A DNA stretch of 64,000 nucleotides from Planctomycetaceae bacterium (GTDB lineage Bacteria; Planctomycetota; Planctomycetia; Planctomycetales; Planctomycetaceae): the NCBI GenBank assembly GCA_016795145.1, contig JAEUII010000440.1:1-64000 (forward strand). The letters run 5' to 3'. This document shows positions 1-64,000 of the stretch, one piece after another (within the stretch, counting starts at the first letter, position 1; each line of letters starts with the position of its first letter). The translations under genes and the position numbers were made by a program. The notes under the pieces were generated by a model. That model saw only the letters and a list, made by a program, of their open reading frames with translations. It searched no databases and had not been told where the DNA came from.

Positions 1-414
1 GAGCCATGCCTTCCAAATCCAGTCACCTACACAAAACTCCGTCGTGGTAACCGGCAGAAAGACTCGTTCAGCAGTCAGCAGTGTTCGCCGGAGTGATGAT
101 GGAGCCCTCGCGGCGAATGACCACGCAGGCAAGCCCCATCAAAACAGCCCGAGGACAAGTCGGTACCAACTGGCGAATGCCATTGGTTCTGACTTCCCGC
201 AGAACGAAATCTGTCTGCCGCCAGGCTTCGAATAGCCAAACATTCTTCGGGCCTCGTTAGCTGAGATTCTACTCAAACGCCCAATCCTTCGTTGGTATGT
301 TCCCAATCCGGTCGATGCGACCGACGCAGTTTCGACTTGGGGGGCAAACTACTCCGGTCGGTCTCACCGGAGGGACTCATCGAGCCATTTGGGGGGTGCC
401 CTGAAGCCCACATT
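1..414. other. No supported gene at left edge
   Basis: I see no convincing gene here. Short open frames exist on both strands, but none shows a recognisable domain, a good ribosome-binding site or a credible start. The segment lies just downstream of the ankyrin-repeat scrap on the minus strand and may be decayed coding DNA. Confidence 0.4.
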
Positions 415-493
415 TCGGCCATGTAACGTGCCCATCACGAGCCGCCTGCATCAGCGGAGTCATGCCGTCAGACTGTCGCACGTTGACGTCCGC
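415..493 (-). pseudogene. Ankyrin-repeat fragment
   Basis: The minus strand reads ADVNVRQSDGMTPLMQAARD followed by GHV, a near-consensus single ankyrin repeat (G-x-T/M-P-L-x-x-A-A-x-x-G-H-x). A stop lies immediately upstream in the same frame, and after about 26 residues the reading frame loses ankyrin character. It is therefore a scrap of a longer ankyrin-repeat gene rather than a functional gene. It sits just downstream of the fusion gene on the same strand. Confidence is limited by the short length. Confidence 0.4.
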
Positions 494-513
494 CTCTCAT
501 CTCCTTCTGCGTT

Positions 514-2466
514 TCAATCAGTTAGGCCATGCGATGTATCATCCTTCTCGCGCTCTCGACGCTGAATCGCCATCTCCCAGAACTCCCGACCGAATTTATC
601 CGAGACAACGGAAGACCGCATGACATCGGTCGCCCCGTCCGCTATTCGCAGGCCGTTGAGATCCCGCAGTCGATCGCCAATATCGACGCGATCGGAGTAC
701 CCTTCGCCACCAAACGCCCTGGCCGCAGCATCGACGGCACTCAACGCGATCTCGACACCCTCTGCCTTAAGTCCGTTGATCAATGGAGCAGCTTCTTTGT
801 AGTTTCCGTCATCCAGCAACTTTGCAGCATTGACGGCCAGAGCATGAGCCATACGCAACTCGGTGGTGTGCTGTCCCATCGGTTGCTGCAGATGAGTGAA
901 TCGTCCGATTGGGCCGCCGTAGACAATTCTCGTCTTCAGGCGTTCCGCCATTTGTTCAAGAGCACCTTCTGCGGTTCCCAGTGCGGCCGCAGTTTGCATG
1001 AGCCGCCAGTAAAGGAAATGCTGCTCGAAAACGTCACGTCCGCCGCCATCAACGCCCAGTAGACCGTCGTCAGGAACGAACACATCATTCATTGTCATCC
1101 CACCGTAAGAGTTGCCCGTCAGGCCATGAGCGCCGAACGTTTCGATCTTCAATCCCTTTGCGTCGATCGGTACAACGAAGGCACTGAGTTTCCTCGGTTT
1201 GTTCTCGGTGCTCCTTGTAATGACGATAATGTCGGTTGCCTGCTCCAGCCGAGCATTGAAGCGTTTTTCGCCGTTCAGGATGAAACCACCATCCACTTTT
1301 TTCGACGTCGACACCATAGAAGCGAAGTCCGAACCATACTCCGGCTCGGTGATAGTAATGGCAAAGTAACGCTTTCCAGCAGCGACCTCTTGTAGCATCG
1401 CCTTGCAACGAGGGGCATCAGACTTCAGCAGCACTCGTGCATGGGCAGCCCCGACCACATCGCGAAGGTTAAGGTCGTGTTTTCCAGCGTGACGAAACAC
1501 TTCCAACATCTGGCTGGAATTCCAGCCAAGACCGCCAAGCTCAACCGGAAGATCCAGCGCCGGCAGACCATAAGACGCCGATTCTCTTCGCCATGCTCGC
1601 GGCGAACGAAGTTCGCTTCGAGCCATCAAGAGTTTGGCAGTGTCATCAATGCGGCTGTTTATTTGCTCAATCGTGAGTGATTCAGGCTCTGTGGTCGATC
1701 GCGACAGTCGAATCGTAAAGACAGTATTCAGTTCATTGACATACTTACCTTGGATTTCGGGAGGGTACTCGAGGTAGAATCGTCCCGTGCCATCGGCTCC
1801 TCGTGCCAGGGTGAACTTCTTGTCCTTGACAGGAGAAGTGGGGTCTAGCACATGAAGTAGCGACTCGTCGTTCTTCTTCAACAACACAAAATGCCGTCCA
1901 AGGAAACTACCATCGGGCTGGGTTACAGAAAAACTCAGAATCTTGAGTTCACCGACACCGACTTCAAGGTGTGGCTCGCCAGCTGTCTCCCACGTTACAT
2001 TGTCGGTTGCGTAAGGAGAATTCGGAGCAGACTGAATCTCGACCTCAATATCTATACCATTGATGTGTTTCTCGTAATGCAACAGCAGTTCGACAAACAG
2101 CTTGTTACTCACTCGACCATCCAGCAATGCGGGAATGGCCTCAAAGGACTGCAATGACAAGCGATGTGGGTTGGCATGAGGCTCAATCCCAGCCATTCCA
2201 CGAAGGGCTTGGGTCGCGATAACTGCCGCCGCACTGGGGCATGCACCGCCACCGCTCTTGGCGATCAATTTGTCGAGTTCACTTTGTTTGACGAGGACGT
2301 CACCAGTTCCGCCGTCCAGCCGCTGTAAATCCCCAAGAACATCGCCCACCAATTGCCATGGCGATTCAGTGGTCGTCGCAGTTTCCTGAGCGACAGTCGC
2401 GCAACTGAACATCACTGTGACGAAAAGAAAGGCAATCATTTGCATCCGTTTGAACTTGAGGGACAT
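514..2466 (-). CDS. Exported Cys-His-Asp (C39/papain-like) domain fused to acyl-CoA dehydrogenase
   Basis: A 650-residue protein. The ATG at 2466 is chosen because AAGGA lies about 8 bases upstream and the product then begins with a Sec-type signal (hydrophobic residues 8-21, likely cleavage after ATVA near residue 26). Residues 65-215 carry GGGACPS (Cys76), GRHFVLL (His192) and LDP (Asp208), in the order of the catalytic Cys-His-Asp of papain-fold/C39-like peptidases. Residues 262-640 form a full-length acyl-CoA dehydrogenase: TEPEYGSD at 373-380 is the FAD/substrate signature, and AFGGEGYSDRV...DGATDVMR is the C-terminal signature. At the usual catalytic-base position there is Asp (ADGAT) rather than Glu. 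A soluble flavoenzyme behind an export signal is topologically odd. Both domain calls rest on motifs; the fusion is directly visible as one uninterrupted frame. The N-terminal function is less certain than the dehydrogenase. Confidence 0.75.
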   Translation of the reverse strand: MSLKFKRMQMIAFLFVTVMFSCATVAQETATTTESPWQLVGDVLGDLQRLDGGTGDVLVKQSELDKLIAKSGGGACPSAAAVIATQALRGMAGIEPHANPHRLSLQSFEAIPALLDGRVSNKLFVELLLHYEKHINGIDIEVEIQSAPNSPYATDNVTWETAGEPHLEVGVGELKILSFSVTQPDGSFLGRHFVLLKKNDESLLHVLDPTSPVKDKKFTLARGADGTGRFYLEYPPEIQGKYVNELNTVFTIRLSRSTTEPESLTIEQINSRIDDTAKLLMARSELRSPRAWRRESASYGLPALDLPVELGGLGWNSSQMLEVFRHAGKHDLNLRDVVGAAHARVLLKSDAPRCKAMLQEVAAGKRYFAITITEPEYGSDFASMVSTSKKVDGGFILNGEKRFNARLEQATDIIVITRSTENKPRKLSAFVVPIDAKGLKIETFGAHGLTGNSYGGMTMNDVFVPDDGLLGVDGGGRDVFEQHFLYWRLMQTAAALGTAEGALEQMAERLKTRIVYGGPIGRFTHLQQPMGQHTTELRMAHALAVNAAKLLDDGNYKEAAPLINGLKAEGVEIALSAVDAAARAFGGEGYSDRVDIGDRLRDLNGLRIADGATDVMRSSVVSDKFGREFWEMAIQRREREKDDTSHGLTD

Positions 2467-2708
2467 TTCATGTTCCTTGTAAACAGCACAGCGGTGTGCA
2501 GCACCAGTGTTCATGGTGCGTCGAAAGACCAAGAGTCGTCCGCGACAGTCGATTCTGGCTGACGGGCTTCATAAGTCATCGTCACTGGATGCTACCTGCT
2601 TCCCACCCCCACGGGAAGCAGTAGCCACAAGCGAACTGTGTTTCGGACAATGCAGAGCAGGCGTCACCGCCACAGTTGCAAATCAGCAAATGAATCTCAC
2701 GCGGAACG
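2467..2708. other. Intergenic between fusion gene and CBASS cassette
   Basis: About 240 bases without a supported gene. It should hold the promoter of the fusion gene and the end of the CBASS transcript, but I see no clear terminator hairpin or promoter box. Confidence 0.4.
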
Positions 2709-3626
2709 TCATGTATTGATGCCAAGACGATTCTTTGCATCTAGAACCATCTTCTCCGATCCAATACGCATGTCGGTCTCGTACTCATCTCTAAACCACA
2801 TGTATACACGCTGTGGAACCGTTGGCGAACTCTTTCTTCGCTCAAAAACTGTATCCTGAAGGCGTCGAGATGCCTCCAAGAATTCTTCTTGCGGAACCGT
2901 CTCGGTCAGCCCGCGATGCCATATCTTTTCAAGTATCGACTTTGATTTTTCAGAAGCAGAAGCCGAATCTTGGTGCTTTCGTCCTTCTCGGAAAAGCTTG
3001 AGTGCTGCCGGCAAAAGCGGCATCAGCACGGAAACAACAATACGATCAGCATCCCACTTCAGATATAGAGAAACTGCCGGTGCGATAATCACCATGAAGA
3101 ATATCAGCACAACATAGAGAGTGAAGTACCCCCGCCGCAGCGTCGAATCCCATCGCATATTTGCACGCTGGCAGACAAGGCGACCATACTCAATCGGAAG
3201 TTCACTAGCTGATAGTGGATACCAATCTAAAAGCCGGTCTGTCGTCTCCGTCTTTTTGAATTTCGTCGCCAGGTTATGGATGGTTTCTGGATCGGGGCGA
3301 GGATCACAAAGAAACGAATTCCATGGAATACGAAATAGGTCTGTATCGAACGCCTCTTGGATTCTCGCTCCGAGTTCCTGCTTCTGTTTGATAGTTGGCT
3401 CAAGAAAGATTATATCGAAGAGCAGAATGCAGAGTGCGTACAGAGCCGCCCATGCCTTACAGGCGGGGCACGCCCATGAGACGATGGGGCCGAGGGCGGC
3501 CGCAGAAAGTGCAAGCACAGACTGCGTTGTAGCCATCTGTTTCACAGTCGCGTAGGCTTTGCTGGATGCCGCGATCTGGTCTACAAATTCAGGAAGTCTC
3601 TGTCGTTCTGAGATGTCATTCAACAT
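2709..3626 (-). CDS. S-4TM family predicted pore-forming CBASS effector
   Basis: A 305-residue protein. The start at 3626 (MLNDISERQ) lies 5 bases after the stop of the upstream nucleotidyltransferase; an alternative start at 3674 would overlap that gene, but the chosen N-terminus fits the family's usual beginning. Four hydrophobic segments are visible: about residues 36-52, 56-76, 167-189 and 195-212, arranged as two pairs separated by a ~90-residue cytosolic stretch containing DLFRIPWNSF and a P-x-x-E-x-I motif, the layout of SMODS-associating 4TM (S-4TM) proteins. In CBASS systems such proteins are predicted to bind a cyclic oligonucleotide and permeabilise the inner membrane, killing the infected cell. 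Co-orientation and tight spacing with the CD-NTase support this role. No ubiquitin-transfer-like or HORMA/TRIP13 accessory genes are adjacent, so this would be a minimal (type I-like) system. Confidence 0.82.
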   Translation of the reverse strand: MLNDISERQRLPEFVDQIAASSKAYATVKQMATTQSVLALSAAALGPIVSWACPACKAWAALYALCILLFDIIFLEPTIKQKQELGARIQEAFDTDLFRIPWNSFLCDPRPDPETIHNLATKFKKTETTDRLLDWYPLSASELPIEYGRLVCQRANMRWDSTLRRGYFTLYVVLIFFMVIIAPAVSLYLKWDADRIVVSVLMPLLPAALKLFREGRKHQDSASASEKSKSILEKIWHRGLTETVPQEEFLEASRRLQDTVFERRKSSPTVPQRVYMWFRDEYETDMRIGSEKMVLDAKNRLGINT

Positions 3627-3631
3627 GCGAT

Positions 3632-4495
3632 TCAACCGTATGCTGGGAAGTAATCGCCGAAGACAATCCGCCATTTACCAAACGCTGATTCGATCTTTCC
3701 ATTATCGGCAAGGTCGATCGCTTCTGTAGCTTTGTCCAAAGCTGTTTTCATGCGGGAAGTGACTTCGTCTCTCTTCGTCTGAGTGTCGAGATACGAGCCA
3801 ACATTTCCACCGTAACCAGCGGGATCATATACGCCAAGCGTGATCTTGTTCCTTGCGTTGTCGAAGAAGTATTTGACTGCAGATGGGTAGTCCGTGATCT
3901 CCGCGTACTGAAATAAATCATAGGCCAATGTTTCTAGATGAAATGACCTGAGTTTCAGACTATGCGCCCGATTCCAACACTTCAACATTTTCACGAGAGG
4001 GACGAATTTACCGCCCCTTTTTGCATTAAGGGTAGACCACAACTCGATGTGTTTTGATGGATCCGTGGGGATCCATCGCTTCTGAATCGAATCCGGAATC
4101 AGATATCCGCCTCCTTGACGGTCAAATCCTGGCACCACATCCACGTAGAAATCTGTGAATCTGATCGTGACCGCCTGTCCATCGCGACTGATCTCCGAGT
4201 TGTTGTACGACTTCGCCAAAGCTCGCTTCACCTTATCCAGTAAAGACGCATGGCCATCTTTCTCGAAGTACTTGGAATTCATCACGAGGAAGACATCCAC
4301 ATCAGCTTCTGCCAATGGCGCGATCATCGTGTTTCGCATGTATGAGCCGACGAGAAATGACCGTTCAACTGTCATTTCCTTTGCGACATTATCTCGGACG
4401 TTCTGTTGTCGAGCAGAGACTGTCGAAGCCTGCAGGCTGGTGATCTCAAGGTTCTCTTTCAGTTTTTGGAACCCAGAGGTAACTGTCGTCGCCAT
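3632..4495 (-). CDS. CD-NTase (SMODS-type cyclic oligonucleotide synthase)
   Basis: A 287-residue nucleotidyltransferase of the CBASS/SMODS group. The ATG at 4495 has GGGGAG 8 bases upstream; an extended frame to 4645 lacks such support. The polymerase-beta-like active site is complete: helix motif GSYMRNT (G50-S51), paired metal-binding acidic residues ADVDVF (D65 and D67), and a third acid in FYVDVVPGF (D119). Residues 165-190 (LVKMLKCWN..., SFHLETL) match the C-terminal helical half of the family. On phage sensing such enzymes make a cyclic di- or trinucleotide that activates a partner effector; here the partner is the S-4TM gene starting 5 bases downstream. The nucleotide product cannot be read from sequence. 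The neighbouring tRNA fragment and toxin remnants suggest acquisition within a mobile island. Confidence 0.88.
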   Translation of the reverse strand: MATTVTSGFQKLKENLEITSLQASTVSARQQNVRDNVAKEMTVERSFLVGSYMRNTMIAPLAEADVDVFLVMNSKYFEKDGHASLLDKVKRALAKSYNNSEISRDGQAVTIRFTDFYVDVVPGFDRQGGGYLIPDSIQKRWIPTDPSKHIELWSTLNAKRGGKFVPLVKMLKCWNRAHSLKLRSFHLETLAYDLFQYAEITDYPSAVKYFFDNARNKITLGVYDPAGYGGNVGSYLDTQTKRDEVTSRMKTALDKATEAIDLADNGKIESAFGKWRIVFGDYFPAYG

Positions 4496-4696
4496 AAACA
4501 AGTCTCCCCAACCTTCTCGCCAGTGGTATGCCACACCTACGGAAGGGGGGAGAGTAATGTTGGGCCGTAGAATGTCAACGCAAGACTCTTCGTCGATGGC
4601 GGTAGTCCTCAAAAAGCAACAGGAGAAGCGAAACGTGCGAGGCAAGCAAAAACGCGCAATGCATGAATGCTGCCAGCTTTCCGGCTAAAGCCGGGA

Positions 4697-5200
4697 CTAA
4701 AAGCGGAGTTGTGAGTCTTTACCGTTGGAATTGGGCGGGTTGCGATGGCCGAATTTGGCGAAGAGCGGTGGCAAGACCAGCAGGTTGAGCAATGTCGATG
4801 TGACGAGTCCGACGTGGATGACGAAGGCCATCGGGTATTCGATCTCCTGTCCGGGTTTGTTGCCGGTGACGAGAAGCGGAAACAGGGCCACGCCGGTGGT
4901 CAGGGCCGTCAAGAGGATCGGGGCGAGGCGTTCTTCGGCTCCGCGAATGAACAGTTCCGGGCCGAAGGGGACGCCCTTTTCTCTTTGCAGATGCCGGTAG
5001 TGGTCCATCAGCATGATGCCGTTACGAACTGCGACTCCGAAGACCGTGACAAAGCCGATCAACGATCCGCGTGAGATAACTCCTCCGGACAGAAACGCTC
5101 CTCCGATGCCGTCGACCAGAGCAACGGGAAGTGTCAGGAAGATCAGTAATACGGACCGCATATTCTGGAAGTCGGAATACAGCAGCAGGACGCCTGTTGC
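4697..5200 (-). pseudogene. C-terminal remnant of CusA/CzcA-type RND heavy-metal efflux pump
   Basis: Only about 165 residues of a protein normally near 1,030-1,060 residues remain. The frame carries the last transmembrane helices of an HME-type RND transporter: [67 protein letters not shown] and a final helix ending in LVLPPLF. Homology starts abruptly near 5200, and the ~20 residues the frame could add upstream look unrelated. There is no adaptor or outer-membrane component nearby. It is a truncated, non-functional gene, presumably cut by the recombination that shaped this island. Its 3' end is about 200 bases from the CBASS promoter region. Confidence 0.85.
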
Positions 5201-5274
5201 ATTGTAAGGCTTAAAAAGGTGCCTCGTCCGCAGAATCTGTGGGTAGGAATTCATTGGATCGTGGCATTCCCTTG

Positions 5275-5445
5275 TCATGAGTCGGCGAGGATGGCACGCG
5301 GTATCTGCACGTTGCACAACTGACAGATAGCGGCCTTCACTTGGGTCGGCAGATCATCCCAAGACTCAATGACATGTCTCAGATCCTCTGAAATTGCCGA
5401 CCGGCAACCATTGATGCAACCATCGCAGGGGACATGTTGTAACTC
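5275..5445 (-). pseudogene. Unidentified C-terminal protein remnant beside the tRNA fragment
   Basis: The minus strand encodes a protein-like tail with VPCDGCINGC, a later CQLC, and the pattern [14 protein letters not shown] followed by VKAAI. No start is visible other than ones running into the tRNA fragment. The D-L-x-x-V-I-x-x-W-x-x-L-P pattern resembles short tails seen near recombinases in some planctomycetes, but I cannot assign it. I read it as a truncated gene end placed against the tRNA fragment, with low confidence. Confidence 0.25.
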
Positions 5446-5477
5446 GTTGGCTGTTATGCTCTTACGAAGAGCATCAT

Positions 5478-5537
5478 CCGGTCTTGAAAACCGGAGTGCC
5501 CGCAAGGGTACCCAGGGTTCGAATCCCTGTCTCTCCG
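5478..5537 (+). pseudogene. tRNA-Ser(UGA) 3' fragment (probable att-site footprint)
   Basis: Bases 5478-5494 form an anticodon arm (CCGGT / CTTGAAA / ACCGG) with anticodon TGA at 5485-5487. A long class II variable arm follows (GTGCCCGCAAGGGTAC), then a T arm (CAGGG TTCGAAT CCCTG, 5513-5529), the 3' acceptor strand TCTCTCC and discriminator G at 5537; CCA is not encoded. The 5' acceptor strand (expected GGAGAGA) and D arm are absent: the sequence just upstream does not fold as a D arm and resembles none. The gene is thus cut just before the anticodon stem, as expected for the duplicated 3' end left when an integrase inserts into a tRNA gene. Confidence 0.85.
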
Positions 5538-5573
5538 CTTCCGATAGTCGCTCAAGCCACAGCGTTTATCCCA

Positions 5574-5602
5574 GAAACCCCGAGTTCCCTCGGGGTTTCT
5601 TT
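5574..5602 (+). terminator. Rho-independent terminator behind the tRNA-Ser fragment
   Basis: A perfect 11-bp inverted repeat (GAAACCCCGAG / CTCGGGGTTTC) with a TTCC loop, followed by a short T-rich run (TTTCTTT overlapping the stem end). It lies 37 bases after the tRNA fragment and is probably its native terminator, carried along with the 3' end. Confidence 0.8.
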
Positions 5603-5901
5603 GCGTTTACGGCCCCACGGTTCCGTCCCGTCACGTTTTGTAGGCCGCCGTGTAAACCGGTACAGAAGAATGCCGATTTCAGTGAGCAATTCGTCACCAA
5701 GACGGGCGGCGTGGCGCCACGGCTGGCACCTTGAATTGCTGCTTGCGGCGTCCTCAGCGACATACCAAGACTCTGACACTATTTGAGCTTATTCGTAAAA
5801 CCTATCTGTCGGCTGAATCCGCTGAACTCAACCGATGGAGTTCCAAAGGGACGCGGAATCAAATCACAAGCGAACAAGGCGGCGGATTGAATCTCCTCTG
5901 C
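5603..5901. other. Decayed intergenic segment
   Basis: About 300 bases between the terminator and the Doc remnant. The minus-strand Doc frame continues open past its stop (EEIQSAALFACDLIPRP...) for about 40 codons without recognisable content. No gene is supported. Confidence 0.4.
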
Positions 5902-6042
5902 TCAGGGAGCGAAGGCATGATTCCGGAAGAACTCGGCAATCGGCGTCTTGTCGATCTGACCCTGAGTAACTTCGAGAACAATTTCGACGAGTTACTCATC
6001 GTCTGCTTCGATCGACTGGCCGTTGAGTTCGAGGAAGACCAG
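5902..6042 (-). pseudogene. Doc (death-on-curing) toxin C-terminal remnant with in-frame stop
   Basis: The minus strand reads LVFLELNGQSIEADDE, a TAA stop at 5994-5992, then LVEIVLEVTQGQIDKTPIAE and FFRNH. Without the stop this is the conserved C-terminal third of Doc/Fic-type toxins (FLxLNG...xxDExLVxxMLxVAxGxxDKxxxAxW/F). The N-terminal part including the catalytic HPFxxGNKR motif is absent; a stop lies just upstream in frame. The gene is both truncated and interrupted, so it cannot make toxin. It lies downstream of the intact Fic gene on the same strand, about 230 bases away. Confidence 0.72.
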
Positions 6043-6070
6043 CCAATGTCAGAAGCTCGGGCATATCGTC

Positions 6071-6175
6071 TTACTCAGCAAGCTTTTGAAAGGCCTTCTT
6101 GCGACGAGCATTTATCTTTTTGCTCGCTTTACGAAGTTTTTCTTTCCGACTGTCGTCGGCAACAGCAGTAATCCG
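6071..6175 (-). pseudogene. Possible antitoxin-tail remnant
   Basis: A basic frame ending KEKLRKASKKINARRKKAFQ then KLAE stop runs just upstream of the Doc remnant. It has no usable start codon before an in-frame stop. Its position (immediately 5' of doc) and highly charged helical content fit the tail of an antitoxin gene, but no family signature is visible. Confidence 0.25.
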
Positions 6176-6267
6176 GATGGATCGTACAGGGGCTGACGGG
6201 GGTGTCCGGTGTCACTCAGGAGTTTCTATCTTTGCGTCCCGCGCGCTCGGCCATGACCGTCAATGCA

Positions 6268-7437
6268 TCAGCGCGGAATTGGCATCGTGTCAGTGCCAAG
6301 CACATCAATGTACGACTGCCATGCGTAGGCTCGGTCCCGTTTTCTGCCCGTGACTTCGTGAAGCACGCGGGCTGCGCAAAGCGAATCGATCGCCTTCTGA
6401 GTGGTTGGTTTTGTCGCGGCCAGCAGCTCACCGGCTCGTGCCAGAGTCACGACCGGATGCTGCGGAAGAAGTTCGAACAGGCGAAGGGAATTGACTGTTG
6501 CCGATTGGTGCTGAATGGCTTTCAGACGATCCTCTCCAACAACCTGAAACAAACGCTGAGCCGTCGTGACGCCATCGTCTGCCGACTCAATGACACACCG
6601 CAGAAAGAACTCGATCCAGCCTTCCCAATCACCATGCGTACGGACTCGACTCAGCCTTTCATAGTACTCCTGCTGGTGACGCTTGAAACCAAGGCTGACA
6701 TACAGCAGCGGCGACGAAAGGAGTCCCCACTGTTCGACGAGCAGGGTAATCAGCAACCGGCCGATGCGTCCGCTGCCGTCAAGAAACGGGTGAATGGTCT
6801 CAAACTGTACGTGGGCGAGTCCGGCTCGCACAAGTGGCGGCAGAGAATCACCACTGTGAATCCACTGCTCCAGTGCGCTCAGGCAGTCTGGAACTTCGTC
6901 CGGTGGAGGTGGCACAAATCGAGCGGTTCCAGGACGTGTCCCTCCGATCCAGTTCTGCGATGTCCGCACCATTCCTGGCTGTTTGTCACTGCCGCGAGCG
7001 CCTCGCATCAATCGCTGATGAACCGCACACAGCAGACGCACGCACAATGGCAGCCCATCCGGCTTTTCGATTTCAGCGCGGGCAAATGTCAGGGCATCCA
7101 CGCAGTTACAGATCTCTTCCACATCTGCTGTACGGTCCGATTGACGAGTAGCTTCCCATGCCACGACATCTTCAAGCGTGGCCTGTGTGCCTTCTATCTG
7201 AGAGGACACCACGGCTTCCTTGCGGACGAAGCCATACAGGAACCAGTCCGGGCTGGGCACCATGCTTCCCGCAATCTCCAGTCTGCCGATGGCGGCGATA
7301 GCTGTGGAATGCAGATCGCACAGGATCCCTTCAAGGCAAAAGACTGGGTTCGCCGGTGGCAAGGGGTATGGCACAAAGGCATTGACCCGTTCGCCGGCAA
7401 ATTCTCTGGTAACGTATTTGCCAGTCTCTCGACTCAT
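6268..7437 (-). CDS. Fic-domain protein (predicted nucleotidyl/AMP transferase) with C-terminal winged helix
   Basis: A 389-residue Fic protein. Residues 78-83 (SSQIEG, followed by T) are the N-terminal inhibitory motif S-x-x-x-E-G/N that blocks ATP binding, and residues 216-227 (HPFLDGSGRIGR) are the Fic active-site loop with catalytic His216; the usual Asn is Ser222, a substitution seen in some family members and worth noting. The C-terminal ~80 residues (TLARAGELLAATKPTTQKAI...) look like a winged helix. Such proteins transfer AMP or another nucleotide part to Tyr/Ser/Thr of a target and serve as toxins or regulators. The start at 7437 has AAGG about 12 bases upstream. Its neighbours are toxin and defence remnants, which favours a conflict role, but no target can be inferred. 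Confidence 0.88.
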   Translation of the reverse strand: MSRETGKYVTREFAGERVNAFVPYPLPPANPVFCLEGILCDLHSTAIAAIGRLEIAGSMVPSPDWFLYGFVRKEAVVSSQIEGTQATLEDVVAWEATRQSDRTADVEEICNCVDALTFARAEIEKPDGLPLCVRLLCAVHQRLMRGARGSDKQPGMVRTSQNWIGGTRPGTARFVPPPPDEVPDCLSALEQWIHSGDSLPPLVRAGLAHVQFETIHPFLDGSGRIGRLLITLLVEQWGLLSSPLLYVSLGFKRHQQEYYERLSRVRTHGDWEGWIEFFLRCVIESADDGVTTAQRLFQVVGEDRLKAIQHQSATVNSLRLFELLPQHPVVTLARAGELLAATKPTTQKAIDSLCAARVLHEVTGRKRDRAYAWQSYIDVLGTDTMPIPR

Positions 7438-7903
7438 GTTTGGTTAAACCTTCTTTCCTTGGGCACTGCGTAAGTAATTGATTCTTTCGTAAGGACAGTC
7501 GCTAGTCAAGGATTCTTTACCAGCAAGAACCGAACGCAACACGGTCGTTTGCTCAATGAAACGCTGGATATGTGGTGGACAGTGGCTCCGGCGTGATGGC
7601 GTCACCAAACCCAATGTCGTTCTGGAGAGCCAGCTTCGTGTTTTCAGATTCCGAGCTCCACGGGGTCTCCCGCGTACCTCAGCTGCCCCACACCTGGCTG
7701 CTCTCTAACCCCGAGCTCCGCCGGGCCATCGCCGAAAGACGCCAGCTGTTGACCGAATGCTCACCTTTTTGGGTAAGTTCATTGTTGTTGCGGTTGCTTC
7801 ATGTGGTGAGGGGGTGAGCATACACTTTCGGGGTGTCGGTTTTCTTTGGGTCATGCGAGAGCCCGGGGCTTCTTTTTCGGCTTCGTGCGATGGCTGGTGG
7901 GGT
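7438..7903. other. Intergenic region with partial repeat
   Basis: No gene is supported. The interval contains two related GC-rich motifs, CCGAGCTCCACGGGG near 7656 and CCCGAGCTCCGCCGGG near 7712, flanking a pyrimidine-rich segment; this looks like part of a dispersed intergenic repeat. Upstream open frames leading to the next gene start at poor codons. Confidence 0.4.
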
Positions 7904-8695
7904 ATGGCGGGGAAGAAAAGAACATCGCAGATCTATTCAACAGTTGCGACCGGGCTGGGTATGTTGATTGTCTGTGCGACGCTGATAGCAACGATAGCTT
8001 TTCCGCAGTTGAATGTTGGGGTTGCTGTTGCGGTTGGGGCTTTGCTTGGGGGGCCGTTTCTTGTGTTGGGGATGCGGCTTCATCCACAGGCGACTTCTGA
8101 GGATGAGGAGTCACGACGGTTCTGGCCTGCTGGATCAGAGGCGCGAGATTTGTTTTGGGGTGTTGTCGGGTTCGTGACTCTGGCTGTCTGCCTGCTGACG
8201 CCGTGCTTAGTGGCGGTGCTGGTTTGGTCTGGTCTTCCGGCGGGCGATAACTGGAATGTTGTTGGGGTTCGCCTGGTGTTTTTTACGGCGGCCTATTGTG
8301 GCTGGAGTTGGTGGCTTGGCGCCTGTTCCAGAACTGTGCCGCATTGGTTTCGCGGGAAACTCCCGGATCAGTTTGTTGATTCATTCATTCGGAAAGAAAC
8401 ACCAGACGAGCCCGCGACTGTCAAAGATGCTGCGGCGAAGAATTGGCAACTGTTGGTGGTTGCGTTGGTCGCGTTCTTTCTTGCCGCTGGTGCGATCAAT
8501 CTGAATGGTCTCGGGCTCCAGCCCATTGCTCGTCCGGGACGTGCTCGGACAATTGTTACGATGATCATTTGGTGCCAGGCACATCCGAATACGACTCGTG
8601 CGACCGCGGCCCTTGTTGCTGTTGCCGCTTCGATAACGTTTCTTTATCGACTCCGCCGGGCGGCTGGAAGGCCAAATGAGAACGCGGGCTCTTGA
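7904..8695 (+). CDS. Hypothetical multi-pass membrane protein
   Basis: I do not recognise a family. With the start at 7904 (MAGKKRTSQ) the product has 263 residues; the frame extends to 7757, but those extra residues look non-coding. It shows about six hydrophobic segments: two near the N-terminus (VATGLGMLIVCATLIATIAF; VGVAVAVGALLGGPFLVLG), a pair in the middle (LFWGVVGFVTLAVCLL; VVGVRLVFFTAAYCGWSWW), and two near the C-terminus (LLVVALVAFFLAAGAI; ATAALVAVAASITFLY). A charged stretch near residue 190 may be cytosolic. It stands alone between the Fic gene and the kinase. Start choice is uncertain. Confidence 0.55.
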   Translation: MAGKKRTSQIYSTVATGLGMLIVCATLIATIAFPQLNVGVAVAVGALLGGPFLVLGMRLHPQATSEDEESRRFWPAGSEARDLFWGVVGFVTLAVCLLTPCLVAVLVWSGLPAGDNWNVVGVRLVFFTAAYCGWSWWLGACSRTVPHWFRGKLPDQFVDSFIRKETPDEPATVKDAAAKNWQLLVVALVAFFLAAGAINLNGLGLQPIARPGRARTIVTMIIWCQAHPNTTRATAALVAVAASITFLYRLRRAAGRPNENAGS

Positions 8696-9099
8696 TGCCC
8701 TATTGTTTGGGTGGATGTAGGATCTACGAGGATGACACGATGCAGATTGTGTCTCCCGTGACCAGCGGTTTGGCACGTCTGACGCTTCGAACAATCGGAG
8801 AAAGCGCACGAGCATCTGGAAGACGATTGGACTGATCAGAATGGGTCTCTGGTATAGTTGATCCGGTTCCACGGCGTGCGGTGCGGCGTTTCTTCAATGA
8901 TGCGACTCAACGCATGGTCATCCAGAAAAAGTACACGACGCCTGCTGTGAACCGACATCCCTCAGGAAAATTCGAAGTGCCCTGTTTGACAGCACTCTTC
9001 GGCCTCGGAGATACTGTCTCTTTATCGCGGTCGTTCGCCTGTGTGCATGCGTTGTCGTCGTAACTGCTGTTGCCGTACACACTGTTGCCTGGATCAGCC
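8696..9099. other. Intergenic region upstream of kinase-STAND gene
   Basis: About 400 bases with no convincing gene on either strand; small overlapping frames on both strands have no domain signature. It presumably includes the promoter of the large kinase gene, but no box is clear enough to place. Confidence 0.4.
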
Positions 9100-12000
9100 A
9101 TGTCATCTCCACCACCGGATCGTGATCCGCGTTTGGATGCAACAGTCAGGGGACCGGGCATCGCTCAGATCGAAGAGGTCTGTCATCGTTTTGTGCGAGA
9201 TTGGCAGAGTGGTCAGAGGCCGAAGATTGAGGACTATCTGAGCGGGGTTCCGGCGGAGAGTTACCGGGAACTGCTGCTGGAGCTGGTTCGCAAAGAAGTG
9301 TCGCTGTGTGTGCAATCCGGCGAAACGCTGACACTCGAGGATTACCTGTCTCGGTTCCCGCATGATCGTGAGACAGTTGCCCGGGCGTTTGCTTCGACCG
9401 AGCAACAGCAAGGCGGGGACTCGATCGTTGCTTCTTCGCATCCGTCCAAAGAACAAACATTCCTTGGAGCTCAGGTTCATGACACTGCAGCGGGAGCATT
9501 GATGGCGCCGGCTCAGCGTTACCGCAAAGTTCGAAGGCTGGGTGAAGGTGCCTTTGGAACTGTTTGGCTCGCGGAGGACCTCGAACTTCGGCGACAGGTG
9601 GCTCTGAAAGAACCTCGGACTGACCGGCTCAGGACGGCGTCAGATATCGAAACGTATCTTTCAGAAGCGCGTGTCCTGGCGAGTCTGGACGATCCACGTA
9701 TCGTGCCGGTCTACGATGCGGGGCGAACTGCGGAGGGTTCCTGCTATGTTGTCTCGAAGCTGATCGACGGCACTGACCTTGCTGCCTATGTGAAGCAGAA
9801 GCCGCTTTCGTTTGACGAGATTGCGAAGCTGGTTGCTCAGGTGGCGGAGGCTCTGCAGCATACGCACAACAGAGGCCTGATTCACCGTGACATCAAGCCA
9901 GCCAACATTTTGGTGGATCACCAGGGCCGACCTTACGTTGCTGACTTTGGTCTGGCGCTGCGTGAGGAGGACTTTGGAAAGCAGGGAGGAATTGCGGGAA
10001 CTCCGGCGTACATGAGTCCTGAGCAGGCTCGAGGTGAAGGCCACCTGATTGATGGCCGATCCGATCTCTTCAGTCTCGGTGTTGTGCTCTATGAGCTGCT
10101 GGCGGGGACAAGACCTTTCGCTGGAGTAAACTGGCGAGAGACTCTGGAACAGATTGTGACGGTCGAAGCGACACCGCTCACTCAGCGGAATGAAGCCATT
10201 CCGAAAGAACTGGAACGTATATGTTTCAAGGCACTGTCCAAGCGAGCTGCGGACCGTTATCCGTGTGCGGCGGACATGGCAGAAGATCTGCGACATTGGT
10301 CTGCCTCTCCCGCCGCAGGACTTCAGCCTCAGGCATCTGCACGGATCGTTCCCAGGGGGCTTCGTTCATTTGAAGCGGGTGACAGCGATTTCTTTCTGGA
10401 CCTGCTGCCGGGAGCGCGCGACCGGGATGGTCTTCCTGAAACGCTGCGATTCTGGAAGACGCGCATTGAAGAGACGGATCCGGACAAAACGTTTCGCGTC
10501 GGGCTGGTCTATGGTCCCAGCGGTTGCGGCAAATCGTCGCTGATGAAGGCTGGTCTCCTGCCGCGACTCAACGATCATGTCGTTCGTGTCTTTCTGGAAG
10601 CCACGCCGGACCAGACCGAGCAGCACATGCTGCAGAGCCTTCACCGGGCCTGTGCTGATTTGCCGCGAGAGACTTCACTGGCGGAAACGCTTTCGGCGAT
10701 TCGTCGAGGGCGAGGCATACCCGCCGGACGCAAGGTCGTGGTGATCCTCGATCAGTTTGAACAGTGGCTGTACGCTCACGGGGCCGAGCGGAACACCGAG
10801 CTGGCGGCCGCTCTGCGACAATGCGATGGCGGACGGATTCAGGCCGTGCTGCTGGTGCGAGATGATTTCTGGATGCCCGTTTCCGACTTCCTGCGAGCCC
10901 TGGAAGTTCCGTTGCTGGAAGGTATCAACGCCGGAGCCGTGGGGCTGTTTGATCCTCTGCATGCCAGGAAAGTTCTGTCCGAATTCGGAAGAGCCTATGG
11001 TCGGCTTCCGGAGAATCTGAGCCAGCTCACAGCATCTCAGACAGCGTTTTTTGATCAAGCTGTCGGCGGGCTGTCGCAGGATGGCAAGGTGATCTGCGTA
11101 CGCCTCGCTTTGTTCGCCGACATGATGAAGGGGCGTGAGTGGACGCCGGCAGCTCTTCAGGAAGTTGGCGGCACGGCTGGTGTCGGGGCGACATTCCTCG
11201 AAGAGACTTTCAGCAGCCGCACCGCGCCGCCTCAACATCGTCAGCATCAGGAAGCGGCTCGCGCTGTGTTGCGAGCATTGCTTCCCGCCACAGGCACGGA
11301 TATCAAGGGCCACATGCGAACGGCCAGTGAGCTACAGGAAGCGAGTGGGTACTCGAACCGTCCCAACGACTTCGCGGAACTGATGCGCATTCTTGACAGC
11401 GAAGTGCGGCTGGTCACCCCGGTCGCTGGAGACAGAGTTGAAGAGGGGAATGAGAAGGGAGAACCGTCCGACGCTGCAATTTCCTCTTCTTCCTCTTCTT
11501 CCTCTTCTTCCTCTTCTTCCTCTTCTTCCTCTCCTCATGCATTGAGTTTTCAGCTGACTCACGACTACCTCGTGCCGTCGCTGCGAGACTGGCTGACCCG
11601 CAAGCAGCGGGAGACGAGGCGTGGTCGAGCAGAACTCAAGCTTGCGGAGCTCTCATCGCTGTGGGAATCGAAGCCGGAGAATCGCCATTTGCCGTCGCTG
11701 ATGGAATGGCTCAGCATCCGTATGTTGACGGAATCCAGACGCTGGACCGTACCGCAGCGGACCATGATGAACCGAGCAGCTCGGGTGCTGTGTTCGCAGA
11801 CGGGATTGCCAACTCTGGCTGTGTTTGTGGTCCTGGTTTTTAGTCTTGTCACTCGAGAACAGGGGCGTCAGCGACAGGAAGCGACCCTGGTCCAGGGACT
11901 GGTTAATCAGCTTGTCAGTGCGGAACCAGCGCAGGTGCCTGAGATCGTCAAGGAGCTGGAAAACCATCGTGACGTTGCGTCGACGTCCCTGGCGTCGCTG

Positions 12001-13983
12001 GTTTCTTCAGATGCCAAAACCGATCCGGAGAAGCGAACGCAGTTGCATGTCCGACTTGCGATGGTTGGCAGCGACAGGTCTTTGGTCGAACCGCTGATGG
12101 AAGACATGCTGACCAACAAGAGCACCTACATTGGTCCGATTCGCCAGCAATTGCGTCCGTACGCAGCGGAACTCACCGAGAAACTTCAAGTCATCCTGCG
12201 AGATGAAAACGCAGATGCCCAGCACCGATTTCGGGCAGCGATCGCGCTGGCAGATTATCTTCCTGAGTCCGAAGCGGATTGGTGGACCGAGCAGGACCTG
12301 CAACTTGTCGCCAGACAGCTCGTCACGGAGAACGCGGAATTCCAGCCGCTGCTGCGTCAGAATCTGCGGCCCATCAGCGATCGCCTGCTGGTGGGACTGG
12401 AGACGATTTTCAGTGACCCCGCATCGACCGAAATGCAGAAGCTGAGTGCTGCGAATGCGTTTGCGGACTATGCGGCCAGCGATATTCCCAGGTTGTCTCA
12501 ATTGCTGACCGTGGCGACACCGGAGCAATTTGCGGTGCTTTATCCGATCATCGCTGGCAATGGCGATTCTTCTACCGTGGAAGAACTCAGCAGGATTGCG
12601 GCTACTTCGCCGTCGGAGGAGGCAGGCTCCGTTGAACGAGTGAGCTTCGGTCAGCGGAGAGCGAATGCGGCTGTGACACTGCTTCGACTTGGCGAGCGTG
12701 AAAAAGTGTTGCCGGTCTTTGAAATGACCGACGATCCCGAAGCACTGACGCAGTTCATTTTTCGCTGTCGTGACCGTGGTGCGAGTGTGGGGGATCTTCT
12801 GGATTGCCTGCGTCTGGTCAGCGAATCTCCTGTTGATCGGTATCCCTCACAGGCGCGATATGCTCTGCTCCTGGCACTTGGCGAGTATTCGCTGGATGAG
12901 GTTCCTGCGACGCAACGGGAGGCGCTGGTTCAGCAGTTGGCAGACTTGTACCGCAGTGATCCCAGTTCAGGAGTGCATGGAGCCTCTGGCTGGTTGCTCC
13001 GGCGCTGGGGGCAGAACGAATTGGTGCGGCAAGTCGATCAGACGGCAGTGCCTTATTCCGCGGATCGCGAGTGGTTTACTCTGGCGATTGCAGTAGAGCC
13101 GAGTTACTCGGAATTGTTATCAAAACCGCTGACGCCACAGCCTCCACCCAAAACCCACTATTACACGTTCATCGTGTTTCCTGAAGGAGATTCGCAGATT
13201 GGTTCGGTCGATGATGAACTGGGGCGAGAGACGGATGAACGTCGTCATACTGCCACTCTGGTGCATTCATTCGCCCTGCTGGATCGAGAGATCACGTTCG
13301 AAGAGCTGATCGAGTTCTCTTCGCAGTATTCGCGACTGATGCAACAATACGAAGCAAATCCGGAAGATGCCGGGTTGGGAGTTTCCTGGTATGACTCGGT
13401 GGCTTTCTGCAGGTGGCTCTCACAGCAATCGGGGTTATCTGAGTCTGATCAGTCTTATCCGGACCCAGAATCGCTGGACGTGAAAGAATATCCTCGCGAC
13501 CTGATTGTTGGATCAGATTCGGTGCCCCGTGACTGGCCCGTGGTATTTGGTCGTGGATTTCGTCTGCCGACGGAATCCGAATGGGAAGTTGCGTGCCGTG
13601 CAGGTACGCGAACTGCGTATGGGTTTGGGAGTGACAGTTCATTGCTGCCCCGATTTGGCTGGTTTCAGGGGAATAGCGAAAACCGAGTTCATCCTCCGCG
13701 AGAACTGTTGCCAAACATCCGCGGTTTGTTCGATATGCATGGAAATCTGTCTGAGTGGACACAGAACTGGTATGGTGAATATGGGTTATCCACGATGTTG
13801 GAAATGATGAAACTGAAAACTGGCAGAGGTCGCGTGCACCGCAATGGTGATTGGCGCGACGACGCTCTGGGTGCCCGGACTGCAAACCGAGGTACCGCCT
13901 TCCCGTCGCTCCGCTCAAAGACTCTCGGCTTTCGCCTGGCGATCAGTTCACCGTCTATGCTGTTGCAGGATGCAGGCAATTGA
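9100..13983 (+). CDS. Ser/Thr kinase - STAND NTPase - FGE-like fusion protein
   Basis: 1,627 residues from ATG 9100 (MSSPPPDRDP). Residues ~140-410: Hanks kinase with glycine loop LGEGAFGTVW, Lys170, catalytic HRDIKPAN (from ~262), DFG at 282 and GTPAYMSPEQ activation segment. Residues ~455-720: STAND-type NTPase with Walker A GPSGCGKSS (~472) and Walker B VVVILDQFEQW (~548). Then a winged-helix-like segment, a linker of 17 serines (~795), a hydrophobic helix near 905-920, HEAT-like helical repeats (~960-1330), and a C-terminal formylglycine-generating-enzyme/C-type-lectin-like domain (~1350-1625: FRLPTESEWEVACRAGT, GLFDMHGNLSEW, LGFRLA). Kinase, STAND and FGE-like modules in one chain are known from predicted bacterial conflict or signalling systems; STAND proteins act as ligand-triggered switches. 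No sulfatase is nearby, so the FGE-like part is more likely a binding domain. Substrate and trigger are unknown. Confidence 0.88.
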   Translation: MSSPPPDRDPRLDATVRGPGIAQIEEVCHRFVRDWQSGQRPKIEDYLSGVPAESYRELLLELVRKEVSLCVQSGETLTLEDYLSRFPHDRETVARAFASTEQQQGGDSIVASSHPSKEQTFLGAQVHDTAAGALMAPAQRYRKVRRLGEGAFGTVWLAEDLELRRQVALKEPRTDRLRTASDIETYLSEARVLASLDDPRIVPVYDAGRTAEGSCYVVSKLIDGTDLAAYVKQKPLSFDEIAKLVAQVAEALQHTHNRGLIHRDIKPANILVDHQGRPYVADFGLALREEDFGKQGGIAGTPAYMSPEQARGEGHLIDGRSDLFSLGVVLYELLAGTRPFAGVNWRETLEQIVTVEATPLTQRNEAIPKELERICFKALSKRAADRYPCAADMAEDLRHWSASPAAGLQPQASARIVPRGLRSFEAGDSDFFLDLLPGARDRDGLPETLRFWKTRIEETDPDKTFRVGLVYGPSGCGKSSLMKAGLLPRLNDHVVRVFLEATPDQTEQHMLQSLHRACADLPRETSLAETLSAIRRGRGIPAGRKVVVILDQFEQWLYAHGAERNTELAAALRQCDGGRIQAVLLVRDDFWMPVSDFLRALEVPLLEGINAGAVGLFDPLHARKVLSEFGRAYGRLPENLSQLTASQTAFFDQAVGGLSQDGKVICVRLALFADMMKGREWTPAALQEVGGTAGVGATFLEETFSSRTAPPQHRQHQEAARAVLRALLPATGTDIKGHMRTASELQEASGYSNRPNDFAELMRILDSEVRLVTPVAGDRVEEGNEKGEPSDAAISSSSSSSSSSSSSSSSSPHALSFQLTHDYLVPSLRDWLTRKQRETRRGRAELKLAELSSLWESKPENRHLPSLMEWLSIRMLTESRRWTVPQRTMMNRAARVLCSQTGLPTLAVFVVLVFSLVTREQGRQRQEATLVQGLVNQLVSAEPAQVPEIVKELENHRDVASTSLASLVSSDAKTDPEKRTQLHVRLAMVGSDRSLVEPLMEDMLTNKSTYIGPIRQQLRPYAAELTEKLQVILRDENADAQHRFRAAIALADYLPESEADWWTEQDLQLVARQLVTENAEFQPLLRQNLRPISDRLLVGLETIFSDPASTEMQKLSAANAFADYAASDIPRLSQLLTVATPEQFAVLYPIIAGNGDSSTVEELSRIAATSPSEEAGSVERVSFGQRRANAAVTLLRLGEREKVLPVFEMTDDPEALTQFIFRCRDRGASVGDLLDCLRLVSESPVDRYPSQARYALLLALGEYSLDEVPATQREALVQQLADLYRSDPSSGVHGASGWLLRRWGQNELVRQVDQTAVPYSADREWFTLAIAVEPSYSELLSKPLTPQPPPKTHYYTFIVFPEGDSQIGSVDDELGRETDERRHTATLVHSFALLDREITFEELIEFSSQYSRLMQQYEANPEDAGLGVSWYDSVAFCRWLSQQSGLSESDQSYPDPESLDVKEYPRDLIVGSDSVPRDWPVVFGRGFRLPTESEWEVACRAGTRTAYGFGSDSSLLPRFGWFQGNSENRVHPPRELLPNIRGLFDMHGNLSEWTQNWYGEYGLSTMLEMMKLKTGRGRVHRNGDWRDDALGARTANRGTAFPSLRSKTLGFRLAISSPSMLLQDAGN
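11482..11535 (+). repeat. 9-bp microsatellite encoding poly-serine linker
   Basis: Five perfect copies of TCCTCTTCT (11482-11526) plus one imperfect copy, in frame within the kinase-STAND gene, encode 17 consecutive serines. Any change in copy number alters the linker by three residues without a frameshift, so this is a length-variable, in-frame tract. Confidence 0.95.
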
Positions 13984-14522
13984 AGGGCAGCGACGACAGT
14001 TTTCAATGTCGGTGACGTCCTGGTCGTATTCGCCGTTCCGGAAACGGTGATGTTGTCATCCGCCCGTGCCAGAATCTTTGTGGGTACTGGCCGTTCGTGG
14101 AAAGAGCCAACTGACTGCGGAACCGACAGAGCCTGTGAGTGGAAAGTGGAAAGCGGAAAGCGGAAAGTGGAAGGGGACCGTTGTTTTACACTTCGTTCAA
14201 CCTGAACACTGAAACCTTCCCTCCCCCGAGCTTGCTGTCGCTCGCTCGACCCCTCCCTAAACTTCGTTTTGGGCGGGGGGCGATGAAAGCGGAGAGCGGA
14301 AAGCCGATGGGGACAATTGTTTTTGCACTTCGTTCAACCTGAACACTGAAACCTGAACACTGAAAACCTTGCCCTCCCCCGAGCTTGCTGGCGCTCGCTC
14401 GACCCCTCCCTAAACTTCGTTTTGGGCGGGGGGCGATGAAAGCGGAAAGCGGAAAGCCGATGGGGGACAATTGTTTTTGCACTTCGTTCAACCTGAAACC
14501 TGAACACTGAAATCTGAACACT
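13984..14522. repeat. Intergenic direct-repeat block
   Basis: No gene. A purine run of GGAAAG-type units (14137-14172) leads into two near-identical ~135-155-bp units (about 14180-14312 and 14313-14467) and a partial third (14468-14525). Each unit has a TTTGCACTTCGTTCAACCTG segment, short repeats of CTGAACACTGAAA, then CCCTCCCCCGAGCTTGCTG and GACCCCTCCCTAAACTTCG with a downstream GGGCGGGGGG that can pair with CCCCTCCC. Similar C-rich/G-rich cores recur at 61.8-62.1 kb, so this is a dispersed family. Confidence 0.85.
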
Positions 14523-16526
14523 TCAGTTAAAACGCAGGCCATTGCGCATGGTTAGGGCGGTGCGGGACTTGGCGGAGGGGTGTTCGTGGAGGCGATTGGT
14601 TTGATAGGCTTCGATGAGTCGTTCGAGCATCTTGATTCGATAGCGGATTCGCTGACCGCGTTCGGTGTCGCGAGTGCATCGAGGCTTGTCGAAGACTCGG
14701 ATCTCTGTCACCCTCGGAACGATATCGATGCCTTCGCGAAGTGCTGCGTCGACGGATTCGAAATGATGATGTTCCGCAAGGACGATGCGATTGGCTTCGA
14801 GGACCAGTGTATAGCCGTAGTCACCATAGGCCTCGGAAAATGCACCGTCGATGGTGATCGCCTTGCCGCTGCGTTTGAGAGGTGATTCGCCGCTTTCCAC
14901 TTTCACCGGAACGTGACCGTTCACGATCAGTCCGCCTGTGGGATCCATCCCGAATTCTGCCAGGATGCGATCACAAAACGCTACTTCGTGAATGAGCGAG
15001 AAATAGGGGTTCTTGGTTTCGCGATGCGATGCCTTATCCCGAATGAAATCTCGTTCGAATGTGGCGATGCGATCCTTTCCGAACAGCGGTGAGACCGGAC
15101 CGCTCCAGAGATACCACAGAAAGTCGAGATCCTTTTCGGACGCGGACGTCATGGCTCGCCGAACCACTGTTTCAATACTCTCAAACAGCGCGCGACCAGT
15201 GAGCAGCTCTCCATCGACTGGCAGCGGCAAGAACGCACCCTCGGAATTGACCGGAACGCAGCCATGGAAGATCAGGCATTCGTCGCGACGGAGGTACATC
15301 GCTCCGTGACCAATCATGAATCGTGTCTGCTCCTGCAGCTTCTGGCTGTTTAGGAATGAGTGCTTCAGAATCGCCAGGCACGACGCTTCTTCCGGCGTCA
15401 GCTGATAGGGGTTCTCTGGATCAATTGTCGGGAACAGCCTGTCTCGCAGCTCATAGACCTGACCGTCGATCTCGATGGTGCCGCGAGTATGATCGATGCG
15501 ATGCAGCAGTCGTCGATGTTCCAGACCCCACTGCGGATTCCGCTCGATCAGCTGACCCTCGAGCTTGAACTGCATGATCGCCGCAGCCTTTTGCATCCTG
15601 GCCACGATGTCGTTTGGACGCATGCCGGAACTCTTCGGCATAAAGAACTCAGCCGGATCATTTGCGTAGACGGTCCTCGCGAGATGTTCCAGGGGAGTGA
15701 GCGGAATGCTGTAACCTTCATCCAGCTGACCCATGCGGCGATAGCGCAAAGAGACCCGAAGAACCGTGCAGATGAGAGCTTCGTTCCCCATCGCGGCACC
15801 CAGCCACAAGGCATCATGGTTGCCCCAGATGAACTCCACATTGGGCTGAAGGCGAAGATAATCCACAACGCGGTCGCCTCGCGGACCACGATCCCAGCAG
15901 TCTCCACCGATGATCAGTTCATCGACTGCCAGGTTTCGAATCAGACGCCCCACAAGGTGAATCAAATGCAGGGCTCGCCCGCGAGCAACCAGTTCATCCA
16001 GCATTCCGTCGATGAACTCCGGACTTCGTTCTGTTGACGGTGCATGCAGCAACTCCAGCAACAGCTCACTGTATTCTGCGGGAAACAATCGAGTCGCCAG
16101 ACGCAGGCTGTAATTCGAAATGAGATACCGAAGTAACTCCAGCTGCGGTTTCAGAGTCTTCGCTGCATACTGTTTGACGTCGTGTGGATTCTGCAACTTC
16201 TGTTGAAGAAGTTCAGTGACCTCGGCCGGATAGAAGGTCAGCTTCAGGAACTCCGTCAGTTCCTCCGCCGTCATTTTGTCGGCAAACATGTCTTCAACAA
16301 TGGGCCGCAATGTGCCGGACGCATTATTGATCACGTGCTGAAGCTTTTTGTCTTCACCGTGAATATCGCTGATCACATGCACGGCGCCTTTCGGAAGCGT
16401 CTGCACGGCTGCAAGTCGAGCAACCTCCGCGATGGCTGCGTCGACGTTGGGATATTCCTGAGCCAGCAGCTCCAGCATGGTGAGATCTGCTTCGGGGCGT
16501 TTGAACGACAGGGACGTATTGGACAT
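14523..16526 (-). CDS. fbp: Fructose-1,6-bisphosphatase class III
   Basis: A 667-residue protein, close to the usual size of class III (Firmicutes-type) fructose-1,6-bisphosphatases. It hydrolyses fructose-1,6-bisphosphate to fructose-6-phosphate in gluconeogenesis, in the cytoplasm. The metallophosphoesterase signature is complete: HVISDIHGE, GGDCWDRGPRGD and FIWGNHD, with further family blocks FHGCVPVNSEG, SGPVSPLFGKD and LIVNGHVPVK near the C-terminus. The ATG at 16526 (MSNTSLSFKRPE) is preferred over a TTG at 16562, though neither has a strong ribosome-binding site. The stop lies at the edge of the repeat block. It is a single gene, same strand as the kinase behind it. Confidence 0.92.
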   Translation of the reverse strand: MSNTSLSFKRPEADLTMLELLAQEYPNVDAAIAEVARLAAVQTLPKGAVHVISDIHGEDKKLQHVINNASGTLRPIVEDMFADKMTAEELTEFLKLTFYPAEVTELLQQKLQNPHDVKQYAAKTLKPQLELLRYLISNYSLRLATRLFPAEYSELLLELLHAPSTERSPEFIDGMLDELVARGRALHLIHLVGRLIRNLAVDELIIGGDCWDRGPRGDRVVDYLRLQPNVEFIWGNHDALWLGAAMGNEALICTVLRVSLRYRRMGQLDEGYSIPLTPLEHLARTVYANDPAEFFMPKSSGMRPNDIVARMQKAAAIMQFKLEGQLIERNPQWGLEHRRLLHRIDHTRGTIEIDGQVYELRDRLFPTIDPENPYQLTPEEASCLAILKHSFLNSQKLQEQTRFMIGHGAMYLRRDECLIFHGCVPVNSEGAFLPLPVDGELLTGRALFESIETVVRRAMTSASEKDLDFLWYLWSGPVSPLFGKDRIATFERDFIRDKASHRETKNPYFSLIHEVAFCDRILAEFGMDPTGGLIVNGHVPVKVESGESPLKRSGKAITIDGAFSEAYGDYGYTLVLEANRIVLAEHHHFESVDAALREGIDIVPRVTEIRVFDKPRCTRDTERGQRIRYRIKMLERLIEAYQTNRLHEHPSAKSRTALTMRNGLRFN

Positions 16527-16669
16527 GACAGAGAAGGATTCGCTCAGGACCAGACTTGGCAAGGGGGATCAACGGTCACGAAGCATACCGAGTTGATTCG
16601 GGCAGGAGAATTCGCTGCGAATGCAATTGATTGTCGAGCCTTCGCAAGTGACGCTCAGCAGTCTTGCGC

Positions 16670-19600
16670 CTAAGGGTTGCGAAGGAGCTTTTGGAAGTCA
16701 TCGCGTTTCTGGAGACGCTGGAATTCAAACCAGGTCATGGCGACTGGTTTGAGGGGCGGAAATTGCTGGACGGCTTGCTGGAATAATTGCACACCACGAT
16801 CGTCGCAGACGCGTGTCAACTCGTTTAGGCTGGGAGATGATGGGGGCGTGGCATCCGCTGTCTGATGTCTTGCAGCGAGAGTGGCGAATACGGATGCGAC
16901 TTCCATGGTCTGTATGGCTGCGGTCTGGGGATCTGGTGAAAGTGATGCGAGCACCTTTTCCGCGGCTGCTGCCGATTCCGTGTGCTGCCCGCAGCGAGCC
17001 AGGCCGATGGCTCGGATGAGCAGCAGTTCCGTCGCTACGTCACGACTATCATGTTCAGTCCCCTTGAGATCTGCGATCGCTGCGTCGGCCATTGGCAGGG
17101 CCGTTGCTATGTGGCGCAACTGCGACTGCACTGATTGAATGTAAGGGATCTGTTGGTGCGGGTCAGAGTTGACTGTTTCCAGTAGTTTCACAGCTGCTGC
17201 GCAGTCGTCTGCCGCGAGTTTGAATTCTCCGTTTCTGAGGTCGTGAAGTACGAGGCAGAGAGAAGCTGTCGCAGATGAAATGCGAAACTTCGCATTTGTC
17301 GGATGGCGTTCGGCCAGTCCGCCGACTACCTGTTGCTGGCGGTGAAGGAACGTGCTCGCTTCACTCTGCCGACCTTCGATGTCGGCGCAGAGAGAATTGA
17401 GTTCAAGACTGACGGACAGGTCATAACTTAGTTCTGCGTTGTCGGGATCAGCCGACTGGAGTTGCTCAACCTTCTGAAGCGAGTCTGCGAAGAAGGACTT
17501 TGCTTCAGAGGCCTTTCCCCTGGACGCCAGAAGTCTTCCGATACTCTGCGGTATGAGTGCCGCGCGTCGCAACAGATCGGTGTCCGTCGGGTTCGCTTCC
17601 AGCAGTCTGGCATTCATGTCGTGAGCACTCCGGTAATCCTCCATCGCTTCCACGTCTCGACTGAGGCCCTCAAAGGCCCAGCCACGACGGTGCAGAAAGG
17701 CGGCGAGGTCACTGCGACATGAAGCGGAGGAAGGATCGACTTCGGTGAGGTGATTCAGGATGCTGCAAGCGGACTGATAATGGTCCAGCATTTCAACGAA
17801 TCGGTTCTCAATTCCTTCAATGTCACCCAGACGAGAATGTGCCCACGCGAGGCGTCGCTTTGCTTCGTGGAAGTCCTGACGAGAATCACCGGCTCGTTCA
17901 AATTCTTCGCGGGATCGTGAATAGTATTGGCGAGCCTCGGTGACGTTGCTTGCGTGCTGAGCAAGAACTCCAAGTTGTTCGAGCGCGAGTCCTCGATCGA
18001 GGTGGATTTCCGGGTTTTCCGGCGAAGCGGTCAGGGCACGCTCGGACAGTGAAAGGCATTGCTGGTAGAGATCTCTTGCTTCGCTGGCCCGTCCCAGAAA
18101 CCAGACAACTTCCGCCTCACGGAGCAGTGCCGTCAAAACTGAGTGATCCATGGTCCCTGAAGCCTGGGCATTCGTAACAATTTTCTGCAGGCCCGGAATT
18201 GCCTGTTCGAGAAGTCTTCGTCTTAGTTCGAGCGTACCAGACGTTCCCTTGAGTTCATGCTGTACATTAAAGATCAGATGGTTGTAGGCTTCGACCGCGG
18301 ACTGAGCGTTTCGCTCTGCAGTTAACTGTGCCGACTGAGCTCGAAGGCTTGCGGAGTCGGCTTCGCGTCGATTGAACTCGGAGGTTTTCCAGTTCTCCGT
18401 TGCACGCTGCTCACTTTGTGAAATCAAAACGGCAGCGGTCGTTGCGCCGACGGCAATGATCATGAGCAACACGAGCACGCTGATGGAGACCGCGGACAAA
18501 GCCGGATTGCGACGACACCAGCGAAAGCCTTGTTGAATGATCGAGATGGGGCGTGCGAGTACTGGCTCACCACGTTGCCATCTCTGGAGATCTTCGGCAA
18601 GATTCAGCGCAGTGGCATATCGTTGCTCAGGTTCATAATCCATCGCTTTGAGGCAGATGGTTTCAAGGTCGACTGGAATTGTCTCATTCCACTGCCTCGG
18701 CGTTCTGGGAGTCGCTTCCAGAATCTGCTTCATGATCATATGCGGCGTTCCGCCCCACGGAACTCCGCCCGTCAGCATTTCATAGAGCGTGACTCCGAGG
18801 CCATAGATGTCGCTTGCTGGTCCAACGGATTCTGGTGCCGTGATCTGTTCGGGACTCATGTACGCGGGAGTGCCGGCGACGACTTCAGAAACCGATGTTC
18901 CTGAATCAGAATCTGTCAGGCGCACCAAGCCAAAGTCAACGATGCAGACTTGCCAGCCACTCTTTGTATTGGCTGGGTCTGCCTGAAGGAGCAGATTACC
19001 AGGCTTAATGTCTCTGTGGACCAGGCCACTGCCATGGGCCTGATGCAGGCCATGGCACATCTGAATCACCAGGTCAGCCGCACATTTCGGCTCAAGAGCC
19101 CCCTGTTTTCCAATCAGCTCGCGGAGAGAGCAGCCTGGAACATAGTCCATCACGATGTACGGCAAACCCGCAGACGGGCTTTCTGCGGAATGAACGGTGA
19201 CGATATTGGGATGGCGCATCCGAGCGACGGCCTGAGCTTCCTTCAGGAACCGGCTTCGGTTCTGGTCGTCGGTGCGGTCGAGCCGAAGCATCTTGACGGC
19301 AACATCACGATTCAGAACCGTGTCGCGTGCCAGCCAGACCAGCCCCATACCTCCTCGACCGAGCAACCGCAGTGGTGTGAGATGTTGGGGCCATGAGATG
19401 CCTAAGAGACTGGCATCAGAATCACTGCCTGTCAAAGTGGTCGAGGCGGCAGTTGTGTTTGTGTCAGCAACTGAAGAGACGTCGGATTTTAACCGTTGTC
19501 GGAGGCTTTCCAGCGAAGCTTCCTGATCAAAGCGGTGATTCTTCTTCAACAAGCCGGCATGGAAGCCGGATAATGTCGCCCCTTCGCTTAATCGGTCCAT

Positions 19601-19732
19601 CGAATGTCTGCAATTCGGACAGTCGATCAGATGCTCGCGGACGGCGGCGAGTTCCGCATCTGGCAATCGACCCTCCAACACTCCGATCAGTGTCGCACTG
19701 GGGAAACAGCTGGTGACAGGTTGATCCGCCAT
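16670..19732 (-). CDS. Ser/Thr kinase with anti-sigma-type zinc motif and TPR region
   Basis: 1,020 residues from ATG 19732 (a TTG at 19759 is less likely; GGA lies ~9 bases before the ATG). Residues 34-41 contain HLIDCPNC, the H-x3-C-x2-C zinc motif of anti-sigma factors. A kinase domain spans ~119-385 with LGRGGMGLVW, Lys147, HRDIKPGN (239 on), DFGLVR and GTPAYMSPEQ. A transmembrane helix (~430-455, SVLVLLMIIAVGATTAAV) is followed by a coiled region and TPR-like helical repeats to the end. It starts 38 bases after the stop of the ECF sigma gene, so the two form an operon, and the zinc motif suggests that it binds and controls that sigma factor. This sigma-kinase pairing is common in planctomycetes. 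The signal sensed is unknown. Confidence 0.92.
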   Translation of the reverse strand: MADQPVTSCFPSATLIGVLEGRLPDAELAAVREHLIDCPNCRHSMDRLSEGATLSGFHAGLLKKNHRFDQEASLESLRQRLKSDVSSVADTNTTAASTTLTGSDSDASLLGISWPQHLTPLRLLGRGGMGLVWLARDTVLNRDVAVKMLRLDRTDDQNRSRFLKEAQAVARMRHPNIVTVHSAESPSAGLPYIVMDYVPGCSLRELIGKQGALEPKCAADLVIQMCHGLHQAHGSGLVHRDIKPGNLLLQADPANTKSGWQVCIVDFGLVRLTDSDSGTSVSEVVAGTPAYMSPEQITAPESVGPASDIYGLGVTLYEMLTGGVPWGGTPHMIMKQILEATPRTPRQWNETIPVDLETICLKAMDYEPEQRYATALNLAEDLQRWQRGEPVLARPISIIQQGFRWCRRNPALSAVSISVLVLLMIIAVGATTAAVLISQSEQRATENWKTSEFNRREADSASLRAQSAQLTAERNAQSAVEAYNHLIFNVQHELKGTSGTLELRRRLLEQAIPGLQKIVTNAQASGTMDHSVLTALLREAEVVWFLGRASEARDLYQQCLSLSERALTASPENPEIHLDRGLALEQLGVLAQHASNVTEARQYYSRSREEFERAGDSRQDFHEAKRRLAWAHSRLGDIEGIENRFVEMLDHYQSACSILNHLTEVDPSSASCRSDLAAFLHRRGWAFEGLSRDVEAMEDYRSAHDMNARLLEANPTDTDLLRRAALIPQSIGRLLASRGKASEAKSFFADSLQKVEQLQSADPDNAELSYDLSVSLELNSLCADIEGRQSEASTFLHRQQQVVGGLAERHPTNAKFRISSATASLCLVLHDLRNGEFKLAADDCAAAVKLLETVNSDPHQQIPYIQSVQSQLRHIATALPMADAAIADLKGTEHDSRDVATELLLIRAIGLARCGQHTESAAAAEKVLASLSPDPQTAAIQTMEVASVFATLAARHQTADATPPSSPSLNELTRVCDDRGVQLFQQAVQQFPPLKPVAMTWFEFQRLQKRDDFQKLLRNP

Positions 19733-19770
19733 GCTTTTTTCCAGCCAGGCCGCAGCCAAGAGGTCAATCT

Positions 19771-20385
19771 TTACCAGAACGACAACGCAAGGTGATCTGC
19801 CAGAACCAGAACTTCCTCTCGAAGTCTCTTCAACACTCTGGATTTTGCAACGTAAACAAAGTCCACCGATTGCTGAACCTGTTCTGCTGCATCAATGGCA
19901 GAGACCTGGTTCACCCAGACCAGGCAGAACGCCTGCCAGGTTTGAGGTTCAAACGATGGCTCGATTCGCTTCATCGCCACTTCGAGGATATGGCGATGAA
20001 ACTCCTCGTTCCATTCTGCGGAATCGCCGGTGGAAGCCAGTTGCTCCAAAGTTCCATCCGGCGACTCCTGAATTTCTGCAACTCTTCTCTTCCGCTTTTC
20101 GTGAAAGCGTCGGATTTCGTTGCGAGTGATCGTCCACAGCCAGTCGCGAAACCGTCCCTGTTCCTTGCTGTAGATGAACGTCGGTATGGAACGCGAAACG
20201 CGAAGAAAGACCTCCTGAGTCACGTCAGCTGCATCTGAATCATGCAGGCTTCGGCGACGCAGGAATCCATAGACGAGTGGCGAATACACGTCCACAAATT
20301 CGGACCATGCCTCCCGATCGCTGGTGTCACGCAGCCGCATCAGCAGACTTGGTCGAGTCTCCAGGGCCACGGAAGGTGTCGTCAT
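19771..20385 (-). CDS. ECF-type RNA polymerase sigma factor
   Basis: 204 residues from ATG 20385 (MTTPSVALETRPS). Region 2 is visible in EFVDVYSPLVYGFLRRR, DAADVTQEVFLRV and GRFRDWLWTITRNEIR; region 4 lies in the C-terminal part (QTWQAFCLVWVNQ..AIDAAEQV..SVDFVYVAKSRVLKRLREE), matching ECF sigma factors that accompany Ser/Thr kinases. It would direct RNA polymerase to a dedicated promoter set, probably released or adjusted by the kinase downstream in the operon. It is divergent from the giant exported protein gene, with about 270 bases between, so that shared region may include its own target promoter; this is inference. Confidence 0.93.
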   Translation of the reverse strand: MTTPSVALETRPSLLMRLRDTSDREAWSEFVDVYSPLVYGFLRRRSLHDSDAADVTQEVFLRVSRSIPTFIYSKEQGRFRDWLWTITRNEIRRFHEKRKRRVAEIQESPDGTLEQLASTGDSAEWNEEFHRHILEVAMKRIEPSFEPQTWQAFCLVWVNQVSAIDAAEQVQQSVDFVYVAKSRVLKRLREEVLVLADHLALSFW

Positions 20386-20653
20386 AAAGCAGTACCCACC
20401 AGACATACGGTTCTTGCGCAGAAAGGTCGAAAATTCATACTACCTCGGGCCTGAAACATGCGCCAACCGAAAACGCGACTGTTTTGCAGCAAGGTTACTT
20501 CCGGCTCAGCGACCCATCCTCTCCGGTGCGCAAACAATTTTTCCGATTCAGGATTTTTCTGCGCAAGATGAGGTCCTCGAGACGGTAGTCACCGGTACGT
20601 CGTGTCGCGATGCGGACTAACTGCATCGGACGGGCAATCCGGAGATATCGTCC

Positions 20654-23600
20654 ATGTCGCTCAAATCCTGGCTCCATGCGGTCACAACCAGCACTTTCCG
20701 TCGAGATCGTGCTGCTCGCAGGTCAATTCATCGTCGCAGTGCTCGTCGCCGAGTAGTGGCCAGCAGCGAAGGGATGGAGACCAGAATCATGCTGTCTGCG
20801 GTTCATTGGATCAGTGACTCCAATGGATTCTGGGACGACCCGGCCAACTGGCAGGATCAATCCACACTTGCAAATCGCGTCCCGGGAGGAGGCGATGAGG
20901 TCGTCATCAACCGACCGGGAAGTTCAGTCACAGTCACGATTCGTCCTGGTTCCGGAGGTCAGGGTGCAGGACTCTTCACGCTGGCAGCTGACGAATCGCT
21001 GCGTATCGAGGGTGAAGACTTCAGTGTTTTTCAGCCAAGCACACTGGCGGGTAATGTTCTGGTGTCCGGTGGGCGCATCGATGGGCGGCAGAGAGTCACA
21101 TTGAATGGACAGAATCACTGGAGCGGAGGATCGTTCGCCGGGCAGATTACGATAGGTGCTGCGGGAGTCCTTGATATTTCCGGTGCGGCTGACAAGGCGA
21201 TCAGTGCGCAGTTTGAGAACTTCGGAACGGTGATTCATTCCGGTTCTGGTGATGTGGTTGATACTGCGAATGGCTCCGGAAGTTTGTGGGTGAATCAGCC
21301 AGGCTCTGTGTACGATTTCACTGGAGATGACGGTCGTCAGCTTACCTCCACATTCAACAACCTTGGCACAGTTCGCAAATCCGCAGGCAGTGGAGAGTCG
21401 TCATTCACCGAGAACTTCCACAACCTTGGTGGAACCGTTGAAGCCACTCAGGGAAAACTGAAACTGTCTCGAGGGTCAAGTACGGGCGGGACCTACAACG
21501 CGTCAGCTGGTGCCGTGCTTGATATGACTGGCGGTTCCACGGCGTTCTTCACCGGCACACTGACGGGCTCCGGGTCAGGACGAGTGGAGCTGTCGAGTGG
21601 TTCCATGCATACCGGCAGTACCGAGGCGACGCTGAACTTTCCAGCGGGCTTGTTTCACTGGACCAGTGGAGCATTCACAACATCAGGCCGTGCATGGAAA
21701 AACAGTAGGACTGTGCAGATCTCTGGCGCCTCAGACAGGACGATCAGTGCGCAGTTTGAGAACTTCGGAACGGTGATTCATTCTGGTTCCGGTGATGTGA
21801 TTGATACTTCGAACGGCTCTGGCAGTTTGTGGGTGAACCAGCCAGGTTCTGTGTACGAGTTCACTGGAGATGATGGTCGTCAGCTCACGTCCACATTCAA
21901 CAACCATGGTACGGTTCGCAAATCCGCAGGCAGCGGAGAATCGTCATTCACCGAGAACTTTCACAACCTTGGTGGAACCGTTGAAGCCACTCAGGGAAAA
22001 CTGAAACTGTCTCGAGGTTCAAGCACAGGCGGGACGTACAACGCGTCGGCTGGTGCCGTGCTTGATATGACTGGTGGTTCGACGGCGTTCTTCACCGGCA
22101 CACTGACGGGTTCCGGGGCAGGTCGAGTAGAGCTGTCGAGTGGTTCCATGCATACCGGCAGTACCGAGGCGACGCTGAACTTTCCAGCGGGCTTGTTTCA
22201 CTGGACCAGTGGAGCATTCACAACATCAGGCCGTGCATGGAAAAACAGTGGGACTGTGCAGATCTCTGGCGCCTCAGACAGGACGATCAGTGCGCAGTTT
22301 GAGAACTTCGGAACGGTGATTCATTCTGGTTCCGGTGACGTGATTGATACCGCAAATGGCTCTGGCAGTTTGTGGGTGAATCAGGCTGGCTCTGTGTACG
22401 ATTTCACTGGAGATGATGGTCGTCAGCTCACATCCACATTCAATAACTTTGGTACGGTTCGTAAGTCTGCGGGCAGCGGAGATTCCTCTTTCAATGCGGT
22501 GTTCAATAACTCCGGCGGGGTCCTTGAATCGTTGAGTGGTCGTTTGCTGCTCGCAGGCACTGGTGGCTTGTGGACGGATGCGACGTTGCTGGCCACCGGG
22601 GAAGGTCGAGTTGTCCTTGCATCACACTTGTTCGTGACTGGCCTGATCTCCGGCAGTGGTACGGGCAGAGTTGAGCTCGCGGATGGATCTCTGACATCAG
22701 TCAGTGACGGTGGATCCAGGCTTCTTGCGAAGCTGAACTTTCCTCAGGACTACTTCCACTGGACGGGAGGAACAATTCGAGGGAACGGACTGACCAACAT
22801 CGGTACGATCACCATTTCACCACTTGTGTCCGGACCTGCGCTGGAAGGACCGATGCTCAATGAAGGGCTGATCCAGAATATCGGGCCGGGATCGTTTAGT
22901 CTGAATGGTCAGCTCCTGCACAACCGAGTGGGTGGCGTGTATGAGGTTCACGGAAATATTACGACATACGGCCGAAACCAGTTCGGAGGGCGTGGGACAT
23001 TTCAGAACGACGGCACGATTCGGCGTGTTTCGGGTGCCGGTACCGCGATTATTGACGCGTCACTGGCGGGTTCCGGTGGACGAGTCGAAAACGAAACTGG
23101 GACGCTCGCATTCAATAGCGGAGGCAGCTCAAGTGGCATGATCTTTGAGGCTGCTGCCGGAACAGAGATTGAGTTCAATGGAGGCTTCTCAGAATCACTG
23201 TTCTGGAGCGGCCGACACAGCGGCAGCGGTGCTGGACGTGTGAATCTGAATGTGGCGTTGCAGGGTGATAACGCGGTTGGCGGAAATCTGGATTTTCCAG
23301 ACGGCATGCTGCAGATCGTCGGCGGCGGCATCTTTGGCTTCATTGTGAATACCGGAGCCGTTCAGCTGAATTCGACGGACGGCATATTTGCCAGAGCTGT
23401 GTTTGAGAACAACGGCAAGTGGGTTCTCGCTGGAGCCGGAGATTTCGTGCTCAACGCGAACAGCCAGTTTCGGAATCGTGGATTGCTGGAGTTCCGCACG
23501 GATGCGGACATGGTTGTCCCCGGAGACGCATCGATCGGGTCGATGTACCTTTTCAACAGCGGTACACTTCGAAAGTCAGGTGGCAGTGGAAGTTCGGCCC

Positions 23601-26600
23601 TGCGTCACGATGGCTCTTCAAAGGAACTTGCGTTCGACAATACGGGGATCGTGGAAGTTCAGACGGGCACACTTTCTCTGAATGATCGAGTCCTGCAGTT
23701 CGACGGGACCACTCTGACAGGCGGCATGTGGAAGGTCGGCCCGCTTGCCACACTGACGGTTCCATCGGCGACTTCGATTACTACAAACCAGGGCCACATC
23801 ATTCTGGACGGGCCAGGATCCAATTTTACAAATCTGACAAATCTTGCCAGCAATTCCGGAAGTTTCACACTGGAGGGCGGACGCGATTTTACATCGACAG
23901 GAAACCTGACGAACAGCGGGCAGATCAGAGTTGGGCCAGGCAGCGTACTGACTGTCACCGGGAACCTGACCGAGACCGCCGCGTCAAGTCTGGTTGGACT
24001 GTGGCGAGCAGACGGTAATGCCCAGGACTCCAGTGGAGCGGGTCGGCATGGCACATTGAAGGGGACGATTCCAGTTGTTCCGGGGCGGTATTCAGACAGT
24101 TTTGAATTCAACGGCCAGCACAATTATGTGTCGCTGGGAAACCCGACCGCGCTGTGGCTTCAGAACTTCACAATCAGTGCATGGGTTCGGCGTGAAGAGA
24201 GTGGCAGTGGATCGATCCTTTCGTACGGTCTGTACGGTTACGGATTTGGTTTCGCGCCTAATGGAAGACTTTTCCTGTCGCAAATCGCGATAGGCCATGT
24301 CGAGTCCCCGAGCCTTGGCGTGAACGATTCAGAGTGGCATCATGTCGCCGTCACGAAGTCTGGTGGCACGGTCACGTTTTACGTTGATGGACAAAAGGAA
24401 GAGGTTTTCGGTTATTTCCCTTCGTATAGCTTTTTTACCAATGTGGCGATTGGGGGCATTGAAAGCGATGGGAGTACAAATTCATCGTTCGCTGGTCGCA
24501 TTGATGAAGTGGCGGTTTACAACCGAGTACTGACTGCCGCGGAACTCGCTCGAGTCGCTGGGAATGCTGATGTTCCCAACAGCGGCCGCACGGTGCCTTC
24601 CGTGGATGTTGTGATTTCAAATCGTCCCGCGACCGGAGAGTATGGTCGAGTTGTTGTGAATGGTCAGGCGTCCCTGACAGGTCCCCTCAACATCGTTCGG
24701 GCTGACGGATTCGGACCAGTACAGGGTGATTCCTATGATGTTGTGTCGTTTGCGGGACGAACGGGGAATTTCTCCTCTATCAACGGCCTTTCGCCGTTCT
24801 TCACAGCAACGACTTCGGCCACGGGCATACTGATTGGAACGGACCATTCCGCCGGGGATCTGGCCACAGTTTCTGCGAAGGCCTTAGGTGCTGGTCCGGC
24901 TGTTAGCGGGCAGTCGATTCAGATCGAATACACAGTTCGCAATGACGGCTCCAACGCGCTCTCTGCTGACTGGCAGGATACCGTTTTTCTTTCCACAGAC
25001 CGAGTCCTTTCGGCAGACGATACATTACTCGCGCGGGTTGGCCACACTGGAGGTCTCATCGCTGGCGCCTCGTATACGCAGACCGTGACAGCAAACGTAC
25101 CGGGTCTTGTGGATGATGACTACTACGTTATCGTTGTTGCGAACGCAGACAAAGCCGTCCCTGAAGCTGACCGGGGCGATAACATCATCGACTCAGACGA
25201 GGCAATCCGCGTCCAGTTGCCGACTCTTGCATTTGGTCAGGTGTTGAATGGCACGATACTCCCTGGTCAGCCGATGCATTTTCGATTGACGGTCCCGGCC
25301 GGATCCCGTGATGTCGCCATTGCGTTTGATGCTGCAGATGGCTCCGCGGGAGCCATCGAACTGTATGCGGGACGCAGTGTGTTGCCACAGGCATCGCAGT
25401 TTGAGTTCGCCAGTGGCGAGTTGAACTCAACCGATGCCAGCCTTCTGATGTCCGATGTAACTCCTGGCGAGTATCTTCTGACGGTTTCTCCGAGGCGGTT
25501 GACGGGACCTCTTTCGTTTTCACTGATCGCAGACACACCGCAGGCGACATTGTCGAGTGTTGTCCCGGCGAAAGCCGGCAAGGGAACGGTGACGTTTCAG
25601 ATCCGCGGGAGCAACCTCCTTGAAAGCGACGTCGTCGAACTTGTGAACTCCGCCGGGACAAGAATTGCTGCCCGATCGACCGCGCGTGATGACGCATCTC
25701 ATTTGTTTGCGACGTTTGATCTGACCAGTGCGGCACAAGGGGCCTATGACGTTGTCGTCACGCGATCCGGTAACTCCCGAGTGCTGTCCTCCGCTGTAAC
25801 AGTCGAAGCTCTGAAAACGTCCACGCTCTCTTCGCGACTTGAGCTGCCGAATCGGTTCCGAGTAGGACTGACGTTCAATGGCGCCGTCGTGTACGAGAAT
25901 CCTGGTAATGTCGATATGCCGGCGCCATTGATTGTGCTGTCGACTGACGGTCAGGCGCATCTCCGTCTGTCCCGGTCTGATGAGTTCCAGCCCAACAATC
26001 TGGTCCTGGTGGCGGCCAGTCAGACAGGTCCGGCAGGAATTCTGCGACCTGGCGAAGTATGGCGGATCCCATTCCAGGTGTTTTCTCCGTTCGTGAGTGA
26101 GATGCAGGTTTCAATCGACTATCAGACGGCTGACGCCTCAGACGCAGTAGACTGGGATGCGATGGAAGCCAGTATCCGCCCGTCCGGCGTAGCGGATGCA
26201 GACTGGGATAAATTCTGGCTGCCGTTCGTTCATGAAGCGGGCAGCAGCATCGGCGGCTACGTGCAGGTGATGGCCCGATATGCCACGGAAGTGCAGGCTC
26301 GCGGGGGGCGATTTGTTTCGGGAGCGGACGTGCTGGAAGTCGCGATGCGGGATCTCTACGAGCGATCTCACGTCACTGCAAAAGGTCAAGTCTTTCTCGA
26401 TGACGCTTCACATCCGCTGTCTGGTGCTGAGGTCCTGGCGAGCCGGACGTCGGGAACGCTGGCAGAGCGGATAGCCGTTGCCGTTCGAACGGACTCGGAA
26501 GGTAGGTTTCGACTTCCCGAACTCTCGCCGGGAACCTATGCGATTACCGTTCCGGGTTATCAACAGTTCTCTGCAACGACAGTCACTGTCACAGGAAGCG

Positions 26601-29600
26601 GTACTGCCCCGGATGTCACTCTGACTGTACGCCGAGGAGGCGTCATACGTGGCGTTGTTCGAAGCAGTTCGAATGAAGTCCGGCTGAGTGGGGTTCTCGT
26701 GCGAGCCGAGAACAGCTCCGGTGAGTTTCGGCAGATCAGAACGGACAGTCAGGGTCGCTTCGAGGTCACTGGTTTGGTTGATGATCTCTGGATGGTCACG
26801 GCCGGCAGCGGACAATGGGCCGTCAGTGCTCGGCGCGGCCTGGAGATTGACTCACCGACCCGTGTCCGGGATGTTATTATCGATTTGAGCCCGGCTGCTC
26901 GTCTTTCCGGAATCGTTCGTACCAGCAGTGCCGCTGCGGCAAATGTTCGAGTGGAAGTCCGTCGGCAGGATGGTCAGTTGGCTGTCGATCCAGTCACAAC
27001 AAATCTGTCTGGCCAGTACTTTTTCGATACGCTTGAGCCAGGCTCGTATGTGGTCGTGGCCTCTCTTCCAGGATTTGCCCCAGTCGAGAAAGCAATCACC
27101 GTCGTTCCCGGCAGTACTGTGGCGCAGGATCTGATTCTGGAGTCCGGAGCGAATCTCAATGTGACGATCGTCGATACGAACTCTGGCCGGCTTGGAGACT
27201 CAACACTTGAAGTTCGACGTGCTGGAATCGCTGTTGCTCTCCTGGGGGCTGACACCAACGGGCAGATCTCCCTTTCAGACCTCGCCCCTGGTGAATATGA
27301 ACTGACAGCTCGGTCCCCTGGTTTGCTTCCGGCGAAGTCCACGATGACTTTGGCAGCCGGAACAAATTCCACCACTCTGACACTTTCTCAAGCCGGCCGG
27401 ATTTCCGGCATTGTTAGAGACGGAAACGCAGTACCGATTCCAAACATTCAGGTTCAACTGTCGGGAATCAACACGTCCGGTGATGCCCTGGGTCATTTGG
27501 TCAGCACGGCCGCCGACGGAAGCTACGTGTTTGAAGGGCTACCTCACGGAGCTTATGCCATCACGACGGGCAATGGCGAAGGTATCCTGCGGCAGGATAC
27601 AGCGATCGATTCCGGCTCTCTGTCCAGAACCATGGACTTCACTGTCGCCGGAGCCACGATCACCGGGACGTTCGTTGGTGCAGACGGCGTGACGCCGCTG
27701 GCGGATTCCACGGTACTGCTGCTGCAAAACGGTACCGTCCTGGCTACGGCCGAGACGAACGCCAGCGGACGTTATGTCTTCAGGTCTTTGCTGGCTGGCA
27801 ATTATTCCCTTCAGGGTGGAGGATCGTCCGGGATCAGTGCTCGCCAGGCGATTACTGTTGCGGCAAACTCGCAAACAAATGCTCCGGTACTGCAGGCCGG
27901 CTCGAGAACACTCTCCGGAACCATACGGTTTGGTGGCTCACCGGTCGCCGGAGCGAGCGTTCTGATCGTACCGACCGGCTCTGCGGTGCTGGGGAAATAT
28001 CTGATCGCTGTGACGGGGGTCGATGGTACCTGGTCGTTCTCAGGTCTGTCGCCTCAGGACTATCAACTGCTGATCGAGTCGCCAGGCCGTGTCATCATCT
28101 CCGAGACCGTTGTTGTCAGTGCTGACACAGTGCGAGACTTTGTACTGCAGGACGGATTGCAGGTAACAGGAACCGTGTCGTTCGCCGGACTGGGAGTTGG
28201 TGATGCGACCGTGCTATTTGTTGATCCTGTCACACACCGAGTCTTCGGTGCGGATACAACGGACGCCGCCGGAAATTACACGGTTGAAGATCTGCAGAGC
28301 GGCCCGTTTACTGTACTGGTTCATCATGCTGGTAATGCCACGCTGATCGCATCCGGCGTCACTGTTGCTGTTGGAACGCTGGTGCACAATTTTTCAATTG
28401 CACCAGAGTCGACGCAGGTCAGCGGTACTTTGCTGGATGATCGGGGTGCACCCGTAGCGAATGCGATCGTTGAGTTCATTGACGCCAGCGGACAGGACGT
28501 CGTCAGTGTCTATTCCGGCTTTGATGGAACGTATTCGACTACGGCGCTGCCACCAGGAATGTGGACGGCCATCGCAAGGTTGCCGGGGTACTTTACAGCG
28601 TCGGTCACGGGGCTGGTCGTGGCATCTGGAACGCCGGTGGTCCGGAACTTCACATTGGCAACCGCTGGAACAGATGACAGTGCCTTTGTGGACGGGGCTG
28701 ACGACTATGCGGTGGCAGAAGCAACAGCGGAGTATCTGAAGGAAAGGAACCCTCGGCCCGAACGTCACTCATTTGACCGATTTCCCGAACTACCACCTCC
28801 TGGCCCGAACGCCTGTTCCGAGAAAGAAGAGGCATATATTCAGGCCCTGTTCGCCGGTGATAATAAGGACGCAGCATTCGATGCATGGAAATCGGCACAC
28901 GAAAACTACAATTCCACCATCACCAACAGCGCATTGATTTTCGGATTTCAGTTCGCAAACCTGATGGGTTCGATTGCCTCGGTTGTCTATGGAGAAGCGA
29001 TGGCTGGGGAGTTGGCGGCAGCCTCCGGTGCGAGACAAGCAACAGTGATAGTGGCTCAGCTTGGTGTCATGTCGGTGCAACTCAAAAAGGTCTACAAGGC
29101 TGGTAAGGAGGCAATACATTCCGGTAACGGTAAGGACATCCTCAACTTTGCGAAGAATAGTCTTAAGCTTCTTGATGAAGGCGGGGAGGTCTCCCACCTG
29201 ATAAACGCAATTCGCGGCGTCGAAGGAGGTGTGCACCTGCCGTTTCATTTGCGGTTCGGGTTCGTTGTTGCCCTTGTGAACCTGTACGACCTTGTGAAAG
29301 AGACTTCGGCGAGTGCCGAGGCACTGGAGAATCTCGGCGAAACGGTCCCAGACGCGCGGGATCGCTACTACAGTGCACTGCAGGAGTATATTGATCGCAG
29401 GGCACACTATAGCCGAATTTCCTGCACGCCGGATGATCCACCAGAACCGTTACCACGCAAACCAGGGCCGCGGATCTTTCTGGCAAATCGGCAATCGGGC
29501 GACCCTAACGAAAAAGAAGCAAGCAGCATCAGCGGATCATCATTTGTCCGCGCTGGTGATGTGATCGACTATACGATTCACTTCGAGAACATGGCGACCG

Positions 29601-31744
29601 CCACGGCGCCTGCGCAACAGGTTGTGATTACTGATGTTTTGGATCCGGCTTTGGATCTTGCCACACTGGAACTCGGAAGTCTTGGCTTCAACGGAATCAC
29701 AGTGGAAGTGCCGGGTGGACGCCAGGAGTTTGAGACAACGACCTTCGTTGCCACCGACTCCAATCCTGTGCGAGTTACCGTGTCACTCGATACCGCAACA
29801 CGAACACTCACATGGACCATGACATCGCTTGATCCGGAGACACAGGAACTGACCGAAGATCCAGACGCTGGATTTCTGCCCCCTAACGATGCCTTTAATC
29901 GCGGGCAGGGTTTTGTGACCTTTAGGGTCCGTTCTGTGGCGAGTTCGCCAACCGGGACCGTCATTCCCAATACGGCCCGAATTGTTTTCGATGTCAACGC
30001 TCCGATCGACACGCCGTTGATCAGCACCACAATCGACGCGCAGGCACCTGTTGGAACCATGGCGGCTTTGCCATCGACAACCCCTGGTGCGCAGATTGTG
30101 CTGAACTGGTCCGGTAACGATGCAGGAGGATCGGGCGCTCAGACGTATGACGTGTATTACTCGGTTGATAACGGACCATGGCAGGCACTGGTAACCGGCA
30201 CACAGGAGACGACGACAACTCTGATTGGCGTTGTTGGGTCCACCTACCGGTTCTTCTGTCTTGCGACAGATGTTGTTGGTCTGAAGGAGCCCCGTGTCGA
30301 TATCGCAGAGACGACCACTCAGCTCGTGAATGCAGGGGTGCCGGTCTTGAACGCTCTGCCTGCTCAGACTCAGAATCAGACTCCTGCAGTCAGCTGGAAT
30401 GCTGTTCCTGGCGCGACTGCCTACGATCTCTGGCTCTCCAATTTGACGACCCGCCAGAGCCCGTTGGTTCGCACGACGGTCACAGGCACAAGCTTCACTC
30501 CTTCGGCGAATCTGGGCATTGGGCAATTCCGCGTGTGGGTCCGCAGCATTGATGCCGCGGGGAATGCGTCCGCATGGAGCCTTCCGGGAACTTTCCGAGT
30601 GAATACTCGCGTGGCACTCCAGGCCATCGAACGCTACCAGCCCACACCGCGTCCCACGATTGCATGGAATCCAATGCCGGGCGCTGCCCGATATGATCTG
30701 TGGATCAACAATATGACGACGGGCCAGGTTCAGGTGGTTCGCCAGACGAATCTGACATCGACATCATGGACAGCTGACTCAGATTTTCCGATCGGGCGGT
30801 ATCGCGTCTGGGTTCGCGCACTGGATTCGGCTGGTGTACCGGCCGAATGGTCAACGGCGCTGGATTTTGTCTCACTGCCACGTCCAGCTGTGACATCGCC
30901 ATCGGGCGGAACATTCGATCGAACACCCGAGTTTGCCTGGTCGCCGGTACTGGGAGCTGTTCGCTACCAGGTGAATGTCGTTAATCGAAACACTGGAGCC
31001 ATGGTCATTAGTCAGTCAGTGGCATCGACAAGTTTCTCCCCTTCCACACCGATGCCAGACGGCCCGTATCATTGGTGGGTCTATGGCGTGAGCAACCAGG
31101 GACTATCGACGCTCGCCAGCGCCACGACCTTGTTCTACGTGGGCGGCATCACGACGCTGACTGCTCCTTCGGGCAACACAACGGACACCACACCAACGTT
31201 TTCGTGGCAGCCAGTCCATGGCGCAGTGCGCTACTATCTCTGGGTTGATAAAGTGGGTTCGACGAGTCAGCAAATCCGCGAATCACAACTGACTGTGACC
31301 GAGTTTACTCCAACAACACCATTGTCGTCCGGATCATATCGTGCCTGGATTCGCGCAATCAGTCAAACCGGGGAATCATCTCCCTGGAGTGTGGTCAAAG
31401 AGTTTTCCATCGTCGACGCTTCAACATCTGAGGGGGGCCCGTGGCAGCCAGCGACGGAGAGCCTGTTGGTGATTCGAGACCTCAACTTACTTCCAGACAT
31501 CGACGAAGCTGTGAGATCGACGGGATCGAACCGCCTCCTGCCAACGGCCGCTGTACATGCTGCCGACCGCCATGTTCCTGCAAGGCTCACGGCGCCAGAC
31601 GCAGACTACTGGTCGGCAGATCGTCAGCAATCGCTCGTAGCTATTTGTGAAGTAGAATCGAAGCTCGATGGCCAAACCGGCCAGCAGGTTTCAATTGAGA
31701 CCCTTGATGAGCTGATGTCTCGGCCCGATGTTCTGTTCCTGTGA
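20654..31744 (+). CDS. Giant exported repeat protein (LamG, CARDB, carboxypeptidase-regulatory-like and Fn3-like modules)
   Basis: 3,696 residues. The N-terminus is arginine-rich and ends in GMETRIMLSAVHW, the E-x-R-x-M-L-S-A motif typical of large planctomycete surface proteins. In order: autotransporter-like beta repeats (~40-1100) including three 181-residue DNA-level repeats; a LamG/concanavalin-like domain (~1110-1300, from LVGLWRADGN to RIDEVAVYNRVL); a CARDB-like domain (~1400-1520); about ten carboxypeptidase-regulatory/Cna-B-like beta domains (~1900-2670); an unusual alpha-helical block (~2710-2930); a DUF11-like domain with DPNEKE (~2950-3130); and a series of ~95-residue Fn3-like repeats, each with W-x-P/A-V-x-G-A-x-x-Y, to ~3600. 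No sorting signal or dockerin is evident. A surface or matrix adhesin is the likely role. Divergent from the ECF sigma operon. Confidence 0.9.
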   Translation: MSLKSWLHAVTTSTFRRDRAARRSIHRRSARRRVVASSEGMETRIMLSAVHWISDSNGFWDDPANWQDQSTLANRVPGGGDEVVINRPGSSVTVTIRPGSGGQGAGLFTLAADESLRIEGEDFSVFQPSTLAGNVLVSGGRIDGRQRVTLNGQNHWSGGSFAGQITIGAAGVLDISGAADKAISAQFENFGTVIHSGSGDVVDTANGSGSLWVNQPGSVYDFTGDDGRQLTSTFNNLGTVRKSAGSGESSFTENFHNLGGTVEATQGKLKLSRGSSTGGTYNASAGAVLDMTGGSTAFFTGTLTGSGSGRVELSSGSMHTGSTEATLNFPAGLFHWTSGAFTTSGRAWKNSRTVQISGASDRTISAQFENFGTVIHSGSGDVIDTSNGSGSLWVNQPGSVYEFTGDDGRQLTSTFNNHGTVRKSAGSGESSFTENFHNLGGTVEATQGKLKLSRGSSTGGTYNASAGAVLDMTGGSTAFFTGTLTGSGAGRVELSSGSMHTGSTEATLNFPAGLFHWTSGAFTTSGRAWKNSGTVQISGASDRTISAQFENFGTVIHSGSGDVIDTANGSGSLWVNQAGSVYDFTGDDGRQLTSTFNNFGTVRKSAGSGDSSFNAVFNNSGGVLESLSGRLLLAGTGGLWTDATLLATGEGRVVLASHLFVTGLISGSGTGRVELADGSLTSVSDGGSRLLAKLNFPQDYFHWTGGTIRGNGLTNIGTITISPLVSGPALEGPMLNEGLIQNIGPGSFSLNGQLLHNRVGGVYEVHGNITTYGRNQFGGRGTFQNDGTIRRVSGAGTAIIDASLAGSGGRVENETGTLAFNSGGSSSGMIFEAAAGTEIEFNGGFSESLFWSGRHSGSGAGRVNLNVALQGDNAVGGNLDFPDGMLQIVGGGIFGFIVNTGAVQLNSTDGIFARAVFENNGKWVLAGAGDFVLNANSQFRNRGLLEFRTDADMVVPGDASIGSMYLFNSGTLRKSGGSGSSALRHDGSSKELAFDNTGIVEVQTGTLSLNDRVLQFDGTTLTGGMWKVGPLATLTVPSATSITTNQGHIILDGPGSNFTNLTNLASNSGSFTLEGGRDFTSTGNLTNSGQIRVGPGSVLTVTGNLTETAASSLVGLWRADGNAQDSSGAGRHGTLKGTIPVVPGRYSDSFEFNGQHNYVSLGNPTALWLQNFTISAWVRREESGSGSILSYGLYGYGFGFAPNGRLFLSQIAIGHVESPSLGVNDSEWHHVAVTKSGGTVTFYVDGQKEEVFGYFPSYSFFTNVAIGGIESDGSTNSSFAGRIDEVAVYNRVLTAAELARVAGNADVPNSGRTVPSVDVVISNRPATGEYGRVVVNGQASLTGPLNIVRADGFGPVQGDSYDVVSFAGRTGNFSSINGLSPFFTATTSATGILIGTDHSAGDLATVSAKALGAGPAVSGQSIQIEYTVRNDGSNALSADWQDTVFLSTDRVLSADDTLLARVGHTGGLIAGASYTQTVTANVPGLVDDDYYVIVVANADKAVPEADRGDNIIDSDEAIRVQLPTLAFGQVLNGTILPGQPMHFRLTVPAGSRDVAIAFDAADGSAGAIELYAGRSVLPQASQFEFASGELNSTDASLLMSDVTPGEYLLTVSPRRLTGPLSFSLIADTPQATLSSVVPAKAGKGTVTFQIRGSNLLESDVVELVNSAGTRIAARSTARDDASHLFATFDLTSAAQGAYDVVVTRSGNSRVLSSAVTVEALKTSTLSSRLELPNRFRVGLTFNGAVVYENPGNVDMPAPLIVLSTDGQAHLRLSRSDEFQPNNLVLVAASQTGPAGILRPGEVWRIPFQVFSPFVSEMQVSIDYQTADASDAVDWDAMEASIRPSGVADADWDKFWLPFVHEAGSSIGGYVQVMARYATEVQARGGRFVSGADVLEVAMRDLYERSHVTAKGQVFLDDASHPLSGAEVLASRTSGTLAERIAVAVRTDSEGRFRLPELSPGTYAITVPGYQQFSATTVTVTGSGTAPDVTLTVRRGGVIRGVVRSSSNEVRLSGVLVRAENSSGEFRQIRTDSQGRFEVTGLVDDLWMVTAGSGQWAVSARRGLEIDSPTRVRDVIIDLSPAARLSGIVRTSSAAAANVRVEVRRQDGQLAVDPVTTNLSGQYFFDTLEPGSYVVVASLPGFAPVEKAITVVPGSTVAQDLILESGANLNVTIVDTNSGRLGDSTLEVRRAGIAVALLGADTNGQISLSDLAPGEYELTARSPGLLPAKSTMTLAAGTNSTTLTLSQAGRISGIVRDGNAVPIPNIQVQLSGINTSGDALGHLVSTAADGSYVFEGLPHGAYAITTGNGEGILRQDTAIDSGSLSRTMDFTVAGATITGTFVGADGVTPLADSTVLLLQNGTVLATAETNASGRYVFRSLLAGNYSLQGGGSSGISARQAITVAANSQTNAPVLQAGSRTLSGTIRFGGSPVAGASVLIVPTGSAVLGKYLIAVTGVDGTWSFSGLSPQDYQLLIESPGRVIISETVVVSADTVRDFVLQDGLQVTGTVSFAGLGVGDATVLFVDPVTHRVFGADTTDAAGNYTVEDLQSGPFTVLVHHAGNATLIASGVTVAVGTLVHNFSIAPESTQVSGTLLDDRGAPVANAIVEFIDASGQDVVSVYSGFDGTYSTTALPPGMWTAIARLPGYFTASVTGLVVASGTPVVRNFTLATAGTDDSAFVDGADDYAVAEATAEYLKERNPRPERHSFDRFPELPPPGPNACSEKEEAYIQALFAGDNKDAAFDAWKSAHENYNSTITNSALIFGFQFANLMGSIASVVYGEAMAGELAAASGARQATVIVAQLGVMSVQLKKVYKAGKEAIHSGNGKDILNFAKNSLKLLDEGGEVSHLINAIRGVEGGVHLPFHLRFGFVVALVNLYDLVKETSASAEALENLGETVPDARDRYYSALQEYIDRRAHYSRISCTPDDPPEPLPRKPGPRIFLANRQSGDPNEKEASSISGSSFVRAGDVIDYTIHFENMATATAPAQQVVITDVLDPALDLATLELGSLGFNGITVEVPGGRQEFETTTFVATDSNPVRVTVSLDTATRTLTWTMTSLDPETQELTEDPDAGFLPPNDAFNRGQGFVTFRVRSVASSPTGTVIPNTARIVFDVNAPIDTPLISTTIDAQAPVGTMAALPSTTPGAQIVLNWSGNDAGGSGAQTYDVYYSVDNGPWQALVTGTQETTTTLIGVVGSTYRFFCLATDVVGLKEPRVDIAETTTQLVNAGVPVLNALPAQTQNQTPAVSWNAVPGATAYDLWLSNLTTRQSPLVRTTVTGTSFTPSANLGIGQFRVWVRSIDAAGNASAWSLPGTFRVNTRVALQAIERYQPTPRPTIAWNPMPGAARYDLWINNMTTGQVQVVRQTNLTSTSWTADSDFPIGRYRVWVRALDSAGVPAEWSTALDFVSLPRPAVTSPSGGTFDRTPEFAWSPVLGAVRYQVNVVNRNTGAMVISQSVASTSFSPSTPMPDGPYHWWVYGVSNQGLSTLASATTLFYVGGITTLTAPSGNTTDTTPTFSWQPVHGAVRYYLWVDKVGSTSQQIRESQLTVTEFTPTTPLSSGSYRAWIRAISQTGESSPWSVVKEFSIVDASTSEGGPWQPATESLLVIRDLNLLPDIDEAVRSTGSNRLLPTAAVHAADRHVPARLTAPDADYWSADRQQSLVAICEVESKLDGQTGQQVSIETLDELMSRPDVLFL
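21198..22490 (+). repeat. 543-bp tandem repeats inside the giant gene
   Basis: The phrase starting CGATCAGTGCGCAGTTTGAG occurs at 21198, 21741 and 22284, an exact period of 543 bp (181 codons). Units 1 (21198-21740) and 2 (21741-22283) are nearly identical at DNA level; unit 3 follows for about 205 bp, then diverges. The near-identity of third-codon positions shows recent duplication or gene conversion. Confidence 0.95.
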
Positions 31745-32041
31745 GGTGAATCCCGCCCAATCTGGCAGCCGGCTGCAAGTCGCATCCACGGTGCAATCAC
31801 ACAAGAGTTCATCAACGTGCTTTCGGATCACACAGAGACGGTCAGGATAGGACGGACAGAATGGAAAGTACCAGACCGTTTCAGAACGAGTGCAACTTCA
31901 AGACAAATGCTTGGGGTTGGAGGTCGTGGATCGTGCTTTTCTGGTAGTGGATCTTTCCAAAGATCCCCAGTCGAAGCACCTTTCGCGGGGTCCACCCCCA
32001 GAAATTCAGCGCTTGACGAAGCACTCCCTGAAAACAGTGGG
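31745..32041. other. Convergent intergenic region
   Basis: About 300 bases between the ends of the giant gene and the minus-strand glycosyltransferase. I see no gene and no clear bidirectional terminator. Confidence 0.4.
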
Positions 32042-32845
32042 TCAAACGAAATCTCGCAGTTTTGGAATTGTCGATCCTGCTTCGAGCAGAGCATCCTTGC
32101 TGCGCATGCAGTGAACGATGGCGGGATTGACGAGGATCGGGGATTCGTTCATGTAGTCGATAAAGTGCCAGGGTTCGTTGGTGGGAAGTCGTCCTGCGAA
32201 GACGCCAGTCCAGTCGCTGGCCCAGATGTCGGGGGTCTCTGCGATTGTGTGGATGTAGGGATTGCCCATGAGCATGTGGCCGACGTAGGCAAGCGGTGCT
32301 TCTTCTGTGAAATTGTATCCTCGCTGAGCACTGACGTTCAGGAATTCTGTCGCGAGTTCCACAACGCGCTGGGCTGCGTCGCGATGGACGATCCAGAATC
32401 CGGCGTTCGTGTTAAAGATCGAACGGCTTCGAACGCCGCAGTCTCGCATCAGCTGCACGTAGTCTGGCAACGGGCAGCCCCACCAGTCTGGTCGAGTATT
32501 CTCGGGGCGGGTGCAGTCGCTCTCGAGGCACACATGAACGGGTGCTCCTCGAAGGCATCGCAGCAGATTCCCCGGGTGACGTACGAAGTAGTTGTCGGCG
32601 TCAAGGAAGATCAGGTAGTCGTACGAAAGCCTTGCCGCCTGCAGCAGAAAATCAAACTTAAAGAAGTAGTTGCGATGCGGATACTGACCGCAGGGATGGC
32701 AGATCGCTCCGGTGATCGGTTGATCGGTCCAGATATGAAAGTCAGTCGCTACGCCAACCTGACGCGCTGAAGCAATGCAGGCGGCCATCATGCTGGCATA
32801 ACTGCCGTCAGCCACTGACCAGAAGCAATACGTGGGTTCAGACAT
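32042..32845 (-). CDS. GT-A fold glycosyltransferase (nucleotide-sugar transferase)
   Basis: 267 residues from ATG 32845 (MSEPTYCFWSVADG). The N-terminal half is a GT-A Rossmann-like fold, and LIFLDADNYF carries the D-x-D metal/nucleotide-sugar motif. FNTNAGFWIVHRD and a C-terminal VHCMRS block resemble GT6/GT8-like transferases. The ATG overlaps the stop of the upstream glycosyltransferase by 8 bases (ATGTCTGA), so translation is probably coupled and the two act in one glycan assembly or protein-glycosylation step. The donor and acceptor cannot be read. No signal peptide or membrane segment is visible, so it acts in the cytosol. Confidence 0.8.
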   Translation of the reverse strand: MSEPTYCFWSVADGSYASMMAACIASARQVGVATDFHIWTDQPITGAICHPCGQYPHRNYFFKFDFLLQAARLSYDYLIFLDADNYFVRHPGNLLRCLRGAPVHVCLESDCTRPENTRPDWWGCPLPDYVQLMRDCGVRSRSIFNTNAGFWIVHRDAAQRVVELATEFLNVSAQRGYNFTEEAPLAYVGHMLMGNPYIHTIAETPDIWASDWTGVFAGRLPTNEPWHFIDYMNESPILVNPAIVHCMRSKDALLEAGSTIPKLRDFV

Positions 32846-33839
32846 TGAGTGCTTCCAGCCAGACTGCACGATGCTTCTCCGGATCGTTCAGTTCTTCTGC
32901 GCGCTCGCGACATGCCAGGGACATCTGGCGTCGTGCGTGAGGATCTTTTGCCAGTCCCTGAACACACGCCTGGTAGTCACGAAAATCATCGCACAGGAAT
33001 CCGGATGTTCCGTGTTCAATCAGGGACTCGAAGTGATGTCCGGCTGGCACAATCGGGATCGCTCCCGTCAGCATGGCTTCGACGGTACTGCGTCCCCACG
33101 ATTCCGTAAACTGATGTCCAAGCGGATAAACAAACAGATCGAGGCTTTGAAGAAAGCGATGCGCTGGTTCTGCTTTCGGTGGAAGAAGGTCCCAACGATC
33201 GTCGAACTGATGCCATCGATACTTCGCAGAGAGTTCGTCGCTCCACGCCATGACTCGAAATCGCGCGTTCGGAATGTCGAGTGCTTCGTAGAAAACCGGG
33301 AAGTCTTCGGGATACTTGAGTGCATCAGCTCGCGAGAGCCGTCCGATGGTGACATGATCGACGGCCGGCCGTTCAACGAACGGAAAATCATCCACCGAAA
33401 TGTAGTTGCCCGTCATACGCGTGGAAACGTTGCAGAACGATTCATAACTGAGTGCTCTGCGCTGGATGTCGGAAACATAGAGAAGACGTGTAACAACTCC
33501 GGCTTCGATCAGTCCGCGTTCCCAGGGATGGTGCCACATCATTTCGGAGGACCAGACGATTCGCAGTCCTCGCTGAAGGGCTTCGGAGTAGATTCCGCCT
33601 GCGAAAAAACTGCCGTTGCACATTGCAAGCGCAACACCGTCCAGTCGCGACGGAAGTGATGCCAGTGTCGTGTACCTCACGCCCCACGAATCCAGACGAG
33701 TCGTCCAGACGGCATCCTGAAGCTGGCATGGGTCATTGGGGATGACAGTGATATCCGCAACGCCAGCAAGCAGCTTCAGCAGATGAGCGGCCTTCGTGTC
33801 GGCCCCACCATACTCCGAAGGCCACCCAAAATAGAACAA
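32838..33839 (-). CDS. GT-B fold glycosyltransferase (family 4-like), 5' end at a repeat
   Basis: The conserved part starts FYFGWPSEYGGADTKAAHLL, a typical N-terminal GT-B nucleotide-binding beginning, and includes ESWGRSTVEAM (the E-x7-E donor-site motif) followed by GAIPIVPAGHHFESLIEHG. Starting at TTG 33839 gives 333 residues, a normal family size. The open frame extends a further 68 codons to a GTG at 34043, but that part lies entirely within an intergenic repeat and looks non-coding (GQGALAPCS...). The start is therefore uncertain, and the native 5' end may have been replaced by the repeat. The downstream GT-A gene overlaps it by 8 bases, forming a two-gene glycosyltransferase operon. 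Confidence 0.8.
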   Translation of the reverse strand: MFYFGWPSEYGGADTKAAHLLKLLAGVADITVIPNDPCQLQDAVWTTRLDSWGVRYTTLASLPSRLDGVALAMCNGSFFAGGIYSEALQRGLRIVWSSEMMWHHPWERGLIEAGVVTRLLYVSDIQRRALSYESFCNVSTRMTGNYISVDDFPFVERPAVDHVTIGRLSRADALKYPEDFPVFYEALDIPNARFRVMAWSDELSAKYRWHQFDDRWDLLPPKAEPAHRFLQSLDLFVYPLGHQFTESWGRSTVEAMLTGAIPIVPAGHHFESLIEHGTSGFLCDDFRDYQACVQGLAKDPHARRQMSLACRERAEELNDPEKHRAVWLEALNV

Positions 33840-34055
33840 GGGGCAAAAGCCCCTTGACCCGAAGGAGCCTTCCAGCTCATTGCCAATTCGCCGCTCACGT
33901 TGTTCGCTTGCCTCAAACAAACACGCACCGTGCAAGCCAAGGACAGAGGAACAAGGGGCAAGAGCCCCTTGACCCAGAGGAGCCATCCGGCTCGCTGCCA
34001 GTTGGTCGCTCACGTTGTTCGCTGGCCTTAAACACGAGCGCACTTTGCAAGCCAG
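33838..34055. repeat. Two-copy intergenic repeat (CAAGGGGC family)
   Basis: Two ~105-bp units (about 33838-33940 and 33950-34055) share CAAGGGGCAAnAGCCCCTTG (a palindrome), GGAGCC, and TCGCTCACGTTGTTCGCT, each followed by a CAAGCCA end. A degenerate inverted copy lies near 41.5 kb. The repeat abuts the glycosyltransferase start. Confidence 0.85.
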
Positions 34056-34070
34056 GCACAGAATCAGACT

Positions 34071-34250
34071 TTATCCACATGTTCCGGGATAGGTCTGACC
34101 AGGAGTCGGGTTTGGAACGGCTGGTGGCTTCGGGATCAATCCTGGGCTGCAGGAATTATTGGCGAGGACCCACTGAGAACCTGTCCAGGTAAAGGTACAG
34201 GTGTTTGATGGCGGAGCGTTTGAACTTGAACTCGAACTTTGACCGGCCAT
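34071..34250 (-). CDS. Small 59-residue Ser/Pro/Cys protein
   Basis: A 59-residue frame beginning MAGQSSSSSSNAPPSN, with three cysteines (18, 34 and 58), two tryptophans (TWTGSQW), and a Pro-rich tail ending PGTCG. The ATG at 34250 has AGAAAGAAG 5 bases upstream, a plausible ribosome-binding site, and lies 43 bases after the stop of the large kinase gene on the same strand, suggesting co-transcription. No signal peptide or membrane segment is visible and I recognise no family. Composition is unlike a random frame (segregated Ser, Cys/Trp and Pro zones). It could be a small structural or binding protein; function unknown. Confidence 0.6.
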   Translation of the reverse strand: MAGQSSSSSSNAPPSNTCTFTWTGSQWVLANNSCSPGLIPKPPAVPNPTPGQTYPGTCG

Positions 34251-34293
34251 GATTACTTCTTTCTAATGAGCAACATTGGTTTCACATAGGCCA

Positions 34294-37200
34294 TCACTGG
34301 CCCACCGAGCCACTCGGCTTCGGTGTGATCTGGATGCAGGAGATCTTTGGGTCCGTACCTCGAAGCTCTTCAAAGTACAGATCGAACTGACCATCTTCGA
34401 TAAGGATGGGAATTTCAATCTGTTGGGCCGTTGCCCAGTCTTCTTCGGTACGGGAGGGGTCATAATTACTTCGGACGGGAGTGTTTTCAACTCTCACGTC
34501 ATAAGAACGATCCGCCTGATAGATCTCCGCGAATCCAAGCATCACCGTGTACTCGCCATCTGGGAGTGGAATGTGATAGCCAGGTGTGAGATCTGTACGA
34601 GTGTGATCGAAGTACCTTTCCGACTGATACAGTACTTCGTCAGTGGTGTTACGAATCGGGCCCGAGAACAGAGCTGCGTCTCCGAGCGTACCGAAGTACT
34701 CGAAGCCGCTGTTGTAGAAGGCATCAGCCATCCACACATCGCCATTTGCGGCAATGTAGTGATCGCCACCGCAGTTGAACCGGACTGGCTTTGATGCGGT
34801 CAGAGTTGTCAGCAACTGAACAACATGGTGTCGATGAGGCTTATCACCGGATGGTCGAGGCTGGTTCGCGGGCATGCTGTCAAGAAGTTGCTGAGGTGTC
34901 AGCTTCAGATCGTGGAATCCGACCTGGAGCCACAGGTTCCAAACATCCGGGGAGGCCACCTGATCTCGGGTGAGACTGGCATGAAGGACCTTGTGAGCCT
35001 GCTCCGGCTGACCCAGTTCGAGTAGGCATTCCGCGCAATGAAGAACGGTCTCGGGGCCAGTCTCGCGATCGTCAATGATGGATTCAAAGATCTTCACTGC
35101 GTCGGAAAACTGTTCTTCGAGCTGCAGCTTTCGTGCTTTGATATAGGAATCAAAGTGCGGCGAATTCTTCTCAGCCCATGACATTGTTTTATCAAGCATG
35201 TCCGAACGACCGGCGTTGAGTTCGGCTGATTCGAACATTTCATCGACGGCTCTTTCGGAAACGACGGCTGGAGCAATTGCGTTTCGAAATCCAGCCAACT
35301 TATCACTCAGCGACAAAGCTCGCGGATGGCGCGCTGCATCTTCCATCATTCGTGCAGCGTCCACCTTGTTGCCATACGTTTGGTGTAACGAAGCGATTCT
35401 GGAAAGTACTTCCGGATCCGTATCAAACGAGCCGGTGATGAGTCGGTCGACAGAATTCAGGGCAAGAGATTTTTCTTCGGCAGAGTCACTTTTCGCCAGC
35501 CACTTTTCGACTTCTTCAAGCAACGACCATGTCGATTGTCTGCGTTCTGTTGTTACCGGAATCAGAAGCCGGATCTTCTCATCGAGATCAGGCCAAGCGC
35601 TCTCAGGTGTTGAGCCTGAAGTCACCTGCCGTGGCGCTCCGCCAAGTCCGTACATCTCCTTCTCATCTTTCGTGAGCCTGCGATTCAGGGAAGCAAAGTT
35701 CAAACCCTTGATATCAATTGGCCAAAGACGAAGGCATCCGGCACCGCTGAGTGTCAGGAAGAGTTTTGAATCGGCAGCGAACGCTGACCCCTCGCGGAAA
35801 GCGTTTTGTCCTGGCAAAGCAGTGATCAAAGTCCCGGTCTTTGTTTCCCAGAGTGAAACCGTACCAAAGCCAAGTCCATCTGCACCGGGCTGCGACTCAT
35901 AGCGAATAGCGCAACTTGCTCCGTCGCTTGAAAAATCCACCGTTCCGGTAGCGGGCGTCGGATCGAGCTTATTGATGATCTTTCCGTCTCGCACGTTCCA
36001 GAGCCTCGTGCCCAGCGCTGGCGATCGGGTAACAATCTTCTCCAGCAATGGGCTGAACCCCGGAACCTCTTCGCGCGGTTCACCAAGTTGCTGCAGTCGC
36101 CTGCCGTCGGGTATCGAGTAAATCTCTGCGGCGCACGATGGATGCGAGAAGTAAGCGATCAGCAAGCGAGAATCATCCCTGCTAATGCTGGAATAGAGTA
36201 CCTCTGCATTATCTGCATTCGTGGTAAACAGCACTTTCCCGGCTTCAACATCGACTACAGAAATCTGTGCAAAACTTGAGGTGGAATCACCCTTCAATTC
36301 ATTTGTGACGGACAGCAGACGTCCGCTTGCGGAAGTCAGGACTTGGCCGCGGACAATTGCATTCTCAATCGTTGTTGTTGCCCCTGTGACAAGATCCGTC
36401 TTTGTCAGGATCCGGGTGTTGTCGACCTGAGGGTCGGCAATCAGTATGGTGCCATCTCCAGCAAGAACGTGCGAAGAGGCACTCTCTTTCGAAACAGTGC
36501 GAATGAGTGTTCCGGTAGCCAGGTTCCACAGGGTCGTTCCAAGCTCTCCCGTCAGAGCGAGGGATTGACCTGATAATGCATGACCCCATGCCCGGAATGA
36601 ATTCTGCACAGTGGATTCCAGGGCACCGGTTTCTGTACTAAAGACTTTGCATGTTCCGTCTGTCAGCATCGCCACGAGGTGGTCGCCATCGCGCGAGAAT
36701 CCTGCCATGTTCAGCATTCCGCCGAACTCGAGCACCAATGGCTGCAAGTCAGAGAATCGCCAGAGATACCCCTTAGCTTCATCGGAATCTGCAGCAAAAA
36801 CGCAATCACCGACGGGGCTGATTTGCAGACGATAGGGGTTTGTTGTGTTTCCAAATGACGGAACGGGCCGGTGTGCTGAGATCTGCCATACTCGGGCAGA
36901 GTCCCGGCAACCAGACAAGAGTAGCTGACCAGTTTCATCGAACTCCAGGTGCGTGATCTGAGACTTGTGGCCGGTGAGGTGGTCCTTCTGCAGTAACCTT
37001 GGCTTTCCATTGTCCTGGACCAGGTGCCACAGGACGATTTCAGTTGCCCCTGATTGTGTGGCCAGTTGCTTTCCATCCGGCGCGAAGCAGATCTTCCGAA
37101 CCGAATCCGGCTGCGGATCTGAAACACTGAGTAAGGATGCTGTTTCCGCATTCCAGAGGCGAACGGTTCCGTCAGTGAGTCCGAAAGCAAGAACAGGTTC

Positions 37201-39732
37201 TGTTGGATGCCAGGCAGCGCAGGCGACGCCAAGCCCGTTTGATTCGAACGTGGCAAGCGGTTCACCCGTTTCGCCTGACCAAACCTGCGTCGATGCGGAT
37301 GAAGAATAAGAGCCGCCATTGGTCACTTCCGCGCTGACCACAAAACGACGACCTTCGGTAGAAAACGAAATATTGTTAACAGGGTGGTAAATCGCCTGGA
37401 CTGACTTCACCAGCCGACGTGCTTCAAGATCCCAAAGCTGCACATGTCCCGTGGCATCCCCGATGATCAACACTCGGCCATTCGGGCTGACTTTCATTAC
37501 GGTGAGTGGTGCCCGGGCTGATGTCGTATCGCCGGTGGCGGGCATCTCCATTGCAATCAGTTGTCGACCTGCTTCCAGGTCGATCAAGTGGATCTTGTGA
37601 TCTGCGCTCACCGTAACCGCGCTCTGCTCGTTCAGACAAAAAGCGACATCCAGCAACTTCGATCTCGGATTCGCATCCACTCTGGGAACTGTTTCGTATC
37701 CGATATCCATTTCCAGCGTTCGCGTTCCCGAATTTGCATCCCACAACGCCAGCGTTCCGTCCAATCCGGACGTCAGGACTCTGGTGCCATCAGAAGAACA
37801 GCATGCCGCTGTAAACAGGAGCTGTTGCCGATTCACCATTTGTGATGTCGGCTGGTCGTTGCCAATGCGGTAGATGTATCCACTTCCGTTGCCCACCACC
37901 ACAAGCCCACGACCACCTGGAAACCATGCCATGTCAGTTATGACCAAAGCACGTGGGACATCCAGAATTGTGGAAGGGATGACACGTGCCGCTGCAGCGT
38001 AAAGAGCGCCTCTTGTCTGTGGGGCCGGATGTCTCTGGACGGCTTCAATGCTCAAGAGTGTGGCTAACTCAGGGTCACCCGCTTCGATGAGACTTTTCGA
38101 GTGACTGGCAAGGGATATCCCGACCGTTTCCTGTTGTGCCTTGTGAGCCAGTTTTTCAGCCAGGTCCTTGTCGCGAATCGTATTGCTCAACACGGCGTTC
38201 CGCTTCTCCGCCTCGGTTCGGTTGCTGTACTCCATCACAGTGATAACGCACATCGCTCCGATCGTTGTCAACAGAGCGAGCATGCTGGCAATGGTCAGTC
38301 CCTGGTTGCGACTGACCCACTTCTTCAGGCGAGTGACCATCCCTGTCCTGTGAGCCGACACAATTCTCTGCGACAGATAGGCTCGCAGGTCTTCGGCGAG
38401 GTCGGCAGCGGACTGATATCGGTCCGCCATGTTTCTGTTCATGGCCTTCTGCGCAATGGCGACCAGTTCCGGTGCTGCTTTTCGATTCAGTTCGCGAATG
38501 TCCTTTGGAGGACCGTCGATGACCTGCCGGATGACACTCATGCCCGAAGGAGGCGGATCGCTCCAGTAGGGCCGTTGCCCCGTCAGAATCTCATACAGAA
38601 TCGCACCGGCGGCGTAGACATCGGTGCGACAATCAAGCTCGTCTAGCTTTCCCGCCGCCTGTTCCGGAGGCATGTAAAACGGAGTGCCGATGGCAGCCCC
38701 GTACATTGTCTTGTAGCTGGATGATTCATCCTGACTGTACACCGACGGAGCAAATTCGGCTTCGGCTTCGCCAAGGACTTTCGCCAGTCCCCAATCCATC
38801 ACATAGACTTCACCGAACTTACCGACCATCACGTTGGATGGTTTCAGATCGCGGTGAATTACTTCTCTGGAATGTGCGAAGGCGAGCGTTTCGCACACAC
38901 GAATCATCGCGTCAGTAATGCGAGACAGCGTCCACTGATCAGAGCCGTTTCGATGTTCCTGAAGGACGTGCTTCAGCGTGTGTCCCTCAACGTACTTCAT
39001 CGTGAAGTACAGTCGATCGTTTTCGTCCCTTGCGAGTTCATGGATGGGAACAACGCCAGGGTGGTCCAGGCGACCGGTGATCTGAGCCTCGCGAATGAAC
39101 CGTTGAAGTGTTCCGGCATCGACCGTCTTTCGCGCCGATGAGCCAGTTCCTTCCTGTCCTCGAATCACTTTCAGCGCGATGGTGCGCTGAAGTCGCTGAT
39201 CATGCACGCGCAGCACAACGCCCATGCCGCCTCGATCAATTTCCTGTTCGACGACATACTTATGAAGCGCATCGTGCGATGGAATGATCTCGGAGATCGT
39301 GGATTCCGAATCAGGTTTTGCAACGCTGATGCTTGCTGGTTTTGAGCCCGTGACTTTTGGGTCGTCGGTCTTTTTGGGCGTCTGCGAGATGATCACGGTT
39401 TCAGGCGAATCTGAGCCTGAATTGGATTCTGTCGATGCTGGCTTCGACGATTCCGGCGGCATGGGGCCTGGAGTTCTGGGCTTTACTTCCAGCTTTGCGG
39501 GATCATTGGCTGCGTCATTGCCGGGGCGAGTTTCCAGGTTGGCAGACTGATGTTCGTCGGCAATTGCCCTGAGCTGCCGCAACAGCCGCTCTCGAAGTGT
39601 TTCAGGAACGCGCGCGGTGAATTTCGTGAAGTCCGGCAATCGTCCGATTCGCGAAAGTTCGTTGCGGAATTCCTGGCAGGCTGCATCCAGTCTTCGCTGA
39701 TCGTCGTGTGAGAGTTGCCCTCTGTCAGTCAT
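34294..39732 (-). CDS. Ser/Thr kinase with WD40 propeller region and C-terminal malectin-like domain
   Basis: 1,812 residues. A disordered, charged N-terminus (1-150) precedes a kinase domain (~158-450): IDRGGMGVVL, Lys188, HRDLKPSN (293 on), a DWGLAK variant of DFG, and IGTPFYMPPEQ. A transmembrane helix follows (~ GLTIASMLALLTTIGAMCVI), then a charged helix with DKDLAEKLAHKAQ, and some 1,000 residues of WD40-type repeats (for example GHVQLWDLEARRLV, GTVRLWNAE, SARVWQIS), a helical section, and a last ~150 residues of malectin-like carbohydrate-binding fold (VRFNCGGDHYIAANGDVWMAD, GEYTVMLGFAEIY, FDLYFEELRG). Malectin domains bind glycans, so a sugar-sensing receptor kinase is plausible; topology relative to the single helix would put it outside. 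It may be co-transcribed with the small protein behind it. Confidence 0.93.
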   Translation of the reverse strand: MTDRGQLSHDDQRRLDAACQEFRNELSRIGRLPDFTKFTARVPETLRERLLRQLRAIADEHQSANLETRPGNDAANDPAKLEVKPRTPGPMPPESSKPASTESNSGSDSPETVIISQTPKKTDDPKVTGSKPASISVAKPDSESTISEIIPSHDALHKYVVEQEIDRGGMGVVLRVHDQRLQRTIALKVIRGQEGTGSSARKTVDAGTLQRFIREAQITGRLDHPGVVPIHELARDENDRLYFTMKYVEGHTLKHVLQEHRNGSDQWTLSRITDAMIRVCETLAFAHSREVIHRDLKPSNVMVGKFGEVYVMDWGLAKVLGEAEAEFAPSVYSQDESSSYKTMYGAAIGTPFYMPPEQAAGKLDELDCRTDVYAAGAILYEILTGQRPYWSDPPPSGMSVIRQVIDGPPKDIRELNRKAAPELVAIAQKAMNRNMADRYQSAADLAEDLRAYLSQRIVSAHRTGMVTRLKKWVSRNQGLTIASMLALLTTIGAMCVITVMEYSNRTEAEKRNAVLSNTIRDKDLAEKLAHKAQQETVGISLASHSKSLIEAGDPELATLLSIEAVQRHPAPQTRGALYAAAARVIPSTILDVPRALVITDMAWFPGGRGLVVVGNGSGYIYRIGNDQPTSQMVNRQQLLFTAACCSSDGTRVLTSGLDGTLALWDANSGTRTLEMDIGYETVPRVDANPRSKLLDVAFCLNEQSAVTVSADHKIHLIDLEAGRQLIAMEMPATGDTTSARAPLTVMKVSPNGRVLIIGDATGHVQLWDLEARRLVKSVQAIYHPVNNISFSTEGRRFVVSAEVTNGGSYSSSASTQVWSGETGEPLATFESNGLGVACAAWHPTEPVLAFGLTDGTVRLWNAETASLLSVSDPQPDSVRKICFAPDGKQLATQSGATEIVLWHLVQDNGKPRLLQKDHLTGHKSQITHLEFDETGQLLLSGCRDSARVWQISAHRPVPSFGNTTNPYRLQISPVGDCVFAADSDEAKGYLWRFSDLQPLVLEFGGMLNMAGFSRDGDHLVAMLTDGTCKVFSTETGALESTVQNSFRAWGHALSGQSLALTGELGTTLWNLATGTLIRTVSKESASSHVLAGDGTILIADPQVDNTRILTKTDLVTGATTTIENAIVRGQVLTSASGRLLSVTNELKGDSTSSFAQISVVDVEAGKVLFTTNADNAEVLYSSISRDDSRLLIAYFSHPSCAAEIYSIPDGRRLQQLGEPREEVPGFSPLLEKIVTRSPALGTRLWNVRDGKIINKLDPTPATGTVDFSSDGASCAIRYESQPGADGLGFGTVSLWETKTGTLITALPGQNAFREGSAFAADSKLFLTLSGAGCLRLWPIDIKGLNFASLNRRLTKDEKEMYGLGGAPRQVTSGSTPESAWPDLDEKIRLLIPVTTERRQSTWSLLEEVEKWLAKSDSAEEKSLALNSVDRLITGSFDTDPEVLSRIASLHQTYGNKVDAARMMEDAARHPRALSLSDKLAGFRNAIAPAVVSERAVDEMFESAELNAGRSDMLDKTMSWAEKNSPHFDSYIKARKLQLEEQFSDAVKIFESIIDDRETGPETVLHCAECLLELGQPEQAHKVLHASLTRDQVASPDVWNLWLQVGFHDLKLTPQQLLDSMPANQPRPSGDKPHRHHVVQLLTTLTASKPVRFNCGGDHYIAANGDVWMADAFYNSGFEYFGTLGDAALFSGPIRNTTDEVLYQSERYFDHTRTDLTPGYHIPLPDGEYTVMLGFAEIYQADRSYDVRVENTPVRSNYDPSRTEEDWATAQQIEIPILIEDGQFDLYFEELRGTDPKISCIQITPKPSGSVGQ

Positions 39733-39934
39733 AGCGACCGAATTCCTCGCCGTTGTGTCGAACCACGGTTGCCTTATGAGTGCTCACCAGGCAGGAGACC
39801 TCTGTGAGCCAGGATACCACCAGTTCCGGGCTACTCTATGGCAACTACTCAGGACTTGCACGTCAGTCCGATGACCTGGCTGCTGATGGTTGCTATTTGC
39901 TTCATGGTCTGCGAACGACCTCTTTGGGTTGGCA

Positions 39935-40216
39935 TTAGTCCTTCTGGCCGGGAGCTCGAAATCGTCCGAAGCGGAAGCCGCGCAGGGCTTCGTGCTTTGT
40001 CTTTCGGCCCGCGGTGCGCTGTCGCCAGAGTTTAAACGAGCATGCTGTGAGCTGAGTACGCATGAGCTTGATCACGTCGCCTGGCGTCAGGCCGAACTGT
40101 CGCTGAATGGAGTCGAAGGACGTTCGATCTTCCCACGCCATCTGGACGATTCTGTCGACGTCAGAATCCGTCAGTGGCTGCTGTAGCAGGTCCCGGTTTT
40201 CTTCGTGCTGCGGCAT
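39935..40216 (-). CDS. TIGR03643 / DUF2805 family protein
   Basis: 93 residues with the family pattern VDRIVQMAWEDRTSFDSI, QFGLTPGDVIKLMR and SFKLWRQRTAGRKTKH. The first part looks like a helix-turn-helix fold. The family is widespread among aquatic bacteria and its function is unknown. The gene lies 26 bases behind the FAD oxidoreductase on the same strand, so they are probably one operon; a link with pigment or light-related oxidoreductases has been noted elsewhere but is not shown here. Confidence 0.85.
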   Translation of the reverse strand: MPQHEENRDLLQQPLTDSDVDRIVQMAWEDRTSFDSIQRQFGLTPGDVIKLMRTQLTACSFKLWRQRTAGRKTKHEALRGFRFGRFRAPGQKD

Positions 40217-40242
40217 GGTTGCGGTGTCGCGCGACAGGTTCT

Positions 40243-41229
40243 CTACAGGTTGACCATTCTGCAGGCGGCGTCGATTCCGGAAAGAAACGCACCTTCAACG
40301 CGTCCGCCTGAGAGCCAGTCGCCGCAAACGATCAGGCGGTTTTCCCGATCCACCAGAGTTTTTCTCTCAGCGGGATCAGAGCCGAGGCTGTAACGCCAGC
40401 GGTGGGCCTGAAGAAAGTGAGATGATGGCAGTAGACGACCAACAATGTCCTCGAACGCCGCGAGTAGTTGCGGTGCGGCTTCTTCCGGAGACTGTTCCAA
40501 GTGAGCCATCGACCAATCCGCACTCGCGTGCAGGACCCATGCGTCAAGTGGTCGGTTTCGGCCCGGCTTGGAACTGTTGCGGGCGACCCATGACAGAGGT
40601 GAGCTATGCACAAAGGCACCGTCCCATGGGAGTTCTATCTTCGAGTCGAATGCGACCATTATGGCCCAGCATGGCGTCATTGGGATGGCAGCGGCCAAGG
40701 CTGCGAACGGATGGTCTTCCAGAAGAACCGCAGTTTGTGGTGATGGCAAGGTCACGACAAGAGTATGAAATGGACCATGAATTTCCTGAGTCGCCGTTGT
40801 GACCTTCCAGCCTGCGGCGTCACGATTGACTCGCACGACCTGGATGCCTGAATGCACATGAAGTCCAGCAGCGAGGTCCGCGGCCATGGCGGACATTCCC
40901 GGCGTACCGACATAACGGGGCAGGGGAGTTGTCTCCGAAACGACACCGTCCTCGAGGCGAACAATGCGGCCGTGCCATTCCGCCACGACTCCTCGCCGCA
41001 TCCAGTCGGCCGTTACCTTCTGAAATCGCGAATCACGCGCTGTGAAATACTGAGCCCCGTGATCGAACTCGCACCCTGGATCGACGCGTCGAGTTGCCGT
41101 GCGACCACCGGGCAAACGGCCTTTGTCGAACAAGGTGACGTCGAAGCCGCCGGCTGCCAGTTCACGTGCACACGTCAGGCCGGCAATTCCGGCACCGATG
41201 ATCGCGACTGTCTGTTGATGCGATTCCAT
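40243..41229 (-). CDS. FAD-dependent oxidoreductase, renalase/amine-oxidase-like
   Basis: 328 residues with the dinucleotide-binding start AIIGAGIAGLTCARELAAGG (G12-x-G14-x2-G17), the second-half FDKGRLPGGRTATRR, and FDHGAQYFTARD, which are features of the renalase-like group of FAD amine oxidases. The C-terminus (LIVCGDWLSGGRVEGAFLSG) is the FAD-contacting GD motif. It probably oxidises a small molecule using FAD and NAD(P)H or oxygen; the substrate is unknown. It is the first gene of a likely two-gene operon with the TIGR03643 protein. Confidence 0.88.
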   Translation of the reverse strand: MESHQQTVAIIGAGIAGLTCARELAAGGFDVTLFDKGRLPGGRTATRRVDPGCEFDHGAQYFTARDSRFQKVTADWMRRGVVAEWHGRIVRLEDGVVSETTPLPRYVGTPGMSAMAADLAAGLHVHSGIQVVRVNRDAAGWKVTTATQEIHGPFHTLVVTLPSPQTAVLLEDHPFAALAAAIPMTPCWAIMVAFDSKIELPWDGAFVHSSPLSWVARNSSKPGRNRPLDAWVLHASADWSMAHLEQSPEEAAPQLLAAFEDIVGRLLPSSHFLQAHRWRYSLGSDPAERKTLVDRENRLIVCGDWLSGGRVEGAFLSGIDAACRMVNL

Positions 41230-41623
41230 AGCAATCCGGTGATTGTGTCATGGGCAGTACGTTGTGATCTGTTCGGGTTGTAGTACCACGCCGACAAGTG
41301 GCGAGTCTTTTCCTGTCAGAACACCTGCGGGAATTTCCTGGTTGCAGTGCGGAAGTCCTTGCGTGCCGTTGCCCACGGGCAAAGCAACAGCCTCTTTCAA
41401 AAGCACTGAATGATTCCTATGACCAGCCAGCCGGCAGAAAATGGTCTGGTCACATCCACGGGGAGAGTTGTTGCAGACGCCCGACTACTGTCGCTGGCTG
41501 TTCGAGTCTTATTTGTCCTCATGCTCGCACAGCGCGCATGTTTTTGGTGAGCGAACAACGTGAGCGACAAACAGCCAACGGGCAGGCAGGCTCCTTTGGG
41601 ACAAGGGCGGTCAACTCTTGTTA
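41230..41623. repeat. Intergenic region with inverted, degenerate copy of the CAAGGGGC repeat
   Basis: No gene. At about 41540-41625 the plus strand has AGCGAACAACGTGAGCGA and GGCTCCTTTGGGACAAGGG, the reverse complement of the core of the repeats at 33.8-34.05 kb, with several mismatches. The rest of the interval shows nothing recognisable. Confidence 0.65.
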
Positions 41624-44158
41624 TCAGCCCTTGTTTGGGCGGACTGCCGGATTCCACAATTCAACTCCCCAGTCGTAGCCCGTTGTTTGCGAGGACAGAT
41701 CTCGTCCGAGGTGTCCCTGATTGTCCACCTGATCGGGGCCAATGCTGTAGATCACGACGCCGTCATTTGTACGACGATACCGAAGTGGCTGACCATCGAC
41801 TGGATCCTGAGGCACAGCGTCCAGACAGGATGGAACCAGCGACTCAATTCTGTCGGGCCAGTCTCCGTGTTTCATTCGATACCGTTCGACCGCACAGGCG
41901 GTCATGATTGAGTAACATTCGGCGAGGTGGATGTCGTTCTTTTCCACCAGGTTCAAAAAATAGGTTCTCCCTGTTTGGCCAGGTTCAAGGATCAGGCCGG
42001 AGATCAGGGATTGAGCCAGCGTCGTGCCAGCCCATGGCTCCGATGCGTTCTGCGTGTCGAGTGCTTTCGTCTGAACAAGCTGCTGCTCTGTCGGTTGTTT
42101 GGCAATCTCCAGAAATGCGGTGCAGCGATTCAGTACACCGACATGAATTCGGCGGATTTCCGCGACCGAAGGACGTTGTGAGCGATCTTTCGTTCCGGTG
42201 GCCATCTCCAGCAGTTCCTCATTGGCCACATCGCCCGCCGCAAGCGAACTCAGAAAGTAGTGCAGCGAAGCACGTTCGCCCTTTGCCACCTGAGTGAGCA
42301 ATGGGACAGCAGCCGCACTCTCAAATTCCTGTTGTAGTCCCTGGAGTTCTTCATCGGAGGACTCTCCATGTGCAAGAATGCGTTCCGCCGTTCGCGTTCC
42401 AAGACGAATGATGGCCGTGCGAATCAACTGCGTCACGAGTGTATGCTCATACTGATAGAATCCAGCCGTTCGCAGTATTGCATGGCAGTCAATCATGGCT
42501 CCTGGGTGATCGCGATCGTGGATCCGAAGCATCGCGTCGCATTGCAGCATCTTCGCCAGATTGCGGCCCACCTGATGATCTGGCAGCAACGTGGAAAGAA
42601 CATCCCGGCTGTGAACGGTGACGAAGTACCCTCGATCGTAGTCCAGGACTGACTTTGCCACATTCAGTGCCGGTGCCATCTCCTGCAGTCGAGTTCGAAT
42701 GAGCGTTACCTGATCGTCCGAAAGCCTCTGGCTCGCAGGAAGAGCAGCAATCGCATCAAACGCTTCATAGGTTTCGGGAATCATCCATGTGCCCTCTGAG
42801 TAAGGTCGCCCTGTCAGTTCGGCAACTGCTTTTCGAAACTCCGGAATCCTGAGTGCGCCGTTTTCGGAGTCTGCAAGCTCGGGTCGCTGTCGATCCAGAT
42901 CTTCAATGCGCCAGCCCGGGTCCGTTCGGTCAATCTCTTCGACGACGTCAGGCAGAATGTCCTTAGTATCATCCGATGCCGCTGTTTGTGTCTTCGTGAC
43001 GGCCGTATCAGAGGTTGCTGGATCTTTCGATCTGGAAACCAGAACGCCCAGCACAATGGCAAGCAGAACAACAACAGTGGCACTCAGGGCTGATACAGCC
43101 GGGTGCCTGCGAATTGATCGCCAGATCCGTTCGACGGAGCTGACAGGCCGAGCCAGGATCGGAGCGTCGTTAAGAAACCGCCTCAGATCTTCCGCGAACT
43201 CGTGGGCTGTGGAATACCGTTGGCTGGGTTCTCTGGACATGGCCTTGAGACAAATGGTCTCCAGATCTCGCGGAATCTTCGCATCACAGCTGCGAGGCGG
43301 CCGAGGCTCCTCATTCAGTACCTGATGCAGGAGCATTCGCGAATTCCCCTGAAACGGCAGCTGGCCAGTCAGGAGCTGATACAGAACCACGCCAAGACTA
43401 TAGACGTCACTCCGGCCATCGACAGAATGCGATTCGCCTCGTGCCTGTTCGGGAGACATGTAAGCCGGAGTACCAAGAATCTGGCCTTCCATGGTCATGG
43501 TCATCTCGCCGGCGTCACGTTTTGCGAGACCAAAATCCATCAGCCGTGGCGTGTAGGGTGTGGTCACGCCGGCATTCTGCGAGTTTCCGGAAGCGTCCTT
43601 CTCCAGCATGATGTTCGACGGTTTCACATCACGATGAATCACGCCATTCTGATGAGCATAGTGCAGTGCTTCTGCGAGCTGCGAAACCAGAGCCGCAGAG
43701 ACCTGAGCCGAAAGTCGCTGCCCGGTGAGGAAGTCAGCCAGCGTCACGCCTTCGATGAATTCGCTGACGAGGTACGGCAGTCCGTTGTCCTTGCCGACGT
43801 CAAAGACAGGAACAATCAATGGATGACGAAGTTGAGCAACGCTGCGCGCTTCGCGAAGAAAGCGATCGGCATCGCCACTGCTGCCAATATTTCCGCTTCG
43901 AGGAATCTTGATGGCCACGATGCGGCCAAGTTCTCTATCCCGCGCGCGATAGACGCAGCCAAAGGATCCCGCTCCCACCTCTTCCAGCAGATCAAACTTG
44001 CCGATCGCACGATGATCCTGCTGGATCCAGGTCGAAGTGTCACTGGATCCACTTCGAAAATCGGAACCACACACTGTGCACCGCATCTCTTCAGTGACGG
44101 TTGCTGCGGCATCGACAGGAGCGTTGCAATTTGGGCAATAGAGCGGCATAACAGTCAT
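41624..44158 (-). CDS. Ser/Thr kinase with N-terminal zinc ribbon and pseudopilin-like C-terminal tail
   Basis: 844 residues. The N-terminus MPLYCPNCNAP...RCTVCG (Cys 8, 11, 27, 30) is a zinc ribbon. The kinase domain (~53-340) has VGAGSFGCVYRA, Lys84, HRDVKPSN, DFGLAKRD and LGTPAYMSPEQARGE. One transmembrane helix follows (VVVLLAIVLGVLVS). The outer part is helical, and its end (VERYRMKHGDWPDRIESLVP, DPVDGQPLRYRR, VIYSIGPDQVDNQG) matches the periplasmic C-terminal module of many planctomycete proteins that resembles the T2SG-type pseudopilin sequence 'YxxxxGxxPxxLxxL'. It ends close to the intergenic repeat. A start at 44149 is also possible. Signal and targets are unknown. Confidence 0.9.
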   Translation of the reverse strand: MTVMPLYCPNCNAPVDAAATVTEEMRCTVCGSDFRSGSSDTSTWIQQDHRAIGKFDLLEEVGAGSFGCVYRARDRELGRIVAIKIPRSGNIGSSGDADRFLREARSVAQLRHPLIVPVFDVGKDNGLPYLVSEFIEGVTLADFLTGQRLSAQVSAALVSQLAEALHYAHQNGVIHRDVKPSNIMLEKDASGNSQNAGVTTPYTPRLMDFGLAKRDAGEMTMTMEGQILGTPAYMSPEQARGESHSVDGRSDVYSLGVVLYQLLTGQLPFQGNSRMLLHQVLNEEPRPPRSCDAKIPRDLETICLKAMSREPSQRYSTAHEFAEDLRRFLNDAPILARPVSSVERIWRSIRRHPAVSALSATVVVLLAIVLGVLVSRSKDPATSDTAVTKTQTAASDDTKDILPDVVEEIDRTDPGWRIEDLDRQRPELADSENGALRIPEFRKAVAELTGRPYSEGTWMIPETYEAFDAIAALPASQRLSDDQVTLIRTRLQEMAPALNVAKSVLDYDRGYFVTVHSRDVLSTLLPDHQVGRNLAKMLQCDAMLRIHDRDHPGAMIDCHAILRTAGFYQYEHTLVTQLIRTAIIRLGTRTAERILAHGESSDEELQGLQQEFESAAAVPLLTQVAKGERASLHYFLSSLAAGDVANEELLEMATGTKDRSQRPSVAEIRRIHVGVLNRCTAFLEIAKQPTEQQLVQTKALDTQNASEPWAGTTLAQSLISGLILEPGQTGRTYFLNLVEKNDIHLAECYSIMTACAVERYRMKHGDWPDRIESLVPSCLDAVPQDPVDGQPLRYRRTNDGVVIYSIGPDQVDNQGHLGRDLSSQTTGYDWGVELWNPAVRPNKG

Positions 44159-44366
44159 CTGCAGGTTGACGAATCAGAGACTCACACATTGTGATTCGCA
44201 AATCGCAGGTCGACAAGTCGTTGGCACTCTCGGAAAAAGAGTTGGTCGGAAGTGTCCTCAGCCTCAGTTGAATCCGGTTGGATGCCAAACCACCGTGATC
44301 CATCTCACAGGATGGGTAAGACTCTGTTCGTGCTCCAGCCAACCCGGGTGTGGTCTTTGGTGGCGA

Positions 44367-45230
44367 TTACTTCGCTTCCGGTGACGATGGAATGGCAGGA
44401 GATTTGTCTCCATTGCCTTCACCCGTGCTGAGCTTTGCCTTCTGTTTCCTGCAGGTGTCGAGCGCAACCTGTGAGACGTCCTTGAGGTACTTATGGTACT
44501 TTCGAGGCAGTGATCTTTCAGGAGGCATGTCGTCGAACAGCCAGCAGTAGAACGCGATGCCCGTCACGATGCCGCCAAGTTCGTTGGAGTGATTGCCGTC
44601 ATCGGCATGCAGTCGCTCTTTGGGAAATTTCTTCAGGACTTCATCCCACACCAGGCCAACCGGAACGACCTCCACCGGCGTGTCCGTTTTGCGATCCGCA
44701 TTGGCGGCGGTCGCGATTTGTTCGTAGATCCCCTGAATGCGTGGTCCATCACCAGCAATGCCATGCTGGCCCCATTCGGCAAACAACAGAACTCGCGTCT
44801 TCTTTTCGGAGAAGATCCGGGCAATGTCTGTCGCCGTTTGAGTCGAATACGAGTAACGACCGGACGAACTAATCTTCTGGCCCTGCAGCACCAGAATCCC
44901 AGGAGCATTGAAGTCCGGCTTTGAATAAGTCTCCTTATGAGCCTCAAGTGCATCCAGAAAGTCGACGACGACAGACTGACCAGAGACCTCTGGTTTGTCA
45001 TCGCGAGCTTTGATCATCTTTTGCAGATGATCGAATGGTGTGCCGATCAGAGAGTGGCTGTTTCCGATGAAGACGAAGCGAAACTTCACGGGATCTCTGC
45101 CGGCGGCCTCATCCGACTGGACTGCAGGTGACAAGGAACTCCGAGGTTCTTCGGCCACGACGGCGGATGTCGCCATCAATGACAGGCTGGTCAGGAGAAC
45201 TGCAATGGCTGGTCGGTTCAGTCGAGACAT
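44367..45230 (-). CDS. Exported SGNH-hydrolase-like protein
   Basis: 287 residues from ATG 45230, chosen because it opens with a clear signal peptide (MSRLNRPAIAVLLTSLSL..., cleavage near SAVVA-EE). The frame extends to 45467, but that part is encoded by a tandem repeat. FIGNSHS (Ser58) resembles block I of SGNH/GDSL-like esterases, FAEWGQHG is a possible block III, and HADDGNHSNELGG (Asp and His) a block V. Together these suggest a periplasmic or secreted esterase or a SGNH-fold relative. Substrate unknown. It stands alone on the minus strand between a kinase and a VWA-domain protein. Confidence 0.65.
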   Translation of the reverse strand: MSRLNRPAIAVLLTSLSLMATSAVVAEEPRSSLSPAVQSDEAAGRDPVKFRFVFIGNSHSLIGTPFDHLQKMIKARDDKPEVSGQSVVVDFLDALEAHKETYSKPDFNAPGILVLQGQKISSSGRYSYSTQTATDIARIFSEKKTRVLLFAEWGQHGIAGDGPRIQGIYEQIATAANADRKTDTPVEVVPVGLVWDEVLKKFPKERLHADDGNHSNELGGIVTGIAFYCWLFDDMPPERSLPRKYHKYLKDVSQVALDTCRKQKAKLSTGEGNGDKSPAIPSSPEAK

Positions 45231-45382
45231 GCGAGAGACAATCTGAGGAATCTGAATGGCCGGCCGCGACACACGCATTCCAGGAGTTGACGTACTCAGG
45301 ACTGCTGGCAGCCTGTTGATTAGAAGAACCTTCATAACCCGACACGTCAGTGAGGGATCGAAACTGCGGTGATGCTCAACAG

Positions 45383-45481
45383 TGATCCCTTGCTCACGCA
45401 GCGGGTTGAGACTGGTAATCCCTTGCTGACGCGGCGGGTTGAGATTGGTGATCCCTCGCTGACGCATCGGGTTGAGATCAA
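45383..45481. repeat. 33-bp tandem repeat, three units
   Basis: Units 45383-45415, 45416-45448 and 45449-45481, each like TGATCCCTTGCTGACGCAGC then GGGTTGAGACTGG, with 2-5 differences. Spacing is exact and there are no intervening spacers, so it is not a CRISPR array. On the minus strand it reads as a repeated Q/R-G-I-T-x-L-N-P peptide, but that lies upstream of the likely start. Confidence 0.95.
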
Positions 45482-45484
45482 ATT

Positions 45485-45518
45485 CAACGGGCGGCCAGGC
45501 AACGCTGGCTGCCCGTTG
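45485..45518. repeat. Hairpin-forming inverted repeat
   Basis: Arms CAACGGGCGGCCAG (45485-45498) and CTGGCTGCCCGTTG (45505-45518) pair at 13 of 14 positions around a 6-base loop. There is no T run, so it is not a typical rho-independent terminator, but it could end transcription of the VWA gene's antisense side or stabilise the RNA upstream of the SGNH-like gene. Confidence 0.8.
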
Positions 45519-45540
45519 GCAAGCTCACTGACGTGTTCGA

Positions 45541-46173
45541 CTACTGCATCTGGTCGCGTTCTTCGTCCGTGAATTCATTGTTGACCTCGCGGCCGGCGGC
45601 GTGGTCACTTCGCATGCGGGATGTCTTTTGGGCTAACACCGCGTAGACGCCCCCGATCTTATCGCCCACGAAACCTCCGGTGCATTCCTCCCGGATTCCT
45701 ATGGACCGGCCTGCAGCAAAGGCATCCTGGTTGGCTGCCAGAAATGTGAACTGCCAGCTGTAGACGCTCTGCTGGTGTTCGATCATCGTTCGGATCTGTT
45801 CCAGAGTAAACTCCTTGCTGGAATTCTCCTCACCGTCGGTCACGATCACAAACAACACCAGTCCGGGCCGCTGAGATTCCTCCATGGCTGCCAGTCTGGA
45901 GCCCGTCTCGTTGATGGCTCGGCCGACGGCGTCGAGCAACGCTGTGGAACCTCGAGGCACCAGTTTGTATTCCGGCACTGAGTGGATTGGAACTCCCGAA
46001 TGAACGAACTCGTATTCGTTGTCAAACTGAACCAGTGTCAGTAGCGCCTCACCGGTTGCGGTCTTTTGCGATTCGACAAACGTGTTGATGCCTCCTTCTG
46101 CATCCGTTTTGATGGAGCTCATTGAACCACTGCGGTCGACAACCATCGTAATGTCTGTCAGGTCAGTTCTCAT
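45541..46173 (-). CDS. VWA-domain protein
   Basis: 210 residues, almost entirely a von Willebrand A fold: VVDRSGSMSS is the metal-site (MIDAS) D-x-S-x-S motif, RGSTALLDA gives the MIDAS Thr, and VTDGEENSS the MIDAS Asp. There is no signal peptide. Soluble VWA proteins of this size, often annotated as TerY-like or simply VWA, mediate metal-dependent binding in cytosolic complexes. The start at 46173 has AAAGGA 9 bases upstream. Partner unknown; no MoxR-type ATPase is adjacent, which is unusual as VWA and MoxR genes often cluster. Confidence 0.88.
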   Translation of the reverse strand: MRTDLTDITMVVDRSGSMSSIKTDAEGGINTFVESQKTATGEALLTLVQFDNEYEFVHSGVPIHSVPEYKLVPRGSTALLDAVGRAINETGSRLAAMEESQRPGLVLFVIVTDGEENSSKEFTLEQIRTMIEHQQSVYSWQFTFLAANQDAFAAGRSIGIREECTGGFVGDKIGGVYAVLAQKTSRMRSDHAAGREVNNEFTDEERDQMQ

Positions 46174-46579
46174 CGGTCTTGTCCTTTCAGCATCCGTTCA
46201 TATGCTCAAAACTCGACTGCGAAGTACTCACGCCGGAGTAAGTCTAGCGAAGGACGACACGACTTCGTGCCGAAAGGTTCGCCAGAATGTATGGGTCAGC
46301 GGAAAATAGCGTCCTCCGTCAACACAGTTGATGACGAAGGAAACTCGTTGGTTCCGGAGACGACATCGCTCCTCCTTCAAGCTCGTCCGTCCCTGTGTGA
46401 CAAGTGGCGCTGTCGGAAGTAGACTGCCATCGTGCAAAGAGCAGTGCGGCGCAGAATGTACGTCAAATTCATGAGATAGACTCACCGGAGGGCTCGCGCC
46501 CTGCCGCCACAATCGCTGCGTTTCCGTTGGGGAAGCATGCTTCCATCATTGCCCTTCGGAGAGACAGCAGGAGCCAGAA
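46174..46579. other. Divergent intergenic region
   Basis: About 400 bases between the divergently transcribed VWA and esterase genes. No supported gene; small frames here lack signatures. It must hold both promoters. Confidence 0.4.
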
Positions 46580-47503
46580 TTGGACCGCATCGTGATCAGA
46601 TTGCTCGTCATAGTCAGTGCGTTTTGTCTGACCTTCGACAGCGAACGACTTTTGGCTGCGACTTTTGAACAGCCGACCCCAACACAGTCGAACGTGTCCT
46701 ATGGTCCTGATGTCCGAAACGTACTCGACTTCTGGGCGGCTGCCGGTGATGGTCCACGACCACTGTTAGTCTATATCCACGGGGGCGGCTGGCTGACGGG
46801 AGACAAGAGCCAGAAGGGACCGGCGATCCAGCCCTTTCTGGACAAGGGCATTTCCTTTGCGTCGATCAACTACCGGTTGACTCCCCGGAATCCTCTTCCA
46901 GCCCCAGTTCACGATGCGGCGAGAGCCATCCAGTTTCTTCGTTCGAAAGCCGCATCATGGAACATTGATACGACTCATATCGCGCTGACCGGGCCAAGTG
47001 CGGGAGCCTGCACGTGCATGTGGCTCCTGCTTCACGATGATCTCGCCGATCCAAACGCGACTGATCCAGTCCTGCACGAATCCACGCGAGTCTGTGCCGC
47101 TTCGGTGTCTGTTGGCCAGACGTCCATTGACCCGGTTGTGATTGAAGAATGGTTAGGGCCAAATGTTCTTCAACATCCCATGATCGCGAACGCCGTGGGA
47201 GAGACGGATATCGCGAATGTCATGAAGGATCGCGAAAAATACGGTCCTCTGCACATCGAATTCTCTCCCATCAATCATGTTGACTCAAAGGATCCTCCGC
47301 TGTTCATGACTTGCAGCGCGGAGATGGACCTGCCGTCGAGGGACGCAGGTCACGGGATCCATCATCCGGTTTTTGGGGCCAAGCTTAAAGAGAAGTCGGA
47401 CCAGGTCGGACACGAATGTCACCTCGTGATCCCAGGCTATTCAGAGTCTCGAAAGTACGTTGATGGAAACGACTTTTTGGTTCAGATGCTGCTGTCGAAG
47501 TAG
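46580..47503 (+). CDS. Exported alpha/beta hydrolase (esterase/lipase family)
   Basis: 307 residues starting at TTG 46580, with GGAG about 9 bases upstream. A hydrophobic signal (VIRLLVIVSAFCL) leads to cleavage near LLAA-TF. The fold is clear: IHGGGW (oxyanion hole, 67-71), YRLTPRNPLPAPVHD, GPSAG (nucleophile Ser140) and a C-terminal HECHLVIPGY with a candidate His. This is the BD-FAE/hormone-sensitive-lipase-like group of carboxylesterases; in planctomycetes such enzymes often deacetylate polysaccharides. It stands alone on the plus strand, convergent with the pectate-lyase-like gene. Confidence 0.88.
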   Translation: MDRIVIRLLVIVSAFCLTFDSERLLAATFEQPTPTQSNVSYGPDVRNVLDFWAAAGDGPRPLLVYIHGGGWLTGDKSQKGPAIQPFLDKGISFASINYRLTPRNPLPAPVHDAARAIQFLRSKAASWNIDTTHIALTGPSAGACTCMWLLLHDDLADPNATDPVLHESTRVCAASVSVGQTSIDPVVIEEWLGPNVLQHPMIANAVGETDIANVMKDREKYGPLHIEFSPINHVDSKDPPLFMTCSAEMDLPSRDAGHGIHHPVFGAKLKEKSDQVGHECHLVIPGYSESRKYVDGNDFLVQMLLSK

Positions 47504-47551
47504 AGATGTGACTATGTGGCGCACAGGGTGGATCTCGCCTCTTTACTCTGT

Positions 47552-49489
47552 TCACGGCGCGTTGGGCTTTGCACCAGTCGACACATATGGCATCGCAGTT
47601 CCTTCACCGCGTTTGATTGTCTTTGCCTGGCCGTTCCGACTTTCCTGAATGATGGTCTCGAACGGATCTCCGTTGAAACAGACTTCGCTAAACCAGGTGA
47701 AAACTGACGAGTCGCTCGTGACGAACATTGGAGCCAGCTTTCCGGCTGTGGTCGTATAGCTGAAGCCTCCGAGAATCTCGCTGCGTCCGTTGTTGCGAGT
47801 CTCCAGCAGCGTGCCACCTCGTTCTGTTTTGTAACCAAGTACCCAAAGCTGGCTGGCGTCATTCACAACATGCGTGCCTTCGTTCTCGACATTCAGCTGC
47901 CGAGCCCAGACCTTTTGACGTTTGAGTTTCAGGTCGTGAGTCACGAAGTCCTCAAAGTACAGTTCACCCGTTTCTGCCTTGTCCGTGAATGTCAGGTCGC
48001 AGTCTGCAACGCTGCGGAAAATGACGGTTCGTGACGAGTCGATTTCGATGCCTCCATGGATGTAAGAGAAATGCTCGATCGACAGAGCAGGGGACGTCCC
48101 GTCAAGAACTCGAAAATCCGGCTGAGCCTGTTGCGTGTAGTCAACCCAGCCGCCAACACCGATCAGCCGTCTCACGTTGCCTCGAATCAGCACCGTGGAC
48201 TTCAGAGCATAGAAGCCGGGAAGAAACACGGTCGTCGCGCCGGAATCGATCGCCTTCTGAATGGCGGCGGATGAGTCCTGGTTGCCGGTCGGGTCTGCGC
48301 CAAAATCGTCGACGTTTGCCCAGGTCGAGGGGTCATCAGCGGGAACCTTCGGGGGCTCCTTCACTTCAAGCCGAAGAGATCCTGGCTGTGATCCGGAACC
48401 GGACGGAAATGCCCGCGTCGCCTTCGCGGAAGAATACTCGCTGATACTCGGGCCGAGACTGCCTGGCCTGTCTTCGCCTGCGATACGCACTGCGGCAAAC
48501 CAATCCGGTGTCTTCACGTCGCCGAGTGCTCGCGCGTAGCCAGTCGTCTGAACATCGCGAAGAAAGATGCTGCCCCCGTTGTAGTTGATGATCGCCGGCC
48601 ATTTCTCCGCGCCGGGCTGGCCGGACAACTGAGCATCCACGAGGCAGCAGCTTCCGTAACTGCGAACGGCCGGGACGGAGTTGTGACTCACCAGTCCTCG
48701 GATGCTGATCGACTGGCCTTCATTGTCGAACGCGATCTCTCTTTGTTCTTTCAGCGTGATGTGTTCGAACGTCTGGCCGTTCACCGCGTTCGCTGTTCTG
48801 ATTCCTTTTCGATAGCCTGTGATTTCACAGTGACGAACCAGCAGCGGTCCGTTCATGTCACGATGTCCCAGGTCGAGCCCGATCAGGCCGCTGTTTTCCG
48901 ACGCGATGAAGCGACAGTTTCGCACGGCTCCCGAGTTGTTCGAATAGAACTGCAGCCCGATCGCGCCGGGGTTGTTCTGGCCGACATCAAACGTGATGTC
49001 CTGAACATAGTTGTGAAACCAGTCAGCAGACCCAAAGCCACCGCACCACATGATGCTGCCCGGCTTCTCCGCGTCGGTGAACGTGCCATCTTTCAGGCGG
49101 AAGATCGTGCGATGAGCATTCTGGCCCTGAAGATAATTCTTGCCCCACGCATCACGTCCCTCAGAGTTCTTCTTGGACCAGTTCAGCGTCCTCGAAATCA
49201 AATACGTGCCGTTAGGGAAGTACAACATCCGATGCAGCCCCATCGTGTCCGTGAGTGCTCGCTGGATCGCATCCGTATCATCGGTGACACCATCGCCCTT
49301 CGCGAAGTACGGAGCCTTGGTGATGTTGATGACAGAAGGACTTGCGGGATAAGCAATCTCAATGTCCATTGAGATAACCGCGCCTTTGGAATTTTCGTCT
49401 GCGGCTGTCCTGGCCGACGTGAACAGGCCGACGATCGCGGCAAGCAGACAGTGCCTGCAAAGCAAAACACTTCTTCGTGAATCAACCAT
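47552..49489 (-). CDS. Exported tandem pectate-lyase-superfamily (Pectate_lyase_3) protein
   Basis: 645 residues from ATG 49489; GGAG lies 7 bases upstream and the N-terminus is a signal peptide (LLCRHCLLAAIVGLF...SARTA-AD). Two right-handed beta-helix modules each begin with the Pectate_lyase_3 signature: ITKAPYFAKGDGVTDDTDA-x-QRAL near residue 55 and DFGADPTGNQDSSAAIQKAI near residue 395. The first is followed by long beta-helix repeats with N/G-rich turns (YSNNSGAVRNCRFIASENS). Proteins of this type cleave or bind pectin-like or other acidic polysaccharides outside the cell. I cannot identify catalytic residues, so substrate is inferred only from the family. Confidence 0.85.
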   Translation of the reverse strand: MVDSRRSVLLCRHCLLAAIVGLFTSARTAADENSKGAVISMDIEIAYPASPSVINITKAPYFAKGDGVTDDTDAIQRALTDTMGLHRMLYFPNGTYLISRTLNWSKKNSEGRDAWGKNYLQGQNAHRTIFRLKDGTFTDAEKPGSIMWCGGFGSADWFHNYVQDITFDVGQNNPGAIGLQFYSNNSGAVRNCRFIASENSGLIGLDLGHRDMNGPLLVRHCEITGYRKGIRTANAVNGQTFEHITLKEQREIAFDNEGQSISIRGLVSHNSVPAVRSYGSCCLVDAQLSGQPGAEKWPAIINYNGGSIFLRDVQTTGYARALGDVKTPDWFAAVRIAGEDRPGSLGPSISEYSSAKATRAFPSGSGSQPGSLRLEVKEPPKVPADDPSTWANVDDFGADPTGNQDSSAAIQKAIDSGATTVFLPGFYALKSTVLIRGNVRRLIGVGGWVDYTQQAQPDFRVLDGTSPALSIEHFSYIHGGIEIDSSRTVIFRSVADCDLTFTDKAETGELYFEDFVTHDLKLKRQKVWARQLNVENEGTHVVNDASQLWVLGYKTERGGTLLETRNNGRSEILGGFSYTTTAGKLAPMFVTSDSSVFTWFSEVCFNGDPFETIIQESRNGQAKTIKRGEGTAMPYVSTGAKPNAP

Positions 49490-49633
49490 GTTGGCTCCAG
49501 CGACAGGATTCATCAAAAGACTAAGCAGACGCATCTTGCCAAGGACCTGAGCCAGATCAAACCGCATCACGGTGAGATTCTGCGCTGGTGTTTGTCCTGG
49601 TCCTGCTCTCGACGAAATGACAGGTCGATTCGT

Positions 49634-50431
49634 TTAGCCCATGGTGGCTCGCAGGTCGATCATCGCTCGATCGAACGATTCAATGGTGATAAAGCCCAGA
49701 CGAGGGTATTCGATGTCCAGTATCAGATAAACGGAGAGTGCCATAACGACGGCGAAGCCGTAGACATGCAGAGGACTTTTCGTTCTGGCGCGAGCCATAT
49801 CGAAACCGGCAAACAGGCTGCTAAGCAGCACCAGCAGGCCCAGCATCAGAAAGACCGGAAGTGGAGGATGTTGTTGTGCAGCCATAAGTCGGCTGGTGCT
49901 CAGATCAAACATCTCATTCACCGGCGGGAGCACGACCTGCGCGAGTGGGAGTGATGTGTCATTCCTGACCGCCTGAACGAGATTTGTCCAGATCTCCTGC
50001 TGGACAGCAGACAGCCGGTTCATGCCTGCTCGGATCTGTTCTTCGTCGCCACCTTCTCGAACGATTTCCAGTTCAATGTCAACGTACCGGCGGAATCCTT
50101 CCTGCAACGTTTTTCGTTCGGGTTCCTTCAGAAGATCCAGGCGAAGCCACGCTGTGCCGATCGCGTTGACTTGCTGAGTAATCAGGTCACGTCGATCATT
50201 GAACCGGGTTGCCGCACCTGTGAATGTAAATGCGACGAGCAGTCCCATGAGCCCGAATGTCGCCCCTTCAAGCGAGCCGACTCCGGCCATGCCTTCTTCA
50301 CCGGCGGCTCGTTTGTTCCGGTGCCCAAGGTAAACGCCAAAGCGCTGACTGATCAGCACACCCGCAAAAATGACCAGCGCAAACAGAATGGAGAGCATCA
50401 TTTTTTTGTCGCCTGAGTTCTTCCTTTCCAT
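49634..50431 (-). CDS. Bestrophin-like (DUF4239) membrane protein
   Basis: 265 residues from ATG 50431 (MERKNSGDKK). An N-terminal hydrophobic helix (LSILFALVIFAGVLIS) is followed by GSLEGATFGLMGLLVAFTFTGAATRFNDRRDLITQQVNAIGTAWLR, which is the hallmark of the DUF4239/bestrophin-like family, then a helical domain and two closely spaced C-terminal helices (PVFLMLGLLVLLSSLFAGF; LHVYGFAVVMALSVYLILDIEYPRLGF). Such proteins are predicted inner-membrane channels or transporters with no proven substrate. The frame continues to 50512, but those residues look non-coding. The pyrD tail lies just upstream. Confidence 0.88.
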   Translation of the reverse strand: MERKNSGDKKMMLSILFALVIFAGVLISQRFGVYLGHRNKRAAGEEGMAGVGSLEGATFGLMGLLVAFTFTGAATRFNDRRDLITQQVNAIGTAWLRLDLLKEPERKTLQEGFRRYVDIELEIVREGGDEEQIRAGMNRLSAVQQEIWTNLVQAVRNDTSLPLAQVVLPPVNEMFDLSTSRLMAAQQHPPLPVFLMLGLLVLLSSLFAGFDMARARTKSPLHVYGFAVVMALSVYLILDIEYPRLGFITIESFDRAMIDLRATMG

Positions 50432-50551
50432 GCGGATACCGCCGGACTTCCTTCCGGTACGTGACCCACACGATGGCGGCTGCAGTCTGGGAATGCGGTT
50501 ACCGACTTTCAAGCGTGCTGAAATGATGATGTCGTCGGATTGTTTTCTCAG

Positions 50552-50711
50552 TCAGCGAAGATCCCGGTAGTCTGCGGTGCCGACGGCTTCCGTGACATTC
50601 GCAAACCCATCGCGCTGCAACCGGGCCAGACCTTGGCAGATACGTTTCGCGATACCTGGGCCTTCATAGATCATTGCGGTGTAGAGCTGCACAAGAGAGG
50701 CTCCAAGGCGA
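50552..50711 (-). pseudogene. pyrD: pyrD (dihydroorotate dehydrogenase) C-terminal remnant
   Basis: The minus strand reads [20 protein letters not shown] then [20 protein letters not shown] and VG, ending in a stop at 50552. This is the conserved C-terminus of class 2 dihydroorotate dehydrogenase (GAxLVQxYTxxxYxGPGL...RDGF). Homology begins near 50711; just beyond, the same frame meets a stop and the adjacent small gene occupies the other frame. Only about 50 of ~350 residues are present, so it is inactive. No other part of pyrD is in the window. Confidence 0.82.
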
Positions 50712-50730
50712 TTCTTGTGAATCATGACTG

Positions 50731-50991
50731 TCAGCCGGGCGACGGTCTGTGGCGAATCAGGACTTCATTTTCAAATGGCACTCCTGGATGCAGAACGTCA
50801 ACGTTGAGGAAGCGTGTGGTCTGATCTATCACAAGCTCTACCACAGCCGGTCCTGGATTGAATTCTGCCCCTTGCCTGAGATAAAGCGTGGTAGGGCTCA
50901 GTTTGCTCAACGGCAGTCTTTGACCATCAACAACCAGCACGGCAGTCACGTTCGCGGAATACTGGCCTGCCGTTGGGGTGAGATCGATCAT
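50731..50991 (-). CDS. Small hypothetical protein (86 residues)
   Basis: Starts at ATG 50991, whose CAT overlaps the ATG of the divergent mini-kinase by sharing the palindrome CATG. The product, [20 protein letters not shown] followed by [20 protein letters not shown], is hydrophobic-alternating and beta-rich with balanced charge, unlike a chance frame. I recognise no family. It ends in front of the pyrD tail. Because each gene's upstream region lies inside the other, expression of the pair must be linked or mutually exclusive unless one is not real. Confidence 0.45.
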
Positions 50992-51496
50992 GGAACACAA
51001 CTATCCGGACGAATACCGACGACTACAGGAATATGCGACTCGCAAGCGAATCGATCTGTTGAACCGACTCGGTTGGGGAATGGATGGATTGGTATATTCG
51101 ACAAAACAGAGTTCGGCCGTCAAGGCACACAGCAAGAAGGAAACGTTTGAGAAGGAACAGCGTGTCTATCAGGCTTTGGCAGAGCATCCAGAATATGATT
51201 TTGCCGGGTTTAGTGTGCCGAGGATGCTGGAATGCCATCCAGAACTGTGGATCATCGAGATGCAGCTCGTAGTTCCGCCATTTGTTGTTGACTTCACAGG
51301 GGCAACCATTGGCAAACAGTCGTCTGCGTTTTTGGATATGTCTGAGGAAGACTACACCGAGTGGCGAAACGAAAAGATTGAAGCCTACGGCGAGTCAGAC
51401 TGGGAGCAAGTCGAAATTGTCATCCGTTGTTTTCGGCGGATCGGCATATATTTGAACGATGTGCATAAGGGGAACATCAGGCTGCGGAACGAGTAG
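50990..51496 (+). CDS. Minimal protein-kinase-like protein
   Basis: 168 residues from ATG 50990; GGTGAG lies 8 bases upstream. Residues 27-36 (LGWGMDGLVY) resemble a glycine loop, SSAVKAH places Lys45, EKEQRVYQAL suggests the C-helix Glu near 56, and the C-terminus ILNDVHKGNI (YLNDVHKGNI, D157 and N162) is a kinase catalytic loop with Asp and Asn conserved but HRD replaced by LND. The chain ends six residues later, so DFG, the activation segment and the C-lobe helices are missing. It may bind nucleotides without phosphorylating, work with a partner, or be a small kinase relative as in aminoglycoside-kinase-like folds. A divergent gene shares its start region. Confidence 0.7.
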   Translation: MEHNYPDEYRRLQEYATRKRIDLLNRLGWGMDGLVYSTKQSSAVKAHSKKETFEKEQRVYQALAEHPEYDFAGFSVPRMLECHPELWIIEMQLVVPPFVVDFTGATIGKQSSAFLDMSEEDYTEWRNEKIEAYGESDWEQVEIVIRCFRRIGIYLNDVHKGNIRLRNE

Positions 51497-51512
51497 TAAG
51501 TCGGTCCGACAC

Positions 51513-53933
51513 TCAGTCCTGTTCCCTCAACGACTTCAACTCCGGACGTTCCTTCGAGGCTTGAATCCTCTTGATCGCCTCACGAACTGCCTCAGCTTTC
51601 TGCCGGCTGAGTTTCTTCGGGAAGTTGACCTCGCCCCGGTCGAACCCGGCTGCCGTTTCTTCAAGATGTGGGATGACAGCCTGTGCTTCGGCTCCATAGG
51701 CGTCGAGTACTTCCAGAATCTCCGGTGTTCGGTGTTCGCTGGCCCACGGATTCTGAGTGCGCAGATAGTTGGCGGTGGCCTGCATGCCTTCCTTGATGTG
51801 ATGGGAGGCCAGAACTTTCAGGCCGTTCAATCGCACGCCGTCGGCGAACATTTCTCCGCTGGGTGCTGGCGTTTCGATCGCTTCCAGAATGGTGGGCAGC
51901 AATGGTCTAATTTCCTGATAAGACAGGCGACGATAAACCTCACTGACTTCACTGCGGGCACGGCCGTCCTGATTCTGAAGGACTCGAGCGATCGCCTCGA
52001 GAAGTTTGTCCTTATCGACATCCTCAAGTGACTTCATTCGAGGAAGCATTGTTCCGAAAATTGCAAAGGCGACAAACCGCTGCTCCATTCCACGTGGGTC
52101 TTCGGGCGATGATGCACGAGTCATCAGGTTCAGCATGTCGGGCAGAGCAACCACGGCAGGTTTTCCGATCGCGGCAAGTGCCGAGGCCGCTCGGACACGA
52201 AGCCAGAGGTCTTTGTGCTGCAGCAAAGCCCGGAGCTTTGGAACAGCCGGAGCCGCATCGCCTCGCATGCTTTCCAGTGTCTGACAGGCTCCGATTTGAG
52301 CTTCCAGACTCTCTGAATCCAGCAAGGCGACGATGTCAGAGAGCGGTGGGTCTTTTCGCAGTGAAAGCTCCAGAGCCGCTCGTTCACGCACGATGGGTGA
52401 CCAGGAGCCGAGACGTGCGACCAGTTCTGCATCTGTCATCGCAGTGTAGAAGCTTCTGCGGTCTTTGTTGTCCCATCCCCGACCATCAGCGATGATCGCC
52501 TGAGCTGTCTCGGATGCCAGCGGCTGAATAACACCGGGCGTTTTGCCAGTGAGCCGAATCTTTTTCAGTGGCACCGCGTAGCCAAGGAGATAGGCTCCCG
52601 TTGCATCCCAGCCATGATAGCTGTCGTGATCGGGTTCGGGCGGACCTTGATGTGTGAACGTGCCATCGTGGCGTCTCGCCAGGTCGTGATACCAGCCACC
52701 GAACTCCTGCATCCAGGCACCTGTCGCCTGCGGGCCTGCCTGTCCAATGGCCGGCAACGACCACAGCAGATTGAAGTAGTTGCCCGTGTGCCCGCAATCT
52801 CGCTCATTGCCATGCGACGCCAGAGCCATGCGAGTAAAGTAATTCGCGGCTGTTGATTCACCAAGATGATTGAACAGAACTGCCGCCATGCCGCACTTGC
52901 CATTGTCTTCGTGAGTTTCCGTCCATGCGGCGTGATCACCGTACGGAACAGCTCCCTTGCCGGTGTAGAAGCGAAGAAGTCGCGCGCTGAGATCAACCGC
53001 ATGAGCGACCTCGGGATCTTTCACACCCGCATCACGAGCCAGCAACAGACCGATTGTGAGCGGAAGACCAGGGGAGTTCATCATGCCGTAACCCTGGAGA
53101 CGACCATCCGGCAACGCAAACGTGTGTCCCCAGGAACCGACAGCACTCTGGCCCTTCGCAGCTTCCAGTGCCAGCCTTCGCAGTCCCGGCACCACGGAAA
53201 CGTCGTCTGTTGCGATGACGTATTCCGCGAGGAAGATCATCACGTAGCCGTAATACCAGGTTCTGAAATCTGACGTCTTGAAGTTCGCCGCCCACTGAGC
53301 TTCTCTGGCGACCAACGCTTTGTGCGAAGGATCTCCTCCGGCAAGCAGCGCGAGCGCGTTGAGACAACGTGGGATCGGGTCTGTCTGATCGCCGTAGTCT
53401 TCCGCGGAGACTCGTTCCGCAAGAGTCTTCAGCCCCTGCTCAAGGATGAGTTTCGACTTGGGGCAGTCAAATGGTGCGGTGGAACTGAATGAACCAAGGA
53501 CGGGCAACGAGACTGTGACGTCCTCGGTTTTTCCAGCGCGCCATCGAGTCAGAACAAGTTTGCCGCTGCCTGATTCCGCCGTCGAAACCGCTTGCCCGAA
53601 TTCAGTGCGAGGGTCGATCGAGAACGGTTGACCACCGACGCCCAGAATCACGTCACCCACGGCGATGATCCCATCGGCAGGTGAGCCAGCATCGACTGCT
53701 GTGACGATGATCTGCCTCGCATCCTTCGTCACGAGCTTGTCCGAGAACATCCAGCCTCGCAAACCCGTCGGGCCCAGGTTCCAGTCGTGTTTCGCTTCTG
53801 ATGGGACGACATCGCCTTTTGTGAAGTCCGGGATCTTTGGCGACTTGTCGTCAGGTGCAGCGAACGTGGATTGATTCGCAGAGAGCCAAACGAGAGCGGT
53901 GAGTATCCAAACGTAGATTGTCTTCATGTCCAT
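51513..53933 (-). CDS. Exported PDZ/HEAT-repeat protein (DUF6288-like)
   Basis: 806 residues with an N-terminal signal peptide (IYVWILTALVWLSANQSTFA). A PDZ domain follows (about 50-150: GLRGWMFSDKL, VDAGSPADGIIAVGDVILGVGG), then a central alpha-helical region with WYYGYVMIFLAEYV, MMNSPGLPLTIGLLLARD and WTETHEDNGKCG, resembling an alpha/alpha-toroid as in squalene-cyclase-like folds, and C-terminal HEAT-type repeats (VPKLRALLQHKDLWLRVRAA...). This matches DUF6288-like planctomycete proteins of unknown function. Its stop lies 16 bases from the convergent mini-kinase gene. It might act as a scaffold or peptidoglycan-associated protein; that is inference. Confidence 0.82.
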   Translation of the reverse strand: MDMKTIYVWILTALVWLSANQSTFAAPDDKSPKIPDFTKGDVVPSEAKHDWNLGPTGLRGWMFSDKLVTKDARQIIVTAVDAGSPADGIIAVGDVILGVGGQPFSIDPRTEFGQAVSTAESGSGKLVLTRWRAGKTEDVTVSLPVLGSFSSTAPFDCPKSKLILEQGLKTLAERVSAEDYGDQTDPIPRCLNALALLAGGDPSHKALVAREAQWAANFKTSDFRTWYYGYVMIFLAEYVIATDDVSVVPGLRRLALEAAKGQSAVGSWGHTFALPDGRLQGYGMMNSPGLPLTIGLLLARDAGVKDPEVAHAVDLSARLLRFYTGKGAVPYGDHAAWTETHEDNGKCGMAAVLFNHLGESTAANYFTRMALASHGNERDCGHTGNYFNLLWSLPAIGQAGPQATGAWMQEFGGWYHDLARRHDGTFTHQGPPEPDHDSYHGWDATGAYLLGYAVPLKKIRLTGKTPGVIQPLASETAQAIIADGRGWDNKDRRSFYTAMTDAELVARLGSWSPIVRERAALELSLRKDPPLSDIVALLDSESLEAQIGACQTLESMRGDAAPAVPKLRALLQHKDLWLRVRAASALAAIGKPAVVALPDMLNLMTRASSPEDPRGMEQRFVAFAIFGTMLPRMKSLEDVDKDKLLEAIARVLQNQDGRARSEVSEVYRRLSYQEIRPLLPTILEAIETPAPSGEMFADGVRLNGLKVLASHHIKEGMQATANYLRTQNPWASEHRTPEILEVLDAYGAEAQAVIPHLEETAAGFDRGEVNFPKKLSRQKAEAVREAIKRIQASKERPELKSLREQD

Positions 53934-53947
53934 CCTGTTTCCGATCC

Positions 53948-54240
53948 CAATTCGGCGAGCGGCCTGGCGTTAGCCGGCCGGTACATCACACGCCGATACA
54001 AACCACAACCCGGCGAGCGGCCGGTGTCAACCGGCCGGTACACCACAAGCCCATACCACAACACAACCCGATACATCACATCGTTGAAACACAAAATCGC
54101 ATACCGGGAAGCTGACGCATCCCGCTCGCCAGAATGATTCAGGGGATTGACCAAAACTCGATTCATCCACACATCATGCGGCATCACGTCATCACAAAAT
54201 CGCATACCGGCCGGTTGACACCGGGGCCGCTCGCCGTTTG
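53948..54240. repeat. GCGAGCGGCCGG intergenic repeat cluster
   Basis: Two direct copies, CGGCGAGCGGCCTGGCGTTA...CCGGCCGGTAC (53951-53985) and CGGCGAGCGGCCGGTGTCAA...CCGGCCGGTAC (54011-54045), and one inverted copy ACCGGCCGGTTGACACCG...GCCGCTCGCCG (54205-54236). Each is an imperfect palindrome around GGCCGG. No gene is supported between 53934 and 54249, which is otherwise A/C-rich with a CACAACAC pattern. Confidence 0.85.
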
Positions 54241-54249
54241 TTGAATTCA

Positions 54250-55794
54250 TCATCGCACGGGTATCTCATTCACGGTGTAAAACGCATTTCGATGGAGCAA
54301 CTCTTCGTTGTCCCGGGATCGAAGGCGTACAAGGTCGAGTTCGTACACGAACCCTTTTTGTATCTTGTCGAGCGTGATCGTGGCGGAGAGGCCGTCGTCG
54401 GCGAGCGTCACAGAGGTCACGACCGGTTTGTGCTGATCAATCTCCGGGCCGCCATAGCCGGCGTGGTACGGATGAGTAAACGCGGAGACGGCATAAGACT
54501 CGGGGGCTTTGCCCGTGACAGGTTCAACGGGTTTCGTGAACGTGATGCGAAACCCATCTGGCTCAATCGTGATGCGATTGATTTCGAATGGCATGCGACC
54601 GTTCCATTCCAGTCGTTCCAGTGCAAATGGTTTGATGCCTCGCACAGGCCAGCCGCGATTGGTGCCGCCGCAGATCAGATGACCGCCAGGCGTGAAGTCG
54701 GTGTTCAGGATGCCTGTCGAGAGTCCTTCGCGAAACGGATAGCAGGCTCCCTGCCAGACACCGTTTACCTGTTCCGTTGTGGCTCGCATCAGGATCGACT
54801 GCGTGTAATCTCCCAGGAACAGTTGGTTCTCAAACGGACCAAACTTGCCGCCAGTTCGGTTCACTGTGAAGGCCGTGATCGATCGACCCATGCGAATGTA
54901 CGGAAAGACGACAGAGTAGGGCACAAGCTCCGGGACTCGTTCCTTCTCCGTGACAATGCGAGTGCCGGAATTTGGCTTGGTCGGTTCCGGTCCAAGTTCC
55001 GGTGAATACTGATACCACTCAAAGCTGGCGGGATGACCGTGAAAGCTGCGAGGCGAGACGGCCTTCAGGCTGCATGAGCAATTCCATGGGCCCTGGCTTT
55101 CGATGTAGAACAAAGCACCGTGTTCATCGAATCCAATTCCGCCCGGACTTCTCAGACCACTGGCAAACGATGTTGTCTTTCCGTCGCGATCGACTTTCAT
55201 AATGAAGCCGCGATTCAGTGCATAGGAATGATACGATTCTGACAAGCCCAGTGCGACGAACTGATTGCCCTCCGGATCCAGCTTTGAGCCAAAGGCATAC
55301 TCGTGATAGTTCGCATAGCCCCACGCATCCGAAATCGTCTCGAAGCGATCGGCGATTCCGTCGCCATTTGCATCACTGACGCGAGTCACTTCGCAGCTTT
55401 GAGTCACTCGAAAGGCTCCATTCTGCCACGTGAGACCAAAGATCTCGTCGAGCCCTGAAGCGAAGCGATGAAACTTCGGATTGGGCTTCGGAGCATCAAT
55501 ACCGTCGATGATAAAGATCTCACCGTGGCGAGTTCCGACGGCAAGACGCTGGTCGGGCAAAACGGCGAAGGCTCCGGCTTCGATCACCGTGTCCTTCGGC
55601 AGGGGAATACTGACGATCGGATAATATTCACGTTCCCGTTCTTCGGTTCCCCAGCGTTCACCTACTTCTTCGGCCCGCGCGCTTTGGAAGGGCGTGCCAG
55701 TGATCAATGAAAGAAGCAGGGAGAACAGGACGTGACAAGACCGACGTGTGAACACGCTGGAGTTGCCGTTGCCGTGTTGTTGGATTGTCAACAT
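54250..55794 (-). CDS. Exported beta-propeller (glucose/sorbosone-dehydrogenase-like, membrane-bound dehydrogenase type)
   Basis: 514 residues from ATG 55794, with GAGGAA 5 bases upstream. A signal (HVLFSLLLSLITGTPFQSARA) is followed by a six-bladed-type propeller with repeated blades such as GAFAVLPDQRLAVGTRHGEIFIID, FGLTWQNGAFRVTQSCEVTRVSD, GIGFDEHGALFYIESQG. Similar proteins in planctomycetes accompany cytochromes and are related to PQQ-dependent sugar dehydrogenases, though a PQQ site cannot be confirmed here. The pentaheme cytochrome gene ends 25 bases upstream, so the pair probably forms one operon in which the propeller protein oxidises a substrate and passes electrons to the cytochrome. 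Confidence 0.82.
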   Translation of the reverse strand: MLTIQQHGNGNSSVFTRRSCHVLFSLLLSLITGTPFQSARAEEVGERWGTEEREREYYPIVSIPLPKDTVIEAGAFAVLPDQRLAVGTRHGEIFIIDGIDAPKPNPKFHRFASGLDEIFGLTWQNGAFRVTQSCEVTRVSDANGDGIADRFETISDAWGYANYHEYAFGSKLDPEGNQFVALGLSESYHSYALNRGFIMKVDRDGKTTSFASGLRSPGGIGFDEHGALFYIESQGPWNCSCSLKAVSPRSFHGHPASFEWYQYSPELGPEPTKPNSGTRIVTEKERVPELVPYSVVFPYIRMGRSITAFTVNRTGGKFGPFENQLFLGDYTQSILMRATTEQVNGVWQGACYPFREGLSTGILNTDFTPGGHLICGGTNRGWPVRGIKPFALERLEWNGRMPFEINRITIEPDGFRITFTKPVEPVTGKAPESYAVSAFTHPYHAGYGGPEIDQHKPVVTSVTLADDGLSATITLDKIQKGFVYELDLVRLRSRDNEELLHRNAFYTVNEIPVR

Positions 55795-55819
55795 CGTGTT
55801 CCTCGCCTTTGGCTGTGAG

Positions 55820-58231
55820 TTACTTTTTGACAGGTTCATAAAGAAACTCCAGCGTGGATTTTCCCTGAGGAAGTTGAAGATTCAGCAGAAGCTCCGACTG
55901 TCCCGGAGTCTCTGCGAGCGGTCTTAGCATGGCCTCGACATTCGGAATCGTCAGGCGAAGTCGGTTCGTGTGAAAGACGGTTTCCGATTCCTTTTGAATG
56001 TCACCCGTGAGTGCTCGAAACCACAACGGCTGTTCCTCCGGAGCCTGAAGCTGAATGATTCGACGCAGCTGGACTGACGTGTCTGTTCGGACGGCGACGC
56101 AGGTGTCTTCCATTTCAACAGCGCCGCTGCGATAGAGGAACGTTGGAACGAAGTGTTCATCCAGGACATAGCCGCGGAACTGGTAGCCGACGTTCTTTGG
56201 ATACAGAGGATTTGGATTCCTGCGGGCGTCTTTTGTCATCACCGGCATCAAAGGCCACGCGTCGTTTTCGCTTGAGAGTTGTGCAAAGGAAACATCCTGA
56301 GCAAGCGTGATGGGATCGCTGGCCGGATTGAAATCGCCGGATCCCTGACCACTCCAGTTCACGTGAATGAAATCGCCCGGCCAGATCGCGGATAGTGTTC
56401 CGGTTTCGGCGTTGAAGGCGTAGCTGATTTTTTCCGGTAACCCGACCGCAATGCCTCGGAACCCGGCGACTCGGCTACGACCTCGATGCAGCACCGCCTG
56501 ATCAGCGACTTCCAGTTTTGTGCTGACCCCGCGAACGCCTGGCGGGTCGGCCGCAGATGTGCCGAGCGACAGGTAGTACCAGATCGACTCAATCTGCTGA
56601 TCGGTATTGCCATCAAGGATCGTTGTAAAGACAGCCCGCCCATTGGGCCATGCTGTCGGCATCACCGTTCGAGGACGGAACGCACCGGGGTTGCGAAGAT
56701 ACGCGTTGAACCACGCCGGCTGCAGACGCTGATAACTGGTCAGCAGATCGATCCCCTGGTTCAGCTGCGCCGCTTTGCCGTTGAACGTGTGGCAGGCAAT
56801 ACAGTTGGCACCTTTGTCGCCGAGAAGCTCACGGCCAGCAGCTCGAAGTCGCTTCTCTCTTTCACGTTCTTCGTCGTTCTGTGTTTCCGGGTTCGGAATC
56901 AGCATCCCCGGACCATCCAGATGATCAAGACGCGCGAAGACATCCGGCAGATGGCGAAGGTTGGCCGTTCCATACTGGGGCATACGAGTCGACATGTAGA
57001 ACCGAATGCTCTCGCCGTCAAAGAGAACTCGTTTCATCCATGCCGGCTGCAGTTTCGCACCGACAAGAGTGAGTGGCGGAGGGATGCGGCCATCGTCGCC
57101 CAGCTTCAGTTCACTGCCGACAAAGAACTCATTGTGTGAATCATGAACGCCACCGTAGTCGTCACGCACATGGCAGGCAATGCAGCGAAACGTTGTGAGT
57201 GTCTTGGCGAGTGTGATCTGATCGGATTCAGCGGGAGTCTTTGCGTTTGACGATGTTGCCGACCATGAAGCGGCAATGGCGTCGACCTGAGACTGTTCGA
57301 GGGAATACTTGGGGCTTCGATCATTCGCCTTTGAGAGGCAGCCTTTTGTGGAATCGATCTTATTCGTCGCTGGAAGTAACGCGGCGGCAGTGAATCCTGG
57401 CAGAGCATGACATGCCGCGCAGTTCAGTTCTTTGAACAGCGCACGACCTTTCTCAACCAGTGTCGCATCCGTTGTCAGCGGCTTGACTGGTGTGGTTGTT
57501 GTGCGAGTCAGATACTGTGCGATGGCGGACGATTCGGCGGGTGTCAGTTTCATGTCCGGCATGCGACCGGAGGCCCGCACTTGAAGAGGCTGAAAGAGGA
57601 ACTGCCTGAGCGAATCCGTGCTGTACTTGGCCGCCACATGACCGATCGGAACATTGACTGGTGCAAAGGCCTTGCCCGGCGCCGCAGCCACATCGGCGTC
57701 TTCTTCATCTTCCTGAGCAGGATCCTTTGGCGGCTCGGTGTTCCCTGCGGCAGAGGAATCCTGCGAGCCATGACAGGCCACACAGCCAACGGAATGAAAC
57801 AGGTTCTTTCCCTGTTCCGCAGTGGCTTCGGCGCTTTCACTGTCTGGGTTGGTCGTTCCCAACTGGGTCGACGACTGAGCGACCAGAAAATGTGTCAGAG
57901 CCTCGGCGATCGCCTGACGCTCAGACGCCGGCTGTGACGCGAGCATGTCCGGCATTGTGGTTCCCGGATGAGCAGCAGAAGGAGATTCCAGAAATCGCTG
58001 CAGGTAATCCGGTCTGATCCGACTGCCGACTTGAGACAGGTTCGGAGCCGTTTTCTCGGGAAGAGAACTACGGCCAATGCCATCGTGACATGCCGCACAC
58101 CGAAGTTCCGAAATCAGAACGCTGCCCGCTTCCGACTGCGACAACGGATGATGGCCCGGAATCGCGGGATCACCTGCCGCAGCCACTGAGCCGGCGAGGA
58201 CAAATGCAATCAGCGGTAAGACTCTGGTCAT
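55820..58231 (-). CDS. Exported pentaheme c-type cytochrome
   Basis: 803 residues with signal peptide (VLPLIAFVLAGSVAAA). Five C-x-x-C-H heme sites are visible at about residues 45 (CAACH), 150 (CVACH), 271 (CAACH), 350 (CIACH) and 477 (CIACH), each followed by a typical methionine-containing cytochrome stretch (for example TMPDMLAS, RMPDMKLT, TRMPQYG). The last 250 residues are a beta-rich domain without hemes. It is an extracytoplasmic electron carrier. The propeller gene follows 25 bases downstream, and the spacing plus co-orientation indicates an operon. Electron acceptor unknown. Confidence 0.92.
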   Translation of the reverse strand: MTRVLPLIAFVLAGSVAAAGDPAIPGHHPLSQSEAGSVLISELRCAACHDGIGRSSLPEKTAPNLSQVGSRIRPDYLQRFLESPSAAHPGTTMPDMLASQPASERQAIAEALTHFLVAQSSTQLGTTNPDSESAEATAEQGKNLFHSVGCVACHGSQDSSAAGNTEPPKDPAQEDEEDADVAAAPGKAFAPVNVPIGHVAAKYSTDSLRQFLFQPLQVRASGRMPDMKLTPAESSAIAQYLTRTTTTPVKPLTTDATLVEKGRALFKELNCAACHALPGFTAAALLPATNKIDSTKGCLSKANDRSPKYSLEQSQVDAIAASWSATSSNAKTPAESDQITLAKTLTTFRCIACHVRDDYGGVHDSHNEFFVGSELKLGDDGRIPPPLTLVGAKLQPAWMKRVLFDGESIRFYMSTRMPQYGTANLRHLPDVFARLDHLDGPGMLIPNPETQNDEEREREKRLRAAGRELLGDKGANCIACHTFNGKAAQLNQGIDLLTSYQRLQPAWFNAYLRNPGAFRPRTVMPTAWPNGRAVFTTILDGNTDQQIESIWYYLSLGTSAADPPGVRGVSTKLEVADQAVLHRGRSRVAGFRGIAVGLPEKISYAFNAETGTLSAIWPGDFIHVNWSGQGSGDFNPASDPITLAQDVSFAQLSSENDAWPLMPVMTKDARRNPNPLYPKNVGYQFRGYVLDEHFVPTFLYRSGAVEMEDTCVAVRTDTSVQLRRIIQLQAPEEQPLWFRALTGDIQKESETVFHTNRLRLTIPNVEAMLRPLAETPGQSELLLNLQLPQGKSTLEFLYEPVKK

Positions 58232-58324
58232 GTGAGATTATCTTCAGGCGAGCCAAGGACACAGTGATGATGAAACGAAATGTGGCAACATTGAACACCA
58301 GGTCGTTCATCGATGAATCTGCTT

Positions 58325-60409
58325 TCATGACGCTGCGGGTCCGGCCGGCAGGTTCTGCAACAGATATCTCAGAATATGCATCCGGACATGGACAACAGTT
58401 CCATCCCCTTCACGCAGTCCATGATCTCGATTCGGGTAGACCATATAGTCGAACGGTTTTCCCAGCTTGATGAGCCGATCAACCAGGCCTTCGATAATCT
58501 GAATGTGCGTATTGGTTTCACCGGATCCCGTCATGATCAGCAGCTTGCCTTTCAGACCGTCGGCAAAGTTGATTGGTGCTGATCGTTCATATCCTTCCGC
58601 GTTGACTTCTCGTGTCCGCATGAAGATCTCCTGAAACCATGCGTTGTAGAGATGGGGTTGCGGTTTGGGTACGACGGCGATCCCCACGTGATAGGAATCC
58701 GGCTTGCGGAACATGGCGTTCAGCGTGTTCGAGCCACCGCCACTCCATCCCCAGATGCCGACCCGGTCGAGATCGACAAAAGAACATTGCCTCGCGAGTG
58801 CCTTCAGCCCTGCTTCCTGTTCTTCTGTGGAAAGCGGTCCGAGACTGCCGAAAATGGCTCTTCGCCACGCTGCACCCTTCGGCGCGGGAGTTCCTCGGTT
58901 ATCGATTGATACGACCACATAACCCATTTCGGCGACCACACGATGAAAGTCAATCTGTGCCGTGCCCCAGTCGTCGAGCACCGTTTGGGCATGAGGTTCA
59001 CCGTAGACATAGACAAAGACCGGGTACTTCTTCGACGGATCAAAATCCCGAGGTTTCAGCATCCAGGCATCGAAGAAAAGACCATCACCGATATCGAGCT
59101 TGAGGAACTCTGCCGGCTGACAGGAAATCGACTTCATCCGATCACGGATCTCGTGATTGTCCTCAAGCAGACTGACAACGCGATGTGTCTCAACTTCAAT
59201 CAGCTCATGAATCGGTGGATCATTCAGAGTTGAATACGTATGAACGGCCCACCTGGCATCCGGGGAGAAATTATATCCGTGCGTGCCAGACTGGTTCTCC
59301 GGGGAGATCCGCTGCATCTTGCCGGAGCCATCGAGCGGGACGCGATAAAGGTATCTTTGAGTTCCGTTGTCAGGCGAAGCGTAGAAGTAGTACCAGCCGC
59401 GCTCTTCGTCGATGACCGCGCGATCGATGATGTCGTATTCTCCCGGGGTCAGCAGGGCCAGTTCTTTTCCGTCGCGAGAATAGCGTCGTGCGTGTCTCCA
59501 TCCATCCTTCTCACTGACGACAACAAACTCCTTACCGTCCTGAAGCCATGTGAGCCCTGAGTTCCAGCCCTGACTTGCTTCTACCCATGCATCGTTTGTT
59601 TCCGAGTAGATTGTTGTGACACTGCCGCCAACGCGGACCAGCAGGAAATCGCGGCGATCGCGGAACCGGCTGAATTTTTCGACAAGCACTTCATCCGAGT
59701 TACCTGCCCATTCGACCTGCCCGAGATACATCCCCTCTTCCGGGCATTCCACGGGCAGCCATGTCAGGTTCTTTCCGTCAGCATCCACGACTCCGATTCG
59801 CAGCTTCTCGATGCTTCCTCCGACTCGCGCGAACCGATGTTGCTGGACTTCAGGATAAGACGGATCACCGGGCACAAGCACTGACCGTTGCTTGACGTCG
59901 GTGTAGTCCGCTTCAATGAAAAGGACTCGAGCTCCGTCCGGACTCCAGGCAGGATCGCGAAACTCGATATCTCTGCCTTCCAAACCGGAGACCAGAACAG
60001 TCTCCTGCTGATTGCTCTGGTCGACTGCAACGACCTTGTCGCGACGAGTCTCAAGTCGCAGCGTACCATGCACCAGATGAGCGGAGTCCTTCTGCACAAG
60101 CTGTTTGCCATCCGACTTCCAGACACTTCGAGCACCTGCTGTGACGTTGTAGAACCACTGGGCTTGCTTCCCGGTGGTTGGTTCTGGTTGCTCAACGACA
60201 AATCCCGAACTGTCGCTCAGCCATGTTGGCCGGAAAGCCTTCGCTCGAAACTCCCCGCGTTCATAAATCGCCTTCAATCGAGCTTCCGCTGTCGCTTGCC
60301 ACGCTTCCTGCGCGCGAACGTCGTGCATGCTGAAAAGTGCATGGAATGACACAACTGCCAGGAAGATGATCCCGGCTTTCCACGGACAGGCTGACTTGAT
60401 GAGTTTCAT
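58325..60409 (-). CDS. Prolyl-oligopeptidase/dipeptidyl-peptidase IV family protein (S9)
   Basis: 694 residues from ATG 60409 (AAGG 10 bases upstream; a GTG at 60415 is the alternative). A signal or membrane helix (GIIFLAVVSFHALFSM) precedes a propeller domain (DPPIV_N-like) up to about residue 450. The C-terminal ~240 residues are the S9 catalytic domain: IWGWSGGGSNTL with nucleophile Ser, a loop KGKLLIMTGSGETNTHI with Asp-containing region, and YPNRDHGLREGDG with the catalytic His. It cleaves peptides, probably after proline, outside the cytoplasm. It lies alone, 94 bases from the cytochrome gene start on the same strand. Confidence 0.9.
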   Translation of the reverse strand: MKLIKSACPWKAGIIFLAVVSFHALFSMHDVRAQEAWQATAEARLKAIYERGEFRAKAFRPTWLSDSSGFVVEQPEPTTGKQAQWFYNVTAGARSVWKSDGKQLVQKDSAHLVHGTLRLETRRDKVVAVDQSNQQETVLVSGLEGRDIEFRDPAWSPDGARVLFIEADYTDVKQRSVLVPGDPSYPEVQQHRFARVGGSIEKLRIGVVDADGKNLTWLPVECPEEGMYLGQVEWAGNSDEVLVEKFSRFRDRRDFLLVRVGGSVTTIYSETNDAWVEASQGWNSGLTWLQDGKEFVVVSEKDGWRHARRYSRDGKELALLTPGEYDIIDRAVIDEERGWYYFYASPDNGTQRYLYRVPLDGSGKMQRISPENQSGTHGYNFSPDARWAVHTYSTLNDPPIHELIEVETHRVVSLLEDNHEIRDRMKSISCQPAEFLKLDIGDGLFFDAWMLKPRDFDPSKKYPVFVYVYGEPHAQTVLDDWGTAQIDFHRVVAEMGYVVVSIDNRGTPAPKGAAWRRAIFGSLGPLSTEEQEAGLKALARQCSFVDLDRVGIWGWSGGGSNTLNAMFRKPDSYHVGIAVVPKPQPHLYNAWFQEIFMRTREVNAEGYERSAPINFADGLKGKLLIMTGSGETNTHIQIIEGLVDRLIKLGKPFDYMVYPNRDHGLREGDGTVVHVRMHILRYLLQNLPAGPAAS

Positions 60410-60442
60410 GATCACTTTGCCTTAAACGACCCGGATTCAGTT

Positions 60443-60525
60443 GAGCCTGAGGCGCTAGCCGATTCAATGTTCCAGTCCGCCGAAACGAAATCCGTCAAAG
60501 CGAAGTCGGCTAGCGCCTCAGGCTC
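60443..60525. repeat. 20-bp inverted repeat (GCGCTAGCC family)
   Basis: Perfect arms GAGCCTGAGGCGCTAGCCGA (60443-60462) and its reverse complement (60506-60525) enclose 43 bases. The intervening piece has no coding content. The sequence lies between the S9 gene and the SASA-type esterase gene. Confidence 0.95.
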
Positions 60526-60545
60526 AGAGGGCTTAGACGGGGGCA

Positions 60546-61622
60546 CTATTGTTTCAGCAGCTCTGCCATTGCACGGCCGAGGCGTTCGCCGGTTTCGTAG
60601 TAGGTTTCAGCGTTGTGGTTGTAGTGGTGGCCCTGATTCACGGGTGATTCATCGGCATCACGCCAGAGGTCGCGAGTGTCCACAGCGTTGACGTTCCCTT
60701 TGAACTCGGGGTACTTACCGTTGTCGCCATCAACGGCCAGTTGGGCTTCAGCGATCTGCAGTCCAAAGCTCTCTCGCCCTGGGTTGCCACAGCCGGTGGC
60801 GAGGACGAACTTTGCGTTGGGCGCATCAAAGTCTTTTCGCAGCGTCTTGATGAGGTGCACAAGGTTCTGTTCATACCGTCCGGCCAGCGCCGCGCTCTGA
60901 TCCTTGTGACCCTGCCACCAGACGAAGCCGGCGACTTCGTAGCCCTGACCCTTGTAGCCAGGATAGTATTTCTCCAGGTTCTTCAGGACGGCTTTGGCAT
61001 GAGCAGTATCCGCATCATACTGCCGCCCGGCGTACCATGGAACGGGCTTGGGTTCCGTGCCCTTGTCCCAGAAGTTCGCAACGTCTTTGTAGCCCGCGTA
61101 GATCTTGCCTTCATGTTCGAAACGTTCGCTGCCAGGCGGCAACAGGTCCCAGCCCAGACTTCGGTTGCCGATGCACGCTTTTAGAAGCAGCACGGGCTCT
61201 TCGTGGACGTAGCCCATGACCTGGCCAAAGCCAAGTTCCGGTCCGAACGACTTATCGGGAGTCAGCCATTCGTTGTGCACGTCGCTGAATTTTTCCATGT
61301 CCTTGTAGTCGACTCCTCGCGGATCCATAACATGGACGTAACGAACATCCTGCCGAGTGATCCAGTTGCCAGAGTCGTCAATAAGGTGAGGATACTTACC
61401 TTTTTCTTTCACCAGGTATTCCAGCGATCCCTTCGTTTCCTTCGGGCCAACTCGACCAAAGCCAAGCATGTTGGATTGCCCCAGCATGATGTAAACCTTG
61501 ATCGGTTTGGATTGCTCGGCAGGCTTTCCGTCAGCCTTTGGTAGTTGAGCCGGAACGTCTGACGCGGAGACTGTCAGCGGCGTGAAGACTGTGAGAGCGA
61601 TGAAAAGAAAATTGCGGAGCAT
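60546..61622 (-). CDS. Exported SASA-type carbohydrate acetylesterase
   Basis: 358 residues with a signal peptide (NFLFIALTVFTPLTVSA). The family hallmark MLGQSNMLG (Ser50 nucleophile, block I of SGNH fold) is followed by NEWLTPDKSFGPELGFG, FVWWQGHKDQ (Asn/Gln block), and QGHHYNHNAETYYETG with catalytic His near the end. This is the sialate-O-acetylesterase/SASA family that deacetylates sugars; many planctomycetes carry large numbers of them for algal polysaccharides. The start has GAAGG 7-8 bases upstream. It is a single gene. Confidence 0.92.
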   Translation of the reverse strand: MLRNFLFIALTVFTPLTVSASDVPAQLPKADGKPAEQSKPIKVYIMLGQSNMLGFGRVGPKETKGSLEYLVKEKGKYPHLIDDSGNWITRQDVRYVHVMDPRGVDYKDMEKFSDVHNEWLTPDKSFGPELGFGQVMGYVHEEPVLLLKACIGNRSLGWDLLPPGSERFEHEGKIYAGYKDVANFWDKGTEPKPVPWYAGRQYDADTAHAKAVLKNLEKYYPGYKGQGYEVAGFVWWQGHKDQSAALAGRYEQNLVHLIKTLRKDFDAPNAKFVLATGCGNPGRESFGLQIAEAQLAVDGDNGKYPEFKGNVNAVDTRDLWRDADESPVNQGHHYNHNAETYYETGERLGRAMAELLKQ

Positions 61623-62203
61623 TCAGGACCTTCGCAGTGGGAGGGAAGAAGTCGGAGGGATTGAACCAGCTGTCTGAATGGTGTGCACCTGACCGACAGC
61701 TGAAAGATGATGCTCGGGAGTTTATCGTTTGAAGGGCGAAGTCTCCTGGTTCAGAAGAACGCGTCGCCGTCAAATCGCGCATAATGACGAAAGCATCCCC
61801 TCCCCCGGCCTAGTCGGCCGACCCCTCCCGCTTCGCTACGCTGCACGGGAGGGGAGGGTTGTGTTGACGTGTGGTTGAACGTGGATTTGCAATTCAGAGT
61901 GGCATGTATTCATGTCGCCCCAAAAACCTCCTCCCCCAAACTCGTTTGGGGGAGGTCGATCGCGCGTCAGCAAGATCGGGAGGGGGCCTCGTGCTTCGTT
62001 AGTGGATGGCGTTCAAGTTGAGACGCACGCCAAAGGGCGAAACGGCGCAACCCTCCCCCGGTCTCATCGGCCGACCCCTCCCGTTTCGCTGCGCGGCACG
62101 GGAGGGAGTGTAGAGCGATTGTCTCAATCGCTTCGCCCCAGATCGGGCTTGATCAAGAGCCGCAAGGCGCGTCAGCGTGACGCTTTTCCGTTCGATTCCT
62201 GAC
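61623..62203. repeat. Intergenic region with three C-rich/G-rich hairpin repeats
   Basis: No supported gene. Three related elements occur: about 61797-61858 (CCCTCCCCCGGCCTAGTCGG ... GACCCCTCCC ... GGGAGGGG), about 61928-61987 (CCTCCCCCAAACTCGTTTGG then GGGAGG), and about 62051-62113 (CCCTCCCCCGGTCTCATCGG ... GACCCCTCCC ... GGGAGGGAG). Each can fold with its G-rich half. The core is shared with the block at 14.2-14.5 kb. Confidence 0.8.
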
Positions 62204-64000
62204 CTACTTCCATTCAAGTCTCATCAGCGTTGGTGGTGGGCCGGTCCAGGTCGCGGGTTTTCGGTCTTTGGATCCTCGTTCGTTGTAATGGCGGCAGATG
62301 GCGAATTGGTCGAGATTGTCCCATGAGGCGAGTGAACCGTCTTCATTGGTGAAGTCCGAAGGCTCGAAGATGAGCGTCTGATCGTCTTCGGATCCGGTGA
62401 TTTCACGCTCGCAGACAAAGGTCCTTCGCGGCCCGCCGTACGATCGCCATTCGTTTTGGATGATGACAAACGTCAGCGTGTTCGTTGTCGGCATCCGGAG
62501 CTTAAGTTGTAGCCTGGCGCCTTGCGGGCCCTGGTGCGCGGGGTCGGTCAGCTTGCGAGTCCAGTGTTGCACGAGTGTCGGATGATCGGCGTTGATTGTA
62601 TACCAGTCTCGCATCTGATGTGCAGGGTCAAAGGCATCGATCAGCGAACTGACCTGCATCGATGCGATGACTTCCGCGTTCTTCAGTTCTTCCGGCGTTG
62701 CCGTATGCAACTGGCTGCTGATACAGACTTCGGTGATGGGTTTACCATAGCCCGGGATCGCGTTGAGTGAGACAGGTTCCGGCAGAGTATGGTAGACATT
62801 CGCAAAGGCGAACAATGGAAGGTCAGTCGTGTGAAGAGGCAGCTGAGCGATGTATCCGTTTCCGCTTTGAGCAACCTCCGCACTGCGCCAGAAGCGGGCA
62901 CGGGGATCGGGATCGACGCTGTAGAAAACTTCTGCGCGTGCAACGGGCCAGGAAGGTTCGTCCGGCGTCAGGTGAAATGCCGGGACATGATTCGATGTCT
63001 GCAGAACGAGCTGACTCGCTGGAGTGTCCGGAAGACGTGGGCCATCTTTCAAATGCTGATCAAACCACAGCGGCATGGAGACCGCTACTTCGGGGCTGAG
63101 TCGATGATTGAGATGGGGTGTCCATGAATAGCGAACAGGTTGATTGGGGATCAGCGAGTTCGTTCGATAGACGTCATCCATCCACCCATGAAAATCGTTT
63201 GTCGCACTGCGATGAAGGACAGGGCACTGGATCAGTGGCGAGTAGTTTTCGAAGCTGAGCGTCCGGCGAAAGAGGTCGATATTGCCCTTGATGTGATCTT
63301 GTTGATCGGACCCTCCCAGGAATTCATGAGGCTGCCATCGCCATCCAGCACCACCGACAGCAGGCACGGCCGCTTTGACGCGACGATCTGTGCCGGCAAC
63401 GTACATCGTCAGATTGCCGCCCATCGAATAGCCATGCACTCCAAGACGCTCGGGATCAACTTCGGGCTGCTGCTCAAGAAACGTGAGGCCTCGACGACAC
63501 CCCATTGCCAGCAGGTACCAGTTACAGTTTCCCGGATGTTCACGATCCTCAAAAAGCTGCTTTGGTCCTGGAAGCATGGAATAATAACCCGGCACATTCA
63601 GCTGGCTTGGATCAACAGCTCCCCAGTCGGTGTTCAGATCACCAGGCTCAGCACCCTCAACAGAATTGAATGGAGACTGGCCAGCAGTACCACCCCAGTT
63701 GACCGACAAAGCTGCGTAACCTCGGGACACAAGCAGCTTCACTTCGCTCAGAGATCCCCGTTGCCCGCCGCCATGAATATGCATGACGGCCGGTAGCTTT
63801 TGAAGGCGGTCGGCGTGTTCCGGAAAGCCATAGATCGCGGTCATGCGAGCTGGCTTCTGCCTGAATGTTCCGACCAGAAACCTGACATGCCGAATCACGG
63901 TGCCGTCTGATTTGAACTCCCGGATCAATTCCGTTTCCAGTGGTTGTTGGCGAGGATCAAAAGTCGCCCAGAGTTCTTCGACAGATTGCGGCACATCGTC
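62204..64000 (-). CDS. Alpha/beta hydrolase of acetylxylan-esterase/dienelactone-hydrolase type (5' end outside window)
   Basis: At least 596 residues; the frame is open at the right edge (the first candidate start, a GTG at 63994, sits next to the edge and upstream DD codons continue), so the true start, and perhaps a signal peptide, lie outside. The catalytic core has VMHIHGGGQ (oxyanion) and GVHGYSMGGN (Ser nucleophile), with a later WTPHLNHRLS carrying a candidate His. The C-terminal half is a beta-sandwich-like extension (LVLQTSNHVPAFHLTPDEPS... TFVIIQNEWRSYGG). It resembles planctomycete secreted acetyl esterases acting on polysaccharides. The minus strand stop is at the end of the repeat region. 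Confidence 0.82.
   Translation of the reverse strand, partial: DDVPQSVEELWATFDPRQQPLETELIREFKSDGTVIRHVRFLVGTFRQKPARMTAIYGFPEHADRLQKLPAVMHIHGGGQRGSLSEVKLLVSRGYAALSVNWGGTAGQSPFNSVEGAEPGDLNTDWGAVDPSQLNVPGYYSMLPGPKQLFEDREHPGNCNWYLLAMGCRRGLTFLEQQPEVDPERLGVHGYSMGGNLTMYVAGTDRRVKAAVPAVGGAGWRWQPHEFLGGSDQQDHIKGNIDLFRRTLSFENYSPLIQCPVLHRSATNDFHGWMDDVYRTNSLIPNQPVRYSWTPHLNHRLSPEVAVSMPLWFDQHLKDGPRLPDTPASQLVLQTSNHVPAFHLTPDEPSWPVARAEVFYSVDPDPRARFWRSAEVAQSGNGYIAQLPLHTTDLPLFAFANVYHTLPEPVSLNAIPGYGKPITEVCISSQLHTATPEELKNAEVIASMQVSSLIDAFDPAHQMRDWYTINADHPTLVQHWTRKLTDPAHQGPQGARLQLKLRMPTTNTLTFVIIQNEWRSYGGPRRTFVCEREITGSEDDQTLIFEPSDFTNEDGSLASWDNLDQFAICRHYNERGSKDRKPATWTGPPPTLMRLEWK

Follow-up and report, generated by a model that had tools for sequence, protein, structure and literature searches.

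A patchily distributed planctomycete gene encoding an apparently exported fusion of a papain/C39-like domain and an acyl-CoA dehydrogenase-type flavin domain

Acyl-CoA dehydrogenases (ACADs) are textbook cytoplasmic or mitochondrial enzymes that work with CoA and ETF. Nitroalkane oxidase and other flavoenzymes of the ACAD fold use O2 as oxidases or oxygenases, and the acyl dehydrogenases that act on carrier proteins are unfused enzymes of biosynthetic clusters and lack an export signal. With regard to cysteine enzymes, the third catalytic residue of papain itself is Asn, and the C39-like domains of some transporters provide a precedent for a binding module. ACAD10 and ACAD11 use a catalytic Asp (D753 of ACAD11) and have polar residues on the matching active-site helix, which in ACAD11 bind a phosphate (PMC12440821); the reaction of ACAD10/11 needed no added electron acceptor (PMC11342911). 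Here, we describe a planctomycete gene in which an ACAD-type domain follows a papain/C39-like domain and an N-terminal export signal. A search of the open-access literature returned no paper describing either this fusion or any exported ACAD.

A single gene family with one architecture

The fusion is encoded on the minus strand of the window (the whole 64,000-nucleotide stretch of planctomycete DNA that was analyzed), with the ATG at 2464-2466, the coding part at 517-2466, and the stop codon at 514-516 (Table 1). A Shine-Dalgarno-like AAGGA is located 7 bases before the ATG, and the plus-strand translation across 514-2466 contains many stops. A sequence-only reading of this DNA had described an uninterrupted 650-codon frame, which is confirmed with the stop included; the strand, which that reading left out, is minus. 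The same reading had correctly placed Cys76, His192, and Asp208 in the protein and had proposed a signal peptide, in agreement with the positively charged n-region and hydrophobic h-region of the window copy. The gene is the sole full match in its genome.

Table 1. Coordinates of the fusion gene, its predicted parts, and the adjacent CBASS genes in the window
Feature	Coordinates	Strand	Basis
Whole gene, 650-aa fusion protein	514..2466	-	Open frame; 21 full-length homologues aligned
Predicted Sec signal peptide, residues 1-26, MSLKFKRMQMIAFLFVTVMFSCATVA|QE (exact placement of the cleavage site is a judgement)	2389..2466	-	n-charge and h-region pattern in 21/21 copies
Papain/C39-like thiol-enzyme domain, about residues 50-255	1702..2319	-	AF2, Foldseek, hhalign
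Cys76, putative nucleophile	2239..2241	-	Invariant in 21/21; helix start after GGG
His192, putative catalytic His	1891..1893	-	Invariant in 20/20 readable copies; aligned with C39 catalytic His
Asp208, putative third triad residue	1843..1845	-	Asp in 13, Asn in 6, Ser in 1 of the copies; aligned with C39 Asp-Pro
Acyl-CoA-dehydrogenase-type flavin domain, residues 262-640	547..1683	-	PF00441 E=2e-23; PF02770 E=2e-14; PDB ACADs E to 3e-26
Asp610, putative catalytic base	637..639	-	Invariant in 21/21
CBASS S_4TM effector gene, judged separate from the fusion	2709..3674	-	PF18159 E=2e-75; PADLOC 4TM effector
CBASS CD-NTase (SMODS) gene, judged separate from the fusion	3632..4645	-	PF18144 E=8e-29; PADLOC cyclase E=2e-101

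Searching genome contigs with the single sequence gave no match, and searching with an alignment gave seven loci, of which six are from planctomycetes and contain the fusion or a remnant of it. Using a profile of the N-terminal domain on 398 genomes of the class, we identified 19 strong matches in 18 genomes, below which there was only noise. All 19 map to open frames of 637-713 aa, and no other architecture containing this domain was found; because every profile match has the same architecture, the two halves constitute one gene family. In total, 20 further genes from planctomycetes share this architecture over their full length, with about 47-66% identity to the window gene. Three of these, from three other genera of the same family (genomes G024, G021, and G022), are 54, 50, and 50% identical to it over about 590-600 residues; further relatives are found in Gimesia, Rhodopirellula, Planctomycetales bacterium 10988, SV_7m_r, and another member of the Planctomycetaceae. 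Only 6 of the 170 genomes of the family carry the fusion and, within its genus, the window genome alone. A tree that included the closest unfused ACADs of planctomycetes placed all 21 fusions together in a single group (SH-aLRT 99). We note that Rhodopirellula solitaria CA85 has a truncated remnant of the gene that lost both ends (L026:7920-9128) and that G647 has two divergent copies of 50% identity, one (L074:9392-11302) beside a PDC-S37-like gene and the other (L077:9224-11191) beside metal-resistance genes.

Besides Cys76 and Asp610, residues Arg191, His483, Arg488, Arg513, Asp614, and Arg617 are invariant among the 21 aligned copies, as is His192 wherever it is readable. The dN/dS values are 0.04-0.16 in both domains, which points to purifying selection on each, and about 0.75-1.5 in residues 1-27; values near 1 would be expected for a signal peptide for which only hydrophobicity matters. 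The conserved architecture and the invariant Cys, His, and Asp610 in 21 genes support that this is a genuine fusion of two domains. The sequence-only reading had allowed for a recombination product, an assembly error, or a frameshift and had proposed a search for the fusion in other genomes; the position of the gene, which stops 513 bases short of the end of its contig (C381), might by itself suggest such an artefact. The search yielded the 20 further full-length copies, with the halves not separate, and the same fusion is present in single-contig genomes (G021, G024, G432, G428, G629, G697, and G771, as well as others). An artefact or a one-off recombination is refuted by the occurrence of the fusion in many genera, closed genomes among them, and by the purifying selection on each domain, and we give it no weight.

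Domain features and export signal

The N-terminal domain (residues 27-260) had no Pfam match at E<=1, including to the Peptidase C39 models PF03412 and PF13529, no match among the NCBIfam models, and nothing in the PDB by sequence search. An AlphaFold (AF2) model of the domain alone, as proposed in the earlier reading, had a pTM of 0.71; in this model, the Cys begins a helix, and the His and Asp belong to the beta part. Foldseek gave no strong match; the matches to which it assigned a probability close to 1 are cysteine enzymes of clan CA with E>0.007 and TM<=0.44, including IdeS/Mac-1, with TM values of 0.43-0.44 to staphopains, and glutathionylspermidine amidase followed with a somewhat lower probability. 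In hhalign comparisons, PF03412-type C39 domains taken from relatives matched at 86% over 24 columns comprising the His-Asp-Pro half only, with His192 opposite the His of C39 and Asp208 opposite its Asp-Pro; the values were 2% for PF13529-type domains and 0.3% for the ACAD domain of the fusion itself, which served as a control. The Gln of the C39 oxyanion hole, six residues before the Cys, is absent, and position 70 varies (K, P, T, Q, E, S, C, or R). Together, profile and fold comparisons weakly place the domain in the papain/C39 superfamily, and we refer to it as papain/C39-like rather than as a C39 peptidase. The label C39/papain-like in the sequence-only reading is, therefore, supported by the profile match at the His and Asp and by the weak fold matches and not by Pfam or NCBIfam. 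Because of the lack of a match to a curated family, the missing Gln at -6, and the variable third triad residue, we consider the hydrolase activity putative.

In the flavin domain, Acyl-CoA_dh_M (PF02770, residues 369-462) scored 54 bits (cut-off 33.3) and Acyl-CoA_dh_1 (PF00441, residues 474-620) scored 83.4 bits (cut-off 22.4). The ACAD N-terminal alpha domain (PF02771) is weakly recognized at E=0.16, and calling the acyl-CoA dehydrogenase complete was, therefore, a little too strong, with the middle and C-terminal domains standing. Similarly, the family signatures, which we take to be the two PROSITE-type ACAD signatures, were reported as both present and are degenerate in the window copy, in which a Y precedes G-S-D and R583 replaces the Gln of QxxGGxG. 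The assignment of an Asp to the usual position of the catalytic Glu was correct: in the alignment, Asp610 falls on the Glu of the EGT motif of ACADs, i.e., at the position of Glu376 in MCAD, and this acidic base is kept in all copies. Neither the WxTN-type nor the QxxGG flavin-contact motif is kept. Instead, (W/F/Y)NARL, or VARL in three copies, replaces the W/Y-I-T-N-G-type motif next to the flavin, and RxxG is found in place of QxxGG. The fusions also have a helix, HFxYWRLMQ, with invariant His483, Trp487, Arg488, and Gln491, in which the Arg is the counterpart of MCAD R256 and, by position, of ACAD11 R631. As judged from the alignments, the NARL-type motif and this helix separate the fusions from every unfused ACAD compared, and the flavin domain represents a separate ACAD clade with an Asp base, as in ACAD10/11. 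Given the Asp base of ACAD10/11 and the LRxADG motif that the planctomycete ACAD11-like proteins L017 and L018 have in common with the fusions, Asp610 is compatible with activity and not unique. By analogy to the phosphate-binding polar residues on the ACAD11 helix, we infer that the substrate of the flavin domain is polar. FAD binding is predicted.

Models for ETF alpha (PF00766) and the ETF domain (PF01012) had no match in any of 12 carrier genomes; in control searches, they had a match in 10 of 14 well-known genomes. In 6 of these 12 carriers, including the window genome, no PF00441 protein other than the fusion is encoded. All 21 copies have a Sec-type signal-peptide-like N-terminus with the n-region/h-region pattern, and the fusion protein is, thus, apparently exported. 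Unfused ACADs in general lack this pattern, in a comparison with rough values because some of them were read from an upstream codon. The absence of ETF from the carriers, the frequent status of the fusion as sole PF00441 protein, and the export signal argue strongly against the standard ETF-linked role, and participation in ETF-linked beta-oxidation appears very unlikely.

Mobility and genomic neighborhood

Sequence identity between fusions was uncorrelated with that between the LepA proteins of the same genomes (r=0.04; 66 genome pairs). For example, G697 and G021, which belong to different families, have LepA proteins of 62% identity and fusions of 80% identity; for G771 and G629, from one genus, the values are 88% and 53%. 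Two 97%-identical copies (L036 and L080) have in common only the gene together with about 375 bases before it and 70 after it. L021 and L035 have a common upstream chromosomal flank, and their homology stops 9 bases past the stop codon, after which different defense genes follow. These comparisons support horizontal transfer of the gene, which is patchily distributed (18 of 398 genomes of the class). A search of plasmid, phage, and viral contigs for the gene gave no match. We observed that about 530 bases of the E1/JAB ubiquitin-like region of L034 (11341-11865) recur in L024 (7105-7630), upstream of the fusion and between it and a transposase gene, which likely reflects co-transfer and subsequent decay.

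Just upstream of the fusion in the window and on the same strand, the two CBASS genes form an operon with overlapping frames (2709-4645). Anti-phage genes of unrelated systems were found near 13 of the 21 loci, and 8 copies had no defense neighbor in the region scanned. At L068, the fusion is downstream, on the same strand, of a CBASS with E2 and patatin, i.e., of a type different from that in the window; at L034, it is downstream of a ubiquitin-like operon, and HmaC is also present. Type I R-M genes are near L035, L023, and L025, with PDC-S18 at L023 and, by similarity, at L025. Other neighbors are PDC-S06 (L036), BrxC (L069), HmaA/HmaB (L071), PDC-S37 (L074), Wadjet JetA (L080), PDC-S58 (L073), and a BrxHI-like helicase (L021); Avs2 was detected in the pooled scan and is taken as the 1508-aa gene of L074. 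Based on a PADLOC threshold of E<=1e-20 and all genes of the matched regions, 8 of 13 matched regions had a match, against no more than 6 of 29 control regions taken from these genomes (Fisher p=0.015), where the control count is an upper bound from pooled output and p=0.047 if it is 8; a rule using the longest gene within 6 kb was dropped as too coarse. The enrichment of defense genes near the fusion is, thus, modest. The fusion protein itself matched no PADLOC-DB model at E<=0.01.

CBASS genes adjoin only 2 of the 21 copies (those of the window and L068), and this linkage is not conserved. Because the neighbors vary among the copies, we ruled out that the fusion is a member of the CBASS operon, and because no neighbor is conserved, that it is a subunit of any one neighboring defense system. 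Nor did we find a conserved catabolic, transporter, or other partner gene among the 21 loci, and the neighbors consequently name no pathway. As the sequence-only reading stated, no function can be named for the fusion. The suggestion in that reading of the edge of an island holds in that the gene is mobile and usually located in defense or mobile islands and fails with respect to a recombination product.

The window contains additional genes of note. What appears to be the remnant of an AcrB-type RND pump, 206 aa of its C-terminal part, is encoded beside the CBASS genes (4697-5317, minus strand), and a Fic/DOC family protein is encoded near them (6268-7437, minus strand). On the plus strand, 9070-13983 encodes a 1637-aa protein with Ser/Thr kinase, nSTAND1 NTPase, and FGE-sulfatase domains in a conflict-system-like architecture, and 20654-31744 is an open frame of 3696 codons.

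Candidate functions and comparison with known systems

We tentatively favor, at somewhat less than even confidence, that the gene is a mobile single-gene unit for a stand-alone, exported, bifunctional thiol-enzyme/flavoenzyme that acts outside the cytoplasm without ETF, probably in microbial conflict. After export by Sec, Cys76 of the papain/C39-like domain would attack an amide, ester, or thioester with His192 as the base, and the domain would hydrolyze or transfer an acyl or peptidyl group. In the second domain, which would bind FAD, Asp610 would remove a proton at the alpha position of the same polar substrate or of one linked to it. Either O2 or an acceptor other than ETF would reoxidize the reduced flavin, or the chemistry would be redox neutral as in ACAD10/11. 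Most plausibly, the two domains together would modify, inactivate, or make a small molecule or peptide outside the cytoplasm. Conflict with other bacteria or phages is the least certain step. The strict fusion hints that the two domains share a substrate, and they may cooperate on a carrier-bound acyl group; the full-length AF2 model (pLDDT 54) is too poor for domain contacts. A point against the favored explanation is that a Sec-exported flavoprotein must obtain its FAD outside the cytoplasm.

Alternatively, the N-terminal domain might be a non-catalytic binding module that presents the flavin domain, as the sole enzyme, with a peptide or acyl carrier, in line with a third triad residue that is Asp, Asn, or Ser, the lack of an oxyanion Gln at the C39 spacing, and the lack of a matching family model. 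We consider this doubtful given the invariance of Cys76 and His192, the strong purifying selection, and the Asn that serves as third residue in papain. The N-terminal hydrophobic stretch might instead anchor the protein in the inner membrane, with the enzyme acting in a membrane-lipid or quinone-linked reaction and no periplasmic release. Some copies have long h-regions, and a membrane quinone would answer the missing ETF; the cleavage-like small residues after the h-region and the free evolution of the stretch make such an anchor rather improbable.

With respect to the biological role, the gene might be plain metabolic cargo, i.e., encode an enzyme exported to act on a nutrient or signal molecule and simply reside in variable islands, where all mobile genes collect. 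Patchy distribution and horizontal transfer would suit any accessory trait, some copies (L072, L075, and L077) are among transport, metal-resistance, or conjugation-type genes, and the fusion protein is not listed in PADLOC. The missing conserved catabolic or transporter neighbor across 21 loci and the enrichment of defense neighbors over controls speak against it, and we regard it as unlikely, if the least so of the alternatives. Slightly less probable is a stand-alone extracytoplasmic defense or antagonism factor, in which an exported CoA- and ETF-free flavoenzyme of the ACAD fold and a thiol acyltransferase or protease coupled to it would chemically modify an envelope, phage, or antimicrobial target, with the gene moving among Planctomycetes as a single-gene unit in defense islands. 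An accessory role for the adjacent CBASS or another defense system, e.g., in processing a signal or the phage envelope with it, would fit the position of the gene directly downstream of CBASS in the window and L068 and of the ubiquitin-like operon in L034. This role is highly improbable because copies of 90-97% identity have different neighbors, which elsewhere are Wadjet, BREX, R-M, Hma, or no system, and because the fusion protein is apparently exported and CBASS is cytoplasmic.

The domain superfamilies are known; their combination, the family of the N-terminal domain, and the altered flavin motifs are absent from Pfam, NCBIfam, and PADLOC. A conserved, apparently exported ACAD in genomes without ETF, often as the sole family member, would mean that the fold was recruited to new chemistry, for the discovery of which the fusion is a clean single-gene system, and the defense-island setting makes an anti-phage or antagonism role directly testable.

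Among known systems, Peptidase C39 and clan CA resemble the N-terminal domain in the Cys at a helix start, the His and Asp-Pro in the beta part, the His-Asp spacing of 16, and the profile match over the His-Asp-Pro half. The domain differs from Peptidase C39 in lacking a Pfam match and a Gln at -6 of the Cys, in its variable third residue, in the 116 residues between Cys and His, and in being fused to a flavin domain rather than to an ABC transporter. PigA/RedW prolyl-PCP dehydrogenase, MbtN, and TcsD, which were among the search matches, are similar in that an ACAD fold acts on non-CoA thioesters; these carrier-protein dehydrogenases differ in being unfused and in lacking an export signal, and we noticed no gene for a carrier protein around the fusion. 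With the ACAD superfamily (1ws9; human SCAD 2vig), the fusion shares the middle and C-terminal domains, the equivalents of MCAD R256 and R281 (R488 and R513), and a C-terminal motif of the RDxxxxRIxxG(T/A)(S/T) type. It departs from this superfamily in its signal peptide, extra N-terminal domain, own clade, and a genome without ETF, and it has Asp, NARL, and R583 where the superfamily has Glu, WITNG, and the Gln of QxxGGxG, respectively. ACAD10/ACAD11 and the bacterial LvaC of 4-hydroxyacyl-CoA catabolism resemble the fusion in the catalytic Asp in LRxADG and the polar residues of the active-site helix, and ACAD10/ACAD11 are a precedent both for an ACAD joined to a second enzyme and for a flavin reaction that proceeds without an electron acceptor (PMC12440821, PMC11342911). 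The ACAD11-like planctomycete genes L017 and L018 are on a long branch separate from the fusions. Compared to ACAD10/ACAD11, the fusion lacks the HCMR motif and upstream Arg, has HFxYWRLMQ there, has no kinase domain by Pfam and a papain-like partner in its place, and carries an export signal.

Follow-up and report, generated by a model that had tools for sequence, protein, structure and literature searches.

A dispersed intergenic repeat with the symmetry of an intrastrand triplex in a Planctomycetaceae genome

Triplex-type and palindromic repeats of bacteria

The closest described relative of the repeat considered here is TM_ECO of E. coli, earlier called the PIT motif, which has the form CCCTCNCCC-N3-6-GGGNGAGGG-N3-GGGNGAGGG (Holder et al., 2015; PMC4666352). 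In the part of that paper available to us, to which all statements about it below refer, TM_ECO is described as intergenic, without strand bias and patchy among relatives, and loci carrying it vary more between strains. The one-mismatch type is the most frequent in E. coli (13/23), and pairs of the motif join an A with a B copy in five out of five cases; by our own reading of the coordinates in Table 1 of the paper, the third tracts (R′) point inward in four of these five. The triplex of TM_ECO was seen in vitro and no stable triplex in vivo, no mobility gene was found at the motif, and earlier work cited there found neither promoter nor terminator activity. Loops in the accompanying database search were limited to 1-6 nt, and planctomycetes are unnamed in the main text as far as available. 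A further group, the REP/BIME/REPIN sequences associated with RAYT genes, comprises short intergenic palindromic repeats of high copy number that form head-to-head dimers and clusters, and Rhodopirellula baltica is named as host of several GTAG families (PMC3733652). Heptameric simple sequence repeats, such as the G4-forming ones of Xanthomonas and Nostoc, are likewise intergenic 7-bp tandem arrays (PMC4692102, in the part available).

The repeat core described here lies in a window of 64,000 nt, the whole stretch of DNA analysed, from the genome of a Planctomycetaceae bacterium (G000; 8.11 Mb in 473 contigs). It is a real, dispersed, non-coding and structurally constrained DNA repeat. Like TM_ECO as available to us, it has three C/G-rich tracts of 8-9 nt in the order Y-R-R′ that give class II triads, is intergenic, patchy and free of strand bias, and forms inverted A/B pairs; in one genome of the class (G051) both motifs are paired directly. 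It differs from TM_ECO in its second linker (TC and a hairpin where TM_ECO has 3 nt), its first loop (5-17 instead of 3-6 nt), its mirror-flipped B layout, its dimer arrays and its planctomycete host. As its loops exceed the limits published for TM_ECO, the core is classed here as a variant rather than as TM_ECO itself; judged from its sequence, it most plausibly is a form of the intrastrand-triplex repeats of Holder et al. (2015) with long linkers. No description of it for planctomycetes was found among open-licence article texts. REP-type repeats share its size, location, copy number, head-to-head dimers and clusters, whereas the core carries no GTAG/CGTC tag, is not located beside RAYT genes, and has three mirror-symmetric tracts instead of one palindrome. 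The heptamer blocks around the cores recall the heptameric arrays of Xanthomonas and Nostoc; they belong to a background found throughout the genus and distinct from the core.

Anatomy of the core and its copies in the window

On the G-rich strand, the core reads as a C-tract (Y), a loop, a G-tract (R), the dinucleotide TC, an inner hairpin (P2) and a second G-tract (R′). R is the complement of Y and R′ is R reversed, which is the symmetry required for a class II (C·G*G) purine-motif intrastrand triplex with R′ as the antiparallel third strand. Eighty-three distinct copies out of at least 141, taken from part of the genome, were parsed; their first loop measures 5-17 nt and their second linker consists of TC plus 11-21 nt. 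The triples of Y, R and R′ are C4TC3/G3AG4/G5AG3 in 44 copies, C2TC5/G5AG2/G3AG5 (the B layout) in eight and CCTCTCCC/GGGAGAGG/GGGAGAGGG (the S type) in six, and at the variable position A/A/T in nine, A/A/C in seven and G/A/A in five, with four singles. Class II triads number 8/8 in 58 copies, 7/8 in 23 and 6/8 in two, so that the Y-R-R′ order with at most one mismatch is present in 81/83 copies, and at least one triad is broken in 25/83, including both copies at 14.1-14.5 kb. In the B layout the A/T position is shifted in all three tracts together, giving 8/8 triads as against six Watson-Crick pairs between Y and R′. Across G000, G063, a closed single-contig genome of the same family (G376) and Fuerstiella sp. 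Bin_49_1 (G452), R′ is G5NG3 in 144/144 A-layout copies and G3NG5 in 70/71 B-layout copies, and the S layout (GGGAGAGG with GGG[A/T]GAGGG) holds in 13/13 copies of G000 and G051. The mirror rule is thus kept across three tract layouts and five genomes, although the layouts may stem from a small number of events, in which case counting copies overstates how independent they are. In G452, copies in which Y departs from perfect pairing by a single wobble or mismatch (CCTCTCCC with GGGGGAGG) number 47, about as many as those of the perfect B type (44), which counts against the rule.

The inner hairpin occurs with five main stems (GAGC/GCTC, GAAC/GTTC, GGCC/GGCC, GATC/GATC and TGAG/CTCA). Its outer five pairs are all complementary in 79/83 copies, with a mean of 4.95 pairs of five compared with 3.59 after shuffling the arms across copies; counted by nine distinct stem types, the observed mean of 4.56 equals the best of 2000 shuffles, whose mean is 2.78. 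The stem of the loop shows complementary changes as well. Such changes in P2 need not mean selection, because template switching between arms also yields them.

The tandem locus at 14.1-14.5 kb lies in the gap where two genes converge, a kinase-nSTAND1-FGE-sulfatase gene (9070-13983, + strand) and a fructose-1,6-bisphosphatase gene (PF06874; 14523-16562, − strand). Positions 14138-14522 hold two units and a core-less third in the order heptamer block, core, block, core, block, with direct-repeat families spaced at 136-154 bp and a 101-bp pair at 14212 and 14365 that is 95% identical; the tandem units with a partial third given in a preliminary description of this DNA are thereby borne out. The blocks and cores of this locus are all on the + strand. 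The first block is an AGTGGAA/AGCGGAA heptamer array (14138-14172; 5.0 copies by Tandem Repeats Finder). Core copy 1 follows at 14219-14278 in C-first orientation, divided into the first tract (14219-14227), P2 (14228-14247), GA plus the second tract (14248-14257), the loop (14258-14270) and the G-tract (14271-14278), and its single broken triad falls at the variable position (G-tract GGGCGGGG). The second block (14285-14365) combines a GAAAGCG array (14285-14304) with a CTGAANN array (14336-14365) about 30 bp apart, and is followed by core copy 2 (14372-14431), laid out as copy 1. The third block (14438-14522), again a GAAAGCG array (14438-14457) and a CTGAANN array (14490-14522), has no core behind it. 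On folding, the simple hairpins of the core reach −27.6 and −29.4 kcal/mol (z −2.64 and −1.63). The second block also contains, at 14285-14325 between its two heptamer arrays, an extra short repeat with the inverted repeat AACGATTG-GGGA-CAATCGTT and variants, which recurs at several further sites in the same genome (L002-L005, L010).

Three further copies are located at the right end, as had been proposed from a shared core, and they are indeed differently arranged. Two A-layout copies on the + strand (61798-61854 and 62051-62107) carry P2 of the GGCC type and flank a B-layout copy in opposite orientation (61930-61986, − strand) with P2 of the GATC type, so that the middle copy belongs to an inverted, mirror-flipped subtype and its neighbours have a different inner hairpin. 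Read on the + strand, the tracts of the B copy are Y at 61930-61937 (CCTCCCCC) and R at 61948-61955 (GGGGGAGG), followed by TC, P2 at 61958-61977 and R′ at 61978-61986 (GGGAGGGGG). Together with the A copy at 62051 it forms a head-to-head dimer whose R′ tracts point inward across a 64-nt linker (61987-62050). The repeated hairpin family of the preliminary description is thus correct in kind; the simple hairpin is only part of the anatomy, and the third tract and the mirror symmetry had been missed. A search of the whole window against Rfam at gathering score gave no match. The window also contains a 3696-aa ORF (20654-31744) with at least nine carboxypeptidase-regulatory-like domains, SdrD_B, laminin-G and CARDB, which is probably a large surface protein, and two tandem repeats of two copies each (33834-34062 with a 115-bp unit; 53953-54070 with a 57-bp unit).

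Copy number, pairing and surroundings

Searched at the DNA level with the 14-kb repeat as query, the window's own genome gives 50 matches at E up to 1. An exact pattern (tract 1-N3-30-tract 2) matches 89 times on 51 contigs and a broader core pattern at least 141 times, with no match to the reversed control of the former or the control of the latter. The genome-wide count for which the preliminary description had called therefore yields abundant further copies, and the repeat family that it had made dependent on them stands. The broader pattern is absent from 17/17 congeners; elsewhere it occurs once in G022, a further genome of the family, 46 times in G063, six times in G051 and once in each of four more genomes of the class, which makes 8/79 genomes with a match, the own one included (program tally). 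Of 392 genomes drawn from the phylum, 17 match a stricter pattern, and more than two copies are found only in the own genome (128) and in G376 (28); most of the other matches look like chance GC-rich strings. A first scan across GTDB with a narrow core pattern gave no match. A wider one is dominated, among the matches listed, by Fuerstiella sp. Bin_49_1, and since it also returned unrelated high-GC strings and covers listed matches only, it is no census. Counts of the Y-R hairpin pattern are 652 in G452, 148 in G063, 103 in G000, 95 in G051 and 69 in G376, with none in each of four congeners and no control match in any of the nine genomes. The core repeat is abundant in a few lineages and absent from near relatives. 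A pattern of the P2 types of the own genome has no match in viral contigs, nor has the right-end stretch among plasmids or the 14-kb stretch among phages. A 6-kb query around the right-end copies matches in 16/18 genomes of the genus including the own one, with synteny broken and the congeners too distant for an empty-site reading; among the congener matches listed, none spans the right-end copies.

Copies are clustered, 32 of the 89 having a neighbour within 400 bp where 0.8 would be expected. Close pairs join A with B in 18/18 cases in G376 and 93/93 in G452 (the latter counted at 21 of 56 Fuerstiella loci), and among ten inverted close pairs of G000 seven join two layouts and three A with A. 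Tandem core arrays are present in the own genome and in Fuerstiella, where A copies alternate with B copies at a unit length of about 185 bp, with up to eight A copies per array among the matches listed. A slightly loosened TM_ECO pattern matches 145 times in G051, 58 times in G063, nine times in the own genome and not at all in six other genomes. Twenty regions of G051 contain 24 close pairs of a canonical TTA-linker motif with a hairpin-linker motif, head to head with R′ inward, and six further pairs that are opposite neighbours inside dimer arrays; these regions were picked because most of them have adjacent hits of both motifs and thus show layout and orientation, not pairing frequency. 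Taken with the E. coli pairs (PMC4666352, in the part available), these pairings give three kinds of dimer: canonical with canonical in E. coli, canonical with hairpin-linker in G051, and hairpin-linker with hairpin-linker in the own genome, G376 and Fuerstiella.

The genomic context was counted for 69 cores in 367 kb of the own genome (20 stretches picked for holding copies), with genes called by a simple codon-usage script rather than a standard gene caller. Co-directional gaps hold 26 cores, convergent gaps 21 and divergent gaps ten; nine lie at stretch ends and three inside called ORFs, so that 57/69 are intergenic. These 57 make up 30 sites (14 co-directional, 12 convergent and four divergent), the corresponding numbers of intergenic regions being 95, 27 and 27. 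Relative to the upstream gene, 31 cores run with it and 37 against it, without strand bias; the GC skew of G376 is too weak for placing replichores and comparing strand with replication. Arrays of 6-7-mers occur at 13/30 core sites compared with 5/80 core-free gaps of at least 150 bp (Fisher P 1.6e-5), and 24/58 cores lie within 200 bp of such an array against 4.6% of random positions. Gaps with cores are longer (median 708 vs 319 bp), and array density per base is still 4.8 times higher in them. CTGAANN arrays are found near 13 of 92 copies in one orientation and none in the other, and TTAATC arrays near 16 of 92 with GATTAA near one, some of these copies being tandem and hence non-independent. 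CTGAANN arrays are present in 17/18 genomes of the genus, with 0 to 205 matches per congener genome. Since the core is missing from 17 of the 18 genomes, the arrays do not need it, and the core was rejected as their maker. Two intergenic repeat islands, L079 (contig C275) and L081 (contig C267), consist of composite units repeated in tandem. Each unit measures about 280-360 bp and combines a core with GGTTCTT heptamers, GATTAA hexamers and further palindromes.

Explanations for the core and its spread

The reading that we prefer, at a probability of roughly 0.6, is that the core is a repeat of the intrastrand-triplex kind, which would form a triplex in the cell, promote replication slippage or template switching that duplicates neighbouring blocks, and have no dedicated role for the flanking genes. 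When the G-rich strand becomes single-stranded during replication or repair, Y and R would pair as a hairpin stem, and R′ could fold back along R as a third strand (C-G*G, T-A*A and T-A*T triads), with the hairpin P2 standing where the E. coli motif has its 3-nt linker. A fork meeting the folded core may slip or switch template, whereby neighbouring blocks would be duplicated or lost, as at 14.1-14.5 kb. The tandem layout at that locus fits such a mechanism of folding, stalling and slippage, and the clustering and the adjoining 6-7-bp microsatellites are compatible with replication slippage as the putative cause. The triplex kind is favoured by the mirror rule, by the tract shift of the B layout, by A/B pairing as in TM_ECO and by the direct pairing with canonical motifs in G051. 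Against it stand the broken triads in 25/83 copies, the covariation of Y and R′ in A copies taken up below, loops longer than those of TM_ECO, the lack of a stable triplex of TM_ECO in vivo, and the presence of 6-7-mer arrays in congeners that have no core.

The preliminary description had offered a non-autonomous mobile element, and a REP/REPIN-like or MITE-like element mobilised in trans by a transposase that recognises a folded single strand is an improbable explanation, if the strongest of the alternatives. Its dispersal and patchiness fit this proposal (at least 141 copies against none in 17 congeners), as do the REPIN-like head-to-head dimers, whose linker is about 80% alike between the own genome and Fuerstiella, and Y1_Tnp genes are present in all five genomes searched. 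As regards a MITE, dimers have inverted C/G tracts at their ends simply by construction. What speaks against it is that a transposase partner and a target-duplication signal were not seen: a hairpin-linker core occurs within about 3 kb flanks at only 1/46 Y1_Tnp loci of the five genomes, this locus being among the weakest hits and in the genome with most copies, and all cores of the closed G376 are more than 20 kb from the nearest Y1_Tnp hit. The two strongest Y1_Tnp genes of the own genome (L061 and L062) are flanked by palindromic repeats of their own, unlike the core, while the foot of parsed copies is GGGTC or GGTC instead of a GTAG/CGTC tag, scanning the flanks of copies revealed only C-rich composition and no sign of target duplication, and for the E. 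coli motif, too, no mobility gene is reported in the available part of PMC4666352. A RAYT-flanked REP was rejected on the Y1_Tnp searches in five genomes and the flank scans. The palindrome type of L061 (...CCGTGGGTTGACACCCACGG...) recurs on contig C275.

A three-way junction, formed in RNA or in cruciform DNA, with Y and R′ as a Watson-Crick outer stem, P2 and the loop hairpin inside and R free or alternating, would account for the stable hairpins obtained on folding and for the complementary changes in P2 and the loop stem. In A copies, moreover, the variable position changes jointly in Y and R′ (a T in Y goes with A in R′, an A with T or C), R remaining A throughout, and the A/A/C type gives a G:T wobble on the C-first strand; this covariation is easier to reconcile with direct Y:R′ pairs than with a triplex. 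Y and R′, however, pair at only seven positions in the A and six in the B layout, where the mirror gives eight in both; Y and R are exactly complementary in all three layouts (A, B and S); and the partner motif of G051 with its TTA linker keeps three tracts without room for an inner hairpin. This structure therefore appears quite unlikely. Still less probable is a transcript-end structure behind genes, terminator or mRNA-stabilising, which had likewise been suggested and to which the sequence lends no support: the hairpin is stable and convergent gaps are over-represented (12/30 core sites vs 27/149 intergenic regions, Fisher P 0.001), but 13900-14700 holds no terminator-like site, the mixed orientation towards the upstream gene (31 with, 37 against), a median distance to the stop of 217 bp and the four divergent sites do not suit it, and terminator activity was not found for the E. 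coli motif in the earlier work cited in the available part of PMC4666352. An intrinsic terminator was rejected, there being neither a T run nor an orientation preference.

One may speculate that intrastrand-triplex repeats form one cross-phylum replicator family that keeps three-strand geometry over sequence, the mirror rule holding in the A, B and S layouts alike, and spreads as head-to-head A/B dimers without known REP transposases, with planctomycetes preserving the steps from the canonical dimers of E. coli through the mixed dimers of G051 to the purely hairpin-linker dimers of the own genome, G376 and Fuerstiella; we put this forward only tentatively. The available part of PMC4666352 leaves triplex formation in the cell and the abundance and patchiness of the motif as questions. 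In the core the third tract is flipped together with the other two, so that the triplex can be tested by comparing copies, which the nearly symmetric E. coli motif does not allow, and the closed genome G376, the 652 matches of Fuerstiella and the core-free congeners provide material for testing its spread and instability.
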